Below are positions 1 to 64,000 of a stretch of 64,000 nucleotides of DNA, piece by piece. Below the pieces are notes generated by a model. The model had not been told where the DNA came from and ran no database searches. It saw only the letters and a program-made list of their open reading frames with translations. Numbering within the stretch: position 1 is the first letter of the stretch; each line of letters starts with the position of its first letter. Source of the DNA: Ehretia macrophylla (Eukaryota > Streptophyta > Magnoliopsida > Boraginales > Ehretiaceae); NCBI GenBank assembly GCA_037974665.1, contig CM075765.1, positions 17,187,648 through 17,251,647 on the forward strand, in the 5' to 3' direction. A program made the position numbers and the translations under genes.

Positions 1-905
1 CTTATTCTATTTAGATTAGGATTCCATTATCTTATGGGATCTAGTAGGCTTCACAAACTATAAAAAAAAAAAAAGGGAGAAATCATAAGATTGGGAGCAC
101 CTCTTTTTCTCTCCCTTTTTCTCCTTCAAGATTTCTTCATGGCTCTGCGTGGCTAAACTTTTATTCTTGGTTGAAGGAAATTGAAGCCTCGGAATCATAA
201 GAACTGTGAGATCTAATTAGTTTTTACTGTTCAATTTATGCTTTAAGTATTGAATGTTCTTCTGTTTTATTTATATGATTCTTTCGTTTAATTGCTAGGG
301 TGGTCAACTAGTTTATTATTCGTTATAATCTATTGCTAAGTTATATATCAAATCCGTAATTGTTTGATCCCTCTAATTTACGAAGCAACTAAGATTTAAT
401 AATTTGCTGCGTCAGAGATTATTAGATTTTAGGAAGAACGTTCAACTAAATTAAATGCAACCGCGTGTGTTTGTGTTGTTTAGCTTCATCGATCTCTCTA
501 ATTCTTAAGGCTGCTACTAGATTAAACCTTTAGCGCATGTCTGAGGTTGTTTAGTGGTTAGGGTTAATTAGGTCGCGTGTATTCTAATTAACTACGACTA
601 AGGAGAGATAGGAAAATAATTCCAACGGTGAATATTTAAAGTTGGAATTGATATATACTTGCATCAATGATCAGTTACAAGATTTCGATGGTGGATGTTG
701 ACTCAGACTAAGGTTCGTCTTCTTAATTAAATTCAATATTTTTAAATTCAGTAATTTTTCTTAAGTTTCCTTTATATACTCAACCCCCCCAACCTTGTTT
801 ACGTAACACAAATTAGGCTAGATACTCTCTGTGGGAACGATCCTTACTCACACTACTGCATATATTTTTCGGAGTACAGGTTTTATTTTTGGTTGCCTGC
901 GACAG
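1..905 (+). mobile_element. LTR-like sequence, probable 3' part of a Ty3/gypsy LTR
   Basis: No coding potential is visible. The stretch is AT-rich and ends in a phrase (about 815-905, with CTCTGTGGGAACGATCC and CGGAGTACAGGTTTTA) that I recognise as typical of the end of LTRs of large plant Ty3/gypsy elements of the Athila/Tat group. The expected primer-binding site TGGCGCC is absent. The sequence instead runs at about position 905 directly into the RNase H part of a pol relic. This suggests either a recombination or deletion joint, or an insertion of one element next to another. The matching 5' half of the LTR would lie outside the window. Assignment is from memory of such LTR ends, not from alignment. 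Confidence 0.45.
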
Positions 906-2868
906 CACACCAGTACTCCACCTTCGAAAAACTCATCTTCGCACTGGTGACCTCGGCTAGAAAGCTTAAACCGTATTTTGATGCTTACACAATCAAGGTC
1001 ATGACAGACGCTCCACTTAAGTCCATTATGCAAAAGCCAGAAGCCTCGGGCAGGCTACAAAAATGGGCAGTCGAGCTAAGTCAATTTGACATCGCCTACC
1101 AACCAAGAACATCCATAAAAGCCCAAACAATTGCGGACTTTGTTGTTTAGTGCATGGGCTAAGCCGAACACAATCCAGAGGAAATGTAGAAGGTCCATGT
1201 GGACAGAGCATCAGGGAAGTCGGGAAGTGGAGCTGAGGTTGTGATCTTAGACATAACGGGTCATGAGCACTAGTATTACCTCAAATTTGTCTTCCCAACC
1301 TCCAATAATGAGACCGAGTATGAAGCGGTGATTGCAGGTTTGAGAATTGTGGCCCAACTAGAGGCACAAACCCTGGAAATGTATACTGACTCCCAGTTGG
1401 TTGCAAGCCAAATCTCTGGAGAATTCGAGGCTAAAGATGCTTCCATGGTGACCTATCTCAATAAGGTCAAGGACTTGACCTCGAGATTCAAAAGGTTTTC
1501 TATACAACAGATTCCGAGGGAAGAAAATACAAAAGCTTATGCCCTATCAAAACTGGTTGTGGGAGATAACCGACCTGCCCTGGTCCATGTAGAAGAAATT
1601 TCGAGCCTAGCATACAGTTAGGAAAGTAGGAAGTCGCCGAGATAACCACGAGCCCAGATTGGACTCGGTCAATCGTGGACTACTGGGAGGAGGGTGTAGT
1701 CCCGGAGGATGCGAAGAAGGCTTAGAAAATTGAAAAATAGGCCTTAAGATTTGTCACAGTTGCGGGCCAACTCTACAAAAGGGCTTACACCTGGCCCCTT
1801 TTAAAGTGCGTATGACCCGAGGAAGGAAACTATGTACTTAGAGAAATCCACGAAGAAGTGTGTGGAAATCACTAGGGCGGCGAAGCCCTAGCAAGAAAAA
1901 CACTAAAGCAAGGCTACTTCTGGCCGACCTTAGAGCAAGATGCCAAAGATTATGTGCTAAAATGCGATATTTGTTAGAGATTCGCCAAGATCCAGAGAAA
2001 ACCCGTGGTGGACCTAACAGTGATGGTGAGTCTGTGGTCGTTCTATCAGTGGGGGCTGAATATCATTGGTCCGCTGCCAAATAGCCTCGGGCAGAAGAAA
2101 CATGCTTTCGTAACGGTCGATTACTTCACCAAATGGCCCGAGGCCGAGGGTGTAGCCAGAATAATCGAAAAAGCAGCTTGGGACTTCATATGGAAGAATA
2201 TCATCTGCCAATTTGGGGTGTCTAAGGTTATAGTCACTAACCACAGCAAATAATTTGATAGTACATATTTCCGAGGAAAATGTGCTAAAATTGGAATCGA
2301 CCTTAGATTCTCTTCTATTGCTTATCCTCAAAGTAATGGTCAGGCCGAAAGAACTAACTAAATTATTTTGCAAGGCCTGAAAACAATGTTGGAATATGCG
2401 GAGGGACAATGGGCAACGATTCTCCCCGAGGTGTTGTGGGCTCAGCGCACCACCATTAGCTCGGTGACGGGAGAGTCACCATTCAAACTGACATTCGGCA
2501 CTCAAACGGTGCTTTCGGTGGAGATCGGGTCCCCCACCAGTAAGACCCTCTACTATGATCTTGAAATAAACGAAGCCTAGATTTGAGAAGAATTAGACCT
2601 GGCTAAAGAGTTGCGTGCCAAAGCTCAGGTCCGAATGTTGGCTGGAAAAGCGGCCATGGAGTGAGCTTTTGCCAAGCAAGTCAAGCCAAAGTCTATTAAG
2701 GTCAATGATCTGGTCCTAAGACGAGCCATCTTTTTGCCGCGCTCAAGAGGCAAGTTCTCCCCATCTTAAGAAGGGCCATACGAAGTGGTGAAGGAAATCC
2801 AACCCAGAACCTTCTACCTTGCGATAAGTACGAGAAATAACTCAAGAATGCTTGGCATGCGGAGCATC
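893..2868 (+). pseudogene. Decayed Tat-type Ty3/gypsy pol relic (element A): RNase H, second RNase H, integrase
   Basis: The 5' part of pol is missing. The relic starts inside the reverse-transcriptase-linked RNase H (893-1150, with YSTFEKL and PLKSIMQKPEASGRL). It continues with the extra 'archaeal-type' RNase H that marks the Tat lineage (about 1190-1560, with NNETEYEAVIAGL and YTDSQLV), then integrase (about 1740-2580, with VDYFTKWPEAEG and ILPEVLWAQRT) and a C-terminal part to about 2868. It is the diverged counterpart of pol in the element at 42,839-52,677 and lines up with it almost end to end. It is dead: there are many in-frame stops (for example at 1148, about 1187 and 1621) and frame changes. 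The first integrase aspartate of the GLDIIG block reads N, and the second, in the TDHGK block, also reads N. Several stops replace Trp or Gln codons, as expected from cytosine deamination in methylated DNA. Confidence 0.88.
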
Positions 2869-3494
2869 TTAAGTGTTATTTTGTGTAAGGCCCCCGAGCC
2901 AAATATGTTATTTTGTAAAGCCCCAAGCTTAAGTGCACTCGATGTACCGAAATATTTAATACAGTTGTTATTTCTATATGAACGAGTCAATCCGACTCGG
3001 CTTTGAGTTACTTTAGTTTTTCTAAAACTAACCAACCAGACTAGCGTTTAAAAGGTGTTCACACCTCGTCTCGATTTGGGTTCAATTTTATCAATGTAAG
3101 GATACAAGCACACTTATCAGTAAATACCAAGATGATTAGCTCAGGTTAGTCATTCCAGCTCGATCTTAATCAAGTTGTTTGATTCGCTTACTAGCTTGAA
3201 ATGACGAGTTCAACTCAGGTTAAATTAACACATTGGTCTATTAATTTGGTTCCACTATGTTAATTAATTTTAATTCAGGTGAATCAAACTCCAAAAAAGG
3301 TGTAGACCTCTACTAAAGAAATAAAGAAAAACATGATCGAGCACGGCTTGGAAAACGTGTAAATTCCTGAAGGAAATGCGAAATGCATAAAATTAATGAA
3401 TGATAAACAGTCATTCCATTAACAGAAAAAATTTTACAAGGAAGCCCGTCTTGGGCGTACCCAAAAAAAAAAAAGAGAGAGAGATGGGGCTTAT
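2869..3494. other. Non-coding spacer of element A between pol and the antisense gene
   Basis: At about 2887-2935 there are two degenerate copies of a 'GGCCCCGAGCC...TTTTGTAA' unit. The same place in the element at 42,839-52,677 has a clean array of about seven 26-bp units. The rest is AT-rich with no open frame of note. Homology of position and motif makes this the same spacer, now mostly eroded. Confidence 0.6.
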
Positions 3495-5872
3495 TTAAGG
3501 CGCAAGGGTAACAGAAATAGCGCCATCACCCACGGCTTAGACTCCGACGTCAAGGGACTCTTCCTCAGCCTGCTCCATTATCTTTTTGATGTAGTTCATC
3601 AACTTATAGCCCTCCGTTTTCAAGTAAGAGGGAAGCCCAGGAATCTGCCAAAACTCTGGCGGAGAAGCTTCCATAATCTCCAGAAATTCGGTCTTAGAGG
3701 CAGTCAGAAAGGTCTTTGCTCACTCCCAAGCAAGCTGGCCTCGAAAAAAGTACTCCAACTCGGTGAACTTGACCATCTCCTCGCCGTCCTTCATTAGCCA
3801 ATTCACGCCCGCATCGCTGTCTTTGAAGGCTTCCACCGTCTTTTCTCCGTTCGGCCCGACCTTCTCTTGGAATTCCCGTAGGCTGGTCTCGGCCTCGCGC
3901 TTCTCTTTCTTGAGTTTTGCCACGTCATTACTAGCCGGGACTTCTCTTGCTCGAGCTCCTCCTCCCGCTCGAGCTCCTCCTCCTTGGATTTTAGCTTCTT
4001 CTTTAGACGGTAGATTTCATCACCGTCTTCCTTGTATCTCTTCCTGGCCTCCTCCCTCTGCGCCTCCAGCTCGGCCTGAGCTTCGTCGTACCTGTGCTCC
4101 AACTCGGTGAAGTGAACTTGCACCTTGTTGATGAGGCTGGGGACGGAGATGACGTAGGACTCAATCTGTAAATGAACAATGGTCAGACAAGCTGGGATCT
4201 GAAAAATTAATCAAGGAACAAAGGACAGTCACCAACTGTGGTCGTGTCAATCCTCAAGTCGAAGATAAGTTGGTTCACAAAGACCTTTGACAGCTTGGGA
4301 TCGCGTTCAATAGTAGCTGAGGTGTCAATTACCTGATCTTTTTTAGATTGGATCACCTCCGCCGCCTTCCCTTTTCCATTCTCCTCAGGACGGGGCCTCT
4401 TTTTCGATTCTGGCCGAGTACTCGTGCGCTCAGTGATCATCACGCCCGACTTCTTCTTGGAAGGTGACTCCGAGACTTTGCTATTCTTTGAAGAAACCTC
4501 AATGCCCTTTTCAATCTCCTGGCCGCTGGGGCTCTTCCTGGATCCCTGAAGGGCATGAGTGACCCCGAGCATTGAGCCCTCGCGGCTCTCTGCATCTTCC
4601 CTCCTCTTGATAAAGGTTTTCTTCCCAGTGGTCGGCATTCCTAAAAAAGAAATCAAAGGGAAAGGGTTAGGAAAAAATCAGGGCAAAAGCTGGGGTAAGA
4701 AATTAAGGAGGTCGGTTCCTAATCCGAGACTAACCCTCTTCTTCTTGATCTTCCGAGTCAGAGAGTAAACCAGGGTGGTCCTTGGTCAGGTCAGGCATCG
4801 ACCAAACAACTTGGACTTCCAAATCTTATCCCACTTAAGTACGCTCTCAATATCTATCAACTGGTTCGATCCCGACTTGAGTTCCTCGGCATTATTGATC
4901 TTCGAGTCCAACATCGCGGGCGGGTCGTTGAGTTGCTTCTTCAGGGAGGGAGTCCATTCACTCTTGTACCCCGAGGCGAGCGAAGACTCCACCCAGTAGT
5001 ACTTGTTGTGCCAACCCTTGTTGGAAGATTTTCATTGGGTAAAAAGAGCCAAGTCTTTTCTGGCCGCGAAATGGAACCACCAGGGCTGCTTGGGGTTGGC
5101 CTTACAAACGTAAAAGTACCTGAACAGTGTGAAGGTCAACTCCATTCCTACCTCCCTACAATACACATAAAAAGCCACAATTATGGCCCAGCCATTGGGA
5201 GCCACTTGCCCCGGACTAAGTTCAAAGTAATCCAGAATGGTGGTAATGAAACGAGGAAGAGGTAATTGGATCACGTCGAAGGCCAACTCATAGATGGTAA
5301 AGTGGTCGGCGGGAGGATTACAAGCATGATTGAACCGACCTGGGATCTTTAGTTTGTAAGTCCAATCAACCGACTAGTTCCTCAGCCTGCCATTTAAAAT
5401 TGACTTGGTGGTATGACATTCGTGTCGGCAGTAAACGAAGAGTTGCCGAATCATTTTTCCTCGACCAGAAAAACCACTGGTTGTACGGGGGCGGTGATGA
5501 GGAATTACCTTTGTGGGCTTCGCGTCCACCGCCCTGGCCCTGAAGGATTCAGCTATGAACTTGTGGGGGCACCTCAAGGCTTACCAATTGATTGAGAGGC
5601 AAGCCATCCCTAGTATCACCTAATTCATTCAAATTAGACAAAGGGTCCTCTGTGGCCTCTTCCTGCACCTTCCTGACCTCAACAATCTCATACTCATCAT
5701 TACTCTCTATGCGAGCTTGTTGATGACCCGACTCATCCTCTTGAGAAATACTTGAGTCGCCTTCATTTGGGCCCCGTTCGAATGATGACTTCGAGCTCGA
5801 GGGGTTTTTCTCTTCTCCCCCATATGATCTGTCTTCCATCTCCTGGGAATCCTTGGACTCCGATCTCCCCAT
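3495..5872 (-). pseudogene. Antisense accessory gene of element A (gypsy-type 'Transposase_28'-like), broken
   Basis: The gene runs opposite to gag-pol between integrase and the 3' LTR. The start at 5872 opens with MGRSESKDSQE. The conserved core is in 5032-5286 (with FITTILDYFELSPGQ and NGWAIIVAFYVYC), which I recognise as the plant 'putative gypsy type transposon' domain (Pfam PF04195-like). Exon 1 ends at 4735 with a GT donor and exon 2 begins at 4640 after an AG acceptor. It encodes a basic, Ser/Lys-rich stretch (MPTTGKKTFIKRRED...). A third part (about 3495-4123) is coiled-coil-like, rich in E, K and R, and ends in a block with LEYFFRGQ. Intron position and phase match the gene at 49,455-51,789. 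Stops and frameshifts interrupt it (after 5549, near 5040, about 3920). What the protein does is not known to me. Confidence 0.75.
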
Positions 5873-6105
5873 TCTATGTACGTGTATATAAAATAAAATA
5901 TGCGAGAATATTTAAAGGGATTCGGGACGTACCTAATGGGTGACTAGGTTAGTTGAACTAGGCTGATGGGACTGGGCTGCAGGTTCCCCAAGCTTCTAAT
6001 TCCTCGAGCTTATAATTCTCCGAGCTAAAATTTCTGAGCTTAAAACGCCTCCAGACCCTTGAAAGCTTGGACGCGAAAGTGGAAATGAGTTATGAAACGT
6101 CAAAG

Positions 6106-6118
6106 CCCTATTTATAGG
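6106..6118 (-). promoter_or_regulatory. TATA box of the antisense gene (element A)
   Basis: Read on the minus strand, this is CCTATAAATAGGG followed by CTTTGAC. It lies about 234 bp upstream of the antisense start codon at 5872. The same core occurs at 52,009-52,021, 220 bp upstream of the homologous gene of element B. Conservation of both sequence and distance between two diverged copies argues for a real promoter; the function is inferred. Confidence 0.6.
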
Positions 6119-6290
6119 CACAAAGTATAACTGTCTTGAGAATCCCAAACGTCGCATCCTGTCAGAGTTAAAGCATGATGTTTCGGACTCTCAAATAAGA
6201 CATCCGCATGACGTGGCACCTAAACCTGGTCGGTTACCCCCAGCATGGGCATACGCATTACTTGCCTAGATCATCTTCAGATCTTTAGAC

Positions 6291-6311
6291 TTTGGGGGAG
6301 GGGAAGGGAAT
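6291..6311 (+). promoter_or_regulatory. Polypurine tract of element A
   Basis: A G/A-only run (gggggaggggaagggaa and flanks) sits immediately before the TG that begins the 3' LTR at 6312. It matches in place and composition the tract before the 3' LTR of the element at 42,839-52,677. It is the presumed plus-strand primer. Confidence 0.65.
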
Positions 6312-6645
6312 TGATGAGGGGATGCCCGAGCTGGGCATATTGCAACCAGGTCTCATCCTGACCTGAGACGCCTGACCCGAGTGAACCCCAACCATTTTGC
6401 CAACTGTCCAGATGGGACATAAAGCAAGGCACACAGCTTGGACCAACGAGTAACGACTTTATCCGCTAAGTAATAGCTTTGCCCTCTAGACATACGGTGC
6501 AGGCAGATGGAGGCGTGTCGGGCAGCATCCCGCATTAATTGCTGCCCGAATCTGAGATTGGAATAAATAAAGCACCTCCCCGCATTTATGAAGGTAACTC
6601 TAGCACATTAAATACTTCTAACCACTATATTCTGCTTGGGCAAAT
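6312..6645 (+). mobile_element. Truncated 3' LTR of element A
   Basis: It begins TGATGAGGGGATGCCCGAGC, against TGACGAGGGGTTCCCGAGC at the 3' LTR starting 52,214. Later blocks shared with that LTR include GATGGGACATAAAGC and AGGTAACTC followed by TTAAATACT. Similarity fades at about 6645, where the 466-bp LTR would have roughly 130 bp left. The LTR is therefore cut off and no target-site duplication can be read. Confidence 0.7.
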
Positions 6646-6654
6646 AAATATACA

Positions 6655-6863
6655 TGCAAGGACTAAATTGATTTTTTTATAAAAATAATAGGGACTAAAT
6701 TAAAATATTTTTAGAAACAATAGGGACTTGAATTGGCTAGTTTAGAACATTAAGAACGATTTTGAATCACTTTTGTAAATATTAGAGACTAATATGATTT
6801 TTTAAAAATATTATGGACCATTTAAAAAAATGTGTAAACAATAGGGACTATATACATAATTTA
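6655..6863. mobile_element. One arm of a Mutator-like MITE
   Basis: This is a chain of 'ATAGGGACTAAATT'-type phrases at about 30-40 bp spacing, ending TAATTTACCC at 6863. Such phrases form the inverted arms of the better preserved elements at 16,090-17,464, 18,499-19,312 and 27,957-28,498. Here only the right-hand orientation is seen, so the element is probably truncated. It lies directly after the broken LTR and may mark the break. Confidence 0.45.
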
Positions 6864-7087
6864 CCCTATGTAGTCCCAACATTTTATAAAATATGGAGAT
6901 ATTTTAAATCTAAAAATTAATTAGTTCACACTAAAAAAAACTATTTGTGTATAAATATTGAGTTGTATGTTATAATCTCACTAGACAACTATTTCCTACT
7001 CGTACCAGGTTTTGGATAATCCATGTATATTAAAAATAAATTATTGTACAGACTGACTAGTTTAAGTATGCGCTTTGTCTCTCGTTA
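6864..7087. other. AT-rich intergenic sequence
   Basis: I see no gene, repeat structure or recognisable motif here. Confidence 0.5.
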
Positions 7088-8487
7088 GGAAATCCTCAAT
7101 GGAGTCTCTAAGGAGTCTCTAAATAACAATAATTGTTATTTTAGAGACTCCATTGATCAAAATTCATCACCAATGGGGGTCTCTAAAATACTATTTGATA
7201 GTTTTTGACAAAATCATGACAATGACATCACTCAAACTTTGAGTCTCCAAAATAGCACATAGCCTCCATTTTCTTCAACAAATTTGTTGAAGAAAATGAA
7301 GACTAAAAAGACAAAAATGAGTCTCCAAAAAAAATAATATCAAATCTGACGATGTCAGATTGTCTGACATCGTCAGATCTAAAAAAAAAAAAGTACAAAA
7401 AAACGAGCACAAACAACAACAAAAAAATTTAACAAACATAAAAAAAATTACAATACAATTATTTTTTTCAACAAATAACAACAAAAAAAGGTAAACACAG
7501 ATCTGAAATAAAAAATAAATAAATAAATAAATAACATAAAGTTTGTGTTGGTGGTTTCGCCGGTGGTAGGGTAGCAGCGGAGAAGATGGTGGGGGGTGGG
7601 ATGTAGCAGAGAAAAGGAAGGGGGCGCTGATGCGTTGCAGGAAAAAAAGGGGAAGAATAAGGGATGGGAGAGGGGAGAGGGGAGGGGGGAGGGGGAGGGG
7701 GGCGCTGATGTTGCAGGGAAAAAAGGGGAAGAAGAAGGAGGGGGAGGAAGGGGGGCGGCGCTCTGTGTATATATGTATGTGTCTGTGTGTGTATATAGAT
7801 TTGTGTGTGTGTGTATATTTGTATGTGTTTGTGTGTTTGCAGGGAAATAAGGGAAAGAAAGGGACGGGGAAGGCTACAGGGAAAAGAGGAAGAGAAGGAA
7901 ATGTGGGTGGCTGGGTGAGGAATTTTAATTTTATTTTTTAATTATGTTTTTTAATTTTTTTGTTTAGATTTGTGTATTTTATTTTTTAATGTTATTTTAG
8001 TTTAGGTTATTTTTTATGTTTTTTTAGTTTAGGTTATTTTTTTAATTAAGTTTTTTAATATATTTAATTACGGTTTTATATTTTATTTTTTAATATTATT
8101 TTAGTTTAGGTTATTTTTTATGTTGTTTTAGTTTAGGTTAAACGTAATCCTAATTTTTTTAACATTATGATCGTCGCAATTTATTTATTTTTTGTTTGAA
8201 ATATTCGTTAAAAAAGTTAAAATAATCTAAGTAATAATTAATTTAAAAAAGTAATATACGAGAAAAAATCAAACATAATGAAATTATTATATAAAATTAA
8301 AATTAACATAATATATTGACTTAATTTTATAGAAACTCAATTTTTTTATCATGATCTCTAAATGGGTCTCTAAAATAATTTTTTTGTCTTAATCTCTAAG
8401 TGGGTCTTTAAAATTGATCTTAGTCTCTATATAAGTCTCTAAAATAACAAATAAAAATCCATTATAGAGACTCTATTAAAAATAGTC
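7088..8487. mobile_element. PIF/Harbinger-like non-autonomous TIR element
   Basis: The left end GGAAATCCTCAATGGAGTC follows TTA (7085-7087). The right end, read in reverse, is GACTATTTTTAATAGAGTC and is followed by TTA (8488-8490). Arms rich in 'GTCTCTAAA' phrases face each other at both ends. The TTA duplication and the TIR style fit PIF/Harbinger-type elements. No transposase is present. The interior (about 7545-7910) is G-rich and then GT-rich low-complexity DNA, with an AT-rich right half. Open frames at 7596-7941 are products of this composition and not genes. Confidence 0.6.
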
Positions 8488-8508
8488 TTAGGGCGTATTT
8501 GGATTTAG

Positions 8509-8691
8509 GGTAGCATATTGGATGCGGACAAAATTTCAAAACTCTTGAAAGGTAATAATGGAAAATGTAGTGATGTATCAAGATTCACATCCAGTGATCC
8601 GACAAAGAATGATTTGGACACATCGTGCATATTAGACATTGGTAGAAAGTTTGAACATGGTGGTGAATCAGAGACGCACTATTCATTATAG
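8509..8691 (+). pseudogene. Orphan open frame of 60 codons, possible exon fragment
   Basis: Reading from GGT at 8509 to the TAG at 8689-8691 gives 60 codons with a balanced, protein-like composition (ILDADKISKLLKGNNGKC, later DPTKNDLDTSCILDIGRKF). It has no ATG at its start and no low-complexity bias. It begins only 22 bp after the end of the TIR element at 8487. I do not recognise the family. It could be a gene or transposase exon fragment, or chance; surrounding sequence gives no further exons. Confidence 0.3.
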
Positions 8692-9423
8692 AAAGCCACT
8701 TACCTCAGCAGCCAGCAAAAGCTGTAGATGCAAGAAGCACGAACAGGAAGAAATTCAAACTTAGGAGTCGAAAATGATTAATTTAAATTATTATTTAAAT
8801 TTATAATCTTTATTTATAAAGTACTTGTTTACAATATTTTCATCACAATCTGAGACATTACAATTTAAATTTTATCAACGTTTTCTTTTTCTTTTTATGA
8901 TGTGAAGCTTTCTTTGGAAAACTCTTTGGGTACTAAACCCTAAACCAAATGATGCTACTTAAAAGAGACATAATTCAAATTAATCAATCAGTACAATACC
9001 TATGAGACTAGTCCAAAATTTTTTATATTTTCTTGTTAATTCAGATTTAAGACGTTAACAATTTTATGTACACACCCCAAGTGTGTCATCAGTAAACTAC
9101 TCTTGGAGTTGAGACTAGTAATATTCTGGAATAGAACAAACCCCTTTTAATGTCTTTTACTCAAGTTAGCTAACTGTTAAATAACTCAAAGGAAAATCTT
9201 TATGCAATTTCTTTTATTGAGGGGTCTTTACCCCCTTTTTATTTGTCTCGTTTAAAATTTATTTCAATTCTTCAATTTGATTCAGTTAGTAAGACAATTA
9301 AAATAATGTTTTCATGTTTGGGATCCTTTATCTTTATTGTAAATTATTGAGTTTAGACATCTTCTGTACCTAGTGATTATGATCAACCCACTTACTTCTT
9401 TACACTATAGAAAGAAGAAAATG
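8692..9423. other. Intergenic sequence without recognised features
   Basis: AT-rich DNA with short simple stretches. I see no open frame, inverted repeat or known motif that can be supported. Confidence 0.5.
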
Positions 9424-9560
9424 ATTATTATTATTATTATTATTATTATTATTTTTTATTCAGAAAATGTTTAAGACCATATAACGTAATCAACGAGATC
9501 CGAACTCGTAACTTTTCGCATAAACAATGAGTAACATTATTATTAGAGCAAAGTTCTAGT
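9424..9560 (-). mobile_element. tRNA-derived SINE relic with (TAA)n tail
   Basis: On the minus strand a B-box-like GAGTTCGGATCTCG is followed by TTACGTTATATGGTCTTAA and CTGAATAAAAAATAATAAT, with an (AAT)n tail (9424-9455). The same order of blocks (TTACGAGCTC, GGCCTTAAGA, CTGAATAAAA) occurs at 58,108-58,222. Two dispersed copies with a pol III type B box and an A-rich tail suggest a SINE family. The A-box part is weak. Confidence 0.45.
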
Positions 9561-10029
9561 GACAGAAAATGATTATCTTTTTCTCAAGGGAAAAGGAACT
9601 TATAGCTGAACCAAAACAATGATGAAATAAAGAAACTAAAGTCCACTGTGCTGGGCAAGCAGTATGGCAAAGATCCTAGCATATTATAAATGAACCATAA
9701 TGATCTCTGATGCCAGTGAGACTATCCTCCACTTGTTCCATTCTCGTCCGAGTTTAGTGGTTAAAGGCCACTATAATTCTTTGCTCATCTATCAAGACCT
9801 TGAAAGTTTTTACATAATTTCTATAACGATTTAGTCCAACTACTAGCCTATTAACATGTTAAGTCAAATCAACAGCCTCAAAATACTTAAATCCGTGATG
9901 ATAGTAATAAAAAATTCAATCATTATAAACTAAATACAAATTTTTCAAAAAAAATAATGTGAACCAAGAGTGTCACAATTTCACACCTTCTAATGAATAA
10001 GAGTTCTATGCGAAGTGCAAATGGAAAAC
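9561..10029. other. Intergenic sequence without recognised features
   Basis: No gene or repeat that I can support. AT-rich single-copy-looking DNA. Confidence 0.4.
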
Positions 10030-10140
10030 AACCCAAAAAGTGTATTTTTTTAAGGTACAATGAATGCTAAACCCGTAGTTCGAACTCACGTATACGTATG
10101 TTTAAATAACCAATGTTTCAGCTGTAAAATTACATTACAC
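10030..10140 (-). mobile_element. Possible SINE relic
   Basis: On the minus strand a B-box-like GAGTTCGAACTAC is followed by GGGTTTAGCATTCATTGTAC and an A-rich run. The layout resembles the SINE-like block at 9424-9560 but the sequence is not the same family. Only one copy is seen. Confidence 0.3.
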
Positions 10141-11162
10141 CCATTGCTAATGCTTCCCACATCATGGCAACAAAGATGCAAGATTCCAACAACTTCCTAG
10201 GGCCCCCACAAGCAATGAAGATGACGCTAATTAATTCGAAGTGATAAGAGGCTCCATCATGTGAGAGACAAATCAACTTTGCAATTCGCAAACATCATTC
10301 TTGTCCAAGAAAACCATTGTCGTACAATTCATTGCCAAATCCCCGTGTGCCTAAACTGCATTCCTTATCCAAATCTTTTTGACTTTCATGTTAGCCTCAC
10401 CTCGAGCTCCAAGTATTGATGCTAAGTCATTATCCCACTCACCATTAGCAAACAAATACGAGTGAGCGTATCCTCTCGTAACATAATAATGTTATAAGCA
10501 AGATCAACAATACTAAATTGTTCACATCATCAACAGTCATATATGAAGAACCCTTTAGAACATATTTTTGATAGGATACAAAATGAAAAATCTTACTAAA
10601 TTAACCAACTACATTTCAAGAGAACCTAGTAGCCAAGTAGACAAGCATATCCTCAACAGGTAAAACAAAATCTAATCAAGGAAAGTTCACAAGTTGGCAA
10701 GAAGGCATCAAATTTGCTCATTTCTTGACTAAATAAAAAGCATGCAGATTTGCTTGATTAATCAAATTCATGCTCGCATCACAAAATTTAGTCGACCAAA
10801 TTCGCGATAAGGTATCAATTTGTTCATTTCCATTGTGTTGACCATTGTTCATGATCACACTCTTCTTGAGTCCTCATCCACCAAGCAATTTGACAAACAT
10901 ATAAGAACACTAGCCAAGAAATGCAGCAAGTATATAACAATTGAAACACAGAAATGCAACTCTAAATAAGCATTAGATCTCTCTACTGTTAACAAGCACT
11001 ACACAAAGTTAATCCCAATTTAGATGCAACTAAGCCAGCCCACTACACACAATCAACTACAATTGTCAATAGTTAACACCAATCAAGAAAACAACAAACT
11101 CTTAAGCATAAATAGCACATCAGAAAGTTAAAACCAACTTGAATGTAAACCTCCAATTTTTC
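10141..11162. other. Region downstream of the HMGA-like gene
   Basis: About 1 kb without an open frame of note. The part nearest 11,162 is the presumed 3' UTR of the minus-strand gene at 11,163-12,290. The segment 10,140-10,400 has slightly higher GC and may be an old transposon relic, but I could not place it. Confidence 0.4.
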
Positions 11163-12290
11163 TCAGTTGGCTTCCACACCATTCATTGCAGGCTGTGGCT
11201 TCACCTTCCTAGGCCTACCCCTTGGCCTACCAGTCTTCGACACCACCGGGGCCCCACTCGATGTCGCAGCAGGCACTTTCACCTTCTTGGGTGCAGGTGG
11301 TGCATTGGGGTCCTTTCTTGGCCTGCCCCGAGGCCTAGGCTGGGCAGCAATTGTACCAGGAGGCAACAGGGCCTTCGGTTTTGGTGGGCGGCCACGGCCA
11401 CGCCTCGGTGGGGCATTAGGGTCAGGTCTGAGGTAATTGTTCTTGAGAAAAACTAGCTCCCCAATGTCTTTCATTCTGTTCAAGTGTGCTGAGAGCAAGT
11501 TTGCATGCCCAGCTGGCAAAGGTCCATACTTTGACTCAATGTATTTAGATATTGATGATTTGTTTGAGCCTTCGTTTTGTTTCAATGCATCAATAGCTTC
11601 CATAATCATCTGCCCAAAAAAAAAAAAAAAATCCAAAGAACCCATCAAAATTGGGAAAAAAAACTGTGAAATTGTTCCAAGATTTGATCTCAAATAAAAT
11701 TCTAAAAGGGCCCCTTTTTTAAAGCTAAATTAAACTGATCTAAAAGTTGCAAATTTTGAAAAAAAAAAAAAAAGTAAACGATTAGGTAAAAGAAAACAGC
11801 TTTTTTGGGGGTGGTGAAAGTTGAAACCCTCAATTTTAAACTTAAAAGTAAGAAAAAGATTAAAACTATAAACAACTAAAAGTCAACCAAAATCAACTAA
11901 AACCATGAGTTTTTATGCATTATATGCATATACTAGTAAAATTACTACACTTTTCATCTAAAAAGATAAAAAAATAAAGGCTAATTAACAAAATGAGGGT
12001 TAAGCAAAAATGGGTTATATAAATCTAGAATATCCTCAACTGTTGTTCTACAAATTGTACATAAACTACAAAATATAGAGCTAAAATCTGAAATTAAAGA
12101 AAAATATAGAGCACTACAAGAAAATTTTAAGCTCAGTACGTAATAATACATGCAAAATGGGGGAAAAATAAGCTGAAATATGTAAAAAGTGTATATAAAG
12201 ATTTGATTTTTTTTTTATATTCTTTTTCTCGGTTCTTACCTGTGGGTATGGAGGCAGTGATGGAGGTTTGCTGACCTCTTCAGTCGCCAT
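11163..12290 (-). CDS. HMGA-type protein: linker-histone (GH1) domain plus AT-hooks
   Basis: Two exons. Exon 1 is 12,240-12,290 (17 codons, MATEEVSKPPSLPPYPQ) and ends at a GTAAG donor. Exon 2 is 11,163-11,609, after a T-rich tract and AG acceptor, and gives a 165-residue protein. Residues about 12-80 match the GH1/H5 winged-helix domain (SKPPSLPPYPQMIMEAIDAL, SKYIESKYG, LKNNYLRP). The rest is Pro/Lys/Arg-rich with three AT-hooks around residues 86-94, 109-117 and 144-152 (cores RGRGRPP, RPRGRPRK, RPRGRPRK). This layout is that of plant HMGA (HMG-I/Y-like) proteins. These are small nuclear architectural factors that bind the minor groove of AT-rich DNA and help assemble promoter complexes. 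The reading frame is intact. A (GA)n tract lies in the likely 5' UTR. Confidence 0.92.
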
Positions 12291-12329
12291 TGAAACTTAG
12301 CACAGAGAGAGGTTTCTGGAGTCCCCACA

Positions 12330-12362
12330 AAGAGAGAGAGAGCGAGAGAGAGAGAGAGAGAG
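12330..12362. repeat. (GA)n tract in the 5' leader of the HMGA-like gene
   Basis: A near-continuous AG repeat 40-70 bp upstream of the start codon at 12,290. GA/CT tracts are frequent in plant 5' leaders and core promoters; a regulatory role here is only possible. Confidence 0.6.
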
Positions 12363-14054
12363 CAGTGTCTGTCAGCTTCAAAAGAACAGTAGTTAAAATT
12401 TTGCTGTGGGGTAAGAGAGAAAAGAGCGAGAGGTCATCATAATAATTATTAGGCTTCTAAAGATTAAAAAACAACTTAAAAGTGAGTGTGGTCGGATACA
12501 GATATATTATGATTGTGTAATTTATAATTTTAAGGTGAATTTAATATAATTTTGTTCATAAAGTATTTTTGTTGTAGAAAAAAAAAAAATCATTTCGAAA
12601 ATGAACGGATGACATTTGTGTGAAAAGTTGATCTGACGGTTGGTGATGTTTGGTTAGGGGTTGACAAAGATTGATGACGTGGAATGGGACCAGAATGTCA
12701 CCTCGTTGGGGCTATGTGTGATGTCTTGAGTTATTTGACTCTCTAACGTTATCTAAATGATACTTTGGGCCAGGCCCAATTTTTGTCTCGTTCAATGTAG
12801 TCCATCTGTCCATGTAAAATTTGCATAAGTACGAAGGCACGTGTCTATGGTCATCTTTAGCATTGATTGGCTAATGTGAAGTTGAATCTGTTGCGATACT
12901 TTTAAGAACACCATGATTGGTGTACTATATAACTCAGTGATATCTTCTTGATCCAATAACAGTAATATTTCCTAATGTTCATTCGATTTTCAAGTTAGAC
13001 AGCCTGAGTAGATTTGGCCTATCAATTAGTCTCTGAATTTTGTAGTTGGGGCAAAGCCGGTTTAAAATAGGAAAGCCTATTAATTTAGGATCTTTCGCTA
13101 AACAAATTTTTTTAAACAGTTTGGTTGAATCATGTTAATAATCTTACATTATTAGTTGATAGAGAATCAAATGAGATTGACCAAAAAAATCGCGAGATGT
13201 TATAGTTTCTATCCATAGAGTCTTTGTGAATCCATACAATTTTCGTTCTTGAAAATCGTCCCTATTAAAATTACCTTTTGAAGAGGTTCATTTGATATTC
13301 AAAAACTGCTTAGCAACAGTCGGACAAGTGGGGAATGTTGTAACACATATGTTGCCCAATGCAAAAGGGTGTGCGAGTGGTTTATTTCAAGAATCAACTG
13401 GATTCAACCAGCTGTACCTTTCTCGATTCAATGTTCTGAAAGTTACATAAATAGCCGCTAATATTCCACAAAAGTCATTCAAATGATACCTTCTATAATT
13501 TTTTTGTTAAATGTGGATAGAAAAGTTTAAACTAATTTTATACTAAAAAAGAATTCATACTAATTTTTAATTTAGTCTCTAATGTTCTAACAGTAGCGTA
13601 ATAGTCCCCAATAGCTGTTCAATAGCAACTTCTTCTAAAACAAGCAAGTGACATCCATATCAAATCCTCCAAAATTTTTACGCTCAACAAGAAAGTCAGA
13701 AGAAATGCCACATCACTATTGCTATTGATCGGACATTAATAATTGCATTGCCTTAATGGGAATAGTCTTATCAGTCTTAGAAGAAAAAATAGTTGACTAG
13801 AGAATGGGCATTAAAGCCTTGCCCCCTCCTCTGCTTAACACACTAAAAATGGGAACTGTTGAGATTGAATCTACCTTTTCTCTTTTTCCTTGAAGAAGCT
13901 TTATTACTATAGCTATTTGTTAATTAAGGTTCTAAAAGTAATGTCAATAGTCCCTCGTTTTTGTCTAGATATATATCTATACACATTTATGCGTTTTTAT
14001 ATATTTAGGATATTTGAGTTGTGTATGGGGTAAAAGAAAAAGAAGAAACCACAG
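12363..14054. other. Intergenic region upstream of the HMGA-like gene
   Basis: It holds the promoter region of the minus-strand gene near 12,363-12,800, including a GGGCCAGGCCCA cluster at about 12,768-12,779. The rest is AT-rich. I see no further gene. Around 13,560-13,620 there are 'AGTCTCTAATGTTC' phrases that resemble a decayed left arm of a Mutator-like MITE, but no clean end can be fixed. Confidence 0.4.
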
Positions 14055-14200
14055 GGCCTTTGGTTTAGTAGTATGTTTCTCGCTATAATTGAGAGATGTT
14101 GCGATATCAATTCTCGCAGGTAATATTGTTTAATATATATTGTATGGTTTAGACCTCCCTCGAATTAAAAAGAAAAAGAAGAAAAAGAAAAGAGAAACAA
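14055..14200 (+). mobile_element. tRNA-derived SINE relic (family with GTTTAGACCTCCCT tail)
   Basis: An A-box-like TTTGGTTTAGTAGTATG is followed about 35 bp later by a B-box-like GCGATATCAATTCTCG. Then come GGTTTAGACCTCCCTCGAA and an A-rich tail. The segment at 27,598-27,750 has the same order of blocks (TAGTGTAGTGATATG, AGATCTCAATATCAAATT, GGGTCTAGACCTCCCTTAAA, A-rich tail). Two diverged copies in one window support a SINE family. Confidence 0.5.
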
Positions 14201-14224
14201 AGAAAGGGTGTAAAAGTAATTTTT

Positions 14225-14484
14225 AGTAATATATGTAGTAAATATTAGGGATTAGCTATGCGACTTTTCAAATATTAGAGACTTATTTAATAATTTATAA
14301 AACATTAAGAGTTTCCTTTTTGCCCTCCAAAAAATGACACATGACCATTTTCGGCCCATTTTTAATGATGATTTGACAGAAAAGATCACTTATGCAAATT
14401 TTTGTAGATTTTAGGGATTATTGTGTAATCTTTGGAACATTGAGAACTAAGTCAACATTAGGTACTACTAGTGAAATTTACCCT
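14225..14484. mobile_element. Degenerate arm of a Mutator-like MITE
   Basis: Phrases such as TATTAGGGATTAG, ATTAGAGACTTA and TTTTAGGGATTATTG recur, ending in GAAATTTACCC at 14,484. This mirrors the right arm of the block at 6655-6863. A matching left arm is not clear, so full extent is unknown. Confidence 0.35.
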
Positions 14485-15187
14485 ATCTTCGTTACCAAGA
14501 TGGTGCTATAATTTTTTCTCAACTACTCTTGTAGGATGAATCAAATGAAAAGAGAAAATTTTGCTTTCCATGGGCTCAATGCTCACCAAGTACCTAATTT
14601 GCTTGTAAACAATATAGAAAGCCCTTGACTTATTGGGTACATATATTGGTGCGGTGCAACTACATCACAAGTTTGTAATTTTAAGATAAATCTAATATTA
14701 TATTGTGTAAAATGGATTCCTTGTTATTAAAAAAATAAAAATCTATGGAAGCCCTTAGTTGTTCCTTAAATTTTCATGATAACTCTGAACCTAAATTTAG
14801 ATTTAGTTCATGCCTACGAGGGGATCAAAGGACTGAGTTTTTTGGTGCTTGACAATAAGGGTGTATTCAGAATTATTGTCCACAGAAGATTAAAAATACA
14901 TAATTTAATATTTATATATTGATAGTTTTTTTTTAGAGAGGCCTACAGTAATTTTTCAACCTTAAATTACCTTATAAATGTGCAGAATTTCAAAAAAATA
15001 TAATTTTAACTCATTCTTTAATAATTTTACATTTAAAAACAGTGAAGGACTCCGCCTTGCTGGACAAGCACTGGCACATTTACTATCAAGGGTGCTTGGA
15101 ATCAATTAAGAGAAACTAAACAGAAAGTACAATGGCAGAAACTGGCGGGTTCCGTATGAGAGTACAAAGGCAAAGTTTTTATTTTTA
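14485..15187. other. Intergenic sequence without recognised features
   Basis: AT-rich DNA; no supported gene or repeat. Confidence 0.4.
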
Positions 15188-15786
15188 CAGTAGAATCTTT
15201 TTAAATTAATTGTATTGGGATCACCAAATTTTATTAATTTAGCGAGATATTAATTTATCGATAAATTAATAACTATTAATTAATAGAGATATTTTTTATT
15301 TTTTGGCTCTATAGTAAACATATTATAATTATGATATCTTTTTTTGGTCCAATTTGAAAAGATAAAATTTAATTTAGTAAGATTAGAAAAAAGTTTTTCT
15401 AATCTCATATATAAGTTGTAGGATTATGATGATAACTAATTTTTCTAATCTTGTATCTTAATCTTTGTAGGATTATCTAAATGTTTTTTCTTTAAATAAT
15501 TAAATATGAGATTCAACTAGATTTGAAGTTCAACAAAACATAAATTACTCTTAATTCATATTTTAAGAAAATCTCATAATCAATTTATTATGTATTTTTT
15601 TAATTAATTATTAATTTATAAAATATTTGAATCAATAAAATACAAAGAAATTTTTTTAAACGTATTATCTTATAATTTTATCGAATTTAATAACTTTTTA
15701 CACTGGTCCCAAGTTGGGACCAGACATTTTTATTAATTAAAAGAAATTATTAATTTATTACATATTAATTTAAAGAGGTTCTTCTA
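15188..15786. mobile_element. Unclassified TIR element, about 600 bp
   Basis: The left end CAGTAGAATCTTTTTAAATT and the reverse of the right end TAGAAGAACCTCTTTAAATT form inverted termini. Internally both arms carry 'AATTTATCGATAAATTAATA' and 'GGTCCCAAGTTGGGACC' type blocks. Elements with ACCTCTTTAAATTAATA ends are common in plant genomes. There is no coding capacity. I could not settle the target-site duplication, so the superfamily stays open. Confidence 0.45.
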
Positions 15787-16089
15787 TATTTTGTATCTTG
15801 GATTAGTAAAAGGAAGAAATGCAAGTAAGGACAGGATAAGGACAACGCAGGATGCAACTTGTTCATTTTCAACGTTAGTTTGGGAGGGAAGTTTTTAATT
15901 TAGGAGGGAGTTTTGAAACGGTTCAAAGTGGTCAAACCAAACATTGTCAGGCCTGGCAGAATGAATTGCCTTGGATCTTTGCTTTTAGCCGAAGGTAAAA
16001 AGTTTCACATTTTATTGGGAAATAGTTGGACTCAACAACTCTTATAATATGATATAATTCATATTATGTGAGTCTTATTATATATAGAA
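15787..16089. other. Intergenic sequence before the Mutator-like element
   Basis: No gene seen. Positions 16,081-16,089 (TATATAGAA) are the left target-site duplication of the next element. Confidence 0.5.
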
Positions 16090-17464
16090 GAGAAAACCTC
16101 ACAATTAGTCCCCATTGTTTTCTTTTGTCTCAAATTAGTCCCCATTGTTTCAACTGTCCCAAACTAATCCCCAATGTTTCAAAAAAAGTCTCAAATTAGT
16201 CCTTTCTGTTAAAAATATAACAGATAACCTATTAAATGACTAAAACACCCTTAAAACCTAATTAAAATTACTAAAAACCCTCCCTCATCCATCTGATCCC
16301 CACCCCTATTCCCAAACTCAAAACAAACACCCCACCCCCCTCCCACGTCGCCGCCCCACCCCTCCCTCCCCTCTCACGTCGCCGCCCACCACCACTCCCC
16401 TCCCACGTCGCCGCCCCACCCCGTTTCCCACGTCGCCGCCCCACTACCACCCCCCTCCCATGTCGCCGCCCCACCCCCCCTCCCACGTCGCTGCCCCACC
16501 CCCTCCATCTCCCCACGCCACTGCTCCCACCTTCACCCTCTCCCCCCGCCGCTGCCCCCCTCCCACTGACCAAAAAAAGAAAAACAACAAAAAAAAGGTA
16601 TGTGTATGATTTATGTTCGTATATATGTGTGTTGTGTGTGTATATATTTGTGTTGTATGCGGCGGCAGTTGGTTGGCGACGGTGGTTGGTAGGCAGTGGC
16701 TGTTGGTGGTGGCAGTGGTTGTTGGATTTGTGTGTATGTGTGTGTATTGTGTATGTGATTTGTGTGTATTGTGTGTGTGTGATTTTTGTATATGTGTGTG
16801 TATTTTATGCGTTGTTGGTGGTGGTGATAGTATTGGTTGATGGTGGTGGTGGCGGTGGCGGTGCATGGTGGTGGCGGCAATGGCAGTGCACGGTGGTGTG
16901 TGTTGGTAGGCAGTGGTTGTTGGTGGTGGCAGTGGTTGTTGGATTTGTGTGTATGTGTGTGTATTGTATATGTGATTTGTGTGTATTGTGTGTGAGTGAT
17001 TTTTGTATATGTGTGTGTGTTTTATGCGTTGTTGGTGGTGGTGGTGGTGGTGGTGGCGGTAGTATTGGTTGATGGTGGTGGTGGTGGTGGTGGCGGTGCA
17101 TGGTGGTGGTGGCGGCAATGACAGTGCATGGTGGTGTGTTGTGTGATTTGTGTATATAATTTGTGTGTGTTTTGTGTGGTGTGTTTGGTGGTGGCAGAGG
17201 CGGTGGTGGTGTGGTTGGTGGTGGCAGAGGCGGTGGTGGTATGATTGGTGGTGGCAGAGGCGGTGGTATAAGGGGAAGGTAGCTGTTTTTACCATTTTAC
17301 CCCTTTTTTACTGTTCATTTCTGTTAAGTTTAACACCTAATTTAACAGAAGGGACTAACTTGAGACTTTTTTTGAAACATTGGGGACTAGTTTGGGACAG
17401 TTAAAACAATGGGGACTAATTTGAGACAAAAGAAAACAATGGGGACTAATTGTGAGGTTTTCTC
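16090..17464. mobile_element. Mutator-like non-autonomous element with perfect 9-bp target-site duplication
   Basis: Both ends start GAGAAAACCTCACAATTAGT when read inward. About the first 60 bp of the two arms are identical and similarity continues for some 130 bp (16,090-16,221 and 17,330-17,464). TATATAGAA occurs directly outside both ends (16,081-16,089 and 17,465-17,473). A 9-bp duplication and long TIRs are the signature of Mutator-superfamily elements. The 1.1-kb interior has no transposase. It consists of a C-rich minisatellite with a repeated CCCACGTCGCCGCCCC core (16,336-16,510) and a GT/GGT-rich block with a large internal duplication. Long open frames here (for example minus strand 16,444-17,295, His/Thr/Pro-rich) are artefacts of the repeats. 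Confidence 0.85.
16687..17128 (+). repeat. Tandem duplication (about 215 bp x 2) inside the Mutator-like element
   Basis: The sequence from TTGGTAGGCAGTGGCTGTTG at about 16,687 recurs from about 16,903 as TTGGTAGGCAGTGGTTGTTG. The two run in parallel through GT-rich blocks, TTTTATGCGTTGTTGGTGG and GGTGCATGGTGGTGG. Small differences and a variable (GGT)n length separate the copies. Confidence 0.75.
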
Positions 17465-17473
17465 TATATAGAA

Positions 17474-17814
17474 TGTAAATTCTATTATGTTATGAGAATT
17501 GTTAAATTTGACTTGAACCTAAACATTTTTTTTATTTGTAAGGAAACTAGTGGTCCAGCAGCATGGATCCGGATACCCTCGTAGTATTAAAACATTATAA
17601 GAGAGATTCTATAGTAATAAATTATTCAAATTATTTTATCATAATTACATAACTAATTTCCCCCAACTATTAGATCTCGTATGTAATATTGTAGAAGTAT
17701 TAGGTTATCAATGGCTTCTTGGAGAATTGTTACATTTCCATATGAGAATTTCTGCCAGTGTCTCGATGGAATTTTAGTAATTGTTTTGCTCTTTCATTTA
17801 AGGGTGGGTTAAGT
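17474..17814. other. Intergenic sequence
   Basis: AT-rich, no supported gene or element. Confidence 0.4.
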
Positions 17815-17905
17815 CCTATAACACATATTAAATAATGTCGCCAATAAGAATTGATCTCGCAATCTCACGCATTTACTGGGGAGAGCATACCAATAGATCA
17901 AAGGC
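17815..17905 (-). mobile_element. Possible SINE relic
   Basis: On the minus strand TTTGATCTATTGGTATGC is A-box-like, and GAGATTGCGAGATCAATTC about 30 bp on is B-box-like. There is no clear tail and one copy only. Confidence 0.35.
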
Positions 17906-17939
17906 TTGTTGATAAAAAAAATGTACCTACTTTTACATA

Positions 17940-18380
17940 GTGTTTGGATTGCACAAAGGAATGGAAAGGAAAGTAAAGTGGAGGAAAAAAAATAAAGGAA
18001 AGGAAAGGAAATTAATTACTTTATTTGGATTGCAAAAAAATAATAATGGAAAAGAAAGAAAAGGATTTTATGATTTTTTGTTTGGATTGAAGAATGAAAG
18101 GAAATGAAAAAAATAATTTTAAATGCGAAATTACTTAAGTACCTTTTTTTATTTTTATAATCATAAAATATGTAATGACAAAAAAACTTTTGATAACAAA
18201 ACCTTTCATTTCTCTCCAAAATATCTCAATTTAAAAGGTTACAATATCTTTATGAAATTGAGGAGTTTTGGAACCCTCTATAACATTTTCTTCCTTTAAA
18301 ATTCCAATCCAAATAAGAGAAAGGATTTCTTATTCTTTCTCCATTATTTTATTTCCTTTAAAAAGTCCAATCCAAACAAG
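17940..18380. mobile_element. Small MITE with GTTTGGATTG ends
   Basis: The left end GTGTTTGGATTGCAC and the right end GTCCAATCCAAAC are inverted copies. Sub-terminal GGAAAGGAAAGG and CCTTTAAAATTCCAATCC blocks also face each other. No coding capacity. The target-site duplication is not clear, so hAT and PIF/Harbinger both remain possible. Confidence 0.5.
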
Positions 18381-18498
18381 AATTAAACGTAACATGTGAT
18401 TGTATTTGAAGTCAAATTTCAAATGAACGTCACTGGGTATGCGGTCCCCGGGTAAAGGGTAATTTCGGAAAAAAGAAATGAAGTTGTTCCTTTTTTTT

Positions 18499-19312
18499 GG
18501 GCAAATCTCATAAATGGTCCCCATTGTTTATATTTACTCGCATTTTAGTTTCTATTATTTTAAAAGTTATTTGATTGGTTCTCATTATTTACAAATGTAT
18601 AAATATTAATCCCCATTATTTATGTTTCGTTCCATTTTAGTTTTTATTATTTCAAAAGTCACGCGATTAATCCCCATTATTTATAAATATATCACTATTA
18701 GTTCTAATTATTTATAATTGTATCACTATTAGTCCATGAACGTTCCATTAACTGAATTTGATCATAACTAAACCAATCTTTTTTAAAAATTTTGCTCATA
18801 CAATTTAAATGTGAACCCTACTACTTAGATTAGGGTTTGCTCATGCAGTTTTTTTAGATGTTTACCTAACAAAATTAGTCTCAAAACATATTTTTTCAAT
18901 TAAAAGTGCCTTGTCAAATAAGAATGGATATTTGTTCTAAAAAAATTGGTTTTGAACATATTTTTTCAAATAAAATTGTGTTGTCAAATATATTTCTAAT
19001 GCTTGCCCCTAAAAAAATGGATATATACAAATTTTTCCAATTTAAACTAGCAATTTTTTTTTCAATTTTTCATTCAAAAATTGGAATATAGTTATTTTTG
19101 AAAAATATTGGAGACTAATAGTGATACATTTATAAATAATGGGGATCAATCATGTGACCTTTTAAACAATATGGACTAAAATGGGACAAAATGTAAACAA
19201 TGGGGCTAATAGAGGTATATTTATAAACAATGAGAATCAACCGGTGACTTTTGAAACAATAGTAACTAAAATGTGACAAAATGACAATGGAGACCATTTG
19301 TGAGAGTTTCCC
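18499..19312. mobile_element. Mutator-like MITE, about 814 bp
   Basis: The arms face each other. The left starts GGGCAAATCTCATAAATGG and the right, reversed, starts GGGAAACTCTCACAAATGG. Both continue with 'TCCCCATTGTTTA' and 'ATTTTAGT' phrases for over 200 bp. The flanks are T-runs on both sides (CTTTTTTTT at 18,490-18,498 and nine T at 19,313-19,321). This is compatible with a 9-bp duplication but too simple to prove one. The interior is AT-rich and non-coding. Confidence 0.6.
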
Positions 19313-22168
19313 TTTTTTTTTGGGTCAAGAAATAAAGTTGTTCAATGAATTAGGAAATTGTACTTTTTTTTGGATATTAAAAATGGAAACATGGAAAATA
19401 AATTTGAGACCGAAGGAGTAACAATAAATTATCATAGAATAATTACAAACGTTAAAAAATGCAAAGGATTTTGGTGTACGCCCTCAACTTGAAATATATA
19501 TATATATATATATATATATTTTTTTGGTTTAAAAAAAATTATTATATTAGACACTTTTACTATATGAGTACACATTCTAACCTCGCTCACTCACTGTATG
19601 AATACCTACCCTTACCTTAGATTCCTGACTCTGCCACTGAGACTACACTCTCTTGATTATGTATCATGTTTGTGAATGGAAAAATGGACGGAGAATACTT
19701 TTATAAAAAGATGGTCATATTTATTTTAGGATTAGTCTTTAAAACGTTCACATTATCATGACCCCCACACCCCACACCTAACACCTAACACCTAACACCT
19801 ACATTAGATCCAGACGTTTCATTCACATGTCTATCCTGAGTTAAGACTCATGAAACCCCCAGTCGCCTGCACTTGATCCTAATGGTATAAGCAGAATTAT
19901 CTTACAGAGATGAATGCATCAAAATTTAAGAAACCTAAAAAAGAAAAAAGGATTTATGTTAAAGAAAGTACTTTCCCAAGAAAGAAAACAGTCAATACAT
20001 GTTATCTTAGACGGTAAAATTTTTAGTAACAACTTTTGGTAATTACTAATTATAGCAATTTCTAAAAATTAATAGAAAACTTTACAGAAACAACCATCTA
20101 AACTCTTTTTCATAACTATACTTATCCTTTTTCGATTTTTCAAAATTACACGAATCTCTCCGTTCTCTCTTTTCTCTCGGAAGGGAAAAGTCCAACTCAA
20201 TTGATATATTTTTTGGTTTTTTTTTTTCCTGAAATTGCAACATCAACACAAGGATGAAAATTGACATAAAAAAAAAGCATAGGCTAAAACTATCCAAGTA
20301 AATAACAAAACTTTACTACATAGTCTTTTTTTTTTTTTGGAGAAGTTTTACACATACATTGTCTATTTATGAGGATTTTTTTATTTCTGTTGTTTGGCTG
20401 ACATGAAAATAAGAAGCACGCATTATCTTATAGGATCAATAGTATATGAATAACTTCCAATGGGGGCCTTAAATCTACACATATATATATATATATATTT
20501 TTAAAAAAAAGGGTCAGTGGAGACTGCCCTTGAATACATCCGCCCCTGATAGTAACTATCTAGTCATCTTCCTGGTCGTCTACGTCCGAAGGAATTTGAT
20601 TCACCATGAAGCTCAAGCTATCACGAAATGAAATTGCTTTCAAATAATCAAAATACTTAATTAAGCCTTAAAGCGATGGAAATAGCCTCATTAAATGGGA
20701 CACTATTGCTGACTACTGGATACATTCAAATGTGAAAAATGCTTCAGTTCGACTAATGGCCAGCCGGCCGCGATACATAAGTGGGCCCAACATGATGGGG
20801 GCTCACATCTATATTAGATGGTCGAATTGAAGTCTTTCCCTTCAAATGCAATCAAGCATAGTTTATTTAACTAATACATCTATCCTCTTCAGACTTTTGC
20901 AGTACTGCATGGGATGCTAAAAAAAAAAAACTTATGAAGCCTTTTTAAGGCACAAAACAATTTGTCTAACAAGTACCAGCATGGAATGAAGAGATGAGAT
21001 GAACAAAATTCGGTTCCTGGTTCATACAACTCTATTTTCCTTTCTTCTATTTCTCTAGAGAGCCTCCTTTAATCTCAAGATATAATCACACTACTACTCA
21101 TTCCAATCATCATATATCCTCTCCCGTGTTAAACACCATGACAACAATCATCCGGTCTAGGATTCCCGAACCTGGATCCGACCTCATTCAAACATTTGCC
21201 AGAAAGACTATATCCCCAGAAACTCGTGTAGATCATTCATACTTCTTCACAAATCCTACCACCACTCCGCTGAATTCTCAGGAGGGCCTGCAACCTGCAT
21301 AGTATGTCTGACACATTCCATTTCAAGGTTTGCCCTTTGCATTGCAATGATGCTGCCTTAATGACAACTACCTCCGCCTAAAGAACAAATGGAAAATTAT
21401 ATTGGGTAAAAAAAGATGCCATTCTAACTCCAAATTGTGTAGGTCGTCATCATCTACATCTACAGCACCGCTTTAATTCCCATCTCCAAACCATATGTCA
21501 TACATCCGTTCAAGGGCTACCTCATTATATCCTAGCTCCATCGCTATCTCTCATTCACCTATAAGCTTCCCAGAGAATTATGACTCATACAAGTCCTTGA
21601 CATCATAACACTAAGATGTTAATCCCAAAATGTTCAATAATAGGTACATTCAGTTTTCATAGTTTTAATTGGAAAAGGTTCCACAGTCTTGAATGTTTAT
21701 CTCAGAGGCAGTCTAGTAAGCCAAACGACGGGCACTTGATAGCTATTAGCCTCCACTATAAAGAAGTTGAACAAAGTTTGACATTTTTCCCCATCTTGAA
21801 TCCGATTTACAAAGACCAAGCCTTAGCTAATACGATTAATTAGTGAAGCATTTTGAAAATCTACAAAGTAAACAATGTATGCTAGGATAATTCTGCATTG
21901 ATGCCACAATAGCAATCTAAATCAAGATGACAAACACACCATCATAATTCACAAGTAAACCGATACTATTTCATTTTTTCTTTTTGGCGCTCGTCATCAT
22001 ATATACAAATATGTAATCAAGAGAGGAGGAAAAAAGAAGACAATTCTAACATATAATTTGGCACAAGAACTCTATAAGAAAAATCAAATCAGCTAGAAGC
22101 ATTGAAAACCCAATAGAGAACACTATGCCAAATGTCATATACACCAAACCATTGATATATCTATCTAC
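19313..22168. other. Intergenic region of about 2.9 kb
   Basis: It holds an (AT)n tract at 19,494-19,520 and a short one at about 20,481-20,499. A TAACACCTAACACC short tandem lies at about 19,775-19,800. The part next to 22,168 is the likely 3' UTR of the minus-strand gene. The segment 20,990-21,850 has a more mixed composition and an open frame on the plus strand (21,616-21,843) that I do not recognise and do not believe to be a gene. A phrase at 20,512-20,555 (GTCAGTGGAGACTGCCC...TCCGCCCCTG) resembles a common plant repeat relic. Confidence 0.4.
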
Positions 22169-23338
22169 TCATTGCTTTGGTAGAGAATTGTTGAAAACCA
22201 ACCTCAATCGACGAGCAAAAACATCCAATTCCGCCACCCTTTGCTCCTGCCACCGCTTCTTGACGCTCTCGTCCTCATTTCCCAACTCCAAACGACCATT
22301 CACTTTTGACCCTCCCCCAACAATAATTCCCATTCTCACTTCCTCCAAAGCCTCATTGAACACATTAATCACCGCCTTCGCGGCCACCTCCCCAACCCCA
22401 TTGACACCCTGACCAACAACACCACCACCACCAACACCAAGACCAGTCTCCACCATTTCTTCCTCCTTGACCCGAACACCATGACCATTCTGCCCCACCA
22501 TTTCCTCCTCCTCCTCCTCCTCAACCCCAATACCAACGCCAACACCATCTTCTTCAAACTCCACATTCACTTCGCTCAACTTCACGTCCACTCCATCCTC
22601 CTCCTCATTGTCATTGTCATTATCCCCTCGACTGATCATCAAACTCTCCTGATCTAAACCCGGCAAATTCGGCGAAAAACTCACTTTAACGCCAACCAAA
22701 CCCGACTTATTACTACTATTATCACTATACCCATTTCTTTGATTATCAAATCTACCGTTATTATTATTGTTATTATTATTATTGTTATTATTATTATTGT
22801 TATTGTAGTCCACGCAATTCGGAGTCGAAAACGGAGAACTCATAGCGAAATCAGGGTGCCACAGCTGTTTAGAGAGATGATAAAGAGCGCGATCGTGAGG
22901 AGAGAGAAGAGAAGGGTCGAGGCCTTTGGAGAGGCGCGTCGAGATGACGCGGAACTTCTTGCGAAGGCGGCGGAGCTTCTCGGAGAGCTGGGATTTGGTG
23001 TAAGGCTGAGACATGGCGTTGGAGAAGCGCGTGTAGAACACGTTCAGGTCGCGCGGGAACGAGAGGTGATCGGCCGCGCTGTCTAGTAGGCCTTGCAAGA
23101 ACCGGATCTCGTCTGGCTCTGTCCATATCCTGTGGAATTTGAACGGCGGCGGACGTGGGCTGTCGTCTCCTCCTCCTCCTCCTCCTCCTCTACTTCCGCC
23201 ACCGCCGTAGACGGTGGCGGAAGTGGTTTCAGGGGTTTTGCGTTTGATGGGTAGCTTGGATTTAGTGGAGAGTGTGTGGGGATCATTAGGTTGTTGGGTA
23301 GGGGTAGGGGTAGGGGCGGGCGTAGGGGTGGAGTCCAT
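22169..23338 (-). CDS. GeBP/STKL-family (storekeeper-like, DUF573) DNA-binding protein
   Basis: Single exon, 389 residues, start at 23,338 (MDSTPTPAPTPTPTQQPNDP). Residues about 68-160 carry the plant-specific GeBP/STKL DNA-binding domain: FHRIWTEPDEIRFLQGLLD, then LNVFYTRFSNAM, QLSEKLRRLRKKF, and PHDRALYHLSKQLW at the end. The family acts in the nucleus as non-canonical leucine-zipper regulators; members bind the GLABROUS1 promoter or patatin-type sugar elements. The C-terminal end has a heptad-like helix (KKRWQEQRVAELDVFARRLR) that fits the family's zipper region. Low-complexity parts are a TP repeat at the N-terminus, a Gly run (44-57), an Asn run of about 15 residues (179-194) and an acidic Glu run. 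The frame is intact. Specific targets cannot be read from sequence. Confidence 0.88.
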   Translation of the reverse strand: MDSTPTPAPTPTPTQQPNDPHTLSTKSKLPIKRKTPETTSATVYGGGGSRGGGGGGGDDSPRPPPFKFHRIWTEPDEIRFLQGLLDSAADHLSFPRDLNVFYTRFSNAMSQPYTKSQLSEKLRRLRKKFRVISTRLSKGLDPSLLSPHDRALYHLSKQLWHPDFAMSSPFSTPNCVDYNNNNNNNNNNNNNNNNGRFDNQRNGYSDNSSNKSGLVGVKVSFSPNLPGLDQESLMISRGDNDNDNEEEDGVDVKLSEVNVEFEEDGVGVGIGVEEEEEEEMVGQNGHGVRVKEEEMVETGLGVGGGGVVGQGVNGVGEVAAKAVINVFNEALEEVRMGIIVGGGSKVNGRLELGNEDESVKKRWQEQRVAELDVFARRLRLVFNNSLPKQ

Positions 23339-24310
23339 GGTTACGTGGGTGGACCACTGTGTGTTGTGTGTGTCTGACTACTGTTGTTGTTGTTGTTGGA
23401 GTTGTAGTGAGGTGAGGTTAAACTGTGAATGAGTTTTTACTTTTTAGTAAAAAAGGGTTAATGAGGTTTTTTAGGTGGATTAGGCGATTAGGATTAGAGT
23501 TCGATGGAGTGTTTTGGGTGAGCGTTAGTCTCGGTGATTAAGGTTGAGACTTTGTAAACCCTGGGGGTGGTTAATTTACTTGGTTAATTCAATTTCTTAT
23601 TGGGCTAAAATTTGTAATTTTTTTTTCCCAAAATATGTTTCAAGAGCATGAGTAATTAATTTCGAAAAGAGAATTTAATTATCCTTTAGACCAACTCCAA
23701 CATCTTCTTTATTTTTTTCTCCCAACATGCAAGGTATTGAAAATATTTCCTTACATATAGAAATACCATATTTCAGTTTTATTATAATAATTTTCCTATA
23801 TTAATTAATCCCTAACTTTGGAGAATTCTTGTTTCAAGTTTACTCTAATATTTTCTCTACATTTAATTAATTCATAACTTTGGAGAGTTCATGTTTCAAG
23901 TTCACTCTAACAACTTCTCGATTTTAGTCATGCGACTGTTAGGAGGAATTGAGGACAAGATGTAGATGGTCTTTTTTCTATCAATTGTCGAGATATTAAA
24001 AATGAGTTTAACGATCCTTTTGTTGCTAATTAAAAAAAAACATTTAGGTTATTTGTTAAAGCTTATTTGTACAAAACAATTTCTTTTGTTGCTAATTAAA
24101 AAAAAAAATGCTAAGTACAAAATAATTTTCTTGCATGTAAGGTAAAGAAGCATTTAGGTTAGCTGTGGGAGTTAATATCCCTAATGTGACCTTATTTTGG
24201 GATGACAATTTATGCTCATATCTATCTAAAAGTTTGAACCTTTCAATTAAAAGTTTTAAAGTTAAAGTCCTAAGTTTCATATTAGGTTAAGTTTAGGTGC
24301 TAAAATCACT
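23339..24310. other. Upstream region of the STKL-like gene
   Basis: The first 100 bp carry a (TTG)n run (about 23,381-23,398) in the presumed 5' leader. Beyond it the DNA is AT-rich. Two short near-repeats around 23,815-23,900 (CTTTGGAGAATTCTTGTTTC and CTTTGGAGAGTTCATGTTTC) are seen. No gene. Confidence 0.45.
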
Positions 24311-24990
24311 TTTTTTTTCTTTCGGTAGGAGACTCAAAGCCAAATTATGAAGCAACCAACCGAGGGAATTTTTCATCCCTCCGATCCTTTTCAAGCAAAA
24401 CTAAGAGTGGTTGTGGGATGTTGTCCACTGAATGTGCTCCTAACGGCCATTGAAAAGTATAATTAGCAAGTCAATCTGTACAGAAATTTGCCACCTAAAA
24501 GACACGTTCCAAATAAAACCCAACATTCCCCTGTAACATTTTTTTTGCAATCTTCAATCAACCATCTGAGAGGACTGTTTGGAAATGTCTGACCCCTAAT
24601 CAAGTTAATCACCAAAGTTGAATTTGATTCAATTGTGAGTTTACGAACACCCATGGAAATTGCTCGCTTAAGCCCTTCCCAAAGTGCCAAGAGCTCTGCC
24701 CTATTATTAGTAGCAATTCCCAAGTTCACCACATATCCCATCATCCAATTTGCTTCCTCATTCCGGAATAAACCTCCTTCACATGAGAGGCTTGGATTTC
24801 CTTTCGAGCATCAATCAATATTAAGTTTTCATCCTTCTTGGGGTTTAACCCAACCAATAGGTGCGACAAGCTTAACATTATCCTTCACATTCACATGTCG
24901 ATTCCAAGCTATTTGAAAATTCATGACCTGTCTCTTGATAAATTCGATTATGATTAAATCAGATTGCGAATTATCTCCTTCAATTTTTTT
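24311..24990 (-). pseudogene. LINE-type retrotransposon relic, RNase H domain
   Basis: The minus-strand frame 24,463-24,744 reads NNRAELLALWEGLKRAISMG and LTIESNSTLVINLIRG. These are hallmarks of the plant non-LTR RNase H (RVT_3) domain, with the catalytic E of 'RAEL' and a changed D (ESNS where D-S is usual). Upstream on the same strand IGWVKPQEG and GNPSLSCEGGLFRNEE continue the domain, but stop codons lie between them. A T-run at 24,311 (the poly-A end on the minus strand) closes the relic. It is 5'-truncated and dead. Confidence 0.7.
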
Positions 24991-26159
24991 TTCATTCCTT
25001 CACTTCCAAATCCACCAAATTGTGGTCACAAAAATAATGTTCCATGCACAACCACTAGCTTCCATTTTTTCAAAAAATAAATAAAATAGAGTTGGAGAGT
25101 TTCCTATAGAGATTTTCCAAAAGAGTTTCTAACAATCTCAATTGAAACAACAAAACCTTTTCGAGGTTCTTTTGGCATATGAAGTTGTAACATAGTTACT
25201 GAAAGTGTTTGGCATTGTCTACCTTAATATCACATCTTAATAATGTGATATGACATGTAAGAAAAATTTGAACATAAAATACCAATAAGTCTTGTTTCAA
25301 ATCAAAAGGTAAAAAGAAAAAAAAAATTAAAGAAGTTAATAATACTTTCATCCTTATCTAAGGGTGAAATTTCGTAATACTCACTCTCTACTTTGTTTTA
25401 GTCAGAGTTCACATTAATTTTGTCGTACTTTCTCCTCATTTATCTTATTTATATTTAGAATTCAAAGTTTGAATTTTTGTATTTACAACACAACCAATTT
25501 ATTGGCTTCTTTTGCTTTCAATTTATGCTATAGAATCCAAGTCTCTTACATTTTGGTAAACCCTCATAAAATAAAATTTCCGTACTTTAGTGGTTAAATT
25601 ACAATTTTAAGTAACTATTTTTGGAAATTGGTTAGAATTTAGAGTAGTTGCATATTTTGAAGTAAACATGTTTGCAGGTGATGGCATTTTTTCCTACCCA
25701 TGGCTCACATTCATGGTTTGGAGTAGACATATATATATATTATATTCCACGTTAAAATCGACAGAAAAATAGACGGTTGAGAGTCATATGCAATGTTTTT
25801 CATAACATAGGGTTTATAACACTACTTTTTAAAATACATGGTTTAGAATGCAATTTTATGAAAACACTTAAGGTATGGTGTATTTTACTCAATTAATTTG
25901 TTAGCAAAAAGACCATCTATGTTTCATAAATGGAAATATATTGTATACGGGATAGATCGCAATTGTGGCTCTTTCAATCTGATAACAACTACAGTTAAGC
26001 TATTCTTCAATGCAGCCATTCATCACATATGGGGGAAAGGAATAGAAGCCACATCAAGGGGTTTTTCTTAGCAAGGATTAACTCTTTTACCATATTTTTT
26101 TTTAGTCCGTAAAGCAAAAGTTGTATGTTACAAAAAAGTTTAGAAATAGTGCACTTAAT
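24991..26159. other. Intergenic sequence without recognised features
   Basis: AT-rich DNA with a few A-runs and one ATATATATATAT at about 25,728. Nothing supports a gene. Positions 26,152-26,159 (CACTTAAT) are the left target-site duplication of the next element. Confidence 0.45.
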
Positions 26160-26347
26160 TAGAGATGACAACAGGTATCTGCTATACCCGAAATCGATGA
26201 ATAACTGCATGATAAAAAACCGATAACGAAAACCGATGAGGAAACCATTAGGTTTTGGATTTTATAAAGCAAAACCGACGAATAAACCGATAGGCTTTGA
26301 TTTTTTATATTAAAAAAAATCGAAATCCGATTAGTAATTTATTATTT

Positions 26348-26402
<55 letters not shown>

Positions 26403-27200
26403 TATACACATATATATATATACTAAAATAATATATTTGAGGGTATGTTAGTAAATTCGTATTTATTAATAGAAAAAGTAAAAATGTTGCTGCTGCTGCT
26501 TTTTTTGTTTGTTGGTTACAGCTCATTCTTTCACTTAACCCCATTCCACTATCTCAATTCCCTGCTTCTCCCATCCTCATCTACTCTTGCTTCCCTTCCC
26601 CTATCCTGTCAACCTCACTCTGCTTCTTTCTCCGATGATCTTCGCCACAAGATAATCAAGAAATATGCTATGCAGTAGGTTAGAGTTATTTTTTTAATTC
26701 TTTTTCATTTGGTGAATAAATCAGTGAATTTATCTTAGTTTTATTTAATTAGTTGCTTTTTAGAATACTAGTAAAATACTAGATTTTAAAGCAAGGGTTT
26801 TAAATAAGTGATTTTATCTTAGTTCTCATTTCTCAGTGTAATGTAATTTAGTTGTTTTGCAATCTAAGATATGGATTTCGCAAGTAATATATATGGTGTT
26901 TGAGGTTTTATCTTAGTTCTCATTTCTCAGTATATATATTTCTTTAATTTTATTATTTAATATGTATAGACTGTGATTTATTATTTTTTAAGATTTTTTT
27001 TACATTTAAATTAATGTTTTTTTTTCATAAATTTGGACCTTTTTCTATTTAAATTGATTTTTTTTAAATAATCGGTTTCGGTTATCCGCAGGTTTTTAAA
27101 AACCCGTAGGTTGCGGTTTTGGATATAAATTTTGTAAACCCGTCGATTTCGGTTTCGGTTTTGCAAAAAATTGCAGATAACCGACCCGTTATCATCCCTA
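26160..27200. mobile_element. hAT-like non-autonomous element with 8-bp target-site duplication
   Basis: The left end TAGAGATGACAACAGGTATC and the reversed right end TAGGGATGATAACGGGTCGG are hAT-style termini. CACTTAAT (26,152-26,159) and CACTTAAC (27,201-27,208) flank it, matching in 7 of 8 positions. Sub-terminal arms contain repeated 'AAACCGAT' and 'ATCGGTTTCGGTT' phrases. The interior has a (TA)n tract (26,350-26,397) and an AT-rich core; there is no transposase. Confidence 0.75.
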
Positions 27201-27208
27201 CACTTAAC

Positions 27209-27597
27209 AAGACCATATGTGGAGTATGAGAAGTTAGATGTTTTCTTTGGATAACGTGAAAACTCAGTTGACAAAATTCGATCACCAAATTATGCAATGA
27301 AGTTTGACTAATAACTAGTAACTCTTTGGGTGCAACGGTGCGCCTCTACACAAACACTATATCAATCAAGAATGAAACTCCAGAATAATAAAAAGTATTA
27401 AACTAACGACCTCGCATAAATAATTTCACTTCAATTACCGTTAAACCATACCCCAGGGGCATGAGAAGTTGATGTTAGTAGATGGTGCTCTATAATTGGT
27501 GCAGCCTACTCATTTTTTTATTAGTGTGCATGAAACGTAATTGTTTACTTGAAAAAAAAAAGTCAATTGATAATTTCAAATTAACCAAAAATAGTCA
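27209..27597. other. Intergenic stretch with a possible SINE relic
   Basis: On the minus strand about 27,395-27,470 reads GGTATGGTTTAACGGTAATT and, further on, GCGAGGTCGTTAGTTTAA, spaced like pol III A and B boxes. This is weak and single-copy. Nothing else seen. Confidence 0.3.
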
Positions 27598-27750
27598 CTA
27601 GCTATTTAGTGTAGTGATATGATTCTTATTTTAAATAGAAGAGATCTCAATATCAAATTTTGTATGTGACATTTTTTGACTAAGACGTGTATAATATCTT
27701 AAATTATGTAAATGGGTCTAGACCTCCCTTAAACATAAAAAATTAACCAA
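27598..27750 (+). mobile_element. tRNA-derived SINE relic (same family as 14,055-14,200)
   Basis: TAGTGTAGTGATATGATTCT, then AGATCTCAATATCAAATTT, then GGGTCTAGACCTCCCTTAAA and an A-rich tail. Blocks occur in the same order and spacing as in the copy at 14,055-14,200. Confidence 0.5.
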
Positions 27751-27956
27751 AAAAATGAAAAGAGAAAAAAGAATAGTCAAAGATGAAGAGAAATGAAATG
27801 AACCCGTAACACCTAGTTGAGTTAAAAGGTATATAGTAATTTATTATAATCAAAATTTTGAGTTTAAATCATAATTTTAACGATAATTGTGAAAAACAAA
27901 ACCAACAAAAAAGGAGTACCACACTCAATAGCGGGGTGAGAGTCATGTATAGTCTA

Positions 27957-28498
27957 GGAAAAGTTGCACATTTAGTCTCTATTGTTTTTCAAATGTCTCA
28001 ATTTAATCTTAATTGTTTAATTTTTTTTTTTAATTTAGTCTTTATTATTTTTCCAAAAATTTCAATTTGGTCCCCATTATTTAAAATTTTTCAAATTTGT
28101 TCCTATTATTTTTCTAAAAGGTTTCAATTTCATCTCTATTGTTTTAAAAAAGTTTCAATTTAATCTTTGTTATTTTCCTAAATGTTTTAATTTCGTCCCT
28201 ATTATTTTCGTAAAGTTTCAAATTAGTCTCTATTATTAAGAACTAAATTAAATTTTTTTGAGAAACAACATGAAAGAATTTGATTTTTTTAATAAAAATA
28301 ATAGAGACTAAATTGATTAATTTTAAATAATAGAGATAAATTTAAAATTTTAGAAAAATAATAAGGATGAAATTAAATTTTTTTTAAAAATAAAAGGGAT
28401 TAAATTGAGAAATTCAAAACAAAAAAAATCAAATTGAGATATTTTAAAAATAATAAAGATATTTTAGAAATAATAGGGAGTGAATGTGAGATTTTCCC
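27957..28498. mobile_element. Mutator-like MITE directly upstream of the PPR gene
   Basis: The left arm starts GGAAAAGTTGCACATTTAGT and the reversed right arm starts GGGAAAATCTCACATTCACT. Both arms continue with 'TCCCTATTATTTTT' phrases nearly to the middle, so the whole 542 bp can fold back. Flanks are TATAGTCTA (27,948-27,956) and TGTAGTCTA (28,499-28,507), a 9-bp duplication with one mismatch. The right end is only 43 bp from the PPR start codon. Confidence 0.7.
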
Positions 28499-28541
28499 TG
28501 TAGTCTATACAAGAACTCTCTCGTACCCCAATGTAATCAAA

Positions 28542-30251
28542 ATGGCCTCTCTCCTTCGCATCACTCCATCTTCAATTCCCCAATCAATCAACAAGCTTTC
28601 TCGCTTCTCTATTCACATCCACCCTTCAATCTCTTCAACAAAACCATCACAAACCAATGATGAAAACACCATTATCGCCTCTATATGCAACTCATTACAC
28701 AGAGGCCAAAACTGGGACACATTAACCCAAAGCTTCAACTCAATTCCCTTCACCAACTCACTTGTCCAAAACATACTTTTACACCTCAAAGAACCCATAA
28801 ATGCAAAAAAAGCACTCAACTTTTTCCATTGGTCAGCTCAACAAAAGCATTTCCAACACACCATTTCAACTTACTGCATCACAATTCATATATTAGTTAA
28901 GGCCAGGCTTGTCAAAGATGCCAAAGCCTTGCTTGAATCAATTTTGGCTAATGGCAGCGCGGTGCGCGAATCTCCTGCTACAAGTGGGGTTCGAGAAAGG
29001 GTCGGACTCACTTTGACAAAATTGTTTGAAAATGATGATAAAGTCCCAATTTTTGTTGTTCTTGATGCATTAATAGATAGTTATAAAGCTACTGATTCAA
29101 CCCCATTTGTGTTTGATTTGTTTATGCAAACTTGTGCCAAGTTGAGGTTGATTGATGATGTTGTTGAAGCATGTAATATCTTGGATGAAAATGGATTTAT
29201 GCTTAGTGTGGTGAGTTATAATACTATGCTTTATGTTATGCAAAAATCTGATAAGACTGGTTTGGTTTGGGTTGTATATGAGCATATGATTGAGAAAAGA
29301 AAATACCCAAATGAAAATACAGTTAAAATCATGGTTGATGCATTGTGTAAAGAAGGAAAATTGCAGAAGTTTGTTGATGTTGTGGATAGGATTGTTGGGA
29401 AGAGGTGTACTTCACCTCTTGTGGTTGTGAATACTTGTTTGGTGTATGGGATGATAGAAGAGGGTAGAATTGGAGATGGATTGGTTTTATTGAAGAGAAT
29501 GTTGCAGAAAAATATGATTCTTGATGTTATTGCTTACTCTTTGGTTGTTTTTGCTAAGGTGAAGATGGGGGATTTGGAGGCTGCCTGGCAGGTTTTTGAG
29601 GGAATGCTTAACAGAGGTTTTGATGGGAATGCTTTCGTGTATACCGTGTTTATTGGGGCGTATTGTGATGAAGGGAAAATTGAGGAAGCTATTGAAGTAT
29701 TTGAAGAAATGGAAAATTCGAGTTTCAAGCCGTTTGATGAAACATTTAATCATCTGATAAGGGGATGTTCTAGAGCAGCACGATTGGAGGAAAGCTTGAA
29801 GTTTTGTGAGAGAATGATTGCAATCGCACTTGTTCCTTGTTGTTCTGTTTTCAATGAGATGGTTGAGAAGCTATGTGGAAATGGATATACAAAGCGTGCT
29901 GATGAGGTGTTGACTGTTTTGCTGGAGAAGGGATTTGTTCCTGATGAGAATACTTATTCTCATCTAATATCTGGCTATGGAAAAGAAGAAAGTGTTGAGG
30001 ATGCTCTCAAGCTTTATTATGAGATGGAATACAAATCAATCTCTCCTGGTTCTTTGGCTTTCTGTTCATTGATTGTTGGTCTTTGTCAGCATAAAAGATT
30101 AAGGGAAGCGGAGAAGTTTCTACTGATATTGAAAGATCGATCATTAGTTCCGAATGCTTTTATTTATGAGACTCTAATTTCCACCTACTTGGAGAAGGGT
30201 GACGAGGTGAGGGCGCATGAGCTGTACAGTGAAATGTTAGGAGAACAATAA
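28542..30251 (+). CDS. P-class pentatricopeptide repeat protein, probably organelle-targeted
   Basis: Intronless, 569 residues from the ATG at 28,542 (MASLLRITPSSIPQSINKLS). An upstream ATG in frame at 28,434 is not used here because it lies inside the MITE. The N-terminus is rich in Ser, Arg and hydroxylated residues with no acidic residue in the first 35, as for mitochondrial or plastid presequences. From about residue 90 on the protein is built of 35-residue PPR units. Examples of the unit core are SYNTMLYVMQKSDKTGLVW, VYTVFIGAYCDEGKIEEAI, TFNHLIRGCSRAARLEESL and TYSHLISGYGKEESVEDAL. No E, E+ or DYW editing domain follows; the chain ends soon after the last repeat. P-class PPRs bind organelle RNA and act in stabilisation, splicing or translation. 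I do not assign an orthologue or RNA target. Confidence 0.9.
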   Translation: MASLLRITPSSIPQSINKLSRFSIHIHPSISSTKPSQTNDENTIIASICNSLHRGQNWDTLTQSFNSIPFTNSLVQNILLHLKEPINAKKALNFFHWSAQQKHFQHTISTYCITIHILVKARLVKDAKALLESILANGSAVRESPATSGVRERVGLTLTKLFENDDKVPIFVVLDALIDSYKATDSTPFVFDLFMQTCAKLRLIDDVVEACNILDENGFMLSVVSYNTMLYVMQKSDKTGLVWVVYEHMIEKRKYPNENTVKIMVDALCKEGKLQKFVDVVDRIVGKRCTSPLVVVNTCLVYGMIEEGRIGDGLVLLKRMLQKNMILDVIAYSLVVFAKVKMGDLEAAWQVFEGMLNRGFDGNAFVYTVFIGAYCDEGKIEEAIEVFEEMENSSFKPFDETFNHLIRGCSRAARLEESLKFCERMIAIALVPCCSVFNEMVEKLCGNGYTKRADEVLTVLLEKGFVPDENTYSHLISGYGKEESVEDALKLYYEMEYKSISPGSLAFCSLIVGLCQHKRLREAEKFLLILKDRSLVPNAFIYETLISTYLEKGDEVRAHELYSEMLGEQ

Positions 30252-31371
30252 AAAACAAGCGGCTAGATTACTATGCCTATCAAGAATGGAAATTCTTCTA
30301 TGTTGATCTGTTAGTCAACTGAGAAGATATATCCAGATGCATATCAGGATGCTAATGCTAGAAACGAGTACACCAGTAATTTGTTATTTGCTAAGAGCTA
30401 TATAGTCGTAGCAGGCTGCGAATTCAAGAAACACGCTGAACAAAACTATAACTGGTTCTTGCTCTTGCAAAGAGAGGTGTCCACAGGGTCATGCCTTTCA
30501 TCTTGCTGTATACTTTGACAGTCTTTAACTTGGTACATGAATCATTGCACAGGCATGGCTATGGTGGCATTTCATCTACTTTGCATAAACTTGTTGCAGG
30601 AGTATAGTTCACTAAAGAATTTGAGGCCGTGAATTTTGAAAGCCCTGATTTTCATGCTGCATTGCCCATTCATCTAAAATGACATAGAATGGTAGAAGCA
30701 TCAAGGGAGGTCTCAAGTGCCCAAGTCATAGAAATTTATGTGAGCATAATATTCTTGGTAAAGAAGGGGCATGGGTGTATGACGATCAGCTACCTCCAAG
30801 TGCACGAACCATGCTGGTGGCCGGTGGGCTAACCGAGCTAAAGCTGTGCGGGGTGGCTGCTCCCAGCAGGAATTGAACCTTTATCATACGTTAGCAAATT
30901 TATTCTGCTCCAGAAAATTTGAAGGTTAACCATACATTTTTCCAAGCTCCTTTTCCAGTCATTGGCACATCTGCGGGGCTGTTAATGGATGAGCCTTTCT
31001 TTGTCACCTGGCGGAGAAGCCCCCATTACGTTGTATAAACATTTTATTTCATAAGCAAATTTACATTACAAAATAGATGTCTAACCATGATCAGTTTTGT
31101 GTTTGTATTTTTATGTGAATGTAAATGATAATGAGGATGCGATTGATCCTGTATTAGGTTGATGAGCCATCGAAGTATATGGTCTGGTGGCGTTGGAAGA
31201 TGTCCTTGTCATGTTTCTTTGCTTCTTGTTCTCCAGCTTTGCTGTAAATATGAAGCATTTCATATAGGCCTACTTTCAGTCTGTACATATATGAGATATA
31301 ACGGTTATCAATTATCAATTATTGATACAATAATAAAACGTTATGTGAGATTTGAGAGTAACTTAATAGTG
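30252..31371. other. Presumed 3' UTR of the PPR gene and intergenic DNA
   Basis: The sequence just after the stop codon has the mixed composition of a long 3' UTR. A C/G-richer stretch near 30,805-30,870 (GGCCGGTGGGCTAACC, GCGGGGTGGCTGCTCCC) stands out but matches nothing I know. No further open frame is credible. Confidence 0.4.
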
Positions 31372-31470
31372 GAGTACTTTTTCTGGTAGTTGGGAGATCG
31401 GGATTCGAATCTCATGAGGGTTGGAGGCAAGTGGGGTGGGGGGTAAAGAAAAATAAAAAAATAAAAAGTT
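31372..31470 (+). mobile_element. tRNA-derived SINE relic
   Basis: GTAGTTGGGAGATCGGGATT leads into a B-box-like GGGATTCGAATCTC, then ATGAGGGTTGG, a G-run and an A-rich tail. A second copy lies at 32,010-32,125 with the same blocks (GATAGTTGGAAGATCATAGT, TCTAATCTCATGAGGGTGGG, A-tail). Confidence 0.5.
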
Positions 31471-31783
31471 ATGTGAATGATTTGCAACTGTTGGATTTTA
31501 TTTATAATATTATAATGTTACAAGGAAACCTTCCTATAGTTTAGTGTTCAAGCTCAGGAAGCTGCTCAAAACATTCTTCCTTTAAAAAAATCGTAAATGA
31601 TACATTTAAAAAAAAAAAAAATAACGAATAACTTACTATCAATAGAACTACATTAACCTACTCCTCTTGTGCAGTGCTACGCCCAATATGCACTATATTT
31701 ATCAAGGAGGTTCAAAATAGAAATCTTAGCCCACGAGTCAATACCTTTACAATTTGTTTCTGGGCATATAACATTCCAGTTCC

Positions 31784-31890
31784 CTTTTTTTTTTTGGGTC
31801 GGAAAGAACTTTTCATTGAAAGCAGAAAGAACAAATACAATAGAAACTTGTTGCTGCACAATTTGTTGCTCAGCTCTGCTTCCGTCCACA
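31784..31890 (-). mobile_element. 5'-truncated LINE tail
   Basis: On the plus strand a T-run (31,784-31,795) is followed by GGGTCGGAAAGAACTTTTCA and TTGAAAGCAGAAAGAAC. This reads on the minus strand like the poly-A-ended 3' terminus of a plant L1 LINE (AATGAAAAGTTCTTTCC). ACATTCCA occurs close outside both ends (31,768 and 31,888), a plausible target-site duplication. Confidence 0.35.
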
Positions 31891-32009
31891 TTCCATTGGC
31901 AAACTACTAAATAAACGACAATGAATTCATATGCAGAACATGGATTCGATCAGGTTAAGTCATCAATTGGAAACTCGGAAGTGTGAGATAACATCTCCTT
32001 TTCCCAACT

Positions 32010-32125
32010 CGTTGCGTGTTTGATGGGTTACTCTCTCTGATAGTTGGAAGATCATAGTTCTAATCTCATGAGGGTGGGGGTTAAAAAAAAAAAAAGGATA
32101 AAAAAGAAAATAAAAAGAAAACTCA
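32010..32125 (+). mobile_element. tRNA-derived SINE relic (same family as 31,372-31,470)
   Basis: It shares with the other copy the order TAGTTGG, AAGATC, TCTAATCTCATGAGGGT, G-run and then a long A-rich tail (32,083-32,122). Confidence 0.5.
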
Positions 32126-33849
32126 GTGCTTCTACATTTGTTTACTTCTTGCAGCTCTTTAACAAACGTCAAAATGTTTAGTGGATCTATAATAAGCTGT
32201 GAACAAAATATCTTCTTGGTAAAATTGTATAATAATAACTTAAAATCCAAATAAATTAAAGTTTATTGTTTTTTGTTGGAGATAACTCAATCGAACTAAG
32301 GCACAAGAATCTTGCTTTTATTAAGGAAATTCAAACCCCCTGTAATAGAAAGTATTAATATATTAGTCTTGATATGATTTGTCCCTTACAAAATATAATA
32401 ACCTGACTAGTTATGATTTTACTTGGACCAACTTAAAATGACGGTTGAACACAAGCTTATCATAAAAACACTTTTCTCTTTTAATTGGAAAAATCTCTCT
32501 AACTTGCTCTCTAAATTCTAATTGCTCATGTAAGTGTCTTTTAATCAACTATCGGTAGACGTACATATAGCCTCCATCAAGACCTTCCTTAATAAATGTA
32601 TATATGAAATAGTTTGATACATAAATAAGGAGATACAAGAATATGGAGAACGTAAAGTTACATGAATTAGTGAAATGTATCAAACAATAAAGTTCATGTT
32701 CTAAAGCAAATTCGACACAATTACATTGATGTTCCAAAGCAAAATTCATAAACACATATAAACATTCATTAAATGTTCATAGATGAATATTCACTGAAGG
32801 ATAGATTCTTCTTAATATATATAGAAACTATCAGAACATCTCCCATGCCTGCAAGAGTGAAACCAGAAATTATTGGGGGTCAAAATTCAATTAGGGGTGT
32901 TTTTAACAAAAAAAAAAAGGAACCCATATTTAAAAAAAAAAAACTAATATAGATTTTAAAAAAATGCTAAAAGTTTGGAGGGCCTGGACTCCCCTCAGTC
33001 CCCTTGCCTCCGCCCTTGCATGCCTGCGAGCTACTGTGAAACCAAAGTTACTTGAAAGGCCATGCTAGGATACAGTGGAAGTAACAGTTATTTGATGTAT
33101 AGCCACCTCAATGGATCTTGACCTAAGCTAAGAAATCAAAAATTTCCAAGGCATATATACTTTTGACAAGGGAACGAGAAAAATTCAGCATCTTTACATG
33201 AAATTAAATATAGGGATTCCGTACAAAATAGAAAATTTTTAAAGAAGCTATTGGAGATTTATATCTTCAAAAGCTCCCCTACATATAAGAATTTTGGAAT
33301 TTTAGGACACCAGTTAGAGAGGGCATTAGGTGAGCCTATTTAGGCCGGCGTGAATGATAAATTTAAAAGTGGGCATATGCCTTTCCTTGATGACGATCTA
33401 TTCTTAGGTTGCTTTCCTTGTTTCCATTTTTTCAAGGAATGGATCTAAAATTTTTTATTTTAAAAATTACATATTTCTTAAAACTAAAATTAGTGAATAT
33501 GTGTGGAATGAAATGGGGACAAAATAGTTTTGTATGCTAAAATACATGAATATTTTAAAGTATTTTATAAAATTAGTGAGAATTAGATCCCTACATTATT
33601 TAAAAGAAAGGACTTTCGTCTGCTAATAAGGCCCATCTCATCGCCACACAGTGACAAATGGGAGCAATTTCTTCTTTTAAATAAATCTTCCCCTTCTTTC
33701 TTGGATAAGTTCATTTTTTCAAGGAATTGCCAAGTGATCCCTACATACAAACAAATTTTACAACACGGCTTGGCATGTAGCAGGAGTCATTATGTGGGGA
33801 TATTACTAAGACATCCTGGTTTTGATGCTGATTGACAAACATAGATTGG
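32126..33849. other. Intergenic region without recognised gene
   Basis: AT-rich. Near 32,870-33,025 a phrase ending CCCTTGCCTCCGCCCTTGC, after A-runs, resembles a common plant dispersed repeat of unknown class. No inverted repeat with a target-site duplication was found. Confidence 0.4.
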
Positions 33850-34412
33850 AAGTTATTTATTTATTTATTTATTTTGGCTAATTTAGCAAGAGATTTCATT
33901 AATCTTTAACAAAACCCATTATATCATAACAACGAAATCATGGCACCACACCACACTAGTCATTCATAAGTTGATTGCCATCAATATTCCAAAAAGTACA
34001 AATATATGTGTTAGTTATATTTCTCTTATATTTATGTACGATTCCTGATTTTATACTTTACAACAAACTTGATTTTTTCAAAACCATGTTCTTCATCAAG
34101 AGAAACCTGATCATGAAGCATTTTGTTTCTTTCACTCCAAACAAAATAAATTGTGGCCAGGAACAGATATTTAAGAACAAGTGATTGGAGTTGATCATGC
34201 TTGCAAACTTTAATCAGCCACTCAAAAACATCATTCCAAACAATTGGGAGTTGAGAGTTACAAGAGCACCTTAGACAGCTACAAGAAAAGAAAATATGAT
34301 CTTTGAATTCATCAAATTCGCCACACAACAGACATCTAGGATTAACTTGCAAACCCAAACCATTAAATCGTTGTTTAGTAGGAAGACGATCCAAAATAGT
34401 AACCCCAGCCAT
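33850..34412 (-). pseudogene. 5'-truncated LINE relic: zf-RVT zinc-binding domain and 3' end
   Basis: The minus-strand frame 34,032-34,412 reads ILDRLPTKQRF, then NPRCLLCGEFDEFKDHIFFS, then a Trp/Leu-rich helix and FVWSERNKMLHD. This is the zinc-binding domain found downstream of plant L1-type reverse transcriptases (CxxC then H). The 3' end on the same strand contains ATTAATGAAATCTCTTGC and a (TAAA)n tail (33,857-33,880 on the plus strand), typical of these LINEs. The reverse transcriptase itself is absent. Confidence 0.75.
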
Positions 34413-34691
34413 TAAGCCGTTGTTTAGTTATTATTATTATTATTTGTTTTACGTAAAGCTCTATAAAATTTGTGAAATCTCGTCATTCTCACACGACAGC
34501 GAATTATTCACTAATTAATTGTTGTACTTTTAGTTGGAGGCCAACGTTCCAAAAGTTTGTGATGCTTCCAACGTTTCATCTACGAAGCTGCAGATTAGGT
34601 TGGAGTTGCATTTGGAGCTTCTATAATCAAAGCGGCAAAAGGAGAACATTTTTTTGGTTAGATGTTTCTTGAATTGGAATCCATATACTTA
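34413..34691. other. Intergenic spacer
   Basis: Short stretch with an (ATT)n run at 34,430-34,443; no gene. TTA at 34,689-34,691 is the duplication flanking the next element. Confidence 0.45.
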
Positions 34692-35304
34692 CGTAGCGAT
34701 AGGTATAATAGAATGAAGTTTGGAATGAAATGATATTCCTAACTCTTTTCGATTCCATGCTTAGTATGAATGAATAAACTTAGAAATTCCATTCCCGCGT
34801 ATATGAGAATAGCCATTGCAGAACAAACACATAGGAATGGGTCATTCCCATGTATTTGGAAATAAACTTAACTACCATACCCCCATATTTCAATAATTAA
34901 GAAACATAATAATAATTATTATTATAAAATACTAATTATTATTATAAAAAATAAAAATAAAAGCAAAAACTAAAAATATAATAAAAATAAAAGTAATAAT
35001 AATAATAATAATCACTAAAATTAAAATAACAAAATAATAATAAATAAAATAAAAAATAAAAATAAAACTATTGATTAAAATGATTATTATTTTACTTTAT
35101 TATTATTATTATTAGTAATAATTATAATAATAATAATAAATTAAAATAATAATGATAAATAATAATAATAATAATAATAATAATTATTATTATTATAATT
35201 GTAATTGTAATAATAATAATAATAATAGTAATAATAATAATAATAATAATAATTGTTGTTGTTGTTGTTGTTGTTATTATTATTATTGTTATTATTATTT
35301 TTAT

Positions 35305-35337
<33 letters not shown>

Positions 35338-35588
35338 GTTTATTGTTGTTGTTGTTGTTATTGTTATCATTATTATTTATTATGTTTATGTTGTTTACGG
35401 TTATATTCATATTTATTTTTATTTTTAATACTATAATAATAAAAAGACAATCCTAGTATATTATACAACGCATTTCTATTACTACTCTTTATTCCTAGAA
35501 CATACTGTGATTCGCATTCCCAAATTCATTCTATTCCCAGTATTATTCCATTCCTGTCCAAATTCATTTCAGTATACCAATTGCTACC
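34692..35588. mobile_element. PIF/Harbinger-like TIR element with expanded AAT microsatellite
   Basis: The left end CGTAGCGATAGGTATAATAG and the reversed right end GGTAGCAATTGGTATACTGA are inverted copies. TTA flanks both sides (34,689-34,691 and 35,589-35,591). It is homologous to the element at 53,211-54,339: shared blocks are ATGCTTAGTATGAATGAATAA near the left and the TATATTATACAA region near the right. The middle (about 34,900-35,350) is AAT/ATT repeat grading into (GTT)n. Open frames here (poly-Asn, poly-Ile, poly-Leu) are repeat artefacts. Confidence 0.7.
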
Positions 35589-35591
35589 TTA

Positions 35592-35973
35592 GGATATCCT
35601 CAATAGAGGCTTTAAAAGACAAAAATTGAAGTTTTTAGAGACTCTATGGATAAAAAACAACACCAATAAGGGTTTGTAAATGTCAATCCATATTTTTCTA
35701 CCAAATTTGACATCATTCATAGTTTTTTAAGCAAAAATAGAGTCTCGCTCTCCATTTTTTTTAATAAATTTATTGAAAAAAATGGAGACCAAAACTCTAT
35801 TTTTGCTTTAAAAAAAGTGTATGATGTAAAAATTAGTAGACCCCATGTATATTTTAGTTTTACAAACTCCATTGGTGTTACTTCTTTTTTCATGTGGTCT
35901 CTAAAAACCTCAATTATTACTTTTTAAAGTTAGAAACCTAAATTACATTTTAAAACCTCTATTGAGGATAGCC
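35592..35973. mobile_element. Small PIF/Harbinger-like MITE, foldback type
   Basis: The left end GGATATCCTCAATAGAGGCT and the reversed right end GGCTATCCTCAATAGAGGTT are nearly identical. The centre is a palindrome (GCAAAAATAGAGTC ... AACTCTATTTTTGC). It begins directly after the TTA that closes the previous element; the right flank is TTG. Related in terminal style to the element at 7088-8487. Confidence 0.7.
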
Positions 35974-36035
35974 TTGTAATAAAGTTATATTGCCTTTCAT
36001 CCTCTAATTTTATCTACAACCCTTTTGCATCCTTA

Positions 36036-36564
36036 GACCATCTCCAAGAGCCTTCCTAAAGTGGCTCTTTAGCTATTTTAGGGAGGCAAAAATATAAAAT
36101 GTCTTCCAGCAGACTCCCTATGCAAAGCTTCCTAAAATGTGGAGCTCTTTTCTTTGCTATGCTCCCTGGATGGCTCTCTACATCCCAAAAAATCTCAAAA
36201 AGCGATCTGACTTTGTAAAAAAAAAATACAAAAGCTCTCAAACGGTTAATAAATTATATTTTTAACTTAGTAATTAAAATAGTATATCATCATTAAAAAT
36301 AAAAATAAAACGTAAATAAAAAAATTAAAATGGTGTGTTTGATTTAAAATATATAGAGATATATTGTAGAAAAAAAAATTGTGAGGCCCTAAAATAGAAA
36401 AACTGTTAGAGTGAAACTGAAATAGAAATCTCCTAAAATAAGGATAGATTAAAAGTAAGGAAACTGATGGAGTGAAACTGGAAGAGAGAGCCCCTAAAGA
36501 TAAGAAGGTAAGCCTAAACTCCCTACATGTAAAGAAAAAAATAAAAAAACTATTGGAGTTAGTC
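36036..36564. mobile_element. PIF/Harbinger-like MITE, TTA target-site duplication
   Basis: The left end GACCATCTCCAAGAGCC and the reversed right end GACTAACTCCAATAG are inverted. TTA lies on both sides (36,033-36,035 and 36,565-36,567). 'CTCCCTA' and 'TAGGGAG' phrases continue the arms. Non-coding. Confidence 0.65.
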
Positions 36565-36567
36565 TTA

Positions 36568-38392
<1,825 letters not shown>

Positions 38393-39019
38393 GTATCTAG
38401 CAACGATACTCTATTAACTCCATGCACGAGAAACCTCGTTTAAGTGAAACCGTCTATCTCATCTTAGGTTTTTTTTCTGCCTCTCTTACTCCCTCAAAAA
38501 AGAAAATATAAATATTCTGTGTGCCATTGTGTAAATACCTTAAAACACATTTGCCTTACATTTTCGACTAGATGATTTCAGGAGGGGAACTGTGTTTGGC
38601 TCTCTAATTTTATGTACCATAAACTGAAAGATGTCCCTTTTTCCATCAATGGAAGTGTCGGAAAAGAATAAACCAAATTTGCAACCTTGTTTTATTCTAG
38701 ACTAGAAATGAACTAGTGGAGGAAAGTGTTGTCCATTGTTATACCAAATTCGCAACCTTGTTTTAATCGAGAAATGAACTCAACAGCTTTGACAGCAGAT
38801 ACACAAGTCATTCACAGAAAATTTATACCATCGTTAATCAAGCATCTTCTTTTAGATGAATGCATATGGAATAAACGAACCAAACACGACTGGACAGTTT
38901 ACATTTGATTTGGTGAATAGAATATACACAAACGCTAGCAAAGGGGACAAACAGAGACTAGCTTCATGTACCTTCTGGAGACATCTGAATATGAAGAGTT
39001 GCTTAATGTTGTTCAAGAT
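38393..39019. other. Convergent 3' region between GGPPS and DHAR genes
   Basis: It contains the 3' UTRs of two genes that run toward each other. An imprecise repeat is seen: ACCAAATTTGCAACCTTGTTTTA (38,672) and CCAAATTCGCAACCTTGTTTTA (38,742), each followed by an 'AGAAATGAACT' block, so a segment of about 70 bp is duplicated in tandem. Confidence 0.5.
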
Positions 39020-42119
<3,100 letters not shown>

Positions 42120-42838
42120 TTTTTTGTTTTTCAGTTTGCAGTGGCGGTGAAGAGTTTGGAAGCTGACAGTGGATACTCTCTCTGTGACGCTAGACAGATG
42201 GCAGCAGAGTCAAAATACGGGGTTGTCACTCTTTTTTCCTTTTCTTTTTTTTTTCTTTTTATAATTTTAGTACGGAGTTATGCGAAGACCCAAATTTTGA
42301 GAATAATATCTATTTGGCTTAATTATGAAATTTTTAATTTTTAAAAACGTTTGTTAAAAGTATTGATAAATAAAAGACGTTAATTATTTAACATATGTTG
42401 AACAATATTGGATTTTTAAAAATTTTAAAAGTAATATTAGATTTTTAAAAATATAGAGGGATATATTTGATAAAAATATTACGTGATATATGATAGAAAA
42501 TTCTTTAAAAATTATCGTTAATTTCTCTAATATATGGAATAGGCATCATGTATGAGTGATATTTTAATTAATCTGACTTTTTCAAAAAAATTTCCTATGT
42601 TTTATAGGTATATACTGTTCTTGATTTGTACTTTATGAGTTATATTGGTTTATTTAAATTGTCGACTCATTTAGGTAGATTGACCTATCTCAAGCTTTTG
42701 AGACTACCCACAAATGAGTTTTGCGCACTCATGACTCATGAGACTAAAGGTACATAACATCTATTCACCTCAAAACTCAAAATTTATTGCATGTAAAGTA
42801 GCTCTTCATTTAATTTCTGGATGGAGTAGTTTCATATC
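42120..42838. other. Upstream region of DHAR up to the element B insertion
   Basis: The first 120 bp are the probable 5' leader and core promoter of the minus-strand DHAR gene. Beyond, the DNA is AT-rich with no gene. ATATC at 42,834-42,838 is the left side of the imperfect target-site duplication of the retrotransposon. Confidence 0.5.
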
Positions 42839-43304
42839 TGACGAGGGATTCCCAAGCTGAAGTACGAATCCGTCCCGATTCGAAGCGGGCTAATCAGCTC
42901 CAAGGCCAGCGCGTTCAACTGAATGTCCAACCAGGATGACTGGCTCGACCCCGGAGACCCCGACCTCAGTTCCAACTGTTCCGATAGGACATAAAGCGCT
43001 GATGGGACATAAAGCTGCGCTGCATTAAATGCTGTCAGACCAGAACTTAGTATAAATAGAGTTCCATCCTCTTCATTTAAGGAGGTAACTCGTTATTAAA
43101 TACTCTCAGCTGCCTTGCCAGCTCGGACATATTAATCATTCGCACGCTCGAGGGGAAAATCCGGGTCATCACCCTGCCTTTTCTTTCTTTTTCTTGTGCA
43201 GGTCTGGAAGCCGTCCAGGAAAGTACAGCTCGGAGGCCGATCTGAAAAGTCCAGCTCGGCGCAAGTAGCTCCCAACTTTAACTGTGAGGTTTTCGACCTC
43301 GACA
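42839..43304 (+). mobile_element. 5' LTR of element B
   Basis: TGACGAGGG...CTCGACA, 466 bp, TG...CA ends. A TATA box (TATAAATAG) lies at 43,051-43,059, and short CTCGGAGGCCGA-type G/C blocks lie near the 3' end. Confidence 0.9.
43051..43059 (+). promoter_or_regulatory. TATA box in the 5' LTR of element B
   Basis: TATAAATAG, conserved in the 3' LTR at 52,424-52,432. It is the presumed start point region for genomic RNA. Confidence 0.65.
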
Positions 43305-43307
43305 GTT

Positions 43308-43325
43308 TGGCGCCGTCTGTGGGAA
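43308..43325 (+). promoter_or_regulatory. Primer-binding site of element B
   Basis: TGGCGCCGTCTGTGGGAA begins 4 bp after the LTR end. TGGCGCC is the usual start of PBS sequences in plant Tat/Athila elements, complementary to a tRNA 3' end; the exact tRNA is not assigned. Confidence 0.75.
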
Positions 43326-43387
43326 ATGACAAGTTCTTTTATAACTTTCTTCACCACTCATTGAGAAACCATTATTGTACAAACTAG

Positions 43388-45367
43388 AACCCACAGCACA
43401 CCGGTAAAGGATTCGATCAACCCGGAAGGGGACCTCAAAACCACGCAGGTGTCTAGCCAAAACCTAACCCAAGCCAACGTTGGAACAAGCCAATGTATAC
43501 ACTTAGCCACTCAAACCAACCCCGCAGCAGAAGGAGACCCCAACTCCAGCCTGTCACCGGAGATAAGGATGATGCTGAGGATGTTCGAGGAACTTAAGGA
43601 GCAGGTAGCCCGGCTAGCTGAGGGCCCCCTGGCTCCGCAAGAGGCTGTGCCGCGACCATCGCGTCCGCAATTCCACATCCCAGAGTCAAGGCGAAAACGG
43701 ACGCAGGACGAGGAGGGCTTCCTAGAGCCGATGGCGAGATCCGACGCGGCGAGAGGTAAAAGGGCGGCTCAAGCCGACCCCGAGCAGGCCAAGACCGCAG
43801 CTGCCATAGCCAAGGTCATCAACTAGCTCGGCGTAAGCCCACTCTCCCCCGAGGTACTGGCCACGCCACTGCCCACCGGCAACCGTATGCCCAACCTAGC
43901 CGTCTACAACGGAGATGGAGACCCAGCCAGCCACCTGCTTAATTTTGATCACCACATGACTCTGCATGACATGCCAGATCTCATGAAGACGAAGACATTC
44001 CCGACCACCCTGGTTGGCAATGCCTTGGATTGGTTCCAGAAACTTTGTCCCTGTTCAATTGCAAGTTTTCACCAGCTGGCTAAGGCTTTCCTGTCCCGCT
44101 TCGCTGGATGCCGGCGCGCCACCTGCCATACTTCTACATTGCTGCTGGTGAAACAACATAGAGGGAAAAGTTTGAGGGCTACACGGCCAGATTCAATGAA
44201 GAGTCCCTCCGAATTCCCAACCTGGAGGACTCCATGGTGTTAATGGCTTACCAGAGTGGGCTGAGGTCGGGCCTGCTCATGTCCTCCTTGGCAATCGACC
44301 CCGTGGACACTGTATCCGAGCTGATGGTACGAGCAGAAGGGTACATACACTCGGAGGAAATCCATCAGGCGAAAAGGGATTATGACAAGGAGAAGGAAGC
44401 CAGCAAGAAGGGAGAGGCCTCTCGAGCCCAACCTGGGGGTAAAGTCCAGAATGACCGAGGCAAGCAGCCTCAACAGCCAAAGCAGAACCCCCGGTTCACC
44501 ATGTTCACTCCCCTTAACACCTCGAGGGAGCAGATCCTGATGGAGATCCAACACCAGAACCACTTGCCTCTAGCTCTAAGGATGAAGGGCCGACCCGAGA
44601 AGCGCAATAGAATCAAGTATTGCCGCTACCACATGGACTACGGCCATACCACCGAAGAGTGTAAAGACTTGAAACAGGAGATTGAGACATTGATAGCCCG
44701 AGGCCACCTCCGGAGATATGTAGATCCGCAGCCGACCAGAAATCCCGACCAAAGGGATAGGGAGAGGAGTCCGCCCAGGCGCCAGGCTGGGGGCGGACGC
44801 TTGGCCGTGATTGAGACCATTGCGGGAGGATTGGCGTCAAGAGGAGAGACCTCAGCAGGCAGGAAGGGTTATGTTCGTGCTGGGAGGAAGTATGGACCGA
44901 TGCGGGGACCGGCCCCAGGGATGCAGGAGCTCACCTTCTCCTCAGAAGACCTGGAGGGGGTGATATTGCCTCATGACGACCCACTGGTGATCAGCGCTGA
45001 AATAGCCAACTTCACCGTCAAGAGGTTGATGGTGGACACCGAGAGCTCGGCAGAAGTCTTATTCCTTAGCGCTTTTGAGCAAATGGGGTTGGAAAGGAGC
45101 CGACTTAGGCCATTGAGGGGTACTTTAGTTGGTTTCACCGGGCAGTCCTACCGAGCCGAAGGGGTCATCAACCTCCCGCTGAAGCTGGAAGATGGAGATA
45201 AGTGGGCGTCGATGCAAGCCAACTTCATTGTGATGGATTGTAACTCCACTTACAATGGGATCTTAGGTCGGGTGGCACTCAATCACTTTAGGGCCGTCCC
45301 CTCACCTTACCACCAGGCCCTGAAATTCTCGACCCCGGCCGGCGTGGCCACCATTCGCGGAGCCTAA
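43388..45367 (+). pseudogene. gag-protease region of element B, interrupted
   Basis: No ATG is seen at the expected start; open sequence begins near 43,388. Gag core: PNLAVYNGDGDPASHLLNFD, LDWFQKLCPCSIASFHQLA and later LMAYQSGLRSGLL. The zinc-knuckle-like CRYHMDYGHTTEEC (about 44,620-44,660) is of the Tat form. The protease follows: its active site reads VDTESSAEVL at about 45,032-45,061, where family members have DTG, so the glycine is replaced by Glu (GAG at 45,041). Breaks are a TAG at 43,824-43,826, a frameshift between about 44,100 and 44,170, and a stop at 45,365-45,367. In living relatives gag-pol is one long frame. Confidence 0.85.
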
Positions 45368-45478
45368 CTCTCAGCTCGAGAATGTTATGAAAACTCACTC
45401 TGGCCCAAGTATCAAATCGGTTGGGGACCAGATCTGCCCGAAGAAAAGAGAGGAAGCTCGGCTGAAGACCTTTAAGAG

Positions 45479-48400
45479 GTGGAGCTCTCTGATGAAACCA
45501 AGAGGGCAAAGATCGGGAGTGAACTCTCTGCCAACCTCAAGAAAGGTATAAGCCAATTCTTCTTAAAGAATGGACATATATTTGCCTGGTCTGCCTCTGA
45601 CATGACAGGAATTGACCCAGATGTAATTGAGCATCACCTGAATGCCGACCCAAATCACTATCTGGTAAAGCAAAAGCGTCGGCACTTCCATTATGACAGG
45701 CAACAAATCATAACAGAAGAAGTGGACAAGTTAGTGGACGCCGGCCATATCAAGGAATACAGTACCCAACCTGATTATCCAATGTGGTGCTGGTGACTAA
45801 GTTCTCGGGTGGATGGAGACTGTGTATTGACTTCACCGACCTCAACAAAGCCTGCCCTAAGGACTGTTTTTCCCTACCACGGATCGATCAGATGGTGGAC
45901 GCCACCTCCGGATTTGAGCTACTCTCTTTCATGGATGCCTTCAAAGGCTATAAGCAAATCAAGATGGCTCCCGGAGACAAAGAGAAGACCGCCTTCACTA
46001 CCGATAAAGGGCTCTACTACTATGAGGTCATGCCTTTTGGCCTCAAGAATGCTGGAGCTACCTACACTCGGATGGTGAACAAGTTCTTCAAAAATCAGAT
46101 TGGCCGGAATATGGAAATCTATGTAGATGACATGTTGGTCAAGAGCAGAAGGGTGGAAGACCATGTAGACGGCCTGGCCGAAGCCTTCGCCGTAATGGAG
46201 CACTTTGGGATAAAGCTGAACCCGGAAAAGTGCGCATTCGGCGTCAAGGCAGGCAACATCCTGCGCTTCATGGTCACAGCCCGCGGAATAGAAACCAACC
46301 CGGAGAAAGTCCAGGCGATACTCGACCTGGCCCCGCCGACCTGCGTGAAGGACGTCCAGGTGTTAGCATGTAAGGTCGCAGCATTGAGCAGATCCATGTC
46401 TAGGTTGGCTGACAAGTGTGCTCCTTTGTTCAAGATATTGAGGAATCCTAAGAACTTTGAATGGACTGAGGAATGCCAGAACGCCTTCCAAGAGCTGAAA
46501 AGGTACCTAGCTTCGCCACCTCTGTTGTCCCGACCTGAGGTGGGGAAGGAGTTGGTACTATATTTAGCATGCTCAGGAACAGCAGTGGCGGCGGCACTAG
46601 TCCGAGAAGAAGGAAAGGAGCAGAAACCTGTCTATTATGTTAGCAAAACCTTGCAAGAGGCCGAGGCAAGATACTCATCCTTGGAAAAACTCGCCCTCGC
46701 GCTCATCACAGCGGCAAGAAAGTTGAAGCCATACTTTGTCGCTCATCCAGTTAAGGTCATGACGGATGCCCCGCTCAAGTCTATCATGCACAAGCCTGAG
46801 GCGTCGGGCAGGCTACTGAAATGGACAGTTGAGCTGAGTCAATTTGACATCACCTACCAGCCCAGAATAGCCATTAAAGCCCAAGTCATCGCGGACTTTG
46901 TGGTAGAATGCACTGGCCGAGCAAAGCATGACTCGGAGGACGTGTGGAAGGTCTATGTGGATGGGGCCTCAGGGAAGTTCGAAAGCGGAGCTGGGGTGGT
47001 CATCCTCGACCCAACTAGGCATGAACACCAATACTCCCTGAAGTTCACATTTTCGGCGTCCAACAACGAAGCAGAATACGAAGCAGTGATTGTAGGACTG
47101 AAAATTGTAGCTCAGCTCGGGACACAAACAGTCGACCTGAGCACTGACTCTCAACTAGTTTCTAATCAGATATCGGGAGAGTTCGAAGCCAAGGACAGTG
47201 CTATGCTGGCCTACCTCAACAGAGTCAAGGATTTGACCTCGGGGCTCAGAAGGTTCACGATACAGCAGATTCCCAGGGAAGAGAATATGAAGACTGATAC
47301 CTTGTCCAGGTTGGCCTTGGGCGAGAGCCAACCTGCCCTGGTCCATGTTGAAGAAGTATCTAAACCCATTATTCAGTTGGGGGTGCAAGCCATAGCTGAG
47401 CTCAATCTAAGTCTAGATTGGACCAAACCAATCGTGGACTACTTGGAGGGGGTATGACCCCAGAAGATGAAAAATTAGCTCGGAAGCTCATGAAACAGGC
47501 CTCAAGGTTTGTCATAATTGCTGGGCAACTCTATAAGAGAGCCTACACTTGGCCTCTCTTGAAATGTGTTGGACCCGAAGAGGGAAACTATGTATTCCAG
47601 GAGATTCACGAAGGGGTATGTGGAAACTACTTGGAAGGCAAAGCTCTGGCTCGGAAGGCATTAAGGCAATGCTATTTTTGGCCAACCTTAGAGCAGGATG
47701 CCAAAGAGTATGTAAAAAAGTGCGACATCTGCTAGAGGTTCGCCAATGTACAGAGGAAGCCTGCTCTGGACCTCACAGTGATGGTAAGCCCATGGCCATT
47801 CTATCAGTGGGGTCTAGACATCATCGGCCCATTGTCGACCGGTGTCAGCCAAAAGAAGCACGCCTTCGTAGTTGTAGACTACTTCACTAAATGGCCCGAG
47901 GCTGAATGTGTTGCTAGAATAACAGAAAATGCAGCCTGGGATTTCGTATGGAAAAACATCATTTGCCGATTTGGGGTGCCAAAGGTCATCATCACTGACC
48001 ACGGCAAACAATTCGACAGTGCATACTTTCGAGGCAAATGTGCTGAGATTGGGATCGACCTCAGATTCTCATCTATTGCTCACCCTCAAAGTAATGGCCA
48101 AGTTGAAAGGACTAACCAAATCATTTTGCAGGGCCTGAAAACCAAGCTGGAGGAAGCGGAGGGCCAATGGGCATCAATTCTTCCCGAGGTGTTGTGGGCT
48201 CAGCGGACCAACACCAGCTCGGCAACGGGAGAATCGCCCTTCGAACTGACCTTCGGCACTCAAGCGGTGCTGCCAGTGGAGATCGGGTCTCCGACCAGTA
48301 GAACCCTCCACCATGATCCAGAAACAAACGGAGCACGGATCCGTGAAGAGCTCGACCTCGCTGAAGAGCTTCGAGCTAAAGCTCAAATCAGAATGCTGGC

Positions 48401-48647
48401 CAGCAAAGCTGCCATGCAAAGGGCCTTTGCCAAACAGGTTAAGCCCAAGCCTATTAAGGTTGGCAATCTCGTGCTCAGGAAGGCTATCTTTTCGTCGCGT
48501 TCTAGTAACAAGCTTTCCCCGACTTGGGAGGGACCCTATGAAGTCGTGAAAGAAGTCCGACCCGAGACCTTCTACCTTCGCAACAAGAACGGGAAACTAT
48601 TGAAGAACGCATGGCACTCGGAACACCTGAACCAGGATTTTGTCTAG
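45479..48647 (+). pseudogene. pol of element B: RT, RNase H, archaeal-type RNase H, integrase
   Basis: RT begins at about 45,630 (VIEHHLNADPN). It has CIDFTDLNKACPKD, FGLKNAGATY and the catalytic YVDD (46,120-46,131). RNase H is at about 46,540-46,900. The second RNase H (46,940-47,310) has VYVDGASG, NNEAEYEA and TDSQLV. Integrase follows with HEGVCGNY...CDIC, where the second zinc His is Tyr. The DDE triad is present (LDIIGPL, TDHGKQF, GQVERTN), and a chromodomain-free C-terminus ends at 48,647. Breaks are a 1-nt frameshift at about 45,775-45,785, another in a G-run near 47,447, and a TAG after CDIC at 47,733-47,735. RT and RNase H residues themselves look intact. Confidence 0.9.
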
Positions 48648-48648
48648 T

Positions 48649-48830
48649 GGCCCCGAGCCGAAATACTTGGTAACGGCCCCGAGCCGAAATACTTGGTAAC
48701 GGCCCCGAGCTGAAATACTTTGTAACGGACTCGAGCCGAAATACTTGGTAACGGCCCCAAGCCAGAATATTTTGTAACAGCCCCGAGCCGAGAAATCTTG
48801 TAAAGGCCCTGGGCCAAGACATTGCTTGTA
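48649..48830 (+). repeat. 26-bp tandem repeat array after pol of element B
   Basis: About seven units modelled on GGCCCCGAGCCGAAATACTT followed by GGTAAC. The first three are almost identical and later ones are more diverged. The stop codon of pol lies 2-4 bp before the array. The homologous place in element A keeps two worn units. Confidence 0.85.
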
Positions 48831-49454
48831 CAAACTCAATACAAATGCATCTTTACATACAAGTACAACTCCCGACCTGGGAATAAGCACCAAAACCAGC
48901 GCAATGGCCGACCCGGGCCTAAATTGCCTCAGCTACAAAGCTACTACCAACTCAGATTAACACGGTGGCCACGCTTGATCACGAGCTAATGATCAATAAA
49001 ACCGGCTCGGACGAAGTTCCAGCTAGGGCATAATCGATAATAATTTGTTAAGTTTTTCCAGTTCGGATTGAGTTCCAACTCTTTTTAAATCCGGCTTCAA
49101 GTCGGTATGTTAGTTTGGGGTCCGAACTCGAGCTTAACGTTTGTCAACATTAGTTTGACCAGTTTTAAATCGGACTGACGAGTCCAGGTCGGCGACGATT
49201 AAACAGTTGCCCAATTAACCAGCTCGGATTAGGGTGTTAATTCACTAGTCGCGTCCAGCTCGGTTCATTACGCTTAAGTTTGTATGGTCCATTAAATTGG
49301 TCCGACCCCAGTTACTTAAGAAAATTTTGTGAAGAGAAAGATACGCGCGTACAAACTCGACTAAAACGCAAACAAAAGTAAAATAGATATTTCATTAATA
49401 CTAAAATCAATTACACAAGCCCGACCCGGGCGACTTTAAAAAAAGAAATTATTA
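48831..49454. other. Spacer of element B between the tandem array and the antisense gene
   Basis: No open frame of note. 'AGCTCGG' and 'GACCCGGGC' type phrases recur, in line with the GC-richer base use of the element. It would contain the 3' UTR of the antisense gene. Confidence 0.5.
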
Positions 49455-51789
49455 TTATTTAGGAGCAGCGGTGGAGGTGGTGGCCTCGGCTACATCCCCG
49501 ACCTAGTCTATACCCTTCTCGACGAACGCCAGCACCTCTTTGGCCTGGGACGTCAGGTCGGCCGGTAGCTCGGGAATCGCCCAGAATTCCGGAGGCGGGG
49601 CCTCCAAGATCTTAATATAATCGTTCTTGGCGGCAGGGAAAAAGGACTTCGCTCTTTCGCGAGCTGCAGCCTGGCCTCGGAAGTAGTACTCCAACTCGGC
49701 GTACCGGGCCATCACCCCACCCTCAGTGGCTAACCAGTCCACAGCCTCTTGGCTGGACTTAAAGTCCTCCACTGCCTTCTTCCCTCGCGGGCCGACCTGA
49801 TCCAAGAGGTCCTTATGCTTCGCTTAGGCCTCGCGCTTCTCCCGCTTGTAGCGCTCAACGTCCTTGGCTGCGGCCTCGTGCCGGGACTTCTCAGCCTCGA
49901 GCTCCTTCGTTAGCCGGGCGATCTCCGCTTCATCCGCTTTATGCCTCTGGGCTGCATCCGTCCTAAAGGACTCCAGCTCGGCTCGGGAATCTGTGTAGCG
50001 CTGCTCGAGCTTCACACAGTAAGTCTGGGCCCGGGCAAGCAGGCCAGGCGCCGAAAGGATGTGGGACTCAGCCTGCGCGGAAGAAAGCAAAGTGGTTAGT
50101 CAAAGTAATCAACAAAAGAAACAATGACAGCATGTCTGGGTATGTCTTACCGTAACTATGGCCGTCCTCAGGTCAAGTGAAAGCTGCTCCGCCGAGACTG
50201 ACCCCAGCTTGGGATCACATGCAACCTTTGCAGCCTCCACAAAATCCTTATTTAGAGGGCTCACCTCCGCGACCTTGCCCCTCCCGGAGTACTCGGGCCG
50301 GGGCCGTTTCCTGTTGTCAGGACGGGATGCCGAGCGCTCGAGGATCGCTACACCCGAGCTCATTTTCTTTGTCAAAGGAGATCCCGACAAGATCTCTGCG
50401 CCAACCTCCCACGCATGGCCCCCGGGCCGTTGCCTCAGCTCCTGAGGGACGGAGCCAAAACCGGACAGAGCCGACCCCTTGCCACTGGCGTCGGGCTTTC
50501 TCCTTCTCTGGAGGTACGCGAGCTTCACCGTATCTGCCATGCCTACAAAAACAAATGAAAAGAAGGTAAAAAATGACCAATTACCAATCGAGAAGAGCAA
50601 CGACAAACTAGGAAATGGGGAGGTCGGGCATTGATCCTGCGAACTGACCCTCTTTTGAGTCAGAATGAGCGTTCTCTTCAGGCTCAGGAAGCAAGTGTGG
50701 GTGCTCTTCGCTCAGGTCGGGTTCTCTCCCGAATAACTTGGACTTCCATATCCTGTCCTACCTGAGGACACTATCGATGTCGATCAGCATACCCGGCTCG
50801 GGCCTCAGCACGCTGACCTCGGCGAGTTCCTCTTTGGAAAGCTTGGGGTCGTCATTCAAAGTCTTTTCCAGTGAAAGATTCCAGTCCATCCTGCACCCCG
50901 AGTTCACTGTCGACTCGACCCAATAGTAGTCGTTGTGCCAGCCCTTGTTAGAGGAGTGCCACTTGGTGAATATGGCATTGTTGACTCGAGCCACGAAGTG
51001 GAACCAGCCTTGCTGCTCCGGGTTGGGCTTGCAAACGAAAAAATGCCTGAAACGGCGCAAGGTTGGCTCTATCTTTTTCTCGAGGCAGAACACGAAGAAT
51101 GCCAACATTATGGCCCAACCGTTTGGTGACATCTGACCCGGGCTAAGCTCAAAGTAGTTCAAAATGCCTGTAATGAAGCTGGGAAGTGGAAGGCGGACGA
51201 CATCAAAGGCGAGGTCATAAATCGTAAAGTGATCGGACGGAGAATAGCAGGCAGGGTCATTCTGACCAGGGACCTTCAGTTTGTGGTGTCGGTCCACCAA
51301 CCAGTCTCTCAGCCGAGCATTGGCCATCTCGATGGTTGAATGACACTCGCGCTGGCAACAAGCGAATAACTGCTCTATCCTCTTCCCCCGACTTGACGAA
51401 CCACTGGCTGTAGCTGAGCTCCGAGGTTGGACTGCCCTAATCGGGATCGTTGCAGTCGGCTCCGAGGCGGAAACTCCAGCTAAGTACTCATGTGGTATCT
51501 CGACCCCCTCCAACTTGTTCAATGGCTCGTCGTCCTCTCCATCCCCCAAGTTTCCCAGGTCGGCCAAATGATTTGCCTCGGCCTCTTCTTTCGCCATTCT
51601 GACCCCTATAACCTGGCAGTCATCATCGCTCTCCCGGGGCATGGATTTCCGAGCTGACCCTGAAGACGAACTGGTCATCTCTCCACCATGGACCCTATTC
51701 GAGGTAGACTCCGAGCTCGACGGACTCTCGTTTACACCGTAGCACCTTACTTCTATAGCTCGAGAATCTTCCGACTCCGACCTCCCCAT
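49455..51789 (-). pseudogene. Spliced antisense accessory gene of element B (gypsy-type 'Transposase_28'-like)
   Basis: Three exons by GT-AG reading: 50,649-51,789; 50,151-50,542; about 49,455-50,072. Exon 1 (MGRSESEDSRAIEVRCYG) carries an acidic/Ser-rich N-terminus, then the conserved core LPSFITGILNYFELSPGQ with GWAIMLAFFVFC, then WFHFVARVN and a W-rich block. This is the domain I know as PF04195-like 'putative gypsy type transposon'. Exon 2 is basic (RRRKPDASGK, NRKRPRPE). Exon 3 is a coiled coil (SHILSAPGLLARAQ, then E/K/R heptads) ending in ARYAELEYYFRGQ. In-frame stops at about 50,757 (a Trp codon in element A), 49,823 and 49,501 disable this copy. Intron position and phase equal those of element A. 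The protein's role is unknown. Confidence 0.8.
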
Positions 51790-52008
51790 CCTATCTACAG
51801 ACTAAATATAAATGAACAGGAATGACTAAAGGGAGTCGGGACGTACCTACTGCTCTTGATTGCAGAGGGCGACCGACCAAGCTGGCTCCAAGTTGACAAA
51901 TCCCGAGAAGATTCCTTCTAAGCTAATTGCTTCCGACCACTCTGGTGGCCGACCTAAAATTCTTGAGGGATTGAAAGCGAAATATGGAATGAATCTCGGA
52001 TGTCAAAG

Positions 52009-52021
52009 CCCTATTTATAGG
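52009..52021 (-). promoter_or_regulatory. TATA box of the antisense gene (element B)
   Basis: Minus-strand CCTATAAATAGGG, then CTTTGACATCC, 220 bp upstream of the ATG at 51,789. Same core and same spacing class as at 6106-6118. Confidence 0.6.
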
Positions 52022-52199
52022 CGCCCCTGAAAGTCGCCTCGGGAAGCCCAAACGTCGCGTCTCGTCAGAACCGCCAGGTGACGTGTCAGCCATCCGTTGG
52101 GCATGCACCGCTGACATGGCCATCCCTGCTCTCTCAGGGTCGGACACCTACAGCTCGGGAGGAACTGCTAATTCTAGATCTCACCCTCTCGATCTCGAC

Positions 52200-52213
52200 T
52201 TGGGGGAGGGAAT
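52200..52213 (+). promoter_or_regulatory. Polypurine tract of element B
   Basis: TGGGGGAGGGAAT directly before the TG of the 3' LTR. Confidence 0.75.
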
Positions 52214-52677
52214 TGACGAGGGGTTCCCGAGCTGAGGGAGAATCCGTCCCGAGCCGAAGCGGCTAATCAGCGCCAAGGCCAGCGCGTTGAACTGAATATC
52301 CAACCAGGATGACTGGCCCGACCCCGGATACCCCGACCTCAGTTCCAGTTGTTCCGATGGGACATAAAGTGCTGATGAGACATAAAGCTGCGCTGCATTA
52401 AATGCTGTCAGACCAGAACTTAGTATAAATAGAGCTCCACCCTCTTCATTTAATGAGGTAACTCGTTATTAAATACTCTCAGCTAACTTGCCAGCTCGGA
52501 CATACTAATCATTCGCACGCTCAAGGGAAAAATCCGGGTCATCACCCCGCCTTTTCCTTCTTTTCCTTGTGCAGGTTTGGTAGCCGACCTGGAAAGTACA
52601 GCTCGGAGGCCGACCTGAAAAGTCCAGCTCGGCGCAAGTAGCTCCCAACTTCAACTGCGAGGTTTTCGACCTCGACA
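52214..52677 (+). mobile_element. 3' LTR of element B
   Basis: 464 bp, TGACGAGGGG...CTCGACA. It is about 93 percent identical to the 5' LTR by hand count, most changes being transitions. TATA box at 52,424-52,432. Confidence 0.9.
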
Positions 52678-53210
52678 ATTTCAAATATATAAAAACACCA
52701 TGATTTTAAATTTAATTATACAAGATACTAGTAGGTCTTTTTCTTTTACTTTTTGAGCTTTGGTGTTTTAGTATTCAATACTTCATTTTTCTTATTTCTA
52801 ATTTTCTTAAATTTAGTCTTTTTATTGTTCGGGTAATTTTAGAAACACGATCTTCCCTCAAACAACAAATTTTTTAGCAAACATAATAATTATGTCGACA
52901 TGGTGTGTGTCTCGATCTCGATGAATGTTTATTGAGTCTGGCAAAATTAACAAGGAGGATTTATGTTGGAGCCAGAAGAAGGCCGGCGAGCCATTCCAAC
53001 TAGAATGACTCGACTCGGGACCAAGATCGGGCAAATAGTCGAGGGACACCTTTTACTATTGACAATCGAGTGGAGCACCCCACCTTGACTGACTAAGATT
53101 ATATGTAATATTCCTCTGTTCTAATTTGCTGCAAAGCACAGGAGAATTCTTTAGGAGAAGACCTTAATATCTTGGAAAAATGTCGAGAAATATTTCCCTA
53201 CTAGTAGTAA
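52678..53210. other. Intergenic sequence between element B and the next TIR element
   Basis: It starts with ATTTC, the right side of the imperfect target-site duplication. No gene. A GC-richer patch at 52,975-53,095 (GCCGGCGAGCCATTCC, CTCGACTCGGGACC) may be a small Tat-related scrap. TAA at 53,208-53,210 flanks the next element. Confidence 0.4.
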
Positions 53211-53700
53211 GGTAGCGATTAGTACACTATAATGAGGTTAAGAATGCAATGACATTTTCAACTCTATTGGATTCTCATACTTGGTATGAATGAATGAACT
53301 TGAAAATCTCATTCTCTCTCATTCCCTCGTACATGAGATTAGCCATTCCAGAGTAAACACATAAGATTAGTTCACTTATTTCTAAAATGATTAACATGCC
53401 CCCATAAATATATAACTTTTATATATAGTTTCTTTTGAAATAATAATAATAATAATAATAAAAGAATAGCAATAATAATAACAATACAAATAAAATAACA
53501 ATAACAATAATTAAATAATAATAAAAAAATAAAAAAATAATATAATAATAATTATTATTATCATTATTACAAAAATAATAATAATAAAAATAATAAATAA
53601 TGAACCAACAATAATAATAAAAACCAAAATAAAAATAAAAATAAAAATAATAACATAATAAATAATAATAATAACATTAATAATAAAAATAGTAAAAATA

Positions 53701-53743
<43 letters not shown>

Positions 53744-54339
53744 TTAAATGATATTAATAAAACTAAAAAAAATAACAATATAATTATAATAATAATAACA
53801 TTAATAAAAAATTAATAAAAATAATAATAATAATAATGATTATTATAATTATTACAATAATAATAAAAAATAAAAAATATTAAAAATATTAAAATAATAA
53901 TAAATAATAATAAAAATTAAAATTAAAAATAATATTAAAAAATTAAAAAAAATAATAATAATAGCATTATTATTATTATTATTATAATAGTAATAGTAGT
54001 AATAGTAATAATAATTATAATTGTTATTATTATTATTATTTATTATGTTTATTATATTTATATATGTTATTTACGATTATATTCATGTTTATTTTTATTA
54101 TAATACTATAATAATAAAAAAATATCTCTGCCATATTATACAAGTCATTCTCATTGTTACTTTTGTATACCGACTACCAAATATGAGTTTGGAATCAATA
54201 TATCCATTCATATCTTTATTTTTAGAGCATATTAAGCATGTCATTTTCATTATCAAATTCATTTCATTCTCAGTTTCATTCCATTCCTTAGCTCATTCCA
54301 TTCTTGTTTAAATTCATTTACAGTATACTAATCGCTACC
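53211..54339. mobile_element. PIF/Harbinger-like TIR element with long AAT microsatellite
   Basis: The left end GGTAGCGATTAGTACACTAT and the reversed right end GGTAGCGATTAGTATACTGT match over about 18 bp with one difference. TAA flanks both sides (53,208-53,210 and 54,340-54,342). The middle (about 53,440-54,045) is almost wholly AAT/AAAT repeat. It is a second member of the family seen at 34,692-35,588. Non-coding. Confidence 0.75.
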
Positions 54340-54342
54340 TAA

Positions 54343-57069
54343 GTATTAAGAACCTTGAGTGAGTGTTCTTGCGCCCATAAAAACCGACAAATATTTTTTC
54401 AAAATAGTATAAATCCTTCATCCTATAATGCGAACATGTAACTAATTTCATACACTTTCACTCTTTAAAATTAGTAATTACTGATTTGATTGTCGAAATT
54501 ATCCCTGACAATGAGAGATGAAGAGAAATAACTAGTTGTCCTACTAACATTTTTTGAAGCCACTTAATTAAAAGGGTTGAAGGAAGTATTGATTCTAACA
54601 AATGTACTAATTAAATTGAGGGGAAAAAAGAAACCGGACAAGTTCACATTGTCTTGTTCTTCACACAACTTTTTATAAGTTTCGGTTACTTATTGAGTAA
54701 TCTTGTGCGATTAACTATGCGAACGCATTCAATGATGTAATGAATTTATTTGTACATTCATTTGAAACTTAGTGATATACTTGGTTATCTGGCCCATAAA
54801 AAGAAAATATGCAAGCACATATCGATGGGATTTAACTGAACTTTGTCTTTATGGCCCACGAAGATTTGTTAGCATTTGCCTTAGTTCATCAGCTTTGAGT
54901 TGGGGACCAAACCAAATTGGGCTGCAGGATTGCTTGGACTGGTGACGGTCTGGACCTCTACTAAGGCCTCGAGAGAAGGGACCAGACTAGCCCACAATGA
55001 CTACTTTCTTCTATTTCCTTTTTCCAACCCCTTGTTTCTTATACTTCCCCCAACAGTAAACAAAAAACAAAAAACAAAAATTGTTCAAAATACTCCTCAC
55101 AATCATACAAGGATACTTTGTGAGAGTATTGAGGAAAAATAACAAAATAGACACCCATAAAAACTCCTAACAATTTTAAGTTTCGCCGCACAATGATCTT
55201 TCTCAATTCTCTAAACTCTCAATACGCTCATTGTGCGTATACATGCAGTGGCTAAAATTTGGTCTTGATCCAGAATCAATTTGCCTAAAGATGAGCGACA
55301 CAATTAGTGTGTGCATGAATTTGGACTTCGAACTAAAATCCAACAATCATACTTGCTGCTTCTAGGGGCATAGAATTTTATTGTCAATATATATAACCTC
55401 TTCTTTCAGATCCACCCAGAGTAGTGGATAAACTCCATGGCTCACTATGATCACGAAATTTTATTTTCAAGCTCTACCCTGCATTATTTGTACTGAAGTA
55501 CATGTAGAACACAAGGAATAGTATAGCTTTAAGCAAGGAGTCAAATGCAATATTATATGCCAAAATCCGTCATTCAAAATATTTGTGATGTATTACTATT
55601 TTGTTCTTAAAGTAACTTGACTATATTTCTCTGCTGACAGAAATGTAATGGATTTTGTGTGATGAGTCCATGAATCCGAGAAAAGATTAGAAAACATCGT
55701 TACAATAAATAATTTACAACGAGATCTTATGCAACGATTAGAGTCATATGTTGTATAATTTTTGGTGTTTACACAACAATTTTAAATGTTATAACATATA
55801 AAAAATGTGATAGTGATTCATACATCAGAAAAAAGAGTACCGAAGAAATAAGTCTTATCAAATATATATATATTTTTTTTGGGCTTTTGTGCCTTTATAA
55901 ACAAATAAAAGAGTACCATAGACCTACAAGCTTTTGAATAGATTAGACACATGATTTGATACCGCAAGACTCTTTGTGTAGTGGTTGAAATCTGCCGCAA
56001 TAAAATGGCTGTACTCTAGAACACAATAAGTTCTGTCAATGTCCTTCACTAGCAAAATTATTTGATATCTCTAGTACTTCTATCACTTCTGATATATAAT
56101 TGCTCATTTTATTACTGTACTCTCAGCTTTCCATGCTCAGCTGTTTTGTTATATTTGTTAAGGATCGTACTTATGCATGTTTCTGGAATAGATCAGCATA
56201 AGTTTGTCATGGTGGGTGGTGCTTGTGGATGTTGTTGGTCTAAACCTAGTCACTATTCTTTGGAGAGTCATGCTTAAAAACGGTCGTGGGCCTCACACCC
56301 ACAGTCAGGTGTGTGGACCCACGAGTTGGGTGGGGCCCACGGCCTTGTGTCTGGGACGTTAACGTTCCAAACATCTCAGACGTTTGTAAACATTTTCCTT
56401 CTTTGGAGTATTGACATGATAAGGTCTACATGACCAAAAAAAAAACATGATAAGGTCTACGAGGATTATCATAGAAACCTGATTAAACTTTTATGAAATT
56501 AAATTAAGGGTATTCAAAATTTGGGTAAAATAATCAAATATTAACTTATTATAATTAAATTTTTTGAGTTCAAAACGCCGTTTCGATCTTAAATTAAGCG
56601 ATGTACACTAATTGCGTATTAAGGATGGTGGTAGGAAGAGGTGTTGCGTCATAGACAGTGCCGGAGCAAGTAGGGGGCACCGACCCCACAAAAATCTTTA
56701 ATTTTTTTTTTTCAAATTTATGAATATTCTTATATTAAAAAACTAATTAGTCCCACATAAAAAATAATATTATTTCATTAATTATCAATTTATGTATTAT
56801 AACCCGAGTTAAAAGAAAAATTTTAAAATTCGCCCCTCATCATAAACGTATAATTACTTTGTATAGAAGACACCATCATTGATCATGTGATTTCCCATCA
56901 CAAATGGTCCATGTTAATTGATGTAAAGTTCTTAACAATTTCAATGTAATCATCGATCGATTAATATGTTCTTTAGGTCAGGCTAACATATAAAGTCCAA
57001 ATAGAATCAGATGAACATTTTTTGAGTTTCGATGCATTAAAAACACACACAATATTTAAAACTCAAACC
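54343..57069. other. Intergenic region of about 2.7 kb
   Basis: No credible gene. A GC-rich island at 56,282-56,350 with TGGGCC/GGCCCA-type motifs (GTCGTGGGCCTCACACC, GGTGGGGCCCACGG) stands in AT-rich DNA. At 56,650-56,715 GTGCCGGAGCAAGTAGGGGG, then a T-run, resembles a widespread plant repeat relic. Short open frames (54,900-55,142; 56,062-56,277) lack any recognisable family. Confidence 0.4.
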
Positions 57070-57500
57070 AACCAATATTGATACAATATGTGTCAACACC
57101 ATGAATATGATATCGGTAGGCCAATTCTTCCATTATTTCCAATGCTATCACATCAACATCATAATTTAATACGAAGATTAGTTGCAATAAATTAGACTAT
57201 AGGTTATAACAATTTGTATTAATATATTCGCTAGTAGATAGGAACACTTGTATTCTTAATAATTAATGCGCAACCTTGGTGGGATATGCTTGGTTTATCT
57301 GCTTTCTTATGCCGGCTCAAATGTTTAAGGAACTATGATTAGAGCAAACACTTAAAATATTGTTAATATTTCAAATGCATGTTGACGTAGTAAGGAAAGA
57401 TATTTGCATCAAGATGTTGATTAATTTGAGTTTTTTATTATTATTTTATTTGTAAAATGTCAATATCATGAAAAGGCACATTTTGGTACTTTGTGTGAGG
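57070..57500 (+). repeat. Copy 1 of a diverged tandem duplication
   Basis: Landmarks in order are CCAATTCTTCCATTATTTCC (57,121), GCGCAACCTTGGTGGGATAT (57,269), ATGCCGGCTCAAATGTTTAA (57,310) and AAAAGGCACATTTTGGTAC (57,471). The same order recurs at 58,030-58,625. Non-coding as far as I can tell. Confidence 0.65.
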
Positions 57501-58029
57501 GTTCTTTGAAAAAGCACTAAGGAATCTTCTTGACAAACCTCTACACTTTGCGTGAATATATGTTGATGTACCCAGACTTTGACCAAAAAAAAAGAAAAAA
57601 AAAAAAAGAAAGATGTACTCAAATAATGTCATTTTCCTTACAAGTAAAACGTTTGATTGTGACTAGCCAAAAAAAAAGAAAAAAAAGAAAGAACGTTTGA
57701 TTGCATCATGACAAGCATATCAGTTAAATTTGAATAGTAAATGGTATGAGAATACTATTATCCCACAGGGTTAAAAGCATGAATTTCAAGACTGGCATAT
57801 GAGATTGTTGGATAGTCTACCTAATACACCGACTATTTTAAAGATTCGATTTCATATTTCTCATCGTGGTATGAGAACAGTGTTATCTATTTACGTGAAG
57901 CTCTTTCTTATTTCACATGCACATTGACTCTATGCGCAATTATTATAAATTGAAAGTTACTTCTTCTACCACGTCAAAAAATGATGAGTTTTGCTGCATA
58001 AATCTTGAAATACTGGCTAGAAATCCTTC
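57501..58029. other. Sequence between the two duplicated copies
   Basis: AT-rich with two similar A-runs interrupted by G (57,583-57,612 and 57,667-57,690). No gene. Confidence 0.4.
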
Positions 58030-58508
58030 CCACCAATAGTTGAACACCTTCTAGATGTATATTTCTTTGGGCCACTTCTTCCATTATTTCTAAAGGTATT
58101 GTTAAATATCACTTTTTTTTTTTATTCAGGGGAGTCTTAAGGCCGTAGAATGTACCAGAGAAATTTGAGCTCGTAACCTCTCGCATACAACAAGTTATCA
58201 CCCATTTATTGTCTCCTATGTGCATGCTTAATTAGCATAAAAAAGAAGAGAGAAAAATACGAAAAGTTGTTAAAGAAGTAATAAATAATGAGAAAAGAAT
58301 AATATCTAACATTTATCTTCCCGAAGCAATCTCATGAACCATGGACAATTTTATACAGTAATGAGTACCACAAATTAAAATTTTAAAAATTGCAACTCAT
58401 ATTAGTTCATTCTTAATCGTTCACAACTTTGGTGGATTTACTAGGTATTTCAGCATCAATATGCCGGCTCAAATGTTTAAGGAACTACCATAATTGAATG
58501 TTGTACGC

Positions 58509-58542
<34 letters not shown>

Positions 58543-58625
58543 TTGACGTCGTAGGAAAATGATGTTATTTATTATTATTGAAGAAAGGTCATTATCATGT
58601 AAAGGCAAATTTTGGCACCGGTGCA
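58030..58625 (+). repeat. Copy 2 of a diverged tandem duplication
   Basis: Landmarks are GCCACTTCTTCCATTATTTC (58,071), TTTGGTGGATTTACTAGGTA (58,429), ATGCCGGCTCAAATGTTTAA (58,461) and AAAGGCAAATTTTGGCACC (58,601). It is longer than copy 1 because of a SINE (58,108-58,222) and an (AT)n tract (58,509-58,540). Confidence 0.65.
58108..58222 (-). mobile_element. tRNA-derived SINE relic (same family as 9424-9560)
   Basis: On the minus strand TGTATGCGAGAGGTTACGAG, a worn B box (GAGCTCAAATTTC), GGCCTTAAGACTCCCCTGAA and an A-run at 58,111-58,123 (T on the plus strand). It interrupts one copy of the local duplication, so it arrived after the duplication. Confidence 0.5.
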
Positions 58626-59372
58626 ATAATAATTCGCATATCACTGAATCAAATATATAGAAGCATTCCACAATATTTTGCTCAATAACTTAATTAAAGA
58701 CATTAGATATTGTCAGCTATAAAATATGTTTCTTCCTCTTTATTTATTCATTTTTTTTGGATATAGACATTTTGAGGAGGTTAGCATGTCATCAAATATT
58801 TTGTGTACTTCTAATTTTGAAGAAAATGAGAAAGTACTTTACTTTTTTCTGTTCATTGAAGTTGATATAAACCCAAATTTGAAAACTTGTACTTCCTTAA
58901 CATCTATGAACTCATAAGAAGTTTTTTTCAAGATGTCTGATTGATATTTTCCTCTATTCGAGATACAATATTTTATCTGTGACATCATGAAAAAAAAAAG
59001 GCGTGGCTTCCTAAGAAAACACACGTGGCATGTTCTAAAATTTCCTCATCGGGAGAAAATGGAAAATAGAATTGCAAGGGAATAGTAAGTCATAGTTAAT
59101 CAAATGGAAGAAATTTATATGAGTAACATAGTCTTATGCCAGTGAAGTGTTTCCAGGCTAATGCATTAGTCTAAAAGGCCTTAGCTAGGTTTCTCGATTA
59201 TCTGAGCAAGTGTTTCAGAAATTATATGTTGATTTATGCAAATTGTTCTGTTGAATAGTAGTGGAGCTTTTGGTAAATTTTTCTTTAATTTGTGTGAGTT
59301 TTTCCTTTTTCTTCACTATGTAGTTGTTATCTTTTTAAAACAGACTACCGGACCTGTGTAACTATTAGAAGG
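58626..59372. other. Intergenic sequence before element C
   Basis: AT-rich, no gene or element supported. Confidence 0.45.
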
Positions 59373-59469
59373 TGATACGTATAAAACCCCTGAACTTTTA
59401 CAGAATTACAAATTGGCCCAAGCTAGCCCAAACTTAAAAGCCGGCCCCACCAACGATACGTTCCGTGGT

Positions 59470-59905
59470 CCAACGAACCTCGGACCGAGAGATCCGAGGT
59501 CCAAGAGACCTCGGAATTAAATAGTCCGAGGTCCCTTGGCCCTCGGAATTTCTGTCCGAGGCCCAAGAGACCTCGGACAAAGCCTGTCCGAGGTCTCTTG
59601 GCCCTCGGACTTTCTGTCCGAGGTCCAAGGGACCTCGGAATAATTTAATCCGAGGTCCCTTGTCCGAGGTCCAAGAGACCTCGGACAAATCTTGTCCGAG
59701 GTCTCTTGGACCTCGGATGTACTGTCCGAGGTCCATGGACCTCGGACAGATTTGTCCGAGGTCCAAGGACCTCGGACCAGTGGTGTCCGAGGTCCATGGA
59801 CCTCGGACAGCTTTGTCCGAGGTCCATGGACCTCGGACCAGTGATGTCCGAGGTCTACGGACCTCGGACGTTTATTTTCCGAGGTCCTGTGGACCTCGGA
59901 CAGGT
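59470..59905. repeat. Array of palindromic CCGAGGTCC units in the LTR of element C
   Basis: Successive inverted units of CCGAGGTCC and GGACCTCGG at roughly 30-bp spacing, about fifteen in total. Several are perfect 20-bp palindromes, CCGAGGTCCATGGACCTCGG, at 59,726-59,745, 59,787-59,806 and 59,817-59,836. Others have AAGAGA or TACG at the centre. The same array fills 63,106-63,600 in the 3' LTR. Open frames here are artefacts. Confidence 0.9.
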
Positions 59906-60212
59906 TTTCTGGAGCAGGTTCGGGTTTTCGGGTTTTGGTCGTCGTGCGTGGAGAGACTTTTTTTGGGTCAGGCGAGGTAGAGCTGTCTGAGCTACCTTTT
60001 TTGTACTAGTATACTTTGTTCCATAAACTCAGAGAATCTCCAGCAAAACTCCCACTGATCTATTTAATCAATTGTCCACCAGTCCTTTGTCAATTTTCCA
60101 CAATGCTTGTAATGATGATTCACTGCTGCACCTTTAATCTTTTGACTCAGCTGCAATGATTACTTTTCCTTTGTGACTCAGCAAACCATGTGACTTCAAA
60201 GGCCATGATGCC

Positions 60213-60220
60213 TATAAAAG
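60213..60220 (+). promoter_or_regulatory. TATA box in the 5' LTR of element C
   Basis: TATAAAAG, 209 bp before the LTR end and conserved at 63,910-63,917 in the 3' LTR. Confidence 0.65.
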
Positions 60221-60424
60221 GCAGAGGATTTAGCCAGAGAGGGGGGACTTCTGAGACACACATTAATACATACATATATTCTTCTTTTTCTGAAAAAGCA
60301 TCAAGCTAATTTAAGCATCGGAGTGCTAATGCGGGCAAGACCCGCTAAGCTCTCTTTGTTTTGCAGGTATCAAGGCAGTGCGTGAAGGCCACTTGCGACC
60401 CGTCATTTTTCTACCTTAACAGGT

Positions 60425-60442
60425 TGGCGCCCACTGTGGGGC
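60425..60442 (+). promoter_or_regulatory. Primer-binding site of element C
   Basis: TGGCGCCCACTGTGGGGC, 3 bp after the LTR end. This is a common PBS form of plant Ty3/gypsy elements. Confidence 0.75.
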
Positions 60443-60482
60443 CGATTTTAAATTCCCCACTGAGTTTTCACAAGATTACACC

Positions 60483-61682
60483 ATGGTAACTACCCGGAGC
60501 CAAAATGTTGCAAGTGGATATGGAGGAGAAGCTGTAGAACAGCCAAATGTGCCGTTCTGTCTGGGAGAGACTTCCAACCTTAGACAGACCGAGTTACCGC
60601 CGCCAGGAGGAGAGATACCTACGGAAAATCGTCCACCATACAGCAATCCATACACAAATCAGTACCAAAGCTACCAACCAATATACTATCCACAAGGACC
60701 TGTTTGGAACACAGGGTGGCAGTATCCCACTGCTGCAACACAAGTTCAGCAAACTAACCAGCTAACAGATATTGGTTATATCCTAAAAACCCTGGAGGAG
60801 TTGAAACAGGCTGTTCATAATCTAACACCTCAACCAGCACCTCACCACCCAGATATTCAACCTCATCAAACGCACCGGAAAAATCATTCGCGCCAAACCA
60901 CCCAATCAGCCAGAAATACAACCAAACCAAGAGAGTCCAAACAACGGGTTCACGCTAGGGGGCAACGCAAAGAAACGATGAACTCCACAAGGTCATCACA
61001 GAGTTCGAATGCGGCAGCACGTGACCTAACTCAAAGTACCCGAATAAGGGGTACTGCTAGTGTAATATCGGTGGCAAGGACTTTTCGAGGCCCAAATCCC
61101 TTCAACCGCGCCATCAACAAGGTTCCGAAGCCCGCACAGTACAAATTGCCTCATTTGCCCACCTATGATGGACATGGAGACCCTAAAGATCATTTGGCGG
61201 TGTTCAGGCACAAAATGGAGTTCACGGAGTTGCCAGAGGCTTGGGTGTGTAAAGCTTTTGCAGGAACTTTAGTGGAGGCGGCCAGGGTGTGGTATGACGA
61301 ACTGAACGAGGGGGCAGTCGGTTCTTTTATGTAAGTAGTGGATTTGTTTGTTGGGAGATTTTCCTCGGCTATTAGGCCGACCCGCCACACTACCTCCTTG
61401 CTCGGTTTGAAGCAGAGAGAAGGAGAAACTCTCCGTCGGTATGCCACTCGCTTTAATGAGGCAACCCTTCAGTGTGCACAATTTGATCAGGGTTTTGCAA
61501 TACAGGCGTTCACAAAGGGGGTAACAAATGAGTTGCTCCAGGCTTCCTTAGCCAAAAAGACCCCACAGAACATGATAGAATTGATGACCAGAGCCGAGAA
61601 GTATATTAAAGTAGAAGAGGTGGCGATAGCGGAGAAGGAAGAAGACTCTAAGAAGAGAAGATCGGAAGAGAGGTCAAGCTAG
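60483..61682 (+). pseudogene. gag of element C with one in-frame stop
   Basis: The ATG at 60,483 has a good context (ACCATGG). The N-terminal 180 residues are Gln/Pro/Tyr/Thr-rich and unstructured. The retrotransposon gag domain follows: PKPAQYKLPHLPTYDGHGDP, KAFAGTLVEAARVWYDEL, and after a break LKQREGETLRRYATRF and ELMTRAEKYIKVEE. A TAA at 61,332-61,334 stops the frame in the middle of the domain; reading continues in the same frame to 61,682. No zinc knuckle is seen before the end. Because the stop splits the capsid-like domain it is more likely a mutation than a programmed read-through site. Confidence 0.85.
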
Positions 61683-61974
61683 GAGCCTACAGATTCGAAG
61701 ACCTCGGCGGTAAGGAATTGAGAAAGGTTTGACACATAGAGCGGCTAAGAAAACACTCTTTGAAGGTTTAATTGTTGTTTATGTTGAGACAAATTATGTC
61801 TCTACAATGAATTGATATTCGCGTCCTAAGTTTCTTTAAATGATTGTAAATTCTTTGAGACAAATATCATGTGGTCTACTAAGGCAAACCTTTATCGGAA
61901 GAAAGTCAAATCCTGAAATAGGAGACCAACTTGCCAAAATAGATAAAAGAGAGAGACACACTTCTTGCGGATCT

Positions 61975-62735
61975 TGCCGGGGGCACGACCCCCGAGTTTC
62001 AAAACAAAGGCTGGGGGCACGACCCCCGAGTTTCAAGTTCGAAGACGAAGACTGGGGGCCCGCCCCCCGCGTTTCAAAACGAAGGCCGGGGGCACGACCC
62101 CCGAGTTTCAAGTTCGAAGACGAAGACTGGGGGCACGACCCCCGCGTTTCAAAACGAAGGCCGGGGGCACGACCCCCGAGTTTCAAGTTCGAAGACGAAG
62201 ACTGGGGGCACGACCCCCGAGTTTCAAAACAAAGGCTGGGGGCACGACCCCCGAGTTTCAAGTTCGAAGACGAAGACTGGGGGCACGACCCCCGCGTTTC
62301 AAAACGAAGGCCGGGGGCACGACCCCCGAGTTTCAAGTTCGAAGACGAAGACTGGGGGCACGACCCCCGCGTTTCAAAACGAAGGCCGGGGGCACGACCC
62401 CCGAGTTTCAAGTTCGAAGACGAAGACTGGGGGCACGACCCCCGAGTTTCAAATACGAAGGCCGGGGGCACGACCCCCGAGTTTCAAAAACAAAGGCCGG
62501 GGGCACGACCCCCGAGTTTCAAATACAAAGGCCAGGGGCAGGGCCCCCGAGTTTTCAAAACGAGGGCGGGGGGCACGCCCCCCGAGTTTCAAAAAACGAA
62601 GGCCGGGGGCACGACCCCCGAGTTTCCAAGGCAAAGGCAGGGGGTACGACCCCCGAACCTCAAAAACGAAAACCGGAGGTCCGGGGCACGACCCCGACCC
62701 ACGTCTGGGGTTCAATGCTGGGGGCACGACCCCCA
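61975..62735. repeat. Hairpin-rich tandem array (GGGGGCACGACCCCC core) in element C
   Basis: About 21 cores of GGGGGCACGACCCCC, each able to form a 5-bp G/C stem. In the first part (61,979-62,429) they alternate at 34 and 41 bp, making a 75-bp higher-order unit (GAGTTTCAAGTTCGAAGACG in one spacer, GCGTTTCAAAACGAAGG in the other). Afterwards single units of about 35 bp follow and degrade. As 75 is a multiple of 3, long frames stay open on both strands; these are not taken as genes. Confidence 0.88.
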
Positions 62736-63005
62736 GAGTCATCAAAATTATCCTTCAACAATAAAGGATTTCAGAAAAATATGACCCAACAAAAGAAATT
62801 GAGTACAGGAGGGAAAACCAAGGGTTTCAAATCCTCATCATTTCAAAAGTCACTGCACCAGATCTTGACAAGTGACAAGGCTGCATTATTGGTGGTAGGT
62901 GACAAATTGCATAGAAGATAAAGCAGAGTTAAAATAATTTATTGACTAGATTCGACTTTGCTAAAGCATCACAATCAGTTCCCAAACCTATTTTATAGCT
63001 CAAGG
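62736..63005. other. 3' internal part of element C
   Basis: Non-coding, A-rich, no motif recognised. Confidence 0.5.
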
Positions 63006-63021
63006 AACTGAGGGGGCATCA
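63006..63021 (+). promoter_or_regulatory. Polypurine tract of element C
   Basis: AACTGAGGGGGCATCA precedes the TG of the 3' LTR. It is short and includes pyrimidines at its end. Confidence 0.55.
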
Positions 63022-64000
63022 TGATACGTATAAAACCCCTGAACTTTTACAGAATTACAAATTGGCACAAGATAGCCCAAAATTAAAAGACGGCGCCACC
63101 AACGATAAGGTCCGAGGTCCAACGAACCTCGGACCGAGAGATCCGAGGTCCAAGAGACCTCGGAATTAAATAGTCCGAGGTCCCTTGGACCTCGGAATTT
63201 CTGTCCGAGGTCCAAGAGACCTCGGACAAAGCCTGTCCGAGGTCTCTTGGACCTCGGACTTTTTGTCCGAGGTCCAAGAGACCTCGGAATAATTTAATCC
63301 GAGGTCCCTTGGACCTCGGACAAATCTTGTCCGAGGTCCAAGAGACCTCGGATGTACTGTCCGAGGTCCATGGACCTCGGACAGATTTGTCCGAGGTCCA
63401 AGGACCTCGGACATTTGCTGTCCGAGGTCCATGGACCTCGGACAGCTTTGTTCGAGGTCCAAGGACCTCGGACCAGTGATGTTCGAGGGCCATGGAGCTC
63501 GGACCAGTGGTGTCCGAGGTCCATGGCCCCCCCCCCAGTGATGTCCGAGGTCTACGGACCTCGGACGTTTATTTTCCGAGGTCCTGTGGACCTCGGACAG
63601 GCTTTCTGGAGCAGGTTCGGGTTTTCGGGTTTTGGTCGTCGTGCGCGGAGAGACTTTTTTTGGGTCAGGCGAGGTAGAGCTGTCTGAGCTACCTTTTTTG
63701 TACTAGTATACTTTGTTCCGTAAACTCAGAGAATCTCCAGCAAAACTCCCACTGATCTATTTAATCAATTGTCCACCAGTCCTTTGTCAATTTTCCACAA
63801 TGCTTGTAATGATGATTCACTGCTGCACCTTTAATCTTTTGACTCAGCTGCAATGATTACTTTTCCTTTGTGACTCAGCAAACCATGTGACTTCAAAAGC
63901 CATGATGCCTATAAAAGGCAGAGGATTTAGCCAGAGAGGGGGGACTTCTGAGACACACATTAATACATACATATATTCTTCTTTTTCTGAAAAAGCACCA
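63022..64000 (+). mobile_element. 3' LTR of element C, incomplete at the window edge
   Basis: It repeats the 5' LTR from TGATACGTATAAAACCCC up to GAAAAAGCACCA. It includes the palindrome array (63,106-63,600), with small differences such as a C-run at about 63,527-63,536 in place of part of one palindrome. Confidence 0.88.

Follow-up and report, generated by a model that had tools for sequence, protein, structure and literature searches.

A Retand-type (Tat) LTR retrotransposon, element B of the window analysed here (the whole stretch of 64,000 nucleotides), quite probably carries on its antisense strand a TRP28 accessory gene with a TATA-box promoter of its own, two introns and a protein that is maintained by selection. 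At the level of sequence, comparison of copies shows a gene that purifying selection maintains in the multiplying lineages and that decays once inserted. The class to which this gene belongs is already known, while its two-intron structure, the pairing of the TATA box with a donor-bearing leader motif and the ATG of exon 2 are apparently undescribed, as we did not find them in print. The literature that we searched gave no description of a conserved two-intron structure; the original accounts of maize Grande gene23 and of Silene Retand, reportedly by Gomez-Orte in 2013 and by Kejnovsky in 2006, may mention introns.

Element B and its antisense gene

Element B was delimited by self-comparison and by inspection of its ends, and a domain search detected reverse transcriptase (RT), RNase H and integrase domains in it. 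The features that matter here are the following.

42839..52677, plus strand: element B, Tat/Retand-type LTR retrotransposon (self-comparison, end inspection, RT/RNase H/integrase domains)
42,839-43,304 and 52,214-52,677: LTRs of element B, 466/464 bp (self-comparison)
48649..48809, plus strand: tandem array of a 26-bp unit, about 6 copies, directly after the integrase
49455..51789, minus strand: antisense gene, three exons, from ATG 51,789-51,787 to terminal TAA 49,457-49,455
50649..51789, minus strand: exon 1, 1,141 nt, beginning with the ATG; acidic N-terminus; TRP28/Transposase_28 domain at residues 198-254
50543..50648, minus strand: intron 1, 106 nt, GT-AG, phase 1, 44% T
50151..50542, minus strand: exon 2, 392 nt, basic, NLS-like RKRPRP; ATG 50,540-50,538 two bases past the acceptor
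50073..50150, minus strand: intron 2, 78 nt, GT-AG, phase 0, 38% T, branch-point-like ACTAAC
49455..50072, minus strand: exon 3, 615 coding nt and TAA; heptad-like stretch, conserved C-terminus
51839..51848, minus strand: leader motif AGGTACGTCC with splice-donor-like AG/GTACGT (51,847/51,846)
52009..52021, minus strand: TATA-box core CCTATAAATAGGG, lying outside the 3' LTR, some 190 bp from its inner end

The flanks of the element, ATATC and ATTTC, are identical at four of five positions, and its LTRs differ by a K2P distance of 0.084 (37 differences in 469 aligned columns, the aligned segments extending slightly, by a few bases, beyond the LTR ends). Its pol piece displays an RNase H-like match at residues 230-357 and an RVT_3 match at 396-513, which we take to be the archaeal-type RNase H, both ahead of the integrase. 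A second RNase H (aRH), situated ahead of integrase and after the first RNase H, is a lineage feature, common to Retand and Ogre (PMC6317226). The internal region of 8,909 bp, the pol-3'LTR region of about 3,566 bp and the LTRs all fall inside the ranges given for Retand in the text of a survey of these elements (7,380-12,869 bp, 2,933-6,566 bp and 315-1,194 bp, respectively; PMC11963269). The initial annotation had remarked that extra ORFs of this class are known in Tat elements: the same source reports antisense TRP28 ORFs in 97% of the surveyed Retand clusters, and describes tandem arrays as frequent in the same region. The resemblance of element B to these clusters extends to antisense orientation, pol-3'LTR position, TRP28, tandem array and LTR and internal sizes; the TRP28 ORF, the sizes and the second RNase H together give it the marks of Retand.

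The gene lies on the minus strand between the integrase ORF, which ends at 48,647, and the 3' LTR, and has its GT-AG introns where they had been placed at the outset. Its three-exon unit has a coding length of about 716 amino acids. The exons had also been said to read through, and this has to be corrected: copy B is broken by three in-frame stops, a TAG at 50,760-50,758 in exon 1, and a TAA at 49,826-49,824 and a TAG at 49,505-49,503 in exon 3. A diverged element of the window, element A, holds the same gene, and dS between the two is near saturation. The initial annotation had matched intron 1 by codon and phase; when the sequences are aligned intron 2 matches as well, so that both introns of A stand at the homologous codon and phase.

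4735..5872, minus strand: element A, exon 1 homologue, TRP28 domain, with frameshift and stops
4,734-4,641, minus strand: element A, intron 1, 94 nt, phase 1
4237..4640, minus strand: element A, exon 2 homologue
4,236-4,166, minus strand: element A, intron 2, 71 nt, phase 0; donor 4,236-4,235, acceptor 4,167-4,166
3537..4165, minus strand: element A, exon 3 homologue, frameshifted, end approximate
5925..5934, minus strand: element A, leader motif AGGTACGTCC, identical to that of B
6106..6118, minus strand: element A, TATA core identical to that of B

Transposase_28 (TRP28, PF04195) scores 43.7 bits in exon 1 of B and 46.2 bits in A, for a cut-off of 26.2, and it was the sole Pfam domain above cut-off when both were scanned. 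Exon 2 is basic, as had been noticed early on, with a pI of 10.0 and a net charge of +8 in addition to its NLS-like motif. Exon 3 had been called a coiled coil: its heptad-like stretch is present, and the coiled coil itself is putative, being drawn from the heptad pattern. A search of PDB sequences with exon 1 returned two matches, with E values of 0.57 and 0.59, which we took as chance. An AlphaFold2 prediction for the TRP28 region, built from the sequences of B and of three open pieces of A, reached a mean pLDDT of 37, unusable for a fold search. We tentatively consider, as a minority view and the least certain step of the whole interpretation, that the product might be a coiled-coil, nucleic-acid-binding regulator of transcription or silencing of the element, benefiting at least in part the copy that encodes it. 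The DNA binding by the TRP28 region that this would involve is suggested by a published predictor and by composition.

Conservation and selection among genome copies

Besides A and B, 67 places in the genome were sampled: 39 copies of the B family, 20 of A type and 8 further places. Sampling of families relied on DNA similarity and on the pattern of promoter and leader, the 8 further places being chosen by TATA box and leader motif with a preference for unlike leaders. ATG, GT-AG sites and TATA box are retained in most of these 67 places (8 of them motif-chosen), and the introns in 7 of the 8 motif-chosen ones. Splice sites are not universal: in the A-type set acceptor 1 is AG in 17 of 22 rows, and so is acceptor 2, again in 17 of 22. 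Unconserved splice sites in other copies, together with a dN/dS near 1, had been named as an outcome that would speak against the gene. It did not occur: diverged families again have donors and acceptors in matching phase, and introns with GT-AG ends, constant in position and phase between diverged copies, are what a spliced gene would be expected to display. GT-AG sites might persist through shared descent; the divergence of A from B and the diverged introns speak against this, single sites excepted. Designed intronless-junction sequences, compared with the 67 copies, came no nearer than 4 mismatches to any unspliced copy.

Most B-family copies are decayed. A fully open reading frame was found in 1 of the 38 scored B-family rows, an upper bound because the mapping ignores insertions (L011 and L027, which have a large exon 2/3 rearrangement, were dropped from the counts of frame and codons, so that 38 of 40 rows remain), and a separate alignment gave 1 open row in 21. 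It follows from the former count that nearly all B-family copies are unable to make the full protein.

Purifying selection at the protein level is clear in all three exons of the antisense gene. The median pairwise dN/dS, a calculation proposed by the initial annotation, is not near 1: over non-independent pairs it amounts to 0.12 for exon 1 (214 pairs), 0.26 for exon 2 (189 pairs, range 0.08-0.77) and 0.15 for exon 3 (161 pairs), and shifted frames give 0.83-1.22. Left out were L057 for exon 2, L057, L064 and L072 for exon 3, and any pair whose dS was saturated or that had fewer than 60 codons. Within the B family the ratio of nonsynonymous to synonymous changes (N/S) goes from 2.10 for singletons to 0.34 for changes that 8 or more copies share (Fisher p 2.4e-7). 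In exon 2 this is not a steady fall, the successive values from singletons to at least 8 copies being 1.59, 2.47, 1.76, 0.86 and 0.33, and singleton changes are unevenly spread over codon positions (189/136/179, p 0.009). The first 110 codons of exon 3 are constrained in frame, with 42/27/78 shared variable columns by codon position. As these codons precede any in-frame ATG in B, translation of unspliced RNA would not account for the constraint. The codon counts over 9 places leave out L083, which is disrupted. Introns and leader are devoid of codon periodicity.

The upstream region and the competing readings

The TATA core had been seen upstream of the ATG in both elements, and it is found there, 220-232 bp ahead in B and 234-246 bp in A. 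An exact CCTATAAATAGGG occurs at two sites in the window, both on the minus strand (52,021-52,009 in B; 6,118-6,106 in A). This 13-mer is exact in 32 of 40 B-family rows, and the shorter TATAAATA in 37 of 40 and in 14 of 22 A-type-set rows, so that the conserved promoter-like element proposed at the start, located outside the LTR and kept in most rows of both sets, would stand as a candidate promoter. The leader motif is comparable: AGGTACGTCC has two exact sites in the window, in B and in A, and AGGTACGT is present in 35 of the 40 rows of the B family and 15 of the 22 of the A-type set. The TATA and leader-donor pair has 861 exact matches in the genome, against 0 for the control.

On the preferred reading, RNA polymerase II would begin transcription outside the LTR, some 30 bp past the TATA box, both introns would be spliced out, and the protein would enter the nucleus. 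The antisense placement may be what allows the introns to persist. Sense introns are known to survive only where splicing is partial, as in Ogre (PMC6317226). The RNA that is reverse transcribed would be the sense strand, where the antisense introns read CT...AC and should stay unremoved; each new copy would thereby inherit a still-spliceable gene. This would be a simple reason for the antisense placement: there, a retroelement may hold on to introns that are fully spliced, even though it multiplies through RNA.

Could the same promoter direct the synthesis of two proteins? The leader donor (51,847/51,846) might also join acceptor 1 (50,543), skipping exon 1, and a short product of about 335 amino acids, basic, heptad-containing and without TRP28, would then start at the exon-2 ATG. 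TATA box, leader donor and exon-2 ATG together allow such a second mRNA by alternative splicing, although they do not show it, and we hold this doubtful, at no better than one of the lesser possibilities. In its favour, the 8-mers with the highest conservation ahead of the ATG are inside the leader motif (GGTACGTC 0.943, AGGTACGT 0.938; best TATA 8-mer 0.932), and 20 of 22 A-type-set rows retain the exon-2 ATG, compared with 16 of 22 for the exon-1 ATG and 18 for the next-best Met position. It is also kept in 38 of 40 B-family rows and 6 of 7 other places, and at the codon level it ranks 2nd of 129 exon-2 codons. ATGs are scarce in leaders (4 in 20 leaders, where 500 shuffles give a mean of 13.6 and a minimum of 5). 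On the other side, the leaders of the 8 further places do have three ATGs. At the amino-acid level, however, this Met takes 11th place among the 129 codons of exon 2 and 101st among all 692, and its codon comes 13th of 129 in the B family; such modest ranks mean that it may be an ordinary conserved residue. Moreover the conserved block (GTACGTCCCGACTCCCTTTAG) reaches past a donor. The motif may instead be, somewhat less probably still, the donor of a 5' untranslated intron of roughly 50-58 nt, short for a plant intron, that ends just before the first ATG. An AG lies 43-57 nt past the motif and before that ATG in A, B and all 8 further places, which supports this intron and weakens the case for exon skipping. 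The balance is reversed in the A-type set (L058 and L070, without a measurable leader, aside), where 16 of 22 rows, most of them retaining the motif or a close form, have no AG from 30 nt past the motif to the first ATG: a short 5'UTR intron is impossible there, and as the sole meaning of the motif it is ruled out for these rows.

Other readings depart further from a single spliced gene. Three separate antisense ORFs with incidental GT-AG sites would agree with the ATG at the start of exon 2 and with the 104 antisense ORFs in 63 clusters reported in the survey's text (PMC11963269), but exon 3 has no ATG near its start and is constrained in frame from its first codons, and phase-matched donors and acceptors recur in diverged families; this is very unlikely. 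No better placed is the idea that the antisense RNA is itself the functional product, as double-stranded RNA or by interfering with sense transcription, as proposed for such genes (PMC7264820). It leaves the codon pattern unaccounted for, given the strong protein-level selection in all three exons, although such an RNA may act alongside the protein. Least probable of all is a host gene captured by the element. Introns and an own promoter do look gene-like, and the initial annotation spoke of a host-like gene. Nothing in the domain and PDB searches indicates host origin: TRP28, the only domain found, has no similarity outside transposable elements according to the survey's text (PMC11963269), and exon 1 lacks a convincing relative among solved structures.

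Known antisense genes of retroelements

The survey proceeds by ORF finding, and its main text has neither 'intron' nor 'TATA', with 'splic', 'exon' and 'promoter' appearing in the references only (PMC11963269). ORF-based surveys may have split one spliced gene into several ORFs, and some of the separate antisense ORFs with Smc-type matches in that text may be downstream exons of one gene. For the study of function and expression of Retand antisense genes, the analysis supplies the exact positions of the junctions, of a TATA box and of a leader donor, all recurring across families, and evidence that the protein itself is selected. A paper that shares its author Vicient with the gene23 paper calls for seeking antisense and spliced transcripts (PMC7264820). 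That many copies carry the gene with a candidate promoter of its own and two introns suggests a separate route to an extra protein. Were two proteins made, the full TRP28-basic-coiled-coil protein coming from mRNA with an unspliced leader, a large plant retrotransposon lineage would possess a separately promoted, alternatively spliced antisense gene, with a retrovirus-like leader-donor strategy on the strand whose introns survive reverse transcription of sense RNA.

In the passages of PMC7264820 that concern it, maize Grande gene23 reportedly has an upstream promoter, antisense transcription and a nuclear product, and Silene Retand ORF4 is reported to be antisense, with a transposase 28 domain and weak expression. 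The element B gene shares with gene23 its nature of an antisense accessory gene in the 3' internal region, a likeness of position and orientation. Its conserved TATA box and leader would be consistent with an own promoter, and RKRPRP, in exon 2 only, with a nuclear product. A likeness in the presumed way of working only links it to HTLV-1 HBZ, a spliced basic leucine zipper protein: antisense gene, own promoter, basic and coiled-coil product. HBZ is nuclear according to the survey's text (PMC11963269). The antisense promoter of HTLV is in the 3' LTR (PMC7264820), whereas the TATA box of element B is outside the LTR.

An antisense gene with two introns

Element B, a Tat/Retand-type LTR retrotransposon, is bounded by LTRs of 466 and 464 bp with TG...CA ends, and its 5-bp flanks, ATATC and ATTTC, are almost the same. 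Its LTR pair shows 37 differences over 469 aligned columns (K2P 0.084), which dates its insertion to ~3.2 or ~6.0 million years ago at substitution rates of 1.3e-8 or 7e-9 per site per year, respectively. The plus strand encodes reverse transcriptase, two RNase H-like domains and integrase (Pfam), with a 26-bp tandem array downstream of integrase. The antisense gene lies between integrase and the 3' LTR:

42,839-52,677, plus strand: element B
51,789-50,649, minus strand: exon 1 of the antisense gene
Between exons 1 and 2, minus strand: intron 1, 106 nt, phase 1
50,542-50,151, minus strand: exon 2
Between exons 2 and 3, minus strand: intron 2, 78 nt, phase 0
50,072-49,458, minus strand: exon 3, followed by TAA at 49,457-49,455

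The initial annotation had described three exons reading through GT-AG sites on the minus strand. Exons and introns are indeed present, but the frame does not read through: copy B, the gene of this element, is broken by three in-frame stops. Exon 1 matches Transposase_28 (TRP28, PF04195; Pfam score 43.7 bits, cut-off 26.2). Exon 2, rightly described as basic, has a pI of 10.0 and zero Pfam matches; exon 3 gave nothing above the Pfam cut-off, and holds a heptad-like stretch consistent with the coiled coil proposed for it. About 760 bp past the 3' LTR stands a long, imperfect AAT microsatellite of ~197 units (53,439-54,021).

Element A, a diverged element ~46 kb away, carries the same gene (TRP28 at 46.2 bits). 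Intron 1 lies at the homologous codon and phase, as had been noticed, and so does intron 2; the TATA core reported as common to both elements is identical over its 13 bases, and the leader motif AGGTACGTCC is identical too. Proteins A and B share 39-53% identity, segment by segment, and their differences by codon position are 248/213/383 over 688 aligned codon pairs in slightly overlapping segments (pN 0.32, pS 0.71).

This class of antisense gene is already known. Each representative element of 63 larger clusters has at least one antisense ORF, and all but two have TRP28 (PMC11963269); pfam04195 occurs in 23% of Retand elements (PMC6317226); Grande gene23 is reported to be transcribed from its own promoter and to have a nuclear location, in a paper which calls for a search for antisense and spliced transcripts (PMC7264820). 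The idea of a host-like gene was not borne out. In the main text of PMC11963269 there is no mention of intron or TATA; splicing, exon and promoter are terms confined to its references. Among the titles and abstract openings listed, a set without the two founding papers, we found no description of introns in these genes. As far as could be seen, the conserved intron structure, the promoter-leader pair and the ATG just past acceptor 1 (exon-2 ATG) make a new and testable variant.

Constraint and decay among copies

The genome searched comprises 1.58 Gb in 20 contigs and, judged by its genes and elements, probably belongs to a plant. The B-family set holds B and all 39 other places among the matches listed (2,355 candidates at first look); the A-type set holds 20 of 39 other places among the matches listed, aligned with A and B. 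Other families were reached with the TATA-leader pattern TATAAATAGGGC-N(160-190)-GGTACGTCC, which has 432 + 429 exact genome matches and, written backward, zero. Twenty were picked by eye for unlike leaders among ~100 matches listed, and eight of these were examined. All eight start with ATGG(G/A)GAGGTC, and seven align over the remaining gene, L083 being disrupted. Splice-site conservation, on which the gene reading depended, holds in most rows of every set.

Splice sites kept, by set (B-family; A-type set; alignable further places)
Donor 1 GT: 39/40; 20/22; 7/7
Acceptor 1 AG: 38/40; 17/22; 7/7
Donor 2 GT: 37/40; 20/22; 6/7
Acceptor 2 AG: 37/40; 17/22; 7/7

The B-family also keeps TATAAATA (37/40) and the exon-1 start codon, ATG1 (39/40); TATAAATA is exact in 14/22 A-type rows.

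Median pairwise dN/dS in the A-type set, far from the value near 1 of a free frame, is 0.12, 0.26 and 0.15 for exons 1 to 3 (214/231, 189/210 and 161/171 pairs scorable), against 1.22/1.07, 0.83/0.97 and 1.00/1.21 in shifted frames. In B no in-frame ATG occurs in the opening 110 codons of exon 3, yet these codons are constrained in frame (42/27/78 by codon position, A-type set); of the arguments from sequence, this one speaks most strongly for splicing as the way into exon 3. Shared variable sites in nine rows (the seven alignable places, A and B) number 90/78/254, 47/34/90 and 43/34/89 by codon position in exons 1 to 3; introns (18/19/15, 15/16/12) and leader (23/27/23) are flat. Five same-strand A-type copies, 77-79% identical to A, stand at ~71-88 kb intervals in G000:C7:89,715,653-90,030,383, a spacing that would fit tandem duplication of a large segment.

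In the B-family the entire frame is open in only 1/38 scored rows. Changes seen in one copy (465 nonsynonymous or stop, 221 synonymous; ratio 2.10) are close to neutral, the expectation being 2.24 when the C>T and G>A rates are multiplied by six and 3.34 when all rates are equal. As more copies share a change, the ratio over all exons falls from 2.10 to 1.87, 1.27, 0.90 and 0.34, the last for changes common to at least 8 copies (10 nonsynonymous or stop, 29 synonymous; 0.30 in exon 1, 0.33 in exon 2, 0.40 in exon 3). Such a fall is the signature that multiplying copies under selection, decaying once inserted, would leave; the dead state of copy B is therefore no argument against the gene. Since selection is visible though nearly all copies are broken, at least some of the benefit would seem to fall to the very copy that carries the gene.

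Probable expression and a possible second product

The TATA box lies ~190 bp from the 3' LTR, and the antisense transcript would therefore be expected to begin beyond the LTR. Next would come ~150 nt of leader, poor in ATGs (4 in 20 leaders against a shuffle mean of 13.6; 3 in the 8 further leaders), and splicing out both introns would yield a TRP28-basic-heptad protein. A sense-oriented intron is lost at every retrotransposition cycle, the principle of retrotransposition reporters (PMC12786077). Here the sense RNA, the copied strand, would not present the introns as introns, which would explain their survival. The role preferred here for the product is regulation of the element from within the nucleus.

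It is possible that the leader is also spliced directly to acceptor 1, giving a short protein as a second product. Conservation of the leader motif, AG|GTACGT, matches that of the TATA box, and no Met position of the gene is better kept in the A-type set than the exon-2 ATG (20/22, against 18 for the next and 16 for ATG1), which is also present in 6/7 alignable further places; by amino acid, however, this Met is unexceptional, ranking 11th of 129 in exon 2. The AG for a short intron ahead of ATG1, absent in 16/22 A-type rows, is nevertheless present in A, B and all eight further places. As a separate observation, the conserved stretch around the leader motif (51,839-51,848; 5,925-5,934), ~GTACGTCCCGACTCCCTTTAG, is longer than a splice donor requires.

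Elsewhere in the window

Pfam identifies four host-type genes:

11,163-11,729: linker-histone domain
22,169-23,377: GeBP-like DNA-binding protein
28,404-30,251: PPR protein
37,217-38,392: polyprenyl synthetase

A short element at 59,373-63,810, perhaps a non-autonomous LTR element, has long direct repeats (59,373-60,113 and 63,022-63,810; 88-97% alike by piece) composed of repeated inverted TCCGAGGTCC units. Within it lie an ORF (60,420-61,334) with no Pfam match, gag-like by position, and a 75-bp tandem array (61,979-62,626).
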